In this document: piece after piece, positions 1 to 35,699 of the stretch | How the letters are laid out: each line of letters begins with the position of its first letter | How positions within the stretch are numbered: the stretch's first letter is position 1 | Virus record (IMG/VR): IMGVR_UViG_3300045970_000368 | Location: 1 to 35,699 of that record | Source of the DNA: a virus | Length of the DNA: 35,699 nucleotides | Reading direction: 5' to 3' (one strand) | Translations under genes and position numbers: made by a program | Notes under the pieces: model-generated | What the model saw: the letters and a program-made list of their open reading frames with translations, nothing else | Told to the model about the DNA's origin: nothing | Databases searched by the model: none

Positions 1-3000
1 TACTGGTTCTTCAAGAACGACCAGATCAGGTCTGCAATTTGGTAGTAGCCCGGGTTGTCGGGGTGGACAGCGTTTCCCTGCCGCGAGATTTGAATGGTGC
101 TGCGGCTGTTGACGTTGGCAGCAGCGGCCCGACTCATGTTGTTGACCGTGTCGAGGTTGAGGTGCGTGGGTACCACGTAAATGCGGTTCGCCGTCTGCCC
201 TCCGTACCGACTGAGCATGAGCCGGTCGCGTATGATGATGTTGCGCTTGATTCGGGCCCGCTGAAGGGCCGTGCCGTAGTTCGCTCCAGACGAATCTTGA
301 TCTGAACTTGGAAGAGTCGTGCAGCAAAGTCCGACCTTCACGCCCACCCCCGCCGCCTTGATGGAAGTGATGAGGGTGTCGTACTTGTCGAACGCCGCCG
401 TGGCTGCCGCCAGAGCCGCTACATCGTCCGGAACCGAGACCTCGTTCAGGCCAAGATTGATGAAGACCCAATCGGGCGTGGCAAGACTGTTGTTGACGAG
501 GTACTGCGGGAAGTTGACAGCGCCCGCGATCCAGAAGGGGTTGGCGCCGCTCGGCACGTCAGAGTAGTTGGTCGTGTAGGCGGCGGCGGACCACCCCCCG
601 CGCCCCTCGTGCTTGTTGGCCCCCGTGCCCTTGGTGCCGAGACAGAGCAGCGACATCGCGTCGGTGCTGGCGATGTTCAGCAACTCCCCCGTGACATTGC
701 CCCCGGCCGTGGTGCTGTCCCCGATAAGGATGATCTTCGGAGTCGTACCCGCACCAGCCGAAGTCGCGGCCCCCACGAGATTAACGACTGTGCTCGACAA
801 GAGCTTCCCGGTTGAGCGTCCAAACACCTTGACGGTGAGGGGTGTCGAAGCTATCGCCCCTGTTGGCACGATGACGTACCGCTCGTTCTGCTGCACCCCG
901 TTGTTGGCGCAGACGGTCTCCCAAACGTAGTCGCTGGCGTTTCCCTCGATCAAATTGTCGAGGTAGATGGAGAGTTCGCGACCTTGCGTCACGTAGAAGA
1001 TGGCCGGAAGAACGGGGTGGGGCGCGGCGAAGCTGGCCGCAGCCAGTTCGTCTGTTGCCCCCTGAAGATCGGTTGCGGAAAGCCCAGAAGCAAGATTCGA
1101 ATACCCCGGTGTGCTGTAGCGCGCCTCCCCCGATTCCAGCGCCAGAATGATCGATGACTGGCCGTACCCGATTGCCTCCGTACTGATACCCCAGTTGTGG
1201 TTCCATCCGACGAACGTAGCCATCGGGAAACCATGCCGTGCAGGTGAAGCACCGGCATCGTGGGCCCACAGCGGGGTGACAACGTAGGTGTCATTGGTAG
1301 CCCGGAACATGAGGAGGACGTACTTTCCCGCTGGGACCCGAACGGCCTTGTTCAGTCGGAGAGAGTAGGTCACCCCCTGTGCGTGCGGAATGTCCGCAGC
1401 CAGAATCGTCCCAGAGTCGTCCGCCGCTACGGTGCCCATGTTGAAGAATGACAGGTCCTCCATGACCCACACCTTCCACTCGATGTTAGCGGTGGGATCA
1501 ACGGCGTAGACGCGACACTTGATCATGTTGAAGGTCGTTAACTGGGTGATCTGTTCGTAGTAGCCTAGGTTAACCGCGCCGTAAGTTCCGGTACCGACCA
1601 TCTCGGCGTCGCCGCGAGGGTGCTGGTACCCGAGATACGGAACAAACCCGCCACGGATTTGCTGGTTGGCGTCGAAGAGGGGCAGCGTGGTGGAAGTGAT
1701 GCCCCGTGCCCCGAACTCGTAGGCCGACAGCGAGAGCTTGATGGCCGTTTCGCCGTAGATCGCGGTCGGATTGCCGAAGAGCACGGTCTGGTTCCAGCCA
1801 ACACCCGCAGAGATCCCGATGGCGATGCCGACGCGGGCGGGCGAGACACCCGCGTTGTAAGTCCAAGTGGGCTGCACCATCCCCGTGTCCCCGGGGGCGT
1901 AGAACATGACGAAGACCCACTTCGACGCAGCGGCCATGAGGGGGGCGCTCAATGGAATCGAAATCGTGCTTGAATATTTTGGGCAATCGGCAGCAGCGAA
2001 TGTTCCAGAGGCATCCGCCGTAACGCTGCTCATGTTGAAGCCGGTAGCCGTATCCCGGATGAAGATCTTCCATTGCACGGCGGCGGTGCCAGACACCTGC
2101 CGCACCCGGGCCTGCACCATGTTGAACACGGTGTCCTCGGGCATCTGCTTGTGGAAGCCGACGACGTAGGCCGTGTAGTCGTTGTTCCCGTCCCCCAGCA
2201 TCTCCCCGTCCCCGAGTGGGCTCTGGTAGGTGGTGAATGGCTGGTAGGCGTTACGGATTTGCGCGCTCGCGTTCGTTAGCGCCACGCCCGTGGTCGAGGG
2301 GTACCGCTTCTTCTCCACCGCTAGGCCGGATTCCTTCCGGTACAGGATGAAGCTCTCCCCGGTCAGCGCGGAGGGCACGTTGAAATAGCTGCCCTCGGTG
2401 GTGGCCGCCAGCCCCGTCGTCGTGTCCACGTAAACCTTGCCAGCCACCAGCGACGCATCCCGAGCGGCCTCTGCGGCGATCTTGGCCGTGGTGGCGGAGG
2501 AGGCGGAGGCCAAGGCAGCGGTGTCGTGCCCGCTGGCGTCCAAAGCAGAGGCGGTTGCGCCCGAAGCGGAGGTGGAGGCCGCAGACGCAGCGGTCTCTGC
2601 GCCCGTCTTCGCCGTGGCCGCGCCCGACGCGGAGGTGGAGGCCGCAGCGGCAGCGCCGGTAGCAGCGGAGGCAGACGCCGCAACGCCCGCCTGCGCCGCC
2701 TCTGCTGCGAGCTTGGCAGCGGCGGCGTCCAAGGCAGCGGCGGCAGCGGCCAAGGCAGCGTTGGTGGCGGTGGTGGCGCTCCCACCAGCCGTGGTTGCGT
2801 GGATCGCCGCCGCGTTCGCTTGAAGCTGTGCCGCAGCCACCACGGCATCCGCCACCGCCTGCGAGGTGATGATCGCCACCCCGGGGTTCTCGTCCAGCCG
2901 GGGCACCGCTCCGATGTCGAGGGTGCTGGGGGACGAGGGGATCTTCCACTTCTCGTCCCACGACAGCGTGCGCTCGCTCGCGAACTTCACGTGGAAGGAG

Positions 3001-3236
3001 GCGAGGTAGTAGGTCCCAGACGGTGTCATGGCGTCGTTCGGAACCAGCGCGAAGGCCCCCAGCACGCCGTTCGTGATCGTCGCGTGCATCTCGCCGCCCA
3101 CGCGCTGCGACACCGTGCCGTCGAGGACGGTGGCGGGCTGGCTGAGCTTCACCACCACGGTCCCAGAAACGATTCCGACCCCGTTAGGGGCGAAGAGGCG
3201 GCTGGCGCTGGTGATGCTGACGGTCGGGATCGACAT
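1..3236 (-). CDS. Tail fibre / receptor-binding protein with C-terminal SGNH hydrolase domain (partial at left edge)
   Basis: The frame is open from ATG 3236 to the window edge (1078 codons). The last two bases read TA, so the stop may be the next base. Layout: N-terminal beta region (1-115); Ala/Ser/Thr-rich repetitive stalk (about 125-265) with typical fibre wording such as GLAATTEGSYFNVPS just after it; two tandem copies of a roughly 180-residue beta domain (about 321-500 and 518-701), sharing QIR, FNM, W-K, SPAR and GWN signatures; then an SGNH/GDSL-type hydrolase. The hydrolase shows GDS (839-841, Ser841 nucleophile), a GLNE block III and a HPD block with His1058. The usual Asp three residues before this His is Asn. 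SGNH domains in fibres typically de-esterify surface glycans, so host capsule or LPS binding and trimming is inferred. A GGAAGG ribosome site precedes the ATG, 6 bases after the kinase gene. Confidence 0.9.
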   Translation of the reverse strand, partial: MSIPTVSITSASRLFAPNGVGIVSGTVVVKLSQPATVLDGTVSQRVGGEMHATITNGVLGAFALVPNDAMTPSGTYYLASFHVKFASERTLSWDEKWKIPSSPSTLDIGAVPRLDENPGVAIITSQAVADAVVAAAQLQANAAAIHATTAGGSATTATNAALAAAAAALDAAAAKLAAEAAQAGVAASASAATGAAAAASTSASGAATAKTGAETAASAASTSASGATASALDASGHDTAALASASSATTAKIAAEAARDASLVAGKVYVDTTTGLAATTEGSYFNVPSALTGESFILYRKESGLAVEKKRYPSTTGVALTNASAQIRNAYQPFTTYQSPLGDGEMLGDGNNDYTAYVVGFHKQMPEDTVFNMVQARVRQVSGTAAVQWKIFIRDTATGFNMSSVTADASGTFAAADCPKYSSTISIPLSAPLMAAASKWVFVMFYAPGDTGMVQPTWTYNAGVSPARVGIAIGISAGVGWNQTVLFGNPTAIYGETAIKLSLSAYEFGARGITSTTLPLFDANQQIRGGFVPYLGYQHPRGDAEMVGTGTYGAVNLGYYEQITQLTTFNMIKCRVYAVDPTANIEWKVWVMEDLSFFNMGTVAADDSGTILAADIPHAQGVTYSLRLNKAVRVPAGKYVLLMFRATNDTYVVTPLWAHDAGASPARHGFPMATFVGWNHNWGISTEAIGYGQSSIILALESGEARYSTPGYSNLASGLSATDLQGATDELAAASFAAPHPVLPAIFYVTQGRELSIYLDNLIEGNASDYVWETVCANNGVQQNERYVIVPTGAIASTPLTVKVFGRSTGKLLSSTVVNLVGAATSAGAGTTPKIILIGDSTTAGGNVTGELLNIASTDAMSLLCLGTKGTGANKHEGRGGWSAAAYTTNYSDVPSGANPFWIAGAVNFPQYLVNNSLATPDWVFINLGLNEVSVPDDVAALAAATAAFDKYDTLITSIKAAGVGVKVGLCCTTLPSSDQDSSGANYGTALQRARIKRNIIIRDRLMLSRYGGQTANRIYVVPTHLNLDTVNNMSRAAAANVNSRSTIQISRQGNAVHPDNPGYYQIADLIWSFLKNQ

Positions 3237-3241
3237 GGTGG

Positions 3242-4093
3242 TTATCCTTCCCACCCGGGGAGGGCGGCGAGATCAATGACGTGTGACATCTCCGGGGGCG
3301 GTGCCATCTTGCGGACGAACCACTTCTCGTAGCTCGGGAACCCGTTGGCCTCCATGTTCCCCTGCGAGAGGTGGGTGAAGTCGAGCTTCCCCTCGTGCTC
3401 CAAGAGGAACTGGATGCGCCACCACACCTGTTCGATCTCCGCGAAGGAGATGAAGGAGCGGAGCGCCTCTTGAAGCTCCTTCTTGGTGACGGCCTCCAGC
3501 ACGTCCCGCACCTTGGGCGAGAGGCTGAAGTTCTTCAGGTAGAGGTACTTGTGGAAGACGTTCCGGTAGCTCTTGAAGTACGGCCCGAACGCGAGCCCGT
3601 TGTCGATGGCCCACACGCGGTTCCCGAACGTGTCGAAGATCACGTTCCGCGCGTGGCGGTCCGCGTTGTTGATGATCAGGTCGAACACCACGATCTTGTG
3701 GAGGTCATCGACGTTCACCAGCGTGAAGAGCTTGGCGATCCGGTACTTCCAATCCGGCAGCTTGCGGTCGAAGATCCCCGGCACGAGGTCGCGGGCCTGC
3801 ACGCCCTGATGGAACTGCTGCATGGAGCCCTCGCGGCCCCCGCGCTTCACGATCAACGTCTCCGGGACCACGTGGAAGCGGAGCACGTCCCGGTCCAACC
3901 GGAACGCCGCCACCTCGCGGCGGTGAAGCTCCTGCTTCGGGACCCCACGGAAGTTGTTGTTCGCGAACGCCTTGAACTTGAGGACCGCCTTGACCCCGTT
4001 GGGGAAGGTGACGATCTTCGCCCCGAACTTCCCAACGGGGAGATCCTTGGCGGCGGCCTTCTGCGTCGCGACGGTCTGCAAGAAATACGACAT
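3242..4093 (-). CDS. PI3/PI4-kinase-like (HipA-fold) protein kinase
   Basis: 283 aa. The protein has a protein-kinase-like fold of the PI3/PI4-kinase-related family (SCO1664-like bacterial proteins). An N-lobe strand with lysines (GVKAVLKFK, about 33-41) is followed by a helix with Glu60 (HRREVAAF). The catalytic loop reads NNADRHARN (142-150), with Asp145 and Asn150 as candidate catalytic and metal-binding residues. The DFG-equivalent reads AIDNGLAFG (162-170), with Asp164 as metal ligand. All key positions look intact, so an active Ser/Thr or small-molecule kinase is plausible. The substrate is unknown. It lies between the head gene block and the tail fibre, so the product could be a virion component delivered to the host or a modifier of virion proteins. 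No HipB-like partner is present, which argues against a toxin-antitoxin role. Confidence 0.88.
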   Translation of the reverse strand: MSYFLQTVATQKAAAKDLPVGKFGAKIVTFPNGVKAVLKFKAFANNNFRGVPKQELHRREVAAFRLDRDVLRFHVVPETLIVKRGGREGSMQQFHQGVQARDLVPGIFDRKLPDWKYRIAKLFTLVNVDDLHKIVVFDLIINNADRHARNVIFDTFGNRVWAIDNGLAFGPYFKSYRNVFHKYLYLKNFSLSPKVRDVLEAVTKKELQEALRSFISFAEIEQVWWRIQFLLEHEGKLDFTHLSQGNMEANGFPSYEKWFVRKMAPPPEMSHVIDLAALPGWEG

Positions 4094-4096
4094 GGC

Positions 4097-4627
4097 TTAC
4101 CCCACCCAGTTCTTTCGGTTGATGACGTTGGAGATCGAACTTGGGTCTACACCGAACTCATCCGCTAGCTCTCGTTGGGTGACCGCCCCACCCGCGTATT
4201 TGAATCGGATCACCGCGACATCATGCGCGCTCAACTTAGCGCGCCAATGGTTCTCACCCCGCCGACCTTGTCGGCAGGCGGTCCCGTGTCGAACCCGATC
4301 CGCACCGTTTTCCTTCTTGGTTCCCCACCGCAAATTGGTGGACTTGTTGTTCTTCTGGTCACCGTCCAAATGCCGAAGCTCCTGTCCAGCCGATCTCGGC
4401 GGGAGAAACAACTGTGCGATCAAAGAATGAACTGGGATCTGGCACCGCACACGCTCCACGTACAAAACAACCAGAAGGTACCCGTTTGACATCGTCCCGG
4501 GTCGAAGTTCCCGCAACTCTCCGGTAGGCGCGGAAAACTGCCCCCGAGTCCATGTGGAGAACACGCGGCCTTCCCGAGTTGCGAAGTAACCGGGCGCCCA
4601 CGGCACAGGTGTAAGTTGGTAGGACAC
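4097..4627 (-). CDS. HNH homing endonuclease with NUMOD4-type N-terminus
   Basis: 176 aa, GTG start (4627) with GAGGG upstream, 3 bases after the Mu F-like gene stop. The N-terminus (WAPGYFATREGRVFS) matches the NUMOD4 motif that opens many phage HNH endonucleases. The nuclease core is an HNH_3-type block around residues 84-110 (ELRHLDGDQKNNKSTNLRW), with the His-Leu-Asp-Gly and Asn residues expected of it. The C-terminus (about 125-175) is a helix-turn-helix region (ELADEFGVDPSSISNVINRK), likely for DNA recognition. It is a freestanding homing endonuclease in a structural operon; neither flanking gene looks split, so it is not inside an intron. The stretch is visibly less GC-rich than its neighbours, consistent with recent arrival. 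Confidence 0.9.
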   Translation of the reverse strand: MSYQLTPVPWAPGYFATREGRVFSTWTRGQFSAPTGELRELRPGTMSNGYLLVVLYVERVRCQIPVHSLIAQLFLPPRSAGQELRHLDGDQKNNKSTNLRWGTKKENGADRVRHGTACRQGRRGENHWRAKLSAHDVAVIRFKYAGGAVTQRELADEFGVDPSSISNVINRKNWVG

Positions 4628-4630
4628 GGG

Positions 4631-5494
4631 TCACCCTCTCGGAACCATGTTGCCAGCCGCGTTGAGACGGAAGCCATCGGGTAGCTCGGTGAGCACGCAA
4701 TGGCACCACGGGTGGTGCGACTCCAGCACGGCCTTCCGCTCTGAGTGCTTCCGCCCGACGTTGGTGCCGTGCGCGAGCAGCGCGGACAGCCGAAAGAGCC
4801 GGGGGCGGTTCGTCCCATCGACCAGATAGGCTTCCCGGCACTCGGGGCAGCAATCGGGGCGGGGGCGCTTGAAGACCAGCGGGTCCTTGCCCTTGTTGGC
4901 GCGCTGGATCGAGAAGAGCCTACCTTCTTGGTAGGCGTTGTTCATCTCTGTGACCGCGATCTTCATGAAGTCGGTCGCGTAGTCCTTGGTGGCGGCGCGG
5001 AGCTTGATCGCCACCTCCTTGGCCGTCTGCCTCCGGGCGATGCCGCCCCGGATCTCCCGCTCCAAGGTGCCCGCGAGGCGACGGCGGAGATCCTTGTCGG
5101 CCGCCGTGAGGATCTCGCCCGTCACGGTGTTGACCTTGTCCCCCAGCCCTTGGATGCGGGCGAGGAGGTCCCGCCGCACCGACTCGATGGCAGCGCGCTC
5201 CTCTGCCCCCAAGGGCGTGGGGTTGGAGGCGTGGACCTTCTTGAACTCGGCCAGCGTCACCGGGACCTTCCGCCCTTCCCTCTGGAACTTGGCCGCGAGG
5301 AGCCCGAACTGGAAGGCGTCCACCGGGCCGGGGTTGAAGGTGGCGGGCCACGTGTACCCCTTCACCCTGAGTCGCTTCACCATCTCGGGTGGCAGCGCGT
5401 CCTCACCAAACAGCATGATGAGAAGGAGATCATGACGGTCCACAATCTCTGCGCGGAGACGGACCATCGCCGTGTCGGTGACGAATGCGGTCAT
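4631..5494 (-). CDS. Mu F-like minor head (head morphogenesis) protein
   Basis: 287 aa. The C-terminal half carries the phage Mu gpF/SPP1 gp7 signature: a helix with TEMNNAYQEGRL (about 183-194), a Cys pair in PDCCPECREAY, and the closing HPWCHCVLTELPDGF (about 262-276), where His and two Cys probably bind zinc. The N-terminal half is mostly helical with many charged residues. Proteins of this family sit at the portal vertex in few copies and help start head assembly, and some are ejected with DNA. In most phages the gene directly follows the portal gene; here about 13.7 kb of large enzyme genes separates the two. Assignment rests on the motif order; the exact role in this virion is inferred. 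Confidence 0.88.
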   Translation of the reverse strand: MTAFVTDTAMVRLRAEIVDRHDLLLIMLFGEDALPPEMVKRLRVKGYTWPATFNPGPVDAFQFGLLAAKFQREGRKVPVTLAEFKKVHASNPTPLGAEERAAIESVRRDLLARIQGLGDKVNTVTGEILTAADKDLRRRLAGTLEREIRGGIARRQTAKEVAIKLRAATKDYATDFMKIAVTEMNNAYQEGRLFSIQRANKGKDPLVFKRPRPDCCPECREAYLVDGTNRPRLFRLSALLAHGTNVGRKHSERKAVLESHHPWCHCVLTELPDGFRLNAAGNMVPRG

Positions 5495-5497
5495 GGG

Positions 5498-5869
5498 CTA
5501 CCCGCGCTTTGCCTGCGACTGCTCTTCGAACTCGCGGACCTTCAGCGGCCCGCCGTCTCCGAAGTAGTCCTTGAACTCGTCGGGCTTCATCTCATCGAAG
5601 TGCGCGTTGCCGACGAGCCACTTGGGGACCTCCACCCCGTACTTCTTGCAGAACCACCGGAGCGCGGGGCGGGTCAACTCCGCGTACCGGCGGCGGGCGA
5701 AGGTCGAGTCCGGGACCCGGTTCTTCACGAACGGGTGGGAGAACCACTCCAGCGCGCTCTGGAGCTTCTCCTTGGACTTGATGTGCGGGAGCACACGCTC
5801 GGGCGTGTGCATCTCGATCACCTTGTTCTCTTTGAAGTGGTGGAGGCGGAGCAGCGGCTTTGAGATCAT
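5498..5869 (-). CDS. Hypothetical protein between helicase and Mu F-like genes
   Basis: 123 aa. The ATG overlaps the stop of the SNF2 gene (ATGA), implying translational coupling, and the stop is 3 bases before the Mu F-like gene. The sequence is basic and aromatic with no signal peptide or membrane segment. Features include a start ISKPLLRLHHF, a central PALRWFCKKYGVEVPKWL and an acidic C-terminal third rich in Asp/Glu. I recognise no family. Its position in the portal-to-Mu F block suggests a virion or head-assembly protein, possibly an accessory of the helicase-like protein; this is inference from context only. Confidence 0.85.
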   Translation of the reverse strand: MISKPLLRLHHFKENKVIEMHTPERVLPHIKSKEKLQSALEWFSHPFVKNRVPDSTFARRRYAELTRPALRWFCKKYGVEVPKWLVGNAHFDEMKPDEFKDYFGDGGPLKVREFEEQSQAKRG

Positions 5870-8800
5870 TCGATGAGCCCCATCTTCTTGAACTTGTCCA
5901 TGAACGGCTTCAGTTCCGCGCCGAGAGCCTTGTCACCCCCGGCGATCTTCTCCACCACCTCTGCGAAGTTCTTCGGCTTGTGCTTGAGGAACATCTTCCA
6001 CAAGCCGAGATCGTCGCCCTTGAGCTTCGGGTGCGTCTTGGCCTTGTAGGTGATGGTTCCGGCCTTCGGAGCCGCTGCGGGGGCCTTGGCGGGCTTCTGA
6101 GGGGCCTTCTTGGGGGCTTCCTTGGCGGCTGGCTTGGCAGCGGGCTTGGCGGCCTTCGCCTTGGGGGCCGCTGGCTCGTCCCCACCCGTGCCCTTGGGCA
6201 TCTCGGTCTTGGGGTCGGCCCCGCGCCCGGTGCGCGGCACGAGGTGACCTGACCGCGTCAGTTCCGCGAACTTCTTGCGCGCCAGCGTGAGGAGCTTCGG
6301 CTTGATCGTCTCCACGTGGTCGTCGGGGGCGTTCTTCGCGATCACAGGTGCGAGGAGAGTCTCCACGAGGTCTTCGGGAGTCCGCACGTTCTTGGTGATC
6401 ATCGCGTCGAGGATCTCGTGCTCCATGGTACCGGGAGAGAACGTGTTCTTCCCCTTGAGCGCCACGAACTCGGCGGGCGGCTGGGTCGAGCCCTTGCCCT
6501 TGCCCTTCTTGGGCGTGAGGACTTCGGTGGCCCCGGCCTCCTGCGTGACGGCGTTCCACGCAAGCTCCTCCCGCGCGATCTTCCTCTCGCGCTTGAGGTA
6601 GGTCTCCTTGTCGATCTTGTGGTTTTGGAGCCGGGTCTTGTTGACGGTCCGCATCTGACGAAGGTACTGGCCGCCGAACTTCTGCCAGTGGAGGAAGTCC
6701 TGCGTCTCCGCGAACTTCTCCTTGTTGAACTGCGTCTTGAGCACTTGGGCGGTCGGGATCCCCGTGAGCCCCAGCGCCTTGATCTCCGACTGAAGCTGCT
6801 CGTTGGTCTTGCCTGCCGATGGGTCGTTCTCGGTCTGACCGAGCAGCTTCAGCGCCGACGCCATCATGGCCGCGCCCGCGTAGTTCTCGCCGAGGTTCGC
6901 GTAGAGCGCCGCCTCCGTGCTCATGATCTTGGCGCGCAGCTTCTTCACCTTGGTCTCGTCGATGGCCCCGTTCAGCCGCACGTGGACGACATCGACCGTC
7001 TCCTTCTGACCGGTGCGGTGGACTCGGCCGACCGCTTGGTCAACGTCGGCGGGAGCCCACGGCTTGTCGAGGAAGATGATCTTGTTGGCCGACTTCTGGA
7101 GGTTGAGGCCCGCGCCGCCAGCTTGCACGCCCACCAGCACGATCTTGATCTTCCCGGCGTTGGCCGCGTCCTGCACGAGGTCGCGCTCCGACTGAGCCAC
7201 GCCTCCGTGGATCTCACCGATGAGCGACGGGTCGATGCCGTGCTTCTTGGCAAGCTCCTCCTTCATGTACTTGAACGAGGAGGGGAACGCCGAGAAGATC
7301 ACCACCGGGTGGTCGGTGTTGGCCGGGTCGTTGAAGTGCTTCGCGACGAGGTCACCAACGTGCTCGATCTTGGGCTGCGGCCCCTTCCAATCAGGTCCGA
7401 AGATGAGCTTGGGGGAGGTCGCGAGCTTCAACTGCTGATCAAGCACCCGCATGTACTTCGCGGGGCCCGCCAACTGGTCGAAGGGCTTGTACTCGGGATC
7501 ATCCTTCCGGTCGAAGGGAACGAAGGAGCCCGCCTGCGCGTACATCTCTTGCAGTTCCGGGTCCATCGCCAGCACGCTCTCCCGGTGGTTCGCGTCCTGC
7601 AACTCGGTCATGCCAGCGGCCTTCTGGTCGCGGCGCACGTCGGGGTCACTCTTCTTCTTGGCGTAGACGTAGGGCATCAACGTCTTGTTCATCTCCGTCC
7701 AGTCGGAGTGATCTGTCAGCTTCATCACCTTCTTGCCGGTGGCCTCGTCGTACTCCTCCGCGTAGGTGGCGACCTTCTTGGTGAACCGGGACAGCGACTC
7801 GCCAGCCGCACCCGGGTGGATGAGGTTGGTGAGGTTGAACATCTCCTCTGGCTGTCCGTTGGGCATGGGCGTGGCGGTCATGAGCCAGCCGTACTCGCGG
7901 CCACGGAGCATCTCGGCGGCGATGTGGTGGTGGCGGTTGCCCTTGTTCTTGAGGCCCTGCGAGGAGTGGTGGGCCTCATCGAAGACGACCGCGCCCTCCA
8001 GTTCGCGGAGGGCGTTCGCCATGCGGTCCTCGCGACGGAGAGCGGCAAGCTGGTTGCCGTACTCCTCATCGAGGTCGGCGGTGCTCCCGGCGGCCTTCCC
8101 CTTCTTGCCGCCCGTCCGCTCCTTCACCTTCGCTTGGTACTCCTTCTCCAGAGTGCGGACCTTCTCGCCCACCTCCGCGTCGAACTCCAGCGTGGAGGCG
8201 CTCATGATGACGAAGTCGGCCTTCATGTCGCCGCTGTTGATCGCCTCGATCATGTCGAGACGGTCCTCCATGCTCATGCCCTCGCCCAGCGTGACCACCT
8301 CGGCATCAGGGAAGAACGCCTTGATCTCGTCGGGCCATTGCTTCACCAGCGACTTGGGGAGGACGAGGACGCCGCGCTTGGTCTTGCCCTCCTCGATGAG
8401 CTTGGAGACGGCGGAGATCAGCATCGGGGTCTTGCCCATGCCGGTGTCGGCGGCGAGCATCCCGCGCTTGATGGTCAGCATCCAGTTGACCATCTTCTTC
8501 TGGTAGTCCATGAGCGTGAGCTTGCCCTTCATGGACTTCGACAGTTCGAAGTTGGAGTCCTCCCGGGCCGCAATCGCCTTCGTCCGCAGTTCGCGCTTGG
8601 CCTGCACGCGGGCGTTGACGGTCTTCAGCACGTCCTCGTTGTGGAAGAGTTCCTTGGAGGTGATCTCCTCCCGGAGGAGCATCGAGATGGCTTCGCCACC
8701 TTCGAAGTTGTTCATCTCCTCGATCTGCTTCTGCATCGAGAAGCCGATCTCATTGACCCGCTGGGCGATGAGATCCTGTTCCTTGTCGGACAGCTTGCGC

Positions 8801-9966
8801 TTGAACGCCTTGTCCATCGCGGGCCAGATCAACTCGTCCAAGTCGGCGGGGAGGCCGGTGCCCCACTCGCCGTTCTCGTCCTTGAACGCAACGTCGGCCG
8901 CGTCATCCTCGCCAGCGTTGATCACTTGGCGGAGCCGCTCACCGATGGCCCACGTGAGAAGCTGCCCGCCGTTCATGTCGGTGAAGAACCGGCGCTGGTA
9001 GTCCAGCACGTCGTCGTCGGTGCGGAGCGAGCCCTGCTCACTCTTGTCCTTCGCCTCGTGATAGGACGGCATGAAGAGGGTGCCGTTCTCCACGAGCAGC
9101 GCCAGCGACCGCAGCGCGGCGGTGTCGATGTCACCAGAGGCGACGTTCTTGTGGAAGTCCTTGGTGAGGTCGCCCGTCTCGTCCAGCCACTTGGAGAGGC
9201 TCCGCTCCTTCGACTTCCGGCGCTCGACCACGGCGTGCGCCTTCTTGATCATCTCCGGGTCTTCCAGCGCGGCCTGAACGGAGTTGTTGAAGCGGCCCCA
9301 CGCCTCCTCCGCGTCCTCCTCCGACTCGCCCCCCTCCACGAGCATCCCGGTCACGAAGTCGTGGACGGAGGCCCCGTTGTGCTGGGCCGCGTCGATCAGG
9401 TTCTTCAACATGGCCCCGTCGAAGTTGGGCATATTGATCTTGGACGCGAGGAACTCGTCCAGCGTGTCGTCGAACCCGATGATGACTTCCAGCTTCTTGT
9501 AGAGGTTGATGACCTCCGTATCAGGGAGGGCCTCGGTAAACCGATCACCGCTCGGCGCGGGGCGCACGCCGTAGCGGACGTGCCCGTGCTTGTCGAGGTA
9601 CCACTTGGACGCCCCGCGCGTACCGGCGGCAGCGGCCTCGGTTGGCTTGCGGTCGGCCTTCGTCTGGGCCGCGCTCTTGGGGGCGTTCTTCGGGGCCTTC
9701 GGCTCCTTGGCCTTGGGCTCGGGCTTCTTCTTTGGGGCGGGCTTCTTCACCGCCTTGAACAGATCATCCCCGTCGCCAGCCGAGACGAAGAGGGGTGAGG
9801 TGGACTTGGTCAGCCGCGCCGAGAGACGAAGGGCGGAAGCGATGCCTGCATTGATCTTAGTGAGGGTCATGAGGTACGCCCGCTCCATGGGCAAAACGAG
9901 GCTGTCCAGAACACCACTCTGGGTGTCTGGACCGTCCCGCCCTTCGTGCTCGTGCTGATCGGCCAT
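5866..9966 (-). CDS. Giant SNF2-family helicase/translocase with low-complexity tails (probable virion polyvalent protein)
   Basis: 1366 aa. The central region (about 490-1020) holds a complete SNF2 (superfamily 2) motor: motif I ADTGMGKT with Lys512, motif II DEAH (663-666), motif III MTATPMPNG, motif V GGAGLNLQKS and motif VI GRVHRTGQ (980-987). All catalytic residues look intact, so ATP-driven movement on double-stranded DNA is expected. The first 120 residues are Lys/Pro/Ala-rich. They contain GDDLFKAVKK and are followed by WYLDKHGHVRYG, a variant of a motif also found in the topoisomerase fusion. Residues about 380-480 are helical. The C-terminus has another Lys/Ala/Pro-rich linker and a short helical cap. 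It lies between head genes rather than replication genes, so packaging and ejection (as for phage P1 DarB) is the favoured inference. The ATG at 9966 has a weak ribosome site; an internal ATG at 9870 is less likely. Confidence 0.95.
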   Translation of the reverse strand: MADQHEHEGRDGPDTQSGVLDSLVLPMERAYLMTLTKINAGIASALRLSARLTKSTSPLFVSAGDGDDLFKAVKKPAPKKKPEPKAKEPKAPKNAPKSAAQTKADRKPTEAAAAGTRGASKWYLDKHGHVRYGVRPAPSGDRFTEALPDTEVINLYKKLEVIIGFDDTLDEFLASKINMPNFDGAMLKNLIDAAQHNGASVHDFVTGMLVEGGESEEDAEEAWGRFNNSVQAALEDPEMIKKAHAVVERRKSKERSLSKWLDETGDLTKDFHKNVASGDIDTAALRSLALLVENGTLFMPSYHEAKDKSEQGSLRTDDDVLDYQRRFFTDMNGGQLLTWAIGERLRQVINAGEDDAADVAFKDENGEWGTGLPADLDELIWPAMDKAFKRKLSDKEQDLIAQRVNEIGFSMQKQIEEMNNFEGGEAISMLLREEITSKELFHNEDVLKTVNARVQAKRELRTKAIAAREDSNFELSKSMKGKLTLMDYQKKMVNWMLTIKRGMLAADTGMGKTPMLISAVSKLIEEGKTKRGVLVLPKSLVKQWPDEIKAFFPDAEVVTLGEGMSMEDRLDMIEAINSGDMKADFVIMSASTLEFDAEVGEKVRTLEKEYQAKVKERTGGKKGKAAGSTADLDEEYGNQLAALRREDRMANALRELEGAVVFDEAHHSSQGLKNKGNRHHHIAAEMLRGREYGWLMTATPMPNGQPEEMFNLTNLIHPGAAGESLSRFTKKVATYAEEYDEATGKKVMKLTDHSDWTEMNKTLMPYVYAKKKSDPDVRRDQKAAGMTELQDANHRESVLAMDPELQEMYAQAGSFVPFDRKDDPEYKPFDQLAGPAKYMRVLDQQLKLATSPKLIFGPDWKGPQPKIEHVGDLVAKHFNDPANTDHPVVIFSAFPSSFKYMKEELAKKHGIDPSLIGEIHGGVAQSERDLVQDAANAGKIKIVLVGVQAGGAGLNLQKSANKIIFLDKPWAPADVDQAVGRVHRTGQKETVDVVHVRLNGAIDETKVKKLRAKIMSTEAALYANLGENYAGAAMMASALKLLGQTENDPSAGKTNEQLQSEIKALGLTGIPTAQVLKTQFNKEKFAETQDFLHWQKFGGQYLRQMRTVNKTRLQNHKIDKETYLKRERKIAREELAWNAVTQEAGATEVLTPKKGKGKGSTQPPAEFVALKGKNTFSPGTMEHEILDAMITKNVRTPEDLVETLLAPVIAKNAPDDHVETIKPKLLTLARKKFAELTRSGHLVPRTGRGADPKTEMPKGTGGDEPAAPKAKAAKPAAKPAAKEAPKKAPQKPAKAPAAAPKAGTITYKAKTHPKLKGDDLGLWKMFLKHKPKNFAEVVEKIAGGDKALGAELKPFMDKFKKMGLIE

Positions 9967-9967
9967 G

Positions 9968-10960
9968 CTACTCGTCGGTGCTGGTCGAATCGTCGTCGGT
10001 GCTGGACTCCTCGTCCGACGTGACCTCGCTCGACTCCTCCTCGCCCTCGTCGTCGCCCTTGGGCGGCGGCGGGCCCTTGCGGAGCGACTGCGCCTGCTCC
10101 ATCACGAGGTTGCGCGGGGACGAGAGGCCGGGGACGCCGTCCTCCTCGACCGACTTGGCGAAGTCGGCGTCGGCCGTGCCGTCGTAGCGCACGGCGGCGA
10201 AGCTCTTCGCGAGGGGGAACAGGCTCTTCTCGGTGGTGGGGTTGCCGGGCTGGGTGGCGCGGCGCTGCACGCCCTTGCCCTGCGAAGCGCCCTTGGCCTT
10301 GGCCGGGATGAACGAGCCGGTCTTGCCGCCCTTGTGGGGCTCCATCTGGTTGCCGATGTCGAGCTTGCCCTTCTTCTTGCCCTTCTTGCGGCCCTTGATG
10401 ATCAGGCCGTCCTCGCTCTTGGCGATGAGGAGGCCCTCACCGCAGTTGGGGCACGAGTGCGCCCCGATGTCCGACTTGAAGATCTGTTCGAAGTCCATGT
10501 CCGCTCCTTGGTTGGTGGTGAGGCTCTTCTCGCTGCTGTACTTGTAGATCTTGAACCCGCCGCCCTGCTTGTGCTGCTCCGGGTACTTCTTCACGTAGCT
10601 CGCGTGGCACCGCTGCGCGCCCAGCTTGGTCCCGTGAACGTGCTCGCAGCTTCCGCCCTCCGACTTGTGCCCGACGAAGAAGCCCGGCGACTTCGCGGCC
10701 TTGTTCAGATCCCCGGCCCCGGTGGACCGCTGGAAGATCTGCTGGTAGTGGTGGTTGGCGACCGCCTGCATCCGGGTCTTCTCGGTGTGCATCCCGAGCT
10801 TGACCTGATTGGAGACCGCGCCCTTGGGGTTGTAGACGAGCGGCGACTTCCCGCTCTTGTCCTTCTTGCCCACGTTGTGGATGTAGGTCCCGTGCCCCGC
10901 CACGAGGTGGTGGTAGTGCTTGCTCGTGGGCTTGAACGTCAACGAGTTGCCATCCGGCAT
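9968..10960 (-). CDS. Zinc-ribbon, DLxK-motif virion-type protein with acidic tail
   Basis: 330 aa, started by an ATG behind AAGGAGATCAAT. There is no overall family match. Visible parts are a His-rich N-terminus (1-80), GDLNKAAKS (83-91), a Cys/His cluster (105-119), an FKSD segment followed by a half zinc ribbon (HSCPNCGEGLLI, about 168-179), a Lys/Gly-rich stretch (189-200), TEKSLFPLAKS and DADFAKSV (243-271), and a 30-residue Asp/Glu/Ser tail. The alternation of basic, Cys/His and DLxK or FxKS segments mirrors the 757-aa protein before the portal gene, suggesting a shared class of internal head proteins. The acidic tail could mimic DNA or mask the basic part. Function unknown. Confidence 0.88.
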   Translation of the reverse strand: MPDGNSLTFKPTSKHYHHLVAGHGTYIHNVGKKDKSGKSPLVYNPKGAVSNQVKLGMHTEKTRMQAVANHHYQQIFQRSTGAGDLNKAAKSPGFFVGHKSEGGSCEHVHGTKLGAQRCHASYVKKYPEQHKQGGGFKIYKYSSEKSLTTNQGADMDFEQIFKSDIGAHSCPNCGEGLLIAKSEDGLIIKGRKKGKKKGKLDIGNQMEPHKGGKTGSFIPAKAKGASQGKGVQRRATQPGNPTTEKSLFPLAKSFAAVRYDGTADADFAKSVEEDGVPGLSSPRNLVMEQAQSLRKGPPPPKGDDEGEEESSEVTSDEESSTDDDSTSTDE

Positions 10961-10975
10961 ATTGATCTCCTTTTC

Positions 10976-12589
10976 TTACGGCTTGCGCTTCTTGGGCGCG
11001 GTGAGTTTCTTGTCGAGCTTGATGATACTCGCCCGCAGGGTGTCGGTTCTACCCCCGGCCTTCACCCCGACCCGGGTGACGAACGCGGAGCCCACCGTGG
11101 TGACCGTGTTGAGCGGGACGCCGTACTTCTTGAAGTGGGCCGCGTGGCGCTTGGGATCTTCCTTCGCCGCCTGCTCGTTCATCGAGTTGAAGCTGACGGC
11201 AAGGAGTCCGCTGACTTCAGGGATCATCCCTTGCACCACGCCGAGCCCCATGGTCGGGTGCTTGATCACATCGCCCGGGGCCCAATCCTCCTTGGGCACG
11301 GGCGTCTGCTTGAAGGTGGTGTGCGCGAGGACGTGCTTCTGCCGCAGGGTGTGAGCCGTATCCATGTGCCGTTCTCCCGGTCGTGCCGCGATGACGCTCA
11401 TCTTACCCGACCGGGCTCGCTTGGTGTACGCCTTGTGCCCCCGCAGCGCCTTGACGACGGGTGGAGTGCGGTGGACGAGTTGCTCGTGCAGTTCCTCCAG
11501 ATAGTTCCTCGGCACGCGGTGGAGGGTCATGAGCGTGGGGTAGTGGACCTTGAAGTGGGTGATGAACCCGTTCACCGGGAGCCGCTCCGCGAGCTTCCGG
11601 AGATCCTCGACTTGGACGTGCAGCAGGCTCGCCAGCTTCCCCGGATCGACGGGCTTGGCCGGGGGAACCGGGGCCTCGGCCCCCGGAGCGCCCGCAGGAA
11701 GGCCCCCAGCGCCCCCGCCCTTGTGTTTGCGGGCCGCGTTCGCCTCCGGATAGCGGTACTGCTTCCGGCCGCCGCTGGAGGACACGCCGGAAGCCTTGGC
11801 GGGCTGGCGGGGAGCGGCACGCTTGGCGTCGAGCTTCTTGGACTCTGCACCCTTGTCCTTGGTGTAGATCGACTTCTTGATCGCGGGCTTGTAGTCCCAG
11901 TTCGGTTCGTAGAGCCGGGCCTCCTTGCCGTTGGCTCCCTCGCCAAAGGTGGACAGGAGTTGGCCCCGCTTCCGCATCTTCTCCAGCGTGTTGTGAACCA
12001 TCAGCGGGAGGCGGCCGTCCTTCACGTCGATCTCGTCCGGGCGGTTGCGCTGCCGCAGATCAGCCACAAGGTAGCTGGCGGTGATGCTTGGCTCCTTCGG
12101 CGGCTTGATCCCGTTCTTGGCGTGGAAGCGGGAGAGACCCATGTAGTTCTCGTAAGCCTCCCGCACGAGTTCATCGAGCTTGGCCTCCAGCCACACCTGA
12201 TTGGCCTTGGTCAGTCCGGAGGTGCCCCACTTGATCTTCTCGGCTTCGCCCTCGCCACCCTCCGCCGTCCACTTGCCGTCGCTGCCCCGGGGCTCGTCGG
12301 GAGGGCCACCCTTCTCCAGCTTCTTGATCTTCCGGTAGTAGTCCGGATCCTCCACGAGGTGGTCGGCGGCGATCTGCTCGGCCGTCTTCTCGTCGTCGGT
12401 GTGCTCCTTCTCGTGCTTGGCCCCCTCCTTCAGCTTCTTCTTGGGGAGGTCCCCGGGCTTCACGCCCTCCTTCTCGGCGCGACCACCATGGAGGGCCTTG
12501 AGGATATGATCCTCAAGCTCCCCCTCGGTCATCTCCACCAGCGACTTCTGGAACACGAAGCGGCGCTCATCGAGGTAGATGGGGATCAT
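10976..12589 (-). CDS. DUF5661-containing multidomain protein
   Basis: 537 aa. The ATG shares one base with the stop of the topoisomerase fusion gene (TAATG), with GAGG upstream. Residues about 43-92 match DUF5661, a small phage domain with the signature EHT-x-D...A-x-x-I-A-x-DHL-x-E-x-P-x-YY, present here as EHTDDEKTAEQIAADHLVED then PDYY. Directly after is PRGSDGKWTAEGG (100-112), which resembles the R-x-x-x-G-[KR]-[WF] linkers common in phage head proteins. A Pro/Ala/Gly-rich linker occupies about 275-320. Residues about 432-467 (WAPGDVIKHPTMGLGVVQG) look like the SH3/Tudor-like domain at the C-terminus of UvrD-type helicases. The tail is basic. It may act with the neighbouring SNF2 protein; role inferred, biochemical activity unknown. 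Confidence 0.9.
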   Translation of the reverse strand: MIPIYLDERRFVFQKSLVEMTEGELEDHILKALHGGRAEKEGVKPGDLPKKKLKEGAKHEKEHTDDEKTAEQIAADHLVEDPDYYRKIKKLEKGGPPDEPRGSDGKWTAEGGEGEAEKIKWGTSGLTKANQVWLEAKLDELVREAYENYMGLSRFHAKNGIKPPKEPSITASYLVADLRQRNRPDEIDVKDGRLPLMVHNTLEKMRKRGQLLSTFGEGANGKEARLYEPNWDYKPAIKKSIYTKDKGAESKKLDAKRAAPRQPAKASGVSSSGGRKQYRYPEANAARKHKGGGAGGLPAGAPGAEAPVPPAKPVDPGKLASLLHVQVEDLRKLAERLPVNGFITHFKVHYPTLMTLHRVPRNYLEELHEQLVHRTPPVVKALRGHKAYTKRARSGKMSVIAARPGERHMDTAHTLRQKHVLAHTTFKQTPVPKEDWAPGDVIKHPTMGLGVVQGMIPEVSGLLAVSFNSMNEQAAKEDPKRHAAHFKKYGVPLNTVTTVGSAFVTRVGVKAGGRTDTLRASIIKLDKKLTAPKKRKP

Positions 12590-15500
12590 TACTCGACCTC
12601 TTCGAACGGGTTGTTGAGCCCAGAGAGGACGGCGCTGGTGAGCCCGTCGAGGGGGTGCGGAGCGGTGGTGACGAGCCGCTCCTCGTACAAGGGCGGCCAC
12701 ACGACGCGGTCGAAGTAGGCGCGCAGCGCCTTCGCCAGCGTCTCGGCAGAATTGAACATCGGCTCCTTCTTCTGCTGCGGCGTGCGGAGGTCGATCCCCA
12801 GCGTGTTCATAGCGAGGAGCAGAGCGGCGGGGCTGATGTACTGGTCACGAACGGTGCCGGTCCCGGTGATGCCCTTCCCTTGCTTGCCCGCACCCTCGTT
12901 CACCCGGTGGCCCAGCTTGTGGGCGGGGTACACGAGCATCCGCTTCAGCATTTCGTTCGCCTTCTTCTTGTCCCAGCCCTTCTGCTTTCGCAGACTGAGG
13001 ATCTTCGCGGTCTGACCCTTCACAACCCCCACGAAATACTTGGTCGCGTGGTAGTGCCGGAAGTTGTGCGCCTTGACGCCCGGTGCGATGGATTGCAGGT
13101 AGCTGTTGATGTCCGCGCTGCTGATCGAGAAGACTCTGTCCGTCTTCTTCTTGCCTTCCTTGAGCGCGGCGAGGATGTCCAGCGCGGCGAGGAACGGCTT
13201 CTCCACCACCACAGGCCCCGCCTTCCGCCACGTGTGCTCGTCAAACCCCTTGGCCGTGTAGGCGTAGCGGATCTCTCGGCCCGCCACCGGAAGGTGTCGG
13301 ACTTGCAGGGAGGTGAGGCCGAACCGGTCCTTGCCTTCCTTTCCGGCGTCAGCGTCCACGCGGGCGTGGAAGGTGTCGAGGCACACCACCGCCAGCGCGA
13401 TCTCACGGGTCCGCTTGTTGGGCGAGTGGAGATCCTGCTTGGCGTGCTCCATGATCTTGTCGTGAGCGCGGTCGAACACGGCCACCTGTTCCCACTTCGC
13501 CTGCAAGGACCCTTCAACCGAGACGGGGTTCACGTAGATGAGGCCCGTCTTGTTCACGAACCTCGGGACCTTGATCTTGGCGTAATACTTCGCGGTCGGC
13601 TCGGTACAGACCTTTCCACCCTTCGCCTCCCACCCGGCCGGGAAGGAAGTGCCGTTGAGCGTCACGTCTTCGTGAGTCGCAGGCGGGCTCCACGAGCCAC
13701 GGAACTCGTTGTGCGCGTCAAGTTCCTCGTTCCCGGACCCCGTGAAGATGCGGCCCGCGAGGAGCGTCGCCTTGTTGGCGAGGCGGTCGGGCGTGCCGTC
13801 GATGATCGCAAACTCCCTTGGATGCGTCTTGGGCGTCCGCTCCCCCTTGAACCCTGCAACCTTCGGCTGCGGGGTGACGGAGTGGCGGAGGTACGCCCGG
13901 ATCACCGGCTTGAAGAAGAACTTGAGGTCGGTCGGCAGCACCTTCATGCCCGTGTGCTCCGCGAGGCTGTCGCAGAAGTTCTTCTTGAACACTTCATCGA
14001 AGCCGCGCGGCGGCGTCTCCGCGCAGAGGTAGCGGGCCAGCGCCCACCCCATCTCCTCGGTGGTCTTGTTCTTGAAGAGCCCCCTGCTCTTGTACGGGGG
14101 TGGGAACTCGATGCCCGGGTTCTTGCACGTCTTCCAGCGCGCCGGTCCCGCCGCCTTCGCCTTCTTGGGCCCCTCGATCTCTCCGGGGGTCGGCGCGGAC
14201 GCGAGCCCGTTCAGGAGCCATGCGTTCCACTCCCCAACCGCGAGCTTCGGCACGTTGAGGGCTTCAATGTCCACCCCGCTACCCTTGAACTTCATGGCGA
14301 AGACGGCGTGGAACGCACGGTTCCAGTCACGGAGAGTGGAAACATTCTTCGCCGCGCACACCTTCATGAGCGCGACCCTGAACTCGTCGTGGTCCGTGTC
14401 GTCGGAGAGGCCGTGGATGGTGATCGGGTGGTCCTTGGTCATGTGCTTCGACCAACGGATCTGCACCTTCTTCTTCGGCTTGGGACGGGGCATCGAACCG
14501 GACGGAGCCGGGGCCTCCACCGGGGCTTCTGCCTGCTCGACGGGCTTGATCCCCTTCGGGTCCACGTGGACGAGCTTGCCCGTCTTGAGGTGGCGAACGT
14601 AGCCCTTGTGGCCGTAGGGCTTCAGCGCCTTCGCCGTGTACTTCCCGGCGTTCGACTCGTCCTTCAGCCAGAGCTTCTGGTACGTGGCGACTTGGGCGTG
14701 CTGCACCGCCGTCATGTACCGGCTGAACTTGTAGGTGCCGTCTTGCTCGACCACCACGCGATGTCCGCTGCGCCCGCCCGGGACCGTCACGGCCCACGCG
14801 CCGGGGCCGGTCTTCCAGACGGTCACCTTGCCCCCGGCGTAGCCGAACTCGGGCTTCCACGAGGGGAGCCACTGCCGCTGGGGCTCGTGCTCCTCGTGCG
14901 CGAGGCGGAGCGGGAGGTACTCCGCGAGATCATCCAGATTGTCGAGCCCCGCCATGTCGGGGTCCTCGCCCTCCGCCTTCTTCGGCCGCCACTCCACCTT
15001 GAACGAGTCGAGGATCCCCTCAAGCTCCTTGCAGAGGTCCGGGAACTCTGATGTCCCCGACCACTCGCCCCACCCGCCGTAGGCCAGCCGGGGACCGACC
15101 TGTCCGGTGCCGCTCCCGCCGTTCGCCTTCTCGACCATCCCGTAGAACCACTCGTTGAAGAAGCGGGCGAAGACCTCGTGCGGGCCGTTGGCGTACTCAG
15201 AGAACTTCCGATTGCGCCGGATGGACGCCATCTTCTCGCAATGCTTGGGGCCGCGCTTGAGCTTCGCGACGAACGCCACCACCTTCTTGTTGACGTGCGA
15301 CCCCGGGGTGGTGCCCGTGCCGCCGAGCTTCTGGTAGTCGAGGTAGTGGCCGAACTCGTGGGCGAAGGCGGCCCACCCCTTCTTCTTCGCGTCACCGACC
15401 TCGATGAAGTTGTAGGTCGAGTAGTAGAACCCGCCCCACTTCTTGCTCTTCGACAGGGAGGGCGCGTCGGTCTGGATCCCCAGCCCGCCATCGGCCTTGT

Positions 15501-16344
15501 AGAAGTCGAAGAGCTTGAGGTAGGGCTGGAGGCCCGCGTTGAACAGCGTCTCCGCCTTGGGATCATTCTTCGCAGACCACACCCGAAGGTGCGCCGTCTC
15601 GTCCGGAGGGCGAACGGTGAGACAGCCCGCCTCCTCCCACAGTTGCACGAGGTCCACGAAGGCGTTGTTCAGATCATCTTCATCGAAGGTGCTCCCCGAC
15701 AATTCGGGGTCACGCATGAACATCCAGTTCACAGCGCGCCCAAGCGCCTCGCGGAGGAGCGTTCCGGCGAGCGGCACGCCCTTCCGCTTGGAGCCGAGCG
15801 ACGTGGCGATGTTGTTGTACAGTTCTTGGTCCTGCTCATCCAGCCCTTGTGCCTTGGTGAGCACGAAGGTGGACGAGAGCGCGCGGGACAGCGCCTCGTT
15901 GTCGAGGACAGGGTCCTCGTAGTTCCCTGTGTCGATCTCCTCGACCTCCGCGTCGCTCTTGCCCTTGGGGGCGGGAGCCGCCGCGAGCTTGATCCCCTTG
16001 GCCTTCACGGGAACCAGCTTGCCGGTCTTGGTGTGCCGGGTGTAGGCGGTGTGGCCGTAGGGCTTGGCCGCCTTCTCCAGATCGATGAAGAACCCGCCCT
16101 TGTCCGTCTCGTTCACGCCCGCGAAGCCGCGACCCACCGGCACGTCGGGGATGGTCTCGTCTTGCGTGGTCTCGTTGTCCGGGGCCTCTTCGAAGTATTG
16201 ATTGATCGGCGTGGGGTCCACCGTCTTGTCTGACGCTGCCACAGGCGCGGTGCGGGCCTTCCGGCCCGTCCAATGCCCATGACCGCGAGCGCCGTTGACG
16301 ACCTCACGGATGATCAGCTTCTCAGCGGATTGGATACGCGCCAC
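12589..16344 (-). CDS. Zinc metallopeptidase - type IB DNA topoisomerase fusion (polyvalent protein)
   Basis: 1251 aa, GTG start with GAGG 6 bases upstream, overlapping the previous gene by 23 bases. Order of parts: KPYGHTAYTRHTKTGKLV repeat (94-111); metallopeptidase region (about 160-450) with HEFGH (329-333), zinc ligands His329 and His333, catalytic Glu330, and a downstream PHEVFARFF (388-396) that may supply the third ligand; second copy of the repeat (KPYGHKGYVRHLKTGKLV, 575-592); a linker; and a C-terminal type IB topoisomerase (about 830-1180). The topoisomerase shows VVCLDTFHARVDAD, KDRFGLTSLQ with Arg1007, Lys1032, AHNFRHYHAT with Arg1096, PAHKLGH with His1142/His1146, and GTGTVRDQYISP with Tyr1169 as nucleophile. 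The full R-K-R-H-Y set appears present, so DNA relaxation is likely. Head-gene context suggests delivery with the genome. The peptidase could mature virion proteins or attack host defences. Confidence 0.93.
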   Translation of the reverse strand: MARIQSAEKLIIREVVNGARGHGHWTGRKARTAPVAASDKTVDPTPINQYFEEAPDNETTQDETIPDVPVGRGFAGVNETDKGGFFIDLEKAAKPYGHTAYTRHTKTGKLVPVKAKGIKLAAAPAPKGKSDAEVEEIDTGNYEDPVLDNEALSRALSSTFVLTKAQGLDEQDQELYNNIATSLGSKRKGVPLAGTLLREALGRAVNWMFMRDPELSGSTFDEDDLNNAFVDLVQLWEEAGCLTVRPPDETAHLRVWSAKNDPKAETLFNAGLQPYLKLFDFYKADGGLGIQTDAPSLSKSKKWGGFYYSTYNFIEVGDAKKKGWAAFAHEFGHYLDYQKLGGTGTTPGSHVNKKVVAFVAKLKRGPKHCEKMASIRRNRKFSEYANGPHEVFARFFNEWFYGMVEKANGGSGTGQVGPRLAYGGWGEWSGTSEFPDLCKELEGILDSFKVEWRPKKAEGEDPDMAGLDNLDDLAEYLPLRLAHEEHEPQRQWLPSWKPEFGYAGGKVTVWKTGPGAWAVTVPGGRSGHRVVVEQDGTYKFSRYMTAVQHAQVATYQKLWLKDESNAGKYTAKALKPYGHKGYVRHLKTGKLVHVDPKGIKPVEQAEAPVEAPAPSGSMPRPKPKKKVQIRWSKHMTKDHPITIHGLSDDTDHDEFRVALMKVCAAKNVSTLRDWNRAFHAVFAMKFKGSGVDIEALNVPKLAVGEWNAWLLNGLASAPTPGEIEGPKKAKAAGPARWKTCKNPGIEFPPPYKSRGLFKNKTTEEMGWALARYLCAETPPRGFDEVFKKNFCDSLAEHTGMKVLPTDLKFFFKPVIRAYLRHSVTPQPKVAGFKGERTPKTHPREFAIIDGTPDRLANKATLLAGRIFTGSGNEELDAHNEFRGSWSPPATHEDVTLNGTSFPAGWEAKGGKVCTEPTAKYYAKIKVPRFVNKTGLIYVNPVSVEGSLQAKWEQVAVFDRAHDKIMEHAKQDLHSPNKRTREIALAVVCLDTFHARVDADAGKEGKDRFGLTSLQVRHLPVAGREIRYAYTAKGFDEHTWRKAGPVVVEKPFLAALDILAALKEGKKKTDRVFSISSADINSYLQSIAPGVKAHNFRHYHATKYFVGVVKGQTAKILSLRKQKGWDKKKANEMLKRMLVYPAHKLGHRVNEGAGKQGKGITGTGTVRDQYISPAALLLAMNTLGIDLRTPQQKKEPMFNSAETLAKALRAYFDRVVWPPLYEERLVTTAPHPLDGLTSAVLSGLNNPFEEVE

Positions 16345-19150
16345 GGATTGCCTCGTAGTCAGCCAGTTCGTTCACCAGCCGGTTGACCGCCCCGGAAATC
16401 ATGGTGTCTGTGCGGAAGCTCTTCTTCGTCTCTTTCGCGTTCGCAATCGTCTCGATCATGGTCCGCAACTCCGTCCCGGAGATGCGTGCGATCTTCTGCT
16501 CACCGATCTTCACCGACTGAAGCAGGATGTCCTTCGGCGTCATCCCCGGCGGGAGGGTGGGCAGCGTCGGCCGCGTGGGCTCGACGTACTTGGACGGGAC
16601 CGACACGCCCCGGCGCTTGTAGCGGTCCGCGATCTCCTTGTACGCCACCAGATCATCTTCGTAGTTGGCGAGGTCCAAGGTGTACTCGCGGACCCGCTCG
16701 GTGTGGGTCATGATCGTGTCGAGCATCTTCGCGGCTGGCTCGACTGCACGGCGCAGCGTGAGCGCGTCCACCTTCTCCAGCTTCTTGTGCGCCTCGTACA
16801 GGCGCTTCATCCGCTCCGCGTGGATCGAGATGGCCCCGGGGACCACGATGTTGGGCGACCCGATGTAGTGGCGGGCGTCGAACGGGTGCGGGATCACCGT
16901 CTCCTTGCCGTTCTTGTCCACCTCGATGCGCGGGGCGAGGTGGAGGGCGAGCTTCTTGGTGAGCGCCTCGTTCTCAGGCTTCATCCAGAACGCGATGTGC
17001 GGAAGGCTGGACATCCTCTCCCGGGTGGTGTGCTCGCGGGGCTCCTTGCCGCTGTCCTGCCGTTCCACCGCCTGCATCTCCTCCAGCACGGTGGTGTGCA
17101 GCGGGCGGTTGGTGTTGGCTTCGTAGCCACCCGGCCCTTGGGTCATCTTAGCGTCCACGGTGTGGATCGGGTGCAGCGCCTCTGGCTTGGAGGTCTTGCC
17201 CTTCGGAGCGCGCCGCCAGCCGTGGAAGAGCGCCCCCGCCTTCCGGTGAGCGAGGATGTCGGCGTAGACGCGGAGGCCCGCAGCGACCGCCGCCTTCTCG
17301 TGGCCCGACAGCTTGGTGGTGCGCTCGTCGCGGAGGTAGGTGACAGCCTGATCGAACAACGCGGGGGCGTCCCGCTCCCAGCGAGCGACGGAGCCGCCGT
17401 GCCGATCACGCAACGCCTCGGCCACGTCCCGCCACGTCTTCGCCTTGGCTGGGAGCTTCCCACCGGGGGTCGCGGTCGCCTCCTCGGTCTCGCGGATGTT
17501 CAGCTTCGCCATGAGGACCGTGAACATCTCGGGCGGCAAGCGCCGCTGGAGGATCTCCTCGGCGTCTGTGAGCAGAACGCTTTCCTCCGCGTCGATGTAG
17601 CGGTGCTCCGCGATGTCAACGATGCCACGGGGATCAAGGTTATTGTCCACGTAGAGTTCCGCGTTCAACTCGTCCTCGGTCTGCCTCGCCTCCTTGGACG
17701 CGCTCCCCGGGACCGGGACGGACAGGTACTCGCCCTCATCCTTGGCCCGCTGCCGCCGCTCCGTGAACAACTCGCGCAGCTTCCCCTCCAGCGTGGACTT
17801 CAGGTACATGGGGAAGGTGATCCCGTTGTCGAGCTTCACCCCAGCCTTGATCGGGATGTAGTGCTTCGCCACGTCGAGGATGGTCTCGTAGACCGTGGCA
17901 TCCATGTCCGCACGGAACTCCTCGTCCTTGGCGAGCCCGGGGAACTGGGTGAAGTAGCCTGCGGTCTTGGCGTACTTCCACACCCGCCCACGGAGGATGC
18001 GCTCGCCCATCGGCAAGTACACCGAAAGGAGAGCATTGCTCTCCTTGGTCGTGAAGTCGTTGATCGGCTGCCCGTTCTTGTCGGTGCCGACCTTGTGCCA
18101 GCCGTCTGTGAGGAGGTAGCCCATCGGGTCGGTGGTGGGGTCCACGTCCTCGTACTCTTCCAGCGCCCCGATCACCGTCATCTTGCCCTGCCCGGTGCCG
18201 AACGCGGTGCCGCCCTCGGGCTTCGCCTCGATGGAGCTTCCGCGCAGCCGGTTCATCCGGCGGCGAACGTCATCGGCTTCGGGGCTCGACTGCCAGTTGG
18301 GCCGCCCCTTCTCGCCCCACTTCTTCTCGTTCTGGGCGTCGAGCTTGATCCGCCTCCACTTCCCTCGGAGGCGCTCCATCTCCGCGACCCGCCAGCCCGT
18401 GGGGCGCTGGAGTAGCTCCGCTCCCAGCTTCTTCAGCGCGGCCTCGCGCTCCACCAGCGCCCGCTTCTTGGCCCCGCCTTGGGTCTGGAGCGCGTACCAG
18501 TTCCCGCCGTCCTCCTTGGCCTTCTTCTCCTTCTGGTAGAGGTAGCTGACTTCCTTCTTCAGCTTCTTGATCTCGCCCTCCACCTCGTCCATCTTGACGG
18601 CGATCTCGTCGGCGCGCTTGTCCACGCCCTCGCTCATCAGGTCGGACTCGCCCACCTTGCTGACGATCTTGGTGGCCCCCTCCTTCGTCACCTTCTTGGC
18701 GTCGAAGTTGGCGACGCGCTCCTCCAGCACCTTCCGGCCGGGGAGGGTCGCAGCCTTGGACGGGTCCTCGGCGGCGAGGTCCGGGTCAGCGGCGACAGTC
18801 TGCGGCTTGGGGGTCGCGAAGGGATCAAACACCCCCCGCTTGTAGGAGAGCGCCCCGGTGTTGTGGCCGCGCGGGAGCGCGGCGCTGGTCGAGGCTTGGA
18901 TCAACTCTGGGATGGAGGTGTAGGGCGACTGCGGCGACAACTCCAGCCGCACCCCGATCCCCAGCCGGATGTAGCGCGCGTAGATGGTGTGGATCTGGGC
19001 AAGCTCGGAGGCGTAGAGGTAGCGCGTGTACGCCATGTGCGAGCCGTGCGACGGCACGTGGAGGATCGCCACGTAGTCGTGCTTGGCGCTGCGCGCCCCC
19101 GGGGTCCGCGCCTTCGCGAGCGTTCCGACGATCTTGTAGGCGCGGAGCAT
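16322..19150 (-). CDS. 942-aa virion-type protein with a sigma-70-like core
   Basis: 942 aa. The ATG overlaps the portal stop (TGATG). The N-terminus (1-110) starts with a DLxK-like LAKARTPG. A coiled-coil, Lys/Glu-rich segment spans about 175-275. Residues about 370-465 resemble sigma-70 region 2: a helix LLSVYLPMGERILRGRVWKY, then DMDATVYETILDVAKHY, then FPMYLKSTLEGKLREL before an RR pair, in the order seen in sigma factors around the core-binding and -10 recognition helices. Residues about 520-607 (LPPEMFTVLMAKL, then TWRDVAEALRDRHGGSVARW) resemble region 4 with a helix-turn-helix. The last 330 residues are helical and unrecognised. The sigma resemblance is my reading of patterns and is moderately uncertain. 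If real, this is a second, head-cassette-encoded sigma-like protein. Confidence 0.9.
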   Translation of the reverse strand: MLRAYKIVGTLAKARTPGARSAKHDYVAILHVPSHGSHMAYTRYLYASELAQIHTIYARYIRLGIGVRLELSPQSPYTSIPELIQASTSAALPRGHNTGALSYKRGVFDPFATPKPQTVAADPDLAAEDPSKAATLPGRKVLEERVANFDAKKVTKEGATKIVSKVGESDLMSEGVDKRADEIAVKMDEVEGEIKKLKKEVSYLYQKEKKAKEDGGNWYALQTQGGAKKRALVEREAALKKLGAELLQRPTGWRVAEMERLRGKWRRIKLDAQNEKKWGEKGRPNWQSSPEADDVRRRMNRLRGSSIEAKPEGGTAFGTGQGKMTVIGALEEYEDVDPTTDPMGYLLTDGWHKVGTDKNGQPINDFTTKESNALLSVYLPMGERILRGRVWKYAKTAGYFTQFPGLAKDEEFRADMDATVYETILDVAKHYIPIKAGVKLDNGITFPMYLKSTLEGKLRELFTERRQRAKDEGEYLSVPVPGSASKEARQTEDELNAELYVDNNLDPRGIVDIAEHRYIDAEESVLLTDAEEILQRRLPPEMFTVLMAKLNIRETEEATATPGGKLPAKAKTWRDVAEALRDRHGGSVARWERDAPALFDQAVTYLRDERTTKLSGHEKAAVAAGLRVYADILAHRKAGALFHGWRRAPKGKTSKPEALHPIHTVDAKMTQGPGGYEANTNRPLHTTVLEEMQAVERQDSGKEPREHTTRERMSSLPHIAFWMKPENEALTKKLALHLAPRIEVDKNGKETVIPHPFDARHYIGSPNIVVPGAISIHAERMKRLYEAHKKLEKVDALTLRRAVEPAAKMLDTIMTHTERVREYTLDLANYEDDLVAYKEIADRYKRRGVSVPSKYVEPTRPTLPTLPPGMTPKDILLQSVKIGEQKIARISGTELRTMIETIANAKETKKSFRTDTMISGAVNRLVNELADYEAIRGAYPIR

Positions 19151-20898
19151 CAGGTCAACCCGATGTCATCGAGTTCTGCCAGCGCCTTGCTGATGTCCTC
19201 GGTGAGCGGTGACCGCCTGCTCGCCATTGAAGCCCTCACGGTGAACTCCCACGGGGCGGCCGTCTCCTGATCCTCATCGGACGGAGGCGGCTTGGCCTTG
19301 GCGCGGTTGTTCGACGCGAGGAGGTGCTGCTTCACCCCGGCCTCGACCTGTCCGTGTGGCTTCGGCCCGTTCTTGCCTTCGAACATCCCGCCGAACGCCT
19401 CGGGGGCTTGCTGATCCTCTTCACCGTTGGGGACCGGAGGAGCGCCACCGGCACCCGGAGGGCCGCCCGCAGCGCCACCGGCCGCCGCCTGCTGGGCCTG
19501 CATCTCCTTCTGCCCAAGGTAGGAGGTGTAGACGGGGTTCATCGGGATGTCCCCGTTCTTCATCGGCGGGAGATCATCCTCGGCACGGACCTCGTTGAGC
19601 GTCTTGTAGCTCTGGAGTTCCTTGAGGCGAAGCTCGATGGCTTGCCCCTCGGACTGCGCGTCGAGACCGACGAACCACAGTTCGAACCGTGGGTCGATCT
19701 CCGGGATGATGTGCTCGTTGAAGAAGTTCTGGAAGAACCGGATGAGCGGCTGGAGGCCCCGGTCCTTGGAGATCTTCTGCTGGGCCTCGTTCGTGCTCAT
19801 GAACATCGGCTGCTGGCCGGGTCCACCGCGCGTGTCGAAGTTGATCTCGGCCGGGTCGATGAGGTAGATGGCGCACGCCACCTTGATCAGGTACTCCAGC
19901 CATTGGCCGTAGCCCATCTCCGTGTTGGACGGCTGGAGGGGCACCCACTCGATGCCCTCCGCGTTGAGGAACGGCGTGCGCCATGCGTTCGACACGCCGC
20001 TGACCTGTGCCATCCATTGCCGCTTGAAGTTTTCGAACTGCGTCCCGGGGATGTTCCCCTTGACGTTGAAGATGCCCTTGATCACCGACCCTTGCGAGAA
20101 CGCCTTGCGGTTCCACTCCTCGGCCCAGAGGTGCGAGGTGATGGTGGTGATGAGCATCTCCAACTCGGAGAAGCCGTACCCGTGGACCCGGAGGTTGGTG
20201 CGCGGGTTCGCGACCCCGAACGCCATCTCGCGCCGGGTGTACTCGGCGGCGATGTTGCCGTCGATGATCTGCACGTAGCACGGGAGGTCGGCCGCAGCCT
20301 TGCCCTCCAGCGGCGTGCCCTTCTTCCGACGCGGAGCCGCCAGCCGGATGGTGTCGGCGGGCACCGCGTAAAACGCATGAAGCCGACCGGAGTTGGTCGG
20401 CACCTTCTCGACGCAGACCTGATCGTAGGCCAGTCGATCTCGGGTCACCTTCCGCACGAAGGTGTCGAGGTTGTCACGGCCGAAGCCGCTCCCCGCCCCC
20501 GTGTGGAGGAGGATCTCCTCGATCTCGTGCGCCCGGTCGCGCTCGCCATCGGACATCTTCTTGCGGGCGTCCTTGAGCCGCACCTTGAACCCGACGCTGT
20601 ACTTGTTCATCTGGCGCTGGGTGAACGCGGACACCTGATTGATCCGCGTCTGCATGATGGACGCGATGACGACGTTCTTCTCCGACATCTGGGAGAGAAC
20701 CTCGTAGGAGAGCGTCGAGGGGCTGGTCTTGTACCCCAGCCCCATCTGGTCGAGCATCTGGAAGGGGTCGGTGAACCATGACTTCGGCACCATCCCCGGG
20801 CCGGGAAGCCCGTCCGCGAAGCCCGCCTTGGAGATCATCGGCTCGGGCTCTCGCACGGGACCGACGACCATGTCTGTGATCGAGCGAGGAACGGCCAT
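19150..20898 (-). CDS. Portal protein
   Basis: 582 aa. Twelve portal subunits form the ring through which DNA enters and leaves the head. The length and order of parts fit the phage portal family: N-terminal part with LSYEVLSQMSEKNVVIASIM (early helix), a wing region with YDQVCVEKVP and a beta segment, then the stem region with an EEWNRKAFSQGSVIKGI helix, a central WLEYLIKVACAIYLIDPAEI and the DPRFELWFVGLD strand. The Gly/Pro/Ala-rich C-terminal third (about 470-582) is low-complexity and ends with SKALAELDDIGLT, reminiscent of the DLxK motifs of its neighbours. The following 942-aa gene overlaps the stop. A terminase gene is not in the window and should lie to the right or elsewhere. Confidence 0.93.
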   Translation of the reverse strand: MAVPRSITDMVVGPVREPEPMISKAGFADGLPGPGMVPKSWFTDPFQMLDQMGLGYKTSPSTLSYEVLSQMSEKNVVIASIMQTRINQVSAFTQRQMNKYSVGFKVRLKDARKKMSDGERDRAHEIEEILLHTGAGSGFGRDNLDTFVRKVTRDRLAYDQVCVEKVPTNSGRLHAFYAVPADTIRLAAPRRKKGTPLEGKAAADLPCYVQIIDGNIAAEYTRREMAFGVANPRTNLRVHGYGFSELEMLITTITSHLWAEEWNRKAFSQGSVIKGIFNVKGNIPGTQFENFKRQWMAQVSGVSNAWRTPFLNAEGIEWVPLQPSNTEMGYGQWLEYLIKVACAIYLIDPAEINFDTRGGPGQQPMFMSTNEAQQKISKDRGLQPLIRFFQNFFNEHIIPEIDPRFELWFVGLDAQSEGQAIELRLKELQSYKTLNEVRAEDDLPPMKNGDIPMNPVYTSYLGQKEMQAQQAAAGGAAGGPPGAGGAPPVPNGEEDQQAPEAFGGMFEGKNGPKPHGQVEAGVKQHLLASNNRAKAKPPPSDEDQETAAPWEFTVRASMASRRSPLTEDISKALAELDDIGLT

Positions 20899-20903
20899 GT
20901 GAA

Positions 20904-23177
20904 CTACCCCATCCGCTTGGTGGTGGTGAGGTCACGAGCGGCCGACAGCGGGACGCCGCCCATGCCGCTGCCCTCGTTGAACAGGCTCTTCTTGGTGGTC
21001 TCCTCGATCCCGAAGTGCGCCGGGATCTTGGTCTGGTTCACGAACGAGGGGCTCGCACCGGGCGGGTGCGCCTTCCGGCTGTGGCCCGCCGCCATCGACC
21101 GATGGTGATCGGCCATCTTCTGCACGTGCTTGCGCGAGGCCACGGGGAGCCCGCCGTTGCCGTCGCTCCACCGCGAGGAGATGCGGCTGAAGGCGTCTGC
21201 GAGCTTGCTGTGGGTCTCCTCGGCCTCCTCGTGCTCCTCGGTGGTGAAGTCGGTGTGGTAGGCCCCGTCGTGGTGGATCGCCTTGCCGGTGCTGGTGTGC
21301 CCGATGGCCCGGTTGTGCTTGGCGGTCGTCTCGCTCTTCTCGATCAGGTCGATGGCGTCGAGGAGGGTGATGGACTTGCTCTTCTCCAGATCGGGGGCCT
21401 CCAGCGAGCGGTAGACGTTCCGCTTGCCGATGATCTTCGTGGCCGCTCCCACCTTGCCGTGCTCCACCAGCAGATGCTTGTGATCCACGAAGTGGCTCTC
21501 CCCCAGCTTGGCCTTGATCCCGGCCGCCTTGAGCGCCTTCACGTGCTCGTATGGGTGCGGGCGGGCGTCCTTGTACTCGGGCAGCTTGTGGTGCCCCAGC
21601 GAGGCCCAGCGGGTGCCGCGCGGCTTCTTGGGGAAGAACCCCTTCTCCAGATCACCCATGTGTGCCTCCGACTTCTTGGTTGGGGTCTTCCCCATCATGC
21701 TGGTCCGAATCGAACGGTGGTGGAGCCCCGCAGCGCGCTGCGCGTGCTCCGGAGTCGCGTGCGCGGGGGTTGACCACTCCTTGCCGCCAGCCGGGGCCTT
21801 CTTCCAGCCCTGCGCTGCCGTCTTCGGCCGGTACTCGGCGTAGTGGCCCATCGAAGACGAGGTGAGCTTGTAGAAGCCGTGCGAGGTGCTGGCCTCTCCG
21901 TCCTTCCACTTCAGCCCCTTCGCCAGATCATTGTCGTCCAGCGACTTCTTGGCCTTCCCCGCGTGCAGCGAGTTGTGGTGCTCGTGGATCGCGTGCTCCA
22001 TCGCGTGCGAGTCGTTGACCCCGTAGCCCCGGCCGCTGCCGACGCGGACAGGCGTGTTCGTCCCCTTGGGGGTGAAGTGGACGTGCTCGTTGTTGAGCCC
22101 CCGGGTGCGCGAGTGGTACGTGCCGTGCGGGGAGGTCCACGTCCGACCGTACCGGGCGATGCTGGAGCCTGCGTTGCTCTCGTGGCTCCCGCCGTACTTG
22201 AGGCCGGTCGAGGCGGCCTTCACGCGGGCGGCGCGCAGCTTGCTCGTGTGAATCGGGGTGGTCCCGTAGTTGCGCCCCTTCTCCAGATCATTGTCGGAGA
22301 GGCTGTTGGCGAGGTTCCGCCCCGATTCGAAGGCGCTGTGAATGTGCGGGGTGCTCTGCCCCTTGAGCTTCGGCCACTTCGCCACCGCCTGCGCGTGGAA
22401 GTGCTCCGGGGACTTGGAGGTCTGTGCGAGCGCCTTCACTTCGTGCGGATGCGCGCCGACGAAGGTGGCGAGCCCGTGATGCGCGGCGCTCCCCCGGGTC
22501 TTGGCGGCGGCCATGTGGTTCGCCAGCGGAGCCTGACGGCGGCCACGGTTGCCACCGGAGACGGCCTCGCCCACGGCCTTGTTGATCTTCGGCTGAGCGC
22601 ACCCGGGGCAAAGGTGGTGCGACCCGCCCGTGGGCGAGGTCACCTTCTTCGCGTCTGCCATCGGGAGGATGGTGCCGCACGTGTCGCAGCCGACGTGAGG
22701 ACCGGCTGTCCGCGCCTTGTTGAGATCACCAACCACGAGCGACTGCCGCAGCCCGGTGGTGTGGTAGGCACTCCTGATCTGGCCGTCCGAGAGATCCTTC
22801 ACCTTGTCGCCGTGCTTGGCGCGGACTTGCTGGAGGAAGTGATCGGAGTGGTGGGAGTCGAGCGCCATCTTCCGCACGTCCTCACCGGCCGCTTCTGAGA
22901 GCTTGCTGTGGTGGAACGCGGAGCCCCCGCCGTGCTGCACGGCCTTGAGCTTGGAGTCGGGGTGGGGCGCGGTCATCATCTGCTTCCGAACCTCGGCCAT
23001 GAGCGGGCTGTGGTTCGCGCCCGTGCCCTTGGCCTTGGCTCCCGGCTTCTGGGCGGTGGAGGGCGAGCGGGGCTTCTTCACCTCCGCCTTCTTGGGCTTC
23101 GCCTTCCCCGCCAGCGCCTTGTAGATCCTCGACTCCGGGTTGAGATCGGCCATGTACTCCAAGTCGAGTTCTCTCAT
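20904..23177 (-). CDS. Modular His/Lys-rich protein with repeated DLxK motifs, upstream of portal
   Basis: 757 aa. ATG at 23177 is chosen for the CAGGAGAG ribosome site; the frame extends 22 codons further upstream without one. The protein is basic and very His-rich. It is punctuated by DLNK (151), DLEK (297), DLAK (417), DLEK (509), DLEK (596) and a DLIEKS (610), usually followed by Gly, Ser or Ala. The segments between are 85-150 residues long. One carries a split zinc ribbon (CDTCG at 164-168 and CPGC at 190-193); another looks like a small alpha/beta domain (EHVKALKAAGIKAKL, 544-558). It ends 5 bases before the portal start. I recognise no whole-length family. Possible roles are an internal head protein or a polyprotein cut at the motifs; both are inference. 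Confidence 0.9.
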   Translation of the reverse strand: MRELDLEYMADLNPESRIYKALAGKAKPKKAEVKKPRSPSTAQKPGAKAKGTGANHSPLMAEVRKQMMTAPHPDSKLKAVQHGGGSAFHHSKLSEAAGEDVRKMALDSHHSDHFLQQVRAKHGDKVKDLSDGQIRSAYHTTGLRQSLVVGDLNKARTAGPHVGCDTCGTILPMADAKKVTSPTGGSHHLCPGCAQPKINKAVGEAVSGGNRGRRQAPLANHMAAAKTRGSAAHHGLATFVGAHPHEVKALAQTSKSPEHFHAQAVAKWPKLKGQSTPHIHSAFESGRNLANSLSDNDLEKGRNYGTTPIHTSKLRAARVKAASTGLKYGGSHESNAGSSIARYGRTWTSPHGTYHSRTRGLNNEHVHFTPKGTNTPVRVGSGRGYGVNDSHAMEHAIHEHHNSLHAGKAKKSLDDNDLAKGLKWKDGEASTSHGFYKLTSSSMGHYAEYRPKTAAQGWKKAPAGGKEWSTPAHATPEHAQRAAGLHHRSIRTSMMGKTPTKKSEAHMGDLEKGFFPKKPRGTRWASLGHHKLPEYKDARPHPYEHVKALKAAGIKAKLGESHFVDHKHLLVEHGKVGAATKIIGKRNVYRSLEAPDLEKSKSITLLDAIDLIEKSETTAKHNRAIGHTSTGKAIHHDGAYHTDFTTEEHEEAEETHSKLADAFSRISSRWSDGNGGLPVASRKHVQKMADHHRSMAAGHSRKAHPPGASPSFVNQTKIPAHFGIEETTKKSLFNEGSGMGGVPLSAARDLTTTKRMG

Positions 23178-23211
23178 GTGACTCTCCTGTTGCTGAGTTG
23201 AGGCGCCGCGA

Positions 23212-23910
23212 TCACTCGCGCTTGCCGGTCTTGATGAGGTCATCCACCACGAGACCGATGTCCCGGTGGAGGTCGCTGGCCTTCTTGTACGCGCTGCGCG
23301 CCCCGTCGCGAGTGATCAAGCGGGGGAGCCGCCAGCACACGTACCCGTGCTGCGGCAGGATGAAGCCAGCGGCGTTGAGCCCGGCGATGAGGCCGCCCGC
23401 GAGCCCGATGTCACCGTTCACCACCACCACCGCGCACGGCTTGGGCTTGAGGATGGGCCGCCCCGCCTGCGCGAGGTTCGCGAACGGATTGAGCCGCTCC
23501 ATGAAGAGCGAGGTGAAGTGCGCGGGCTGGCTCCACCGCACGTCCGTCCCGACGAGGAGCGCATCGCACTCCTTGATCGAGTCGTGGATCTTCAGCATCT
23601 CGTCCTTGGGGTCGTAGATGTCGGACTCGATGTCGTTGCGGTCGCAGGGGAGGTAGCACACCCGCCCGCCACCGCCATAGCACCCCACGCACGGGGCGAT
23701 GTGCATCCGGGAGAGGTCGTACTCCGCGATCTCCACGTTGCCCTTGAGGCTGGCTTGGAACTTCTCGACCGCCTCGTCCAGAATCCAGTTGGACGCGGAG
23801 GGCGCTTCCGCCCCGCGAATGAGCGTGAGCTTGAAGCGCCCGTCGATGGCTCCGGGGCCACCCTTCAACAGGTCACGGACGGATACCGGCTTGATGGTGG
23901 TCTCGGACAC
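23212..23910 (-). CDS. NAD(P)H-dependent FMN reductase / iron-sulfur flavoprotein-like oxidoreductase
   Basis: 232 aa, GTG start preceded by GGGGGAG. It has a flavodoxin-like alpha/beta fold. A Cys cluster at 74-89 (PCVGCYGGGGRVCYLPC) lies where iron-sulfur flavoproteins carry their [4Fe-4S] ligands, although the spacing (C-x2-C-x7-C-x3-C) is looser than the usual compact motif. It is followed by DDMLKIHDSIKE-like text (103-114) and CDALLVGTDVRWSQPA (115-130), matching the family's 'ADAIIIGTPVYW' strand that contacts flavin. The C-terminal half has an alternating strand/helix pattern (AVVVVNGDIGLAGGLIAG). Expected role is electron transfer or quinone/flavin reduction in the cytoplasm. A redox enzyme just upstream of virion genes is unusual; it may serve the Cys-rich protein at 24.7-25.8 kb. 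Confidence 0.88.
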   Translation of the reverse strand: MSETTIKPVSVRDLLKGGPGAIDGRFKLTLIRGAEAPSASNWILDEAVEKFQASLKGNVEIAEYDLSRMHIAPCVGCYGGGGRVCYLPCDRNDIESDIYDPKDEMLKIHDSIKECDALLVGTDVRWSQPAHFTSLFMERLNPFANLAQAGRPILKPKPCAVVVVNGDIGLAGGLIAGLNAAGFILPQHGYVCWRLPRLITRDGARSAYKKASDLHRDIGLVVDDLIKTGKRE

Positions 23911-23919
23911 GTGCTCCCC

Positions 23920-24114
23920 CTACTTGTAGAGATCGGAGTCGTCCACGATCTTCTTGGTGATCTCTTCGCCCTTCGTGGCGCCGTGCGACTTGCAGAAGGG
24001 GCACGCGCTGCTCTTCGCGAGGTAACGAGCCCCGCATGACGGGCACTCGTACTCCCTCGTCCTACTTTGGAGCGGAACCGAGTCGGGGAGGGGCTGGGAA
24101 GTGGGCTGTTGCAT
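23920..24114 (-). CDS. Small zinc-ribbon protein
   Basis: 64 aa from ATG 24114, chosen for the GGAGG 10 bases upstream; the frame stays open further upstream but inside the preceding gene. A classical two-CxxC zinc ribbon (CPSCGARYLAKSSACPFC) occupies the middle, with a Lys/Asp-rich tail. It overlaps the preceding gene by 53 bases in another frame and ends 9 bases before the flavoprotein start. Small ribbons of this type usually bind nucleic acid or protein partners; no specific function can be given. Confidence 0.75.
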   Translation of the reverse strand: MQQPTSQPLPDSVPLQSRTREYECPSCGARYLAKSSACPFCKSHGATKGEEITKKIVDDSDLYK

Positions 24115-24367
24115 TGATCGGCGCCTCCAGTTCGATTTCGACAGGTCCGGTTCTGACTTCGGGCTCCGTGATGCCCAGCTTCTCTTCCACGCCCTTCGCG
24201 ATGCGAGCAACGAGGGCGTCTGTCCCCACGATCACGCCCGTGTCCACGGTCTGTTGGAGGGCCAGCAACCGCCGTTCCTCCCGCTCCCGTCGAACCCGCG
24301 CGTCCTCCTCCTCCAGATCCTTCTGGAGAACGGAGTTGATCACTTCGTTGAGTCCTACACCGTACAT
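24062..24367 (-). CDS. Small charged coiled-coil protein
   Basis: 101 aa. An N-terminal Glu/Arg-rich helix (EEEDARVRREREERRLLAL) probably forms a coiled coil. A middle helix includes DALVARIAKGVEEKLG, and the C-terminus is Pro-rich. No family is recognised. The start ATG follows a small hairpin (24374-24386) that contains the only Shine-Dalgarno-like GAGAGG, so translation may be modulated. It could be a small structural or scaffold-type protein; this is inference from composition only. Confidence 0.75.
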   Translation of the reverse strand: MYGVGLNEVINSVLQKDLEEEDARVRREREERRLLALQQTVDTGVIVGTDALVARIAKGVEEKLGITEPEVRTGPVEIELEAPINATAHFPAPPRLGSAPK

Positions 24368-24412
24368 GACGAAGCCCTCTCAGGGCACAAGGACGGAGCG
24401 GCTAGACGACAC

Positions 24413-24451
24413 CGCCCCGTCCCGCAGTCCAGTTAGGGTGGGGACGGGGCG
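24413..24451 (-). promoter_or_regulatory. Strong 11-bp inverted repeat (RNA hairpin) between genes
   Basis: Perfect 11-bp arms (CGCCCCGTCCC at 24413-24423 and its complement at 24441-24451) flank a 17-base loop, just after the stop of the basic 69-aa gene. No T-run follows on either strand, so it is not a standard intrinsic terminator. It could be an RNA-processing or stabilising hairpin, a pause site or a protein-binding site. Confidence 0.6.
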
Positions 24452-24453
24452 TC

Positions 24454-24663
24454 CTACTTCCTGCCCGCCTTCTTGTTCTTCTGGGCGGCGGCGACCTTCG
24501 CCATGACGCCAGCGGCACCGGCCTTCCGCTTCGGGGCGGGGACGCCCGGCTTGCCGCCAGAGCCCGCGCCGCGACCCGGGGTGCCGCGCTTCGACGGCTT
24601 CGCCTCGGAGCGGGTCGCCTTCTTCTTCTTGTTCGCCTTCGGGGCCTTCTTCTTCTTCGCCAT
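24454..24663 (-). CDS. Very basic Lys/Arg/Ala/Gly-rich peptide
   Basis: 69 aa with a strong GGAGGT ribosome site 7 bases before the ATG. It is almost entirely Lys, Arg, Ala, Gly, Pro and Ser (starts MAKKKKAPKANKKKK), with no acidic stretch and one short helix (VMAKVAAAQKNKK). The composition resembles histone-H1 tails and small nucleoid or capsid-DNA condensing peptides. A DNA- or RNA-binding role is likely from composition alone; no family is recognised. A strong hairpin follows the stop. Confidence 0.8.
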   Translation of the reverse strand: MAKKKKAPKANKKKKATRSEAKPSKRGTPGRGAGSGGKPGVPAPKRKAGAAGVMAKVAAAQKNKKAGRK

Positions 24664-24667
24664 GGTG

Positions 24668-25831
24668 TTACCTCCGTGTGGGGGGCTTCGATGCCTTCCC
24701 GGTCTTCAGAGCAGAAGGATACCGGGTCGGTGCGGGATTGACAATGCTTTGGAGCTTCGCGACCTCTGCATGGCAGTCGTCCACCATGTCCAAGAAGTTG
24801 CGCTGACTTTCAAAGAGCAGTTCCTTCTTCGGGCGATCACGCAGCCGCTCGATCTTCCCCTCCCGCGTCAACAGCTTGCCCTTGTGGGGGATGATCCACG
24901 GGGCCGTACTGGTGGTGACGACCTCCCGGCCGGGAGCGGCGACCAATGCCATCTTGAGGATCCGCTTGTTCCCAACGCCCGTCAGCCAGAGCACGCCGTG
25001 GGGCGGCATCAACTCGTGGAGGCGGCGAAGGCAGACGTAGAGGTTCCGGAGGTCGGCCTCTGAGGTCCCGAGCAACTGCATGTTGACGATGACGTTCGGT
25101 ACGGCCGTCATCGCCTTCCGGTACTGCTCCTTCGCCCGCCCGAAGTCGGCCGCCACGATGTCCCCGGCCCAGAAGTGACCGCCGGAAGCGTGAAGGCTGT
25201 ACTCGGTGCGCTTGTGGTTCCACCACTGGGACATCGACGGGGAGGTGCCGTAGATGGAGAAGACCAGCGGGGCCCAGTAGTCGAACCCCACCTCCTTGAA
25301 CCCATCGAACAGGTCTTGCTTCCACGCCGCGTCCAGCACCCCGTCGTACATGGCCGTGAGGAGGACGAGCTTCTTCTCCTTCGGGATCATCATGTAGTCC
25401 TTGAGGTCTTGGCTGTACCAGCCGCCTCTCGCGGACCAGACGTGCCGCAGGTTCACCGCGATGGTGTCCCACCCGGCATCGTAGGGCGACTCGTTGGGGC
25501 ACACCGACGACTTGCCACCGATGACCACCAGCACCGCCTTGTGCGCGGGGATGATCGGGTCAACCTTCTTGAAGGCGTACTCCTTGTCCACGGAGAGGAG
25601 CGCCACCTCCTTGAGCGGGCTCTTGCAGCAGATGGCCCCGACGTACTCGGGCTCGTGGCCGCCGCACGTACCGCACTGCGTGTTGCAGACCTTGGTCTCG
25701 CAATGCTGGTTGCACCCGCCGCACACGCCGCCGTTGTCCTTGTAGAGCGGGCACCCGCCGCAACGGTTGGTGGCGACACCGCAGACTTGCCGCTTCTCCG
25801 GGATCGAGGCTTCTTCGCCAAAGATGAACAT
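24668..25831 (-). CDS. Cys-cluster protein with TIM-barrel-like C-terminal domain (possible remote DUF4417/TGT-like)
   Basis: 387 aa. Eleven Cys lie in the first 70 residues (17, 24, 27, 37, 40, 44, 49, 53, 56, 68, 69; for example CGVATNRCGGC and CNTQCGTCGG). This is enough for two metal sites or a ferredoxin-like iron-sulfur domain. The rest alternates strands and helices in a TIM-barrel-like way: VLVVIGGKSS, DTIAVNLRHVW, LVLLTAMYDGV, APLVFSIYGTSPSMSQWWN, VIVNMQLLGTSEADLRNLY, VLWLTGVGNKRILKMAL and EVVTTSTAPW. The order recalls DUF4417 phage proteins and, more faintly, tRNA-guanine transglycosylase-type barrels (DpdA-like) that use a zinc or Cys site. I cannot decide between these. It sits 3 bases after the ParB-domain gene and three genes before an iron-sulfur flavoprotein, so a redox-dependent or DNA/RNA-modifying function is possible. 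Confidence 0.88.
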   Translation of the reverse strand: MFIFGEEASIPEKRQVCGVATNRCGGCPLYKDNGGVCGGCNQHCETKVCNTQCGTCGGHEPEYVGAICCKSPLKEVALLSVDKEYAFKKVDPIIPAHKAVLVVIGGKSSVCPNESPYDAGWDTIAVNLRHVWSARGGWYSQDLKDYMMIPKEKKLVLLTAMYDGVLDAAWKQDLFDGFKEVGFDYWAPLVFSIYGTSPSMSQWWNHKRTEYSLHASGGHFWAGDIVAADFGRAKEQYRKAMTAVPNVIVNMQLLGTSEADLRNLYVCLRRLHELMPPHGVLWLTGVGNKRILKMALVAAPGREVVTTSTAPWIIPHKGKLLTREGKIERLRDRPKKELLFESQRNFLDMVDDCHAEVAKLQSIVNPAPTRYPSALKTGKASKPPTRR

Positions 25832-25834
25832 GGG

Positions 25835-26632
25835 TTACACCAGATCATCCGGAAGGCGGGTCTGCGACGACTGCACCGCCATGAACTCCATCGAGCGGCC
25901 CCGGGTGTTCCGCCCCTTGAGCTTGGAGGCGATGCGTTCGATCTCCTTCTCGATGACCTTCGCCTGCGCCCCAGAGACCTTGAAGGTCAGTTCCAAGAAC
26001 ACGTCGTCGTCGAGGATCTCGCTGTCCTCTTCTTTCCCCTTGGCCGCGCTGTCGGTGCTCTCCTGCCGCAGCACCTCCATCATGGCGTCGTTCTTGTCGT
26101 AGGCCAGCAGGGTGTCGAGGATCGTCTGCGTGTCCATGTAGAGCGACTCGGACAGTTCCTCGGGCTTCCACCCGGCCTTCACGAGGTCGGAGAGGATGTC
26201 CGCTTCCTTCGCCTCGTTGGGCTCGCCTCGGAGGTAGTTCAGGTTCAGCGTGAGGCGCTTGGCGAGCGCATCATCCACGTCGATGATGAACGCGTCGATC
26301 TCCTCCGCGAGACGATCATTCCCCTTCTCGCCGCGCACGATGCGCCAGCGGTGCTCCCCGTCGATGATCTGGAACCGGTTGTTCCGGTCATCAGGGTGCG
26401 GGCGGGCGATGATGGGCGGGATGGACCCGTGCTTCCGGAGCATCTCGGCCACGCCCACCCGGAGCTTGGTCATCGACTCCGCAGGGAGGATGTTGGGGTT
26501 CCACGGGTTGGCCTCGATGGAGTCCACCGGGATCCGCTGGTAGGCCCCCACCACGCCCGCGCGCTGCACCGCCACTTGTACCTTCGTCTTCCGGTCCTTG
26601 AGGACCGCCACTCCTGCCGCTGCCTTCTTCAC
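25835..26632 (-). CDS. ParB/Srx-domain protein (ParB-like nuclease fold)
   Basis: 265 aa from GTG 26632, chosen because AAGGAG lies 8 bases upstream; an earlier in-frame GTG at 26641 has no such site. The N-terminal domain (about 34-130) is a ParB N-terminal domain: IPVDSIEANPWNPN, then an IPPIIARP strand, then FQIIDGEHRWRIV, the ParB box II with Gly-Glu-His-Arg (92-95) in place of GERR. ParB proteins bind CTP and DNA; phage stand-alone versions are often called nucleases or regulators. The C-terminal half is helical, with an acidic loop (KEEDSEILDDD) before the final helix. No ParA is present, so plasmid-type partition is unlikely. It may regulate transcription or DNA modification with its neighbours. 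Confidence 0.9.
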   Translation of the reverse strand: MKKAAAGVAVLKDRKTKVQVAVQRAGVVGAYQRIPVDSIEANPWNPNILPAESMTKLRVGVAEMLRKHGSIPPIIARPHPDDRNNRFQIIDGEHRWRIVRGEKGNDRLAEEIDAFIIDVDDALAKRLTLNLNYLRGEPNEAKEADILSDLVKAGWKPEELSESLYMDTQTILDTLLAYDKNDAMMEVLRQESTDSAAKGKEEDSEILDDDVFLELTFKVSGAQAKVIEKEIERIASKLKGRNTRGRSMEFMAVQSSQTRLPDDLV

Positions 26633-26637
26633 GGGGA

Positions 26638-27198
26638 TCACTCCTTGGTCATGAGCCGCTTGTGGGTCGCTGCGTCCTTCTCTTGCTGTTCTCCGATCAT
26701 CGTCAGTTCGCGCCGGTTGGTGCCGAGCAGCGCGGAGAGCCTCATGTCGTCGGTCGGGGCCTGCTCCACCGCGAGGCACAAGCTGCCCGTGGGGAAGCGC
26801 ACCAGCCCGCCTTGCTCGCTCTTGGAGAGGGAGTTGTTGAACGCGAACGGGTAGAGGCGGCACCCGTGGGGGCGGTCGCTCTTCGCCAGCTTGCAGCCCT
26901 GCTCCCCAAGGAACACGCACCGCTCGATCTCCCGGTTGCCCTCGACCGGGACCGTCCGGAGCCGGGTGCGTGCATCTCCGGTGAGCAGCGACTTGAACAC
27001 CGGGGAGAGGATCTCCTGCTCGCTGGCGTCGTAGGGGTCGATGGGATCGACCACGATGAACTCGTGCGGCTTGAGCCCCATCGCCTTTGAGATCTTCATC
27101 ACCTCGGGCAGGGACAACGGCATCGAGGGGGCGTCACCGACGAACACCTCGCAGCACGTGACACCCTTCACCAGCTTGCAGTCCGAACAGATGCTCAT
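26638..27198 (-). CDS. YkgJ-type CxxxC/CC metal-cluster protein
   Basis: 186 aa; the ATG overlaps the stop of the DUF6527 gene (ATGA). The cysteines follow the YkgJ / Fe-S or zinc-binding family order: CSDCKLVKGVTCC (4-16), then CVFLGEQGCKLAKSDRPHGC ending in RLYPF (about 105-129). Proteins of this family bind an iron or zinc centre through these cysteines; their reaction is mostly undefined. This is the second such protein in the window (the other is at 33694-34206) and the two differ strongly in spacing, so they are not a recent duplication. It is probably cytoplasmic. A role in protein or nucleic-acid modification is only a guess. Confidence 0.87.
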   Translation of the reverse strand: MSICSDCKLVKGVTCCEVFVGDAPSMPLSLPEVMKISKAMGLKPHEFIVVDPIDPYDASEQEILSPVFKSLLTGDARTRLRTVPVEGNREIERCVFLGEQGCKLAKSDRPHGCRLYPFAFNNSLSKSEQGGLVRFPTGSLCLAVEQAPTDDMRLSALLGTNRRELTMIGEQQEKDAATHKRLMTKE

Positions 27199-27554
27199 GA
27201 CGCCTCCGGAGTTGTCTTCGGCCACTCGGGGAGATCAACCGTCATCCCCGCCAGCTTGTGCGTGCAGTCCCCAAGGAACTGGATCCGCCCGTCCGTCACG
27301 AACGAGTGGCAGATGTAGCACAGCATCCCCGTGTGCCCCGGGTGCGCGGCGTTGTAGTCGCACCAGCACGGGTGCTGGCCGTCCACGTAGTGCCCGCTGC
27401 GAACCAGAACAGAGGGCGTGAATGTCGGGGCGGTCATGCTGCTGTTCCACCCCCACGTCTCCCCCGGGCCGTAGCTGATGACGTGCTCCTCGTTGCACCC
27501 GGGGCACAAGAAGGCGAGCCTGTTGTCGTTGATCCTTCGCAGCACCGTGCTCAT
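27195..27554 (-). CDS. DUF6527 family phage protein
   Basis: 119 aa, ATG 27554. Near full-length match by pattern to DUF6527, a phage family long mislabelled ammonia monooxygenase: FLCPGCNEEHVISYGPGETW (15-34), then FTPSVLVRSGHYVDGQHPCW (45-64), CYICHSFVTDGRIQFLGDCT (79-98), and AGMTVDLPEWP. Cys in CPGC and CYIC plus conserved His suggest a zinc site. Function unknown; members are scattered among accessory genes of many phages. It lies between a beta-rich virion-type gene and the YkgJ-type gene with ATGA-style coupling. Confidence 0.9.
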   Translation of the reverse strand: MSTVLRRINDNRLAFLCPGCNEEHVISYGPGETWGWNSSMTAPTFTPSVLVRSGHYVDGQHPCWCDYNAAHPGHTGMLCYICHSFVTDGRIQFLGDCTHKLAGMTVDLPEWPKTTPEAS

Positions 27555-27556
27555 GG

Positions 27557-27997
27557 TCACACCACCGCGCCCGTGCCGTAGAAGACCTCGACCTCGGCGG
27601 TCTCCGTGGCGCTCGGGTTGAAGATGGTGAGATCGAGGCAGACGAGCCCGCCCGCCACGAAGAACACCGCGTCGTTGGTGGCCCCGGTAGCCCCACCCGC
27701 CACCGCAGGGGGCGTCAGCGAGAGCACGGAAGCCGCCCGGTAGGTCTCGTCCGTTGGGTTGGGGCCGGTCCCGTCCAGCGTGAACTTGATCTGCTTCGTG
27801 GTCCGAACGTACATCGCGAGGATGTCCCCGAGATCGTGCGCCACGTTGATCTGCGTGTTGGGGCCGAGCGCGTAGTGCCGGTGCGTGTGCTCCATGAAGA
27901 GGTTGCTCGCCTCCGAGCGGGCGTTGCGCTCCACCGCCACGTCGAGAAGGGAGTTGTCGCTCGTCACAGAGAGGCTGAGATTGTGGGTGAGGCGCAT
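27557..27997 (-). CDS. Small beta-rich virion-type protein
   Basis: 146 aa from ATG 27997, preceded by GGAGATCACC; an ATG 12 bases upstream would put this ribosome site inside the gene and is rejected. The protein is almost all predicted strands with few charges: LSLSVTSDN, INVAHDLGDILAMYVRTTKQ, IKFTLDGTGPN, and LDLTIFNPSATETAEVEVFY. The pattern 'T-D/T-x-x-I-K-F-x-L-x-G...L-x-x-x-N-x-S' occurs in small phage decoration or tail-associated beta-sandwich proteins, so a virion role is likely. It is the first gene after the 28.07 kb terminator and is probably read from the promoter candidate at 28042-28050. Confidence 0.85.
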   Translation of the reverse strand: MRLTHNLSLSVTSDNSLLDVAVERNARSEASNLFMEHTHRHYALGPNTQINVAHDLGDILAMYVRTTKQIKFTLDGTGPNPTDETYRAASVLSLTPPAVAGGATGATNDAVFFVAGGLVCLDLTIFNPSATETAEVEVFYGTGAVV

Positions 27998-28041
27998 GGT
28001 GATCTCCATCGCAAAAGGGCAACCGCGAAACCGAGACCGCT

Positions 28042-28050
28042 ACGATATCA
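28042..28050 (-). promoter_or_regulatory. Candidate extended -10 promoter
   Basis: On the minus strand TGATATCGT gives an extended -10 (TG-n-TATnnT) 12 bases after the T-run of the upstream terminator and about 45 bases before ATG 27997. No good -35 is seen at 16-18 bases. It would restart transcription for the 27.99-23.2 kb genes. Support is positional plus the match only. Confidence 0.35.
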
Positions 28051-28060
28051 GGCGTGAAGA

Positions 28061-28088
28061 CAAAAAGAGAGCGGCCCTCGCGGGCCGC
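28061..28088 (-). terminator. Intrinsic (rho-independent) terminator
   Basis: On the minus strand a 7-bp GC stem GCGGCCC/GGGCCGC with a GCGA loop (28071-28088) is followed by TCTCTTTTTG. This is a textbook intrinsic terminator after the ribbon-helix-helix/H1-like gene. A weaker hairpin (ACCCGG/CCGGGT, 28112-28129) lies just upstream. Confidence 0.85.
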
Positions 28089-28190
28089 CCTCCCGAACGC
28101 ACCTAGCAGCTACCCGGGAGGAGCCGGGTGCCGCCTCGGGCGCTCTTCCCCATCACCGGACCCCGTGGCCGGGTGGGGCGGAGTGGGTCG

Positions 28191-28670
28191 TTACTCGTCG
28201 TCAACGACCTCTTCCTCGCTCTCCACGACCTCGTCCTCGTCGGGCGGGGGCGCGGGCTTCTTGGCCTTCTTGGCGACGACCTTGGAGGCGGCCGGGGCAG
28301 GCTTCTTGACGGCCTTCTTGACCGGCTTCTCCTCGACCTCCTCCTCCTCGACCTTCTTGGCCTTCTTGGCGGCGGGCTTCGCGGTGGGCTTGGCCGCCTT
28401 CTTGGCCGCCTTCTTCCCGCTGTAGTCCTTCGTCGTCCCCGCCGAGATCTTGATCGCCTCGTCGGCCTTGACGCCCTTCACCTCGACCTTGTCGGCCGCC
28501 ATCGAGTAGTCGGCCGCCTGCCGCACGTACTCGCTGAAGGACAGGCCGTAGGCGTTGGCGCGGCGGGAGATCTTCTTCGCCTGCTCCACCGGGAACCGCA
28601 TCGACGTGAAGTAGAAGCCCTCGGTCTTGATCGAACCACGCTCCGGCTTCACGGGCTTGAAAGCTGCCAT
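28191..28670 (-). CDS. Ribbon-helix-helix-like protein with histone-H1-like tail
   Basis: 159 aa, ATG with GAGGAG upstream. Residues about 19-60 (FYFTSMRFPVEQAKKISRRA, then YGLSFSEYVRQAADYS) look like a ribbon-helix-helix DNA-binding unit: a short strand and two helices of the type found in Arc/MetJ-like repressors. From about residue 85 the protein is a Lys/Ala/Pro-rich H1-like tail (KKAAKKAAKPTAKPAAKKAK), interrupted by an acidic EEEEVEEK block and ending in an Asp/Glu-rich stretch. It probably binds DNA with local condensation, or is a regulator with a charged disordered tail. It is the last gene before the 28.07 kb terminator. Confidence 0.85.
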   Translation of the reverse strand: MAAFKPVKPERGSIKTEGFYFTSMRFPVEQAKKISRRANAYGLSFSEYVRQAADYSMAADKVEVKGVKADEAIKISAGTTKDYSGKKAAKKAAKPTAKPAAKKAKKVEEEEVEEKPVKKAVKKPAPAASKVVAKKAKKPAPPPDEDEVVESEEEVVDDE

Positions 28671-28674
28671 GGTG

Positions 28675-29151
28675 TTACTCCTCTTCCGTTTGGATGTGAG
28701 ACTTGGTGACCCTGTACCCTAGATTCGCTAACCGCGCCTCATTCATCTTGGCGATGTGCTCGCGGCCCGCACACCGCCTACGTCGAAGCCAATGCTGCTT
28801 GCCCTGCTGCTGCCGACCCTTCTTGACCATGTCGGCCACGTTGTCTTGCTGCGTGCCGGTAAACAGATGCCGCACGCACATCGAGTTGTCGCAACGGTGC
28901 ATCACCACCGTAGTCGAGGGCAGCAGAGTCGTGTGGCGGAGCATCCAAGAAAGCCGATGTGCCGCCACCCGCAACCGCCGCCCTCTTCCACCCGTTGTAA
29001 GGGAGCCATACCCTTTTCCATTCGTGTCCCCCATCCACAGCCAGCAGCAGGTCTTCATCCCCGGCATGATCGGCCCGCCCTTGTTGACCTTAGCCCAAAA
29101 CCGATCAGCCATCTTCGCTAGGTCTGGAAGCGTAAGATATCTTCCCGCCAT
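28675..29151 (-). CDS. HNH endonuclease (paralogue of the one at 30266-30778)
   Basis: 158 aa. The start at 29151 is preferred over an internal ATG at 29112 because the N-terminus then has the same length as that of its paralogue. The nuclease core reads MHRCDNSMCVRHLFTGTQQD (about 84-103) followed by NVADMVKKGR, an HNH type in which His, Asp-Asn and the Cys form the metal and zinc sites. The upstream part (RFWAKVNKGGPIMPGMKTCC, then WLWMG) matches the second HNH protein closely. The C-terminus is basic. It is a freestanding homing endonuclease. It overlaps the preceding small gene by 47 bases, and the local DNA is less GC-rich than the structural genes, consistent with acquisition. Confidence 0.92.
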   Translation of the reverse strand: MAGRYLTLPDLAKMADRFWAKVNKGGPIMPGMKTCCWLWMGDTNGKGYGSLTTGGRGRRLRVAAHRLSWMLRHTTLLPSTTVVMHRCDNSMCVRHLFTGTQQDNVADMVKKGRQQQGKQHWLRRRRCAGREHIAKMNEARLANLGYRVTKSHIQTEEE

Positions 29152-29395
29152 GGAGCCCCCGGATCCAACGCCACCACGAGCCGTCGCCCAAAACGAATGA
29201 CGGCGTGTAGAACTTCAGACCAGAGTGCCAGTATTCTGGCACCGCCAGATTGATATCAACGGGGCTGTCGAAGAAGAGTGGTGCGCCGTTCCTCAATACG
29301 GCGACCACCCGGGCGTGCGGGCACACGTGGAACGCCCGCAACGCTGCGATGTCTTGCTCCTCCACAGATACCCGCTGCTCCGCTCTCAACTTCAT
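29105..29395 (-). CDS. Hypothetical small protein overlapped by HNH gene
   Basis: 96 aa from ATG 29395; the ribosome site is weak, and a start further upstream cannot be excluded. It begins MKLRAEQRVSVEEQDIAALR and has a compact alpha/beta look (ARVVAVLRNGAPLFFDSPVD) with an aromatic C-terminal part (YTPSFVLGDGSWWRWIRG). No family is recognised. Its last 47 bases are shared with the start of the HNH gene in another frame, as if the mobile HNH gene had landed on its end. Confidence 0.6.
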   Translation of the reverse strand: MKLRAEQRVSVEEQDIAALRAFHVCPHARVVAVLRNGAPLFFDSPVDINLAVPEYWHSGLKFYTPSFVLGDGSWWRWIRGLHGGKISYASRPSEDG

Positions 29396-29435
29396 GGACG
29401 GATGATCCCACGAAGTAATCAATGACGCAAGTGCC

Positions 29436-29750
29436 TTAGCAAACCTCGCGCCCCGTAACGATCTTAGGGGTGCTGCCCCCGTCTCGGTAGTCCAGCACGC
29501 AGTCCGGGTGCAGGGTGACGATGAGCGCATCCCGGCACGCGATGCACAGCGGGATCTTCGCCCCTCGCACCGGACCGAAGGAGACCTCGTCGTCGATGGA
29601 GTCCGACAGGCGGGCGACCTGTACGGTCAGCCAGTCCTTGTCGGGTGTTCCACGGACAGTGGAGGGGTACTCTGCCTCCGGGTCGTTGATCTCCCGGAAG
29701 CAGTAAGCACAGGGGCACACCACCGGCCGTTGGAACACGAGCGTGGTCAT
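29436..29750 (-). CDS. Small Cys-rich zinc-ribbon-like protein
   Basis: 104 aa; the ATG overlaps the stop of the preceding ribbon-helix-helix gene (ATGA). Two Cys groups, CPCAYC (12-17) and CIACRDAL (70-77), could bind one zinc. The region between is acidic with DKDWLTVQVARLSDS. No named family recognised. It belongs to the group of small zinc-binding proteins typical of this phage's accessory region. Confidence 0.8.
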   Translation of the reverse strand: MTTLVFQRPVVCPCAYCFREINDPEAEYPSTVRGTPDKDWLTVQVARLSDSIDDEVSFGPVRGAKIPLCIACRDALIVTLHPDCVLDYRDGGSTPKIVTGREVC

Positions 29751-29923
29751 CTTTGACCCTCCTTGAAGCGTGGGGCGCGCGGCGACTCTTTGACCTCCTT
29801 CTCGATGAGGTCCGTGAGGAACGCCTGCACGGTTGTTGCCCGCTTCGCCACAAGCACCCGCATCCGGTGATGAAGCTCCTCGGGCAGCTTGAGGTTTACC
29901 CGCCGCTGTCCTTCGTCCGACAT
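29747..29923 (-). CDS. Arc/CopG-type ribbon-helix-helix DNA-binding protein
   Basis: 58 aa, ATG 29923 with AGGAGG 6 bases upstream. The sequence RRVNLKLPEELHHRMRVLVA (7-26), then TTVQAFLTDLIEKEV, has the strand (VNLKLP), first helix and second helix of the ribbon-helix-helix fold; such proteins dimerise and bind operators through the strand. The tail is basic. It is probably a small repressor, possibly of its own operon. It is joined to the next gene by an ATGA overlap. Confidence 0.85.
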   Translation of the reverse strand: MSDEGQRRVNLKLPEELHHRMRVLVAKRATTVQAFLTDLIEKEVKESPRAPRFKEGQR

Positions 29924-29931
29924 GATGCCTC

Positions 29932-30255
29932 CTAGTACGAGATCTCCGCGACCAGTTCGTAGACGGAGGACGCCACGCCCTTGATCCAGATGCGCTCGCA
30001 GTCCACGGTGAACCGCGTCGCCGTGTTGATCGGGATGGTGTAGTAGTTGGTCGCGAAGTCCCCGTCGAAGCAGACTTGCAGCGCAGCGCCCGTGGCCTGC
30101 ACCCAGATCGACACCGCGTGCCCGGGGCGAACGCTCACGTTCCCCACCGGGGTGGTGGGCTTGGTGGGGTTGGGGAAGACGACCTCGACAGTCGTCGCAC
30201 CGATGGCAGCGCGCGAAACGAAGGGCTTGCCGCTGTAGCTTTGAACTCGGGCCAT
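29932..30255 (-). CDS. Small beta-rich virion-type protein
   Basis: 107 aa from ATG 30255, chosen for AAGGAGATCAAT directly upstream. It consists of alternating strands: TTVEVVFPNPTKP, GHAVSIWVQATGAALQVCFD, YYTIPINTATRFTVDCERIW, and VYELVAEISY. The pattern is like small phage head-decoration or tail-associated beta-sandwich proteins, and in style it resembles the 146-aa protein at 27.6-28.0 kb. No signal peptide or membrane segment. Virion role inferred; no family name given. Confidence 0.82.
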   Translation of the reverse strand: MARVQSYSGKPFVSRAAIGATTVEVVFPNPTKPTTPVGNVSVRPGHAVSIWVQATGAALQVCFDGDFATNYYTIPINTATRFTVDCERIWIKGVASSVYELVAEISY

Positions 30256-30265
30256 ATTGATCTCC

Positions 30266-30778
30266 TTACGCCACGTGTCGCCACAACTCACGCGTTACAA
30301 TGCGATGCACCGTCATGGGGGCAAGCCTGTACCGGGTGGCGAGGGCGCGGCAAGAAACTGCGTTGGGTTTGTACTCCTGTCGGATCTTCTTTACGACAAC
30401 TTCGGTGATCTTTGCTCTCCCGTGCCGCTCACCACGCGGCGTGTTACCCCGGCCTTTCTGCTGCCGATCCACAGCATTGCTCCTGGGGGAGCCCGTAAAC
30501 AAGTGCCTAACGCACTGCGGGTTGTCGCACCTATGCAACGCTTGTTCGTGAGGAAGCAGCAACCGCCCGAGCTTCAGGCTGAGTGCCACACGGTTAGTGC
30601 CCTCTAATGGCCCACCAACCGTCAGACGGACCCGCCCGTAGCCCCCGAGACTTCTCGGCCCTGTCCAGATCCAGCATCTTGTCCTCATTCCCGGCATGAT
30701 CGGACCGCGCTTCTCGACACGGGACCAAAACCGTTCCTCAACGGTCTCACCCCAAAAGCGCCAGCACCGCCTCGCCAT
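30266..30778 (-). CDS. HNH homing endonuclease with C-terminal helix-turn-helix
   Basis: 170 aa. The N-terminal part (RFWSRVEKRGPIMPGMRTRC, then WIWTG) and the nuclease core LHRCDNPQCVRHLFTGSPRS (about 81-100) followed by NAVDRQQKGR define the same HNH type as the gene at 28675-29151. The C-terminus adds a GERHGRAKIT linker and a helix-turn-helix (CRALATRYRLAPMTVHRIVT) for target recognition. The ribosome site AAGGA lies in the loop of a short GGCC/GGCC hairpin, which may keep expression low. It sits between an unknown gene and a beta-rich virion-type gene and interrupts neither. Confidence 0.92.
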   Translation of the reverse strand: MARRCWRFWGETVEERFWSRVEKRGPIMPGMRTRCWIWTGPRSLGGYGRVRLTVGGPLEGTNRVALSLKLGRLLLPHEQALHRCDNPQCVRHLFTGSPRSNAVDRQQKGRGNTPRGERHGRAKITEVVVKKIRQEYKPNAVSCRALATRYRLAPMTVHRIVTRELWRHVA

Positions 30779-30797
30779 GATTGGCCTCCTTGGCCGG

Positions 30798-31055
30798 TTA
30801 GACAGATTGTAGCTGGTTGGAGGCAGCGGTCGCTAGTCGGCTGTTCCGCTCCTCCGCTTGAACCCTGTTCGCGAAGTCCATGAGGCACGCGCCGTCGAGG
30901 CGCGGGTTGGTGGCGTTGAGGGCGGCGCGCAAGCGCCGAGCTTCCGGGGATGCGTCCCACTCCTGCGCGTGCGTGGAGCACAACCTCCCAGCCGCGCTGC
31001 GCGCTCCGCTCGACGGATCATGCCGGAAGAACACGAGGCAAAGAACGGGGGTCAC
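30798..31055 (-). CDS. Hypothetical 85-aa protein coupled to the sigma factor gene
   Basis: 85 aa, GTG start overlapping the sigma factor stop (GTGA). It starts with a hydrophobic VLCLVFFRHD, has LCSTHAQEWD with a Cys and His, then a helical Arg/Ala-rich part (EARRLRAALNATN) and a Cys-containing CLMDFANRVQAEE. No family is recognised; the Cys/His content may bind a metal. Coupling to the sigma gene suggests a partner or regulator, such as an anti-sigma protein, but nothing in the sequence shows this. Confidence 0.7.
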   Translation of the reverse strand: MTPVLCLVFFRHDPSSGARSAAGRLCSTHAQEWDASPEARRLRAALNATNPRLDGACLMDFANRVQAEERNSRLATAASNQLQSV

Positions 31056-31825
31056 GCGGCCACCCCCGCCCGCTCTAAGAGTTTCTTCACGCGCTGCACC
31101 GTCTTCTTCTCGATCTGCCGGATGCGCTCGCGGCTCACGCCGAAGGTGTCCCCGATCTCTTGCAGCGTCTCGGGCTCGTCCGCGAGCAGGCGCCGGTTGA
31201 TGATCGCGTGGGCCATCTTGTCCTTCTTCCCCTTCACCGCGAAGCGGAGCGCCTCCCGCACTCGGACCTGTTGGTCGTTGGCGACGATCTGGTTCTCCGG
31301 GCTCCACGCGGCTTGCAGTTCGTGATCTCGGACGAGGAAGTCGGGGGTGTGTGCGCCCCCGTCGTCCTGCCGCTGAAGCAGATCCAGCGAGTACACAGGC
31401 GGCGACGGCACTCGGCCGATGGTGTTCCCCTTCGCCCCGGTGACGAGCCCCTTGTGCTGCACCACGCCGCGCCCGACGTGGACGCGGATCCACGGGACAG
31501 CGTAGGACAGGAACCGAACGCCTCTCTCGGGATCGAACGTCTCGATGGCGCGCATGAGGCCGATGCAGCCGTCTTGCACGGCGTCCATGAGGGCGTGGCC
31601 TTCGGTTGCGGCGGCGTAGCGTGAGGCCACGGAGACCACAAGTCGGAGGTTCCGATTGATGATCTCCTCGCGCACCCGGGGCGCCTTCTCTGCCGCGTAG
31701 CTTCGGAAGAGGGCCAGTTCCTCCGCACGAGTAGGGACCTCGTACTGGCGCGCTTGCCGGATGAACGCCTTGTAGGAGGGCTCGCTGAACTTCTTGGTGT
31801 TGGACTTGAACAGATAGAATTTCAA
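31052..31825 (-). CDS. Phage RNA polymerase sigma-70 factor
   Basis: 257 aa from TTG 31825, or 261 aa if ATG 31837 is used. I prefer TTG because GGAGATCACC lies directly before it, the same leader as at ATG 27997. Residue numbers are for the 261-aa version. Region 2 is clear: LRLVVSVASRYA (65-76), LMDAVQDGCIGLMRAIETFD (83-102), then RGVRFLSYAVPWIRVHVGRG (105-124), covering core binding and -10 recognition. Region 4 has the -35 helix-turn-helix: LQEIGDTFGVSRERIRQIEK (225-244) and a Lys/Arg helix. Region 1.1 is absent. The region between 2 and 4 is divergent. It is closest to the RpoH/RpoS-like or primary type with 'RERIRQIE', probably redirecting host polymerase to phage promoters, likely middle or late. 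It is coupled to the following gene by GTGA. Confidence 0.93.
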   Translation of the reverse strand: MKFYLFKSNTKKFSEPSYKAFIRQARQYEVPTRAEELALFRSYAAEKAPRVREEIINRNLRLVVSVASRYAAATEGHALMDAVQDGCIGLMRAIETFDPERGVRFLSYAVPWIRVHVGRGVVQHKGLVTGAKGNTIGRVPSPPVYSLDLLQRQDDGGAHTPDFLVRDHELQAAWSPENQIVANDQQVRVREALRFAVKGKKDKMAHAIINRRLLADEPETLQEIGDTFGVSRERIRQIEKKTVQRVKKLLERAGVAA

Positions 31826-31849
31826 GGTGATCTCCATTGCTCCGCTAGA

Positions 31850-32029
31850 CTACTTCACGCACCGCATCAGTTCTCGTCCGCACTTCCGGCACATCGCCTT
31901 CGCGAAGAGCCGTTCCTTCTTGGTGCCCTTCAGTTCGTACACCGACGCCACCTTGACCCACTCGACAGGGTGACGGCACACCGCGCCCCCACGCGATGTG
32001 CCCTTCGGCGTTGTCTTGCCCTCGTTCAC
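31850..32029 (-). CDS. 59-aa zinc-binding-type protein
   Basis: 59 aa, GTG start overlapping the stop of the membrane-protein gene (GTGA). One Cys-His (CRHPVEWV, 18-25) and a distal C-x2-C plus Cys (AMCRKCGRELMRC) could form a zinc ribbon. It is basic. It lies 12-24 bases before the sigma factor start. Function unknown. Confidence 0.75.
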   Translation of the reverse strand: MNEGKTTPKGTSRGGAVCRHPVEWVKVASVYELKGTKKERLFAKAMCRKCGRELMRCVK

Positions 32030-32298
32030 GGGGCGGGCTGCTTGGACTGATCGGTGCTGGCCGAGTCGGTCTGGTTCTTCTCGCCCAGATTGATCAGCCC
32101 GACGATGCCGACGATCCCGGAGGCGAGGAAGCCCATGACCCACCGCTTGGGCGTCCACGTCATCATCACGTCCGGACCGACAGCCGTCATCTGGAGCGCG
32201 GTCGCCCCGAGCCACGCGAGGACACCTCGCGTGTACCGACGCAGCTTCATGTTGTCCTTCTGCATCGCCTCTGCCGCCTTCTTGATCTGCTTCATCAT
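32026..32298 (-). CDS. Small membrane protein, possible holin
   Basis: 90 aa from ATG 32298 with GGGAGGA upstream. After a basic amphipathic N-terminus (MMKQIKKAAEAMQKDNMKLR), two hydrophobic stretches follow: GVLAWLGATALQMTAVG (about 25-41) and WVMGFLASGIVGIVGLINLG (about 53-72), the second clearly membrane-spanning. The C-terminus is polar (EKNQTDSASTDQSK). Length, two segments and a charged end fit a class II-type holin, but no endolysin or spanin lies nearby, so another membrane role is possible. A hairpin and an extended -10 candidate precede it. Confidence 0.78.
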   Translation of the reverse strand: MMKQIKKAAEAMQKDNMKLRRYTRGVLAWLGATALQMTAVGPDVMMTWTPKRWVMGFLASGIVGIVGLINLGEKNQTDSASTDQSKQPAP

Positions 32299-32310
32299 GG
32301 GAATCCTCCC

Positions 32311-32327
32311 GTCGCAGGGGGTGCGAC
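32311..32327 (-). promoter_or_regulatory. 6-bp hairpin in 5' leader of membrane-protein gene
   Basis: GTCGCA/TGCGAC arms with a five-base loop, between the candidate -10 (32334-32342) and the ribosome site of the gene starting at 32298. No T-run follows, so it is not a terminator. It may protect or control the leader RNA. Confidence 0.4.
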
Positions 32328-32333
32328 TCAGGC

Positions 32334-32342
32334 ATTCTATCA
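32334..32342 (-). promoter_or_regulatory. Candidate extended -10 promoter
   Basis: The minus strand reads TGATAGAAT, an extended -10 (TG-n-TAnnnT) in otherwise GC-rich DNA, 36 bases before ATG 32298. No matching -35 is visible. If real, it would drive the membrane protein, the zinc protein and the sigma factor separately from the upstream genes. Confidence 0.35.
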
Positions 32343-32735
32343 GGGCGCGTCCAACTCGACCATTGCAACGCAGTTCCACAAGTAATGCCAGAGGTGGGGG
32401 AGCCCGCTCTCGGCGTCGAGCTTCTCCCCTCGCTTCCACGCGTTGTAGTGGGACTGGGCCGCCCGCTCGTAGCGACGGAGCGCGTCTGGGACTTTCCGCC
32501 ACGAGTCGGCTTCGTACTTGCGCGTCCCGTACTCGTAGATCTGCGCGAGACACAGCATGGCGTAGGGCGGGATCAGGTCGAAGCGCGGCTTCCCGGCGTC
32601 GGCCTTCATGGCGAAGCGGTCGTTGCAGGGGCAGTAGGCCACCTCCGAGTCGTCCCCCATCCGCACGTCGCACGCGGTCTTGCCGATGTGCTTGAGGTGG
32701 CCGCAGGCTGCACAGAGTGTTGAATCGATGGTCAT
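32340..32735 (-). CDS. MazZ/DUF5664-type dATP/dGTP diphosphohydrolase-like protein
   Basis: 131 aa; the ATG overlaps the upstream stop (ATGA). The main part matches the dATP/dGTP diphosphohydrolase N-terminal (DUF5664) family: KPRFDLIPPYAMLCLAQIYE (49-68), then YGTRKYEADSWRK, RRYERAAQSHYNAWKRGEKL (87-106), and SGLPHLWHYLWNCVAMVEL. It is all-helical, MazG-like, with Glu/Asp residues for metal ions. Members such as phage MazZ remove pyrophosphate or phosphate from purine deoxynucleotides. The N-terminal 45 residues add Cys pairs (CAACGH, then C at 22, 35 and 37) that look zinc-binding and are not usual for the family. No purZ gene is in the window, so a Z-genome is not supported here. Confidence 0.87.
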   Translation of the reverse strand: MTIDSTLCAACGHLKHIGKTACDVRMGDDSEVAYCPCNDRFAMKADAGKPRFDLIPPYAMLCLAQIYEYGTRKYEADSWRKVPDALRRYERAAQSHYNAWKRGEKLDAESGLPHLWHYLWNCVAMVELDAP

Positions 32736-32974
32736 CGGTTCTCTTCCTTCCAGAGGTTATAGCGGTTCTTCGCTTGGCTGTGGCTCGACCACATCACGTG
32801 GCCGCAAGTGTGCTTGATCTCGTACAGGGTGACGTTGAGGAACCGGCCGTACTTCGCCACCACCTTGGTGCGCCCGGTGGCGACGAGGTTGGTGCAGCTT
32901 CCGGTCTCGTTGCCTTGCCAGTCCCGCGCCCGCTTGCAGGCGGTGCAGCGGAGCGTCAGCGGCCTAGCCCCCAT
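32732..32974 (-). CDS. Small zinc-finger-like protein
   Basis: 80 aa. The ATG lies within the end of the preceding gene (11-base overlap). A CTACKRARDWQ start, a Cys at 27 and a C-terminal HTCGHVMWSSHSQAK provide Cys and His ligands for one zinc. The middle is basic with strands (KVVAKYGRFLNVTLYEIK). Family not recognised. It is coupled to the MazZ-like gene. Confidence 0.78.
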   Translation of the reverse strand: MGARPLTLRCTACKRARDWQGNETGSCTNLVATGRTKVVAKYGRFLNVTLYEIKHTCGHVMWSSHSQAKNRYNLWKEENR

Positions 32975-33188
32975 TCGGCCCCTCGCCTTCTCGGACGGCA
33001 GAGAGCGTCATCCCGTCGTGGGCCACCAGCACCTTGTGGCCGGGGAAGATGCCCATCAGCTTCGCCCGGGTGACGCGCATCGTCTCCGACGTGATGTGCA
33101 GCGGGAGCGAGCAGAAGATCACGTCCCCGGGAGCGAGGTGGAGAATGGCGAGTTGCTTGAGCAGCTTCTTGGCGTGTCGGGCTTTCAC
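32964..33188 (-). CDS. Hypothetical 74-aa protein
   Basis: 74 aa, GTG start with AGGAGATCAC upstream. The basic N-terminal helix (MKARHAKKLLKQLAIL) is followed by strands (HLAPGDVIFCSLPLHITSET; KVLVAHDGMTL) and a Gly/Glu-rich end. It is small and compact, without Cys clusters. No family recognised. Confidence 0.75.
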   Translation of the reverse strand: MKARHAKKLLKQLAILHLAPGDVIFCSLPLHITSETMRVTRAKLMGIFPGHKVLVAHDGMTLSAVREGEGPNGG

Positions 33189-33196
33189 GTGATCTC

Positions 33197-33697
33197 CTAT
33201 GGTCGGAGCGCGGCCTTCGCGGAGTCCATCGCCGCCTCGCGGTCGGGGTTGATCGTCACTTCGTAGTACAACTCGACCACCGACACCAGAGCACGGATGG
33301 CGGTGGCGAGTTTCCGGTTGTGGGCGCGGAGCACACGGGCATTGTGGACGCGGGACTGAGACGCTCGTGCCAGCAGGCTCAGTCGCTCGATGCGGCGCAA
33401 CTCGGCCGCGAGCTTACCCCGCGCATGATCGCGCTGCTCGGTCAGCCGCTTGTTCAGCCGCTCCACCTCCTTGACCCGCTTCTCCACGTCGTCCTTCTCT
33501 GCCCGCATCTCCGCTCGCTGGCGCCACGCTGCCGCCTCGGCAAGCCGGTGGTCGTCCCTCGACCGCTCCAATGCCGCGAGCTTGGCGCGGAGGCACCGCT
33601 GGCATCCGCAGTCAGGCTGCGGCGTGTCGTTGATGCACGCCTCGGCCCAGCTTCCACACTCGCTGCACCGGGTGAACACGCCCTCATCGCTGGTCAC
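33197..33697 (-). CDS. Zinc-ribbon plus coiled-coil protein
   Basis: 166 aa; the GTG start at 33697 overlaps the stop of the YkgJ-type gene (GTGA). The N-terminus has five Cys in CSECGSWAEAC and CGCQRC (11-37), likely a zinc finger. Residues about 40-125 form a long Arg/Glu-rich coiled coil (for example DDVEKRVKEVERLNKRLTEQ), and a helical C-terminus follows. This looks like a dimerising nucleic-acid- or protein-binding factor. No family name can be given. Confidence 0.82.
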   Translation of the reverse strand: MTSDEGVFTRCSECGSWAEACINDTPQPDCGCQRCLRAKLAALERSRDDHRLAEAAAWRQRAEMRAEKDDVEKRVKEVERLNKRLTEQRDHARGKLAAELRRIERLSLLARASQSRVHNARVLRAHNRKLATAIRALVSVVELYYEVTINPDREAAMDSAKAALRP

Positions 33698-34206
33698 GGG
33701 TCCACCACCTTCTTGCAGATGTCGGGTTCCTTGATCTTGCGGAGGGCACGGGCGACCTTCCAGTAGCGCGTGCGCCGCCACCAATCGCTCACGCGCATCG
33801 CGAGCCCGTAGGCGGCGACGTAGATCGGCCGCGTCACCTTCCACCGCTGCACCCACGAGTTGCGGCTGCACGCGTGGTAGCGGCAGCGGTTGTCATCTGG
33901 GTACGACCGGCAGAAGTGGGGCCGCCGCTCGTAGATGGTGCAGCGCCCGTCCGCACCGTGGAACTTGCACGTGTAGTGCTGACGGTTCTCCTTGATCGGG
34001 TTGAGCAGCGTGCTCGGCTGCTCCGGGTACTCGCCCAGCCAGATGAGCATCTCGTGGATGAGTTTGCCGTCTTGCCAGCGGCTCTCCGCGCCAGCAAGCA
34101 CCCTCGCCCTGTCCACGATGAGTTCCTCGGGGCCGATGGGCAGGAGGAAGTCCTTGCAGCAATGGCCGCCGCACGAGATGGACTTGTCCGTGACGGGGGA
34201 GATCAT
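33694..34206 (-). CDS. YkgJ-type CxxxCC metal-cluster protein
   Basis: 170 aa, ATG overlapping the upstream stop by 4 bases. It carries the YkgJ/CxxxCxxCC pattern: ISCGGHCCKDFLLPI (10-24), then CKFHGADGRCTIYERRPHFC (about 80-99) and RSYPDDNRC, with extra Cys in YHACSRN. These Cys probably bind an Fe-S or zinc centre. The C-terminal part is basic and aromatic (SDWWRRTRYWKVARALRK). The biochemical role of the family is largely unknown. This one is more canonical in spacing than the 26.6-27.2 kb member. Confidence 0.9.
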   Translation of the reverse strand: MISPVTDKSISCGGHCCKDFLLPIGPEELIVDRARVLAGAESRWQDGKLIHEMLIWLGEYPEQPSTLLNPIKENRQHYTCKFHGADGRCTIYERRPHFCRSYPDDNRCRYHACSRNSWVQRWKVTRPIYVAAYGLAMRVSDWWRRTRYWKVARALRKIKEPDICKKVVDP

Positions 34207-34400
34207 CGCACCAGCCCCTTCCGCAAGAGCAGGGCGTAGTAGTCGGGCCCAAGCACGTCCCGCTCTCTCCGGAGTCGGAGCAGTTCGTCCATGGTGATCT
34301 CCAGCGCCTCCACCATCTCCTCCGAGAGCACCAGCCCCGCCTCGACCCGGATGGCGCCGCTTTGCGTGTGCAGCACCAGATGTTGCTTGCTGTCAGCCAT
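34203..34400 (-). CDS. Hypothetical 65-aa acidic protein
   Basis: 65 aa from ATG 34400, preceded by AAGGAGAGG; the frame extends upstream but without a better start. The N-terminus has two strands (QHLVLHTQSGAIRVEAGLVL); the rest is a Leu/Glu/Arg helix (SEEMVEALEITMDELLRLRR). No cysteines, no membrane segment, no family recognised. Confidence 0.75.
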   Translation of the reverse strand: MADSKQHLVLHTQSGAIRVEAGLVLSEEMVEALEITMDELLRLRRERDVLGPDYYALLLRKGLVR

Positions 34401-34402
34401 GA

Positions 34403-34693
34403 TCACTTCCTCTCCTTGATGAACTCCACCCACGCGTCCGCGAACCGCTGCTGGTCTTGCGCGGCCTCGCGGAAGTCCCAACCGCCCGCCACGTTCCGGT
34501 CGGTCTTGCCGAAGGGCACCCGCTTCTTCCACACGGTGGCCTCGTCCTTGCCTTCAGGGAAGCGGCCCCTCCCGTCGAACGAGACTCGGACCTCGTAGTA
34601 GACGGCATCCTCCTCGATGTAGGTCCGCATCACCACCGGCAACTCAGGCGGCATCTTCTCCTTCCAAGCCTTCTTCATCTCCTTGAAGCTCAT
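34403..34693 (-). CDS. Hypothetical 96-aa protein
   Basis: 96 aa from ATG 34693, starting 2 bases after the preceding stop. It has a Lys/Glu-rich N-terminal helix, two strands (ELPVVMRTYIEEDAVYYEVR), a Gly/Arg loop, and a C-terminal helix (DQQRFADAWVEFIKERK). It is compact and soluble. No family recognised; presumably an early or accessory protein. Confidence 0.75.
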   Translation of the reverse strand: MSFKEMKKAWKEKMPPELPVVMRTYIEEDAVYYEVRVSFDGRGRFPEGKDEATVWKKRVPFGKTDRNVAGGWDFREAAQDQQRFADAWVEFIKERK

Positions 34694-34695
34694 GA

Positions 34696-35349
34696 TCACG
34701 CCGCCAAGCTCTGCACCGTGTGGCCGCATCGCCCGCAGAGCAGTTCGTTGTAGGTGGAGCCATCCGGCGCAGTCCGCTTGCTCTTCACGTGCCACGTGGA
34801 GAGGTGGGCGCATTCCTTGTTGATGTTCCTCGCCAGCCGCTCCTTCACGATCCACATCCGCAGGCTCTTCTTGACCGCCTCCTTCGCCCCCTCGGTGTCC
34901 GTGCCCTTCCGGGAGGTGGTGGTCACGACGAACCTCCCGTTCGTCACGTCGATAGCCACCTCCACGATGATCTCGGCGTCCATCTCCCAGACGTTCTTGT
35001 CCACCCGGCGAACCAGCTTGTCCAGTTCCTCCGGGGCGCCACGCAGCGGCTTCACCCGATTCGGCGGCGCCGCGTGGATGTCGATGCGCTTGGCCCGCTT
35101 CAGGCACGCCGCACACCGCTCGACCTCGTTGATCGCCAGTTCCTCCCCGCACGTGGTGCATGGATAGGTCTTTGCCACCTTTCGGGCCTTCTTGGGCTTC
35201 CCGGCAGCAGGAACCTCAGTACCCTTGTCCACGGACGCCTTAAAGGCTCTAGGAGCCACGCGGGCCCCCTTCCCCTTGTCCGGACCCGTCCTAGCACCGG
35301 ATCGCCTCTCCACGGCCCGCGTAGGCCCCTTCTTCACCTTCTTCGTCAT
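34696..35349 (-). CDS. Double zinc-ribbon protein, first gene of the operon
   Basis: 217 aa from ATG 35349; GGAGGAGGA lies 6-8 bases upstream, while the frame's earlier ATG has no site and overlaps the promoter. The first 65 residues are a Lys/Arg/Ala-rich disordered tail. A zinc ribbon follows (CTTCGEELAINEVERCAACL, about 63-82), then an alpha/beta domain with AEIIVEVAIDVTNGRFVVTT, and a C-terminal Cys/His group (CAHLSTWHV, later CGRCGH). The mix of basic tail and zinc fingers suggests nucleic-acid binding. It is the promoter-proximal gene, a position often held by early phage regulators. Confidence 0.85.
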   Translation of the reverse strand: MTKKVKKGPTRAVERRSGARTGPDKGKGARVAPRAFKASVDKGTEVPAAGKPKKARKVAKTYPCTTCGEELAINEVERCAACLKRAKRIDIHAAPPNRVKPLRGAPEELDKLVRRVDKNVWEMDAEIIVEVAIDVTNGRFVVTTTSRKGTDTEGAKEAVKKSLRMWIVKERLARNINKECAHLSTWHVKSKRTAPDGSTYNELLCGRCGHTVQSLAA

Positions 35350-35388
35350 TGTGGTCCTCCTCCTCCCGGCTCTCTCCCGGGGTTCACC

Positions 35389-35417
35389 ACGGTAGAACAC
35401 CCATCCCCGTGCGTCAA
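35389..35417 (-). promoter_or_regulatory. Sigma70-type promoter
   Basis: The minus strand shows TTGACG (35412-35417), a 17-base spacer and TACCGT (35389-35394). Five of six -35 positions and three of six -10 positions match the consensus, with ideal spacing. The predicted start is near 35382, about 33 bases before ATG 35349. It should drive the whole right-hand run of genes. Confidence 0.75.
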
Positions 35418-35699
35418 GTGACTCATTACTACAGCCTACGGATACGGCTCCCCGGATGATCGCGGGTATCTGGGCTCCAACGGGGCGAGCGAGGGGGCCC
35501 CCACCCCCCTACCTGCGTGAAAAAAGTAAAAGCGCGGGGCTACCCGCTCTACAGCGTGCAGACACGGGGGCCCTAAAAGCTGCGTAGTGGGTGGAATCTG
35601 GTACCACAGCCATCCAGCCCCGAAGGGTATGGTTCAACGGTTCCCGCCCGCGCAGCAGCCCTGCCCCCCACGCGCGCCAGCGTGATGGGAGGGATGCGG
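35418..35699 (-). other. Gene-free region with operon boundary
   Basis: No gene with a start and ribosome site is seen here. The region holds an intrinsic terminator (35520-35548), a GGGGGCCCCC palindrome (35493-35502) and, at the right end, short open frames without start signals that may be the tail of a gene beyond the window. Nothing else is recognised. Confidence 0.6.
35520..35548 (-). terminator. Intrinsic terminator for an upstream (off-window) gene
   Basis: On the minus strand GCGGG/CCCGC with a TAGC loop (35535-35548) is followed by GCTTTTACTTTTTT. It would end transcription arriving from the right and isolate the promoter at 35389-35417. Confidence 0.7.

Follow-up and report, generated by a model that had tools for sequence, protein, structure and literature searches.

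A swappable cargo slot between the portal and MuF-like genes of an uncultured SPO1-like myophage lineage carries enzymes with candidate prohead-protease sites

The window, a linear virus fragment of 35.7 kb, harbors a head-gene cluster in which the portal and MuF-like genes are separated by 13,655 bp (5495–19149), matching the ~13.7 kb estimated when the DNA was first read from its letters (hereafter the sequence-only reading). Five large ORFs and one small ORF fill this gap (Table 1). The SNF2 and DUF5661 genes announced by that reading were both recovered by Pfam profiles. Two further assignments hold in part: the proposed topoisomerase-metallopeptidase fusion comprises a well-matched type IB topoisomerase, whereas its peptidase consists of a HEFGH zincin signature at residue 329 (15346–15360) with no Pfam peptidase match, and the zinc-ribbon protein displays a CPNC zinc-ribbon-like motif with no family match over cut-off. 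The genes had likewise been described as all coupled by overlaps. This applies to the junctions portal/sigma-like (1 nt), sigma-like/topoisomerase (23 nt) and SNF2/123-aa (4 nt), and to topoisomerase/DUF5661 (1 nt) if the latter gene starts at ATG 12589, whereas gaps of 15, 1 and 3 nt separate DUF5661/ZnR330, ZnR330/SNF2 and 123-aa/MuF, respectively.

Table 1 Genes of the head cluster in the window, with the evidence for their assignment
Feature	Position	Strand	Evidence and remarks
Pre-portal 779-aa protein (g779)	20904..23243	-	Opens head cluster; 8 [LIVMF]xK[SAG] sites (DLNKA, DLEKG, DLEKS...); zinc-ribbon-like CxxC pairs
Portal, SPO1-like	19150..20898	-	PF04860 E 6e-18; phrog_12 E 1e-54; tblastn ~40-44% to SPO1/Lysinibacillus phages
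Post-portal 942-aa protein, sigma-like domain	16322..19150	-	Structure comparison, synteny; no Pfam match over cut-off
1251-aa TopIB + HEFGH protein	12589..16344	-	PF01028 E 6e-19; 6z01 E 7e-22; profile with L004 E 3e-43
DUF5661 protein, 537 aa from ATG 12589	10976..12589	-	PF18905 E 6e-11
330-aa CPNC zinc-ribbon-like protein (ZnR330)	9968..10960	-	Motif-rich cargo class
1366-aa SNF2 translocase	5866..9966	-	PF00176 E 2e-20; PF00271; prodomain alignment
123-aa protein	5498..5869	-	Adjoins MuF across whole clade
MuF-like head protein	4631..5494	-	phrog_1657 E 9e-4; 32-37% identical to MuF-position protein of relatives
PI3/PI4-kinase/HipA-like kinase	3242..4093	-	PF00454 E 5e-8; in relatives kept between MuF and prohead protease

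The name MuF-like is based on position and a Cys/His motif, as the Pfam profile PF04233 did not match the window protein at E 0.001; its match to phrog_1657 (“head morphogenesis”) is weak, and the corresponding proteins of relatives match VG15. An HNH endonuclease gene (PF13392; 4097–4627, minus strand) sits between the MuF and kinase genes, is missing from the maps of most relatives and resembles a homing insertion; two more HNH-looking genes are located at 28675–29151 and 30266–30778 (minus strand). Straight after the kinase, at the position of the prohead protease in relatives, follows a gene for a GDSL-lipase-containing fibre-like protein (3–3254, minus strand; at least 1083 aa, its reading frame running off the end of the window). 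On the other side, an FMN-reductase-like gene (23212–23910, minus strand), also found in the related locus L016, precedes the head cluster, and two proteins with CxxCxxCC zinc/iron-chelating domains are encoded at 26638–27225 and 33694–34206 (minus strand).

Portal searches of viral contigs yielded 69 loci, which are partly redundant and whose genes were called mechanically; searching 84,980 species genomes with the portal found no relative. The order within the clade is portal, variable cargo, 123-aa protein, MuF, HipA/PI-kinase-like protein, prohead protease, scaffold, major capsid protein (MCP) and tail. A comparison of portal-to-MuF spacing in related phages, suggested by the sequence-only reading as a check, found the cargo slot conserved at ~4.8–16 kb in this uncultured SPO1-like clade. 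L016 encodes relatives of the post-portal, DUF5661, zinc-ribbon and SNF2 proteins in the order of the window, and L110 has the same series of genes (portal, sigma-like, DUF5661-slot, motif-rich, tagged SNF2, 123-aa, MuF) but no topoisomerase. The topoisomerase is optional, being confined to the window and a single relative. Post-portal proteins of this type occur in the window, L016, L004, L029, L031–L033 and L110, and the C-terminal domain of the DUF5661 protein is conserved in the slot, occurring in 18 proteins. Other members carry different enzymes: NUDIX and/or 2H phosphoesterase domains occupy the DUF5661 slot in L030, L031, L032 and L033 (both together in L031/L032/L033), an 828-aa protein of L031 matches S-AdoMet lyase (E 3e-7), and L028 has LPD1 and a kinase. 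No SAM lyase, 2H, NUDIX or methyltransferase domain was recognized in the window.

The surrounding head module is SPO1-like. The window portal is homologous to that of SPO1-like phages, and the relatives’ protease (phrog_1028, E 4e-47) and MCP (phrog_752, E 4e-90) follow in order; this protease was missed by the Peptidase_S78 profile and detected by PHROGs. Protease, scaffold and MCP of the window phage itself are known from relatives only, because they lie outside the 35.7-kb fragment. SPO1, CampHawk and phage K (Herelleviridae) share homologous portal, protease, scaffold and MCP genes in the same order and with the same K|S/A site. In contrast to the present clade, they have no cargo block, MuF or kinase between portal and protease: in CampHawk and phage K the protease directly follows the portal and the cargo is absent, and in more distant SPO1-like members the protease also directly follows the portal, with MuF and SNF2, where present, located upstream. 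In this uncultured lineage of SPO1-like myophages, the interval is a cargo slot of the head operon with swappable content.

Within the SNF2 protein, the ATPase spans residues 488–1000; the protein matches phrog_62 and the DarB-like phrog_10089 (E 4e-14), and Pfam found no methyltransferase domain in the window protein. PADLOC matches to Zorya, Dpd and BREX were rejected as a defence identity, as they reflect the shared helicase core only. The 1251-aa protein contains a predicted archaeal/eukaryal-type topoisomerase IB with cap domain (12829–14139): residues 736–1104 match 6z01 including the cap in a phmmer search, and profile A8 matches human TopI (E 6e-24). R995, R1096 and Y1169 align with the L004 topoisomerase, the catalytic His plausibly lies in LGH 1144–1146 and the Lys near residue 1030, where the automatic alignment is shifted. 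An apparent loss of the catalytic-His segment relative to L004 was attributed to this shift and rejected, LGH being present. Two “GHxxYxRHxKTGKLV” segments follow K|A in the same protein (16018–16056 and 14575–14613). Single-sequence searches of cultured phages and viral contigs retrieved no relative of the topoisomerase protein; among the viral contigs scanned a TopIB relative was identified in L004 only, and among cultured phages none except one weak partial match.

The sequence-only reading had also called the post-portal protein sigma-like, which structure comparison supports at the level of predicted fold, while profile searches at normal cut-offs missed it: Pfam returned no domain over cut-off for the window protein, and in the relative L029 Sigma70_r2 reached 17.4 bits against a cut-off of 24 bits (E 4e-4 in a search of that genome). 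For the domain of L033, modeled at pLDDT 78, sigma factors make up 49 of the 50 VIA-align rows, with a best Z of 8.3 and an rmsd of 2.9 Å over 79 residues to sigma28. The full-length AlphaFold model of the window protein (pLDDT 45) is unusable as a sole basis, and the rows obtained with this poor model within residues 320–620 are again sigma factors (SigB, Z 8.1; VIA-align), the domain being placed at ~residues 341–609 (17324–18130). Foldseek gave no significant match for either the 942-aa model or the L033 domain, and because the Z scores are middling for helical proteins, we use the term “sigma-like” rather than “sigma”. An HMM built from five relatives did not detect the window protein, and its orthology is therefore argued from synteny, from a BLAST hit in L016 (E ~1e-5) and from the structure rows. 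Alignment A3 (the 942-aa protein and L016) had no matches among viral contigs, and PDB profile searches with A4 and A7 returned nothing relevant. A separate, bona fide sigma-70-type factor with regions 2 and 4 (E 4e-17 and 1e-11) is encoded at 31052–31837 on the minus strand.

The block proteins contain a short motif, [LIVMF]-x-K|[SAG], noticed first in the window and then quantified with controls. Cargo proteins of the window and its relatives hold 313 sites versus 170 expected from shuffles, which ignore domain structure (z 11.9); the observed and expected counts are 94 and 29 in pre-portal, 50 and 26 in portal, 71 and 12 in scaffold and 44 and 5 in protease proteins. The motif is not enriched in upstream genes (58 versus 74 expected), in tail genes (25 versus 33) or in the MuF, kinase and 123-aa proteins. 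Control motifs in the cargo gave z 0.1 and −0.3 for spacing variants, −0.6 for K>R, 1.9 for K>E and 3.7 for the mirror motif, which reaches 5.6 in scaffold and 8.2 in protease; as the mirror is mildly enriched, a minority of the cargo excess reflects local composition. That the motif is an artefact of choice by eye was considered and discarded, since an untargeted residue-triple scan also places L..KA, L..KS and I..KS high, and since scaffolds of phages outside the motif choice are rich in sites (CampHawk 11 versus 1.2 expected, phage K 7 versus 1.3; weakly in a Listeria phage, 3 versus 1.5). MCPs of the relatives possess a conserved site near residue 24, DELSK|ALSAGYQ, which aligns with EDVVK24|S25 of the phage K MCP. 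The PDB chain 9row (439 aa) starts 24 aa later than 5lii (463 aa), exactly at VVK24|S25, and these deposited sequences imply maturation cleavage of the phage K MCP at this bond. The motif distribution suggests that [LIVMF]-x-K|[SAG] is a prohead-protease-type site and a candidate cleavage position.

Among the window head-block proteins, ZnR330 (7 sites versus 1.9 expected, P 0.004) and g779 are the only ones individually enriched, and P 0.002 is also attained, by chance or for another reason, by the two small non-head ORFs g195 and HNH158. ZnR330 and its relatives, a class partly defined by site density, total 149 sites versus 41 (z 18.7). Whole-protein counts of the large window enzymes are not enriched (SNF2 8 versus 8.2, topoisomerase 7 versus 6.3, 942-aa protein 1 versus 4.0), so their case rests on position and homology. 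Six of seven post-portal proteins have a site within their first 14 residues, the class overall not being significantly enriched; the 942-aa and 1251-aa proteins offer single candidate sites only, LAK|A at residues 11–14 (19109–19120) in the former. N-terminal sites FQK|S and ILK|A are present in the DUF5661 protein.

SNF2 proteins concentrate their sites at the N-terminus, where the first 150 aa contain 28 sites versus 7 expected (z 8.1). The class with SNF2-less 470-aa proteins has 13 versus 2.5 (z 7.6). In both, the sites occupy conserved positions, near residue 22 and at 70–100, of a prodomain shared by the aligned N-termini and usually followed by PGSRGGKWYRDxxGxVRYG. The window SNF2 prodomain carries LTK|S (residue 52) and DLFK|A (residue 69), the latter representing the 70–100 site, and lacks the residue-22 site. 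The protein is further marked by a tag, RGASKWYLDKHGHVRYG, at 9568–9618. The tag type was detected in 15/64 cargo proteins and 0/249 others, on proteins as different as SNF2, post-portal, the L004 topoisomerase, the L031 SAM-lyase protein and the 470-aa type. Scanning viral contigs for the tag alone returned 19 loci, seven of them new, and in 7/7 of these the tagged or corresponding protein lies directly upstream of, or is fused to, the 123-aa protein beside MuF. No tag was found in cultured phages.

Taken by analogy with T4, P1 and SPN3US, these features indicate that the enzyme set is probably packaged inside the head and reaches the host together with the DNA. In T4, a capsid targeting sequence (CTS) directs proteins to the head and gp21 cuts at L/I-x-E (PMC9026906); P1 DarB has an N-terminal CTS, with no consensus among Dar N-termini (PMC9024508); and the SPN3US protease recognizes A-x-E (PMC10052503). 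The proteases of all three phages use short motifs comparable to [LIVMF]-x-K|[SAG]. With the P1 Dar system the block shares a large SNF2 protein with a probable place in the head, a gene near portal and prohead protease and a putative N-terminal targeting segment (PMC9024508), but it has no DNA methyltransferase domain, its common prodomain and tag are visible, and topoisomerase and sigma-like proteins are added. T4 internal proteins and Alt similarly combine an N-terminal propeptide, a short P3-x-P1 motif and swappable cargo (PMC9026906), whereas here the motif is [LIVMF]xK|[SAG] rather than [LI]xE, the putative propeptide measures ~70–100 aa and multi-enzyme cargo is encoded in one operon between portal and MuF. 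As in the polyvalent proteins of Iyer et al. 2017 (PMC5512222), unrelated catalytic domains occur among head genes together with SNF2, zincin-like and LPD domains, the block being encoded with head and packaging genes (portal...MuF...protease-scaffold-MCP) as described for (pro)phages; unlike there, most domains have an ORF of their own, and these ORFs have protease sites and a tag in common. The text of that study contains “topoisomerase” once and “sigma” not at all (PMC5512222). The kinase-like protein of L028 (3068–5998) is fused to the polyvalent domain LPD1, and the MuF-position protein of that locus (1779–3071) contains a Hint/intein-like domain (PF13403, E 8e-9).

We therefore favor as likely, taken as a whole, a slot in the head operon whose enzymes, read as a “polyvalent” cargo, are trimmed, packaged and ejected. 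N-terminal prodomains would recruit the cargo into the prohead core, the prohead protease would trim it as the scaffold is destroyed, and the trimmed proteins would be packed beside the DNA and ejected together with it. Inside the cell, the SNF2 motor may move along the DNA as it enters, the IB topoisomerase may relax this DNA and the sigma-like protein may bias host RNA polymerase, while anti-defence enzymes of other members would act alongside from the same slots. Delivery of a transcription function at entry, as proposed here, would be shared with the N4 virion RNA polymerase and the packaged RNA polymerases of SPN3US and phiKZ; unlike in those phages, no RNA polymerase is encoded here and the sigma-like protein would act on the host enzyme. 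Packaging has good computational support; the intracellular role, the opening and transcription of the genome at entry, is the weakest step of the proposal. Only tentatively do we suggest that a capsid-delivered sigma-like factor, translocase and TopIB seize host RNA polymerase and remodel phage DNA from the start of infection, the cargo being brought in by an N-terminal prodomain or tag that is generic and transferable.

Since SAM lyase, NUDIX and 2H domains occupy the same slots, an anti-defence or host-takeover function is at least as likely as a transcription kit. This alternative concerns function rather than packaging, and we rate it as quite possible, little short of an even prospect: the SNF2 protein, given its phrog_62 and DarB-like matches, could track DNA as DarB does, SAM lyase could deplete the methyl donor of restriction, 2H/NUDIX enzymes could counter nucleotide second messengers, and the sigma-like protein and topoisomerase could be incidental or serve host shut-off. 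The enzymes of L030–L033 and the LPD1 domain of L028 fit such a kit, whereas the window has none of the recognized lyase, 2H, NUDIX or methyltransferase domains, and the recurrence of the post-portal protein in eight loci, the window included, argues that it is not incidental to larger blocks.

It is unlikely that the proteins are instead prohead core or scaffold-type assembly factors, packaged and processed but not delivered, with the sites as sacrificial linkers. The motif-rich class is indeed scaffold-like and mostly devoid of enzyme domains, but SNF2, TopIB, SAM lyase, NUDIX and 2H have no obvious role in assembly, and the conserved SNF2 sites are confined to the N-terminus. Still less probable are ordinary replication or expression genes inserted in a late operon and acting after synthesis in the cell. 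SNF2, topoisomerase and sigma factors are typical intracellular phage functions too, but the clade keeps the same interval with its tag and prodomain, the motif is not enriched in upstream genes and a bona fide sigma factor is encoded elsewhere in the window. A replication-gene cluster in relatives, with the same genes expressed early only, would have counted against delivery in the sequence-only reading. In the relatives G002, G009 and G010, however, tens of kb separate the block from DNA polymerase A-type genes, and the block SNF2 is the sole SNF2 match in G007, G009, G010 and G011 (G002 has a second, weak one), which argues against the block being a replication cluster. That [LIVMF]xK[SAG] is a by-product of lysine-rich linkers and no protease site is very improbable, since the mirror-motif signal in cargo, higher in protease and scaffold, is set against the flat spacing and K>R controls, the implied experimental cleavage of the MCP, the conserved SNF2 prodomain positions and the sites in CampHawk and phage K scaffolds.

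If the packaging reading holds, prohead-protease site and prodomain or tag would together provide a sequence-level rule for head-carried proteins of SPO1-like phages, so that ejection of a given protein could be read from its sequence and put to the test, and the tag or prodomain could serve as a transferable label that directs proteins into capsids. If the sigma-like protein is delivered, phages that bring no RNA polymerase of their own may in some cases reprogram host transcription as they enter. As to the predicted processing enzyme, the C-terminal tail of the protease (L045, L048, L050, L061 and others) matches the profile of the MCP N-terminus (KALxAG...GG.L...LE), as though a copy of the MCP maturation site were present there.
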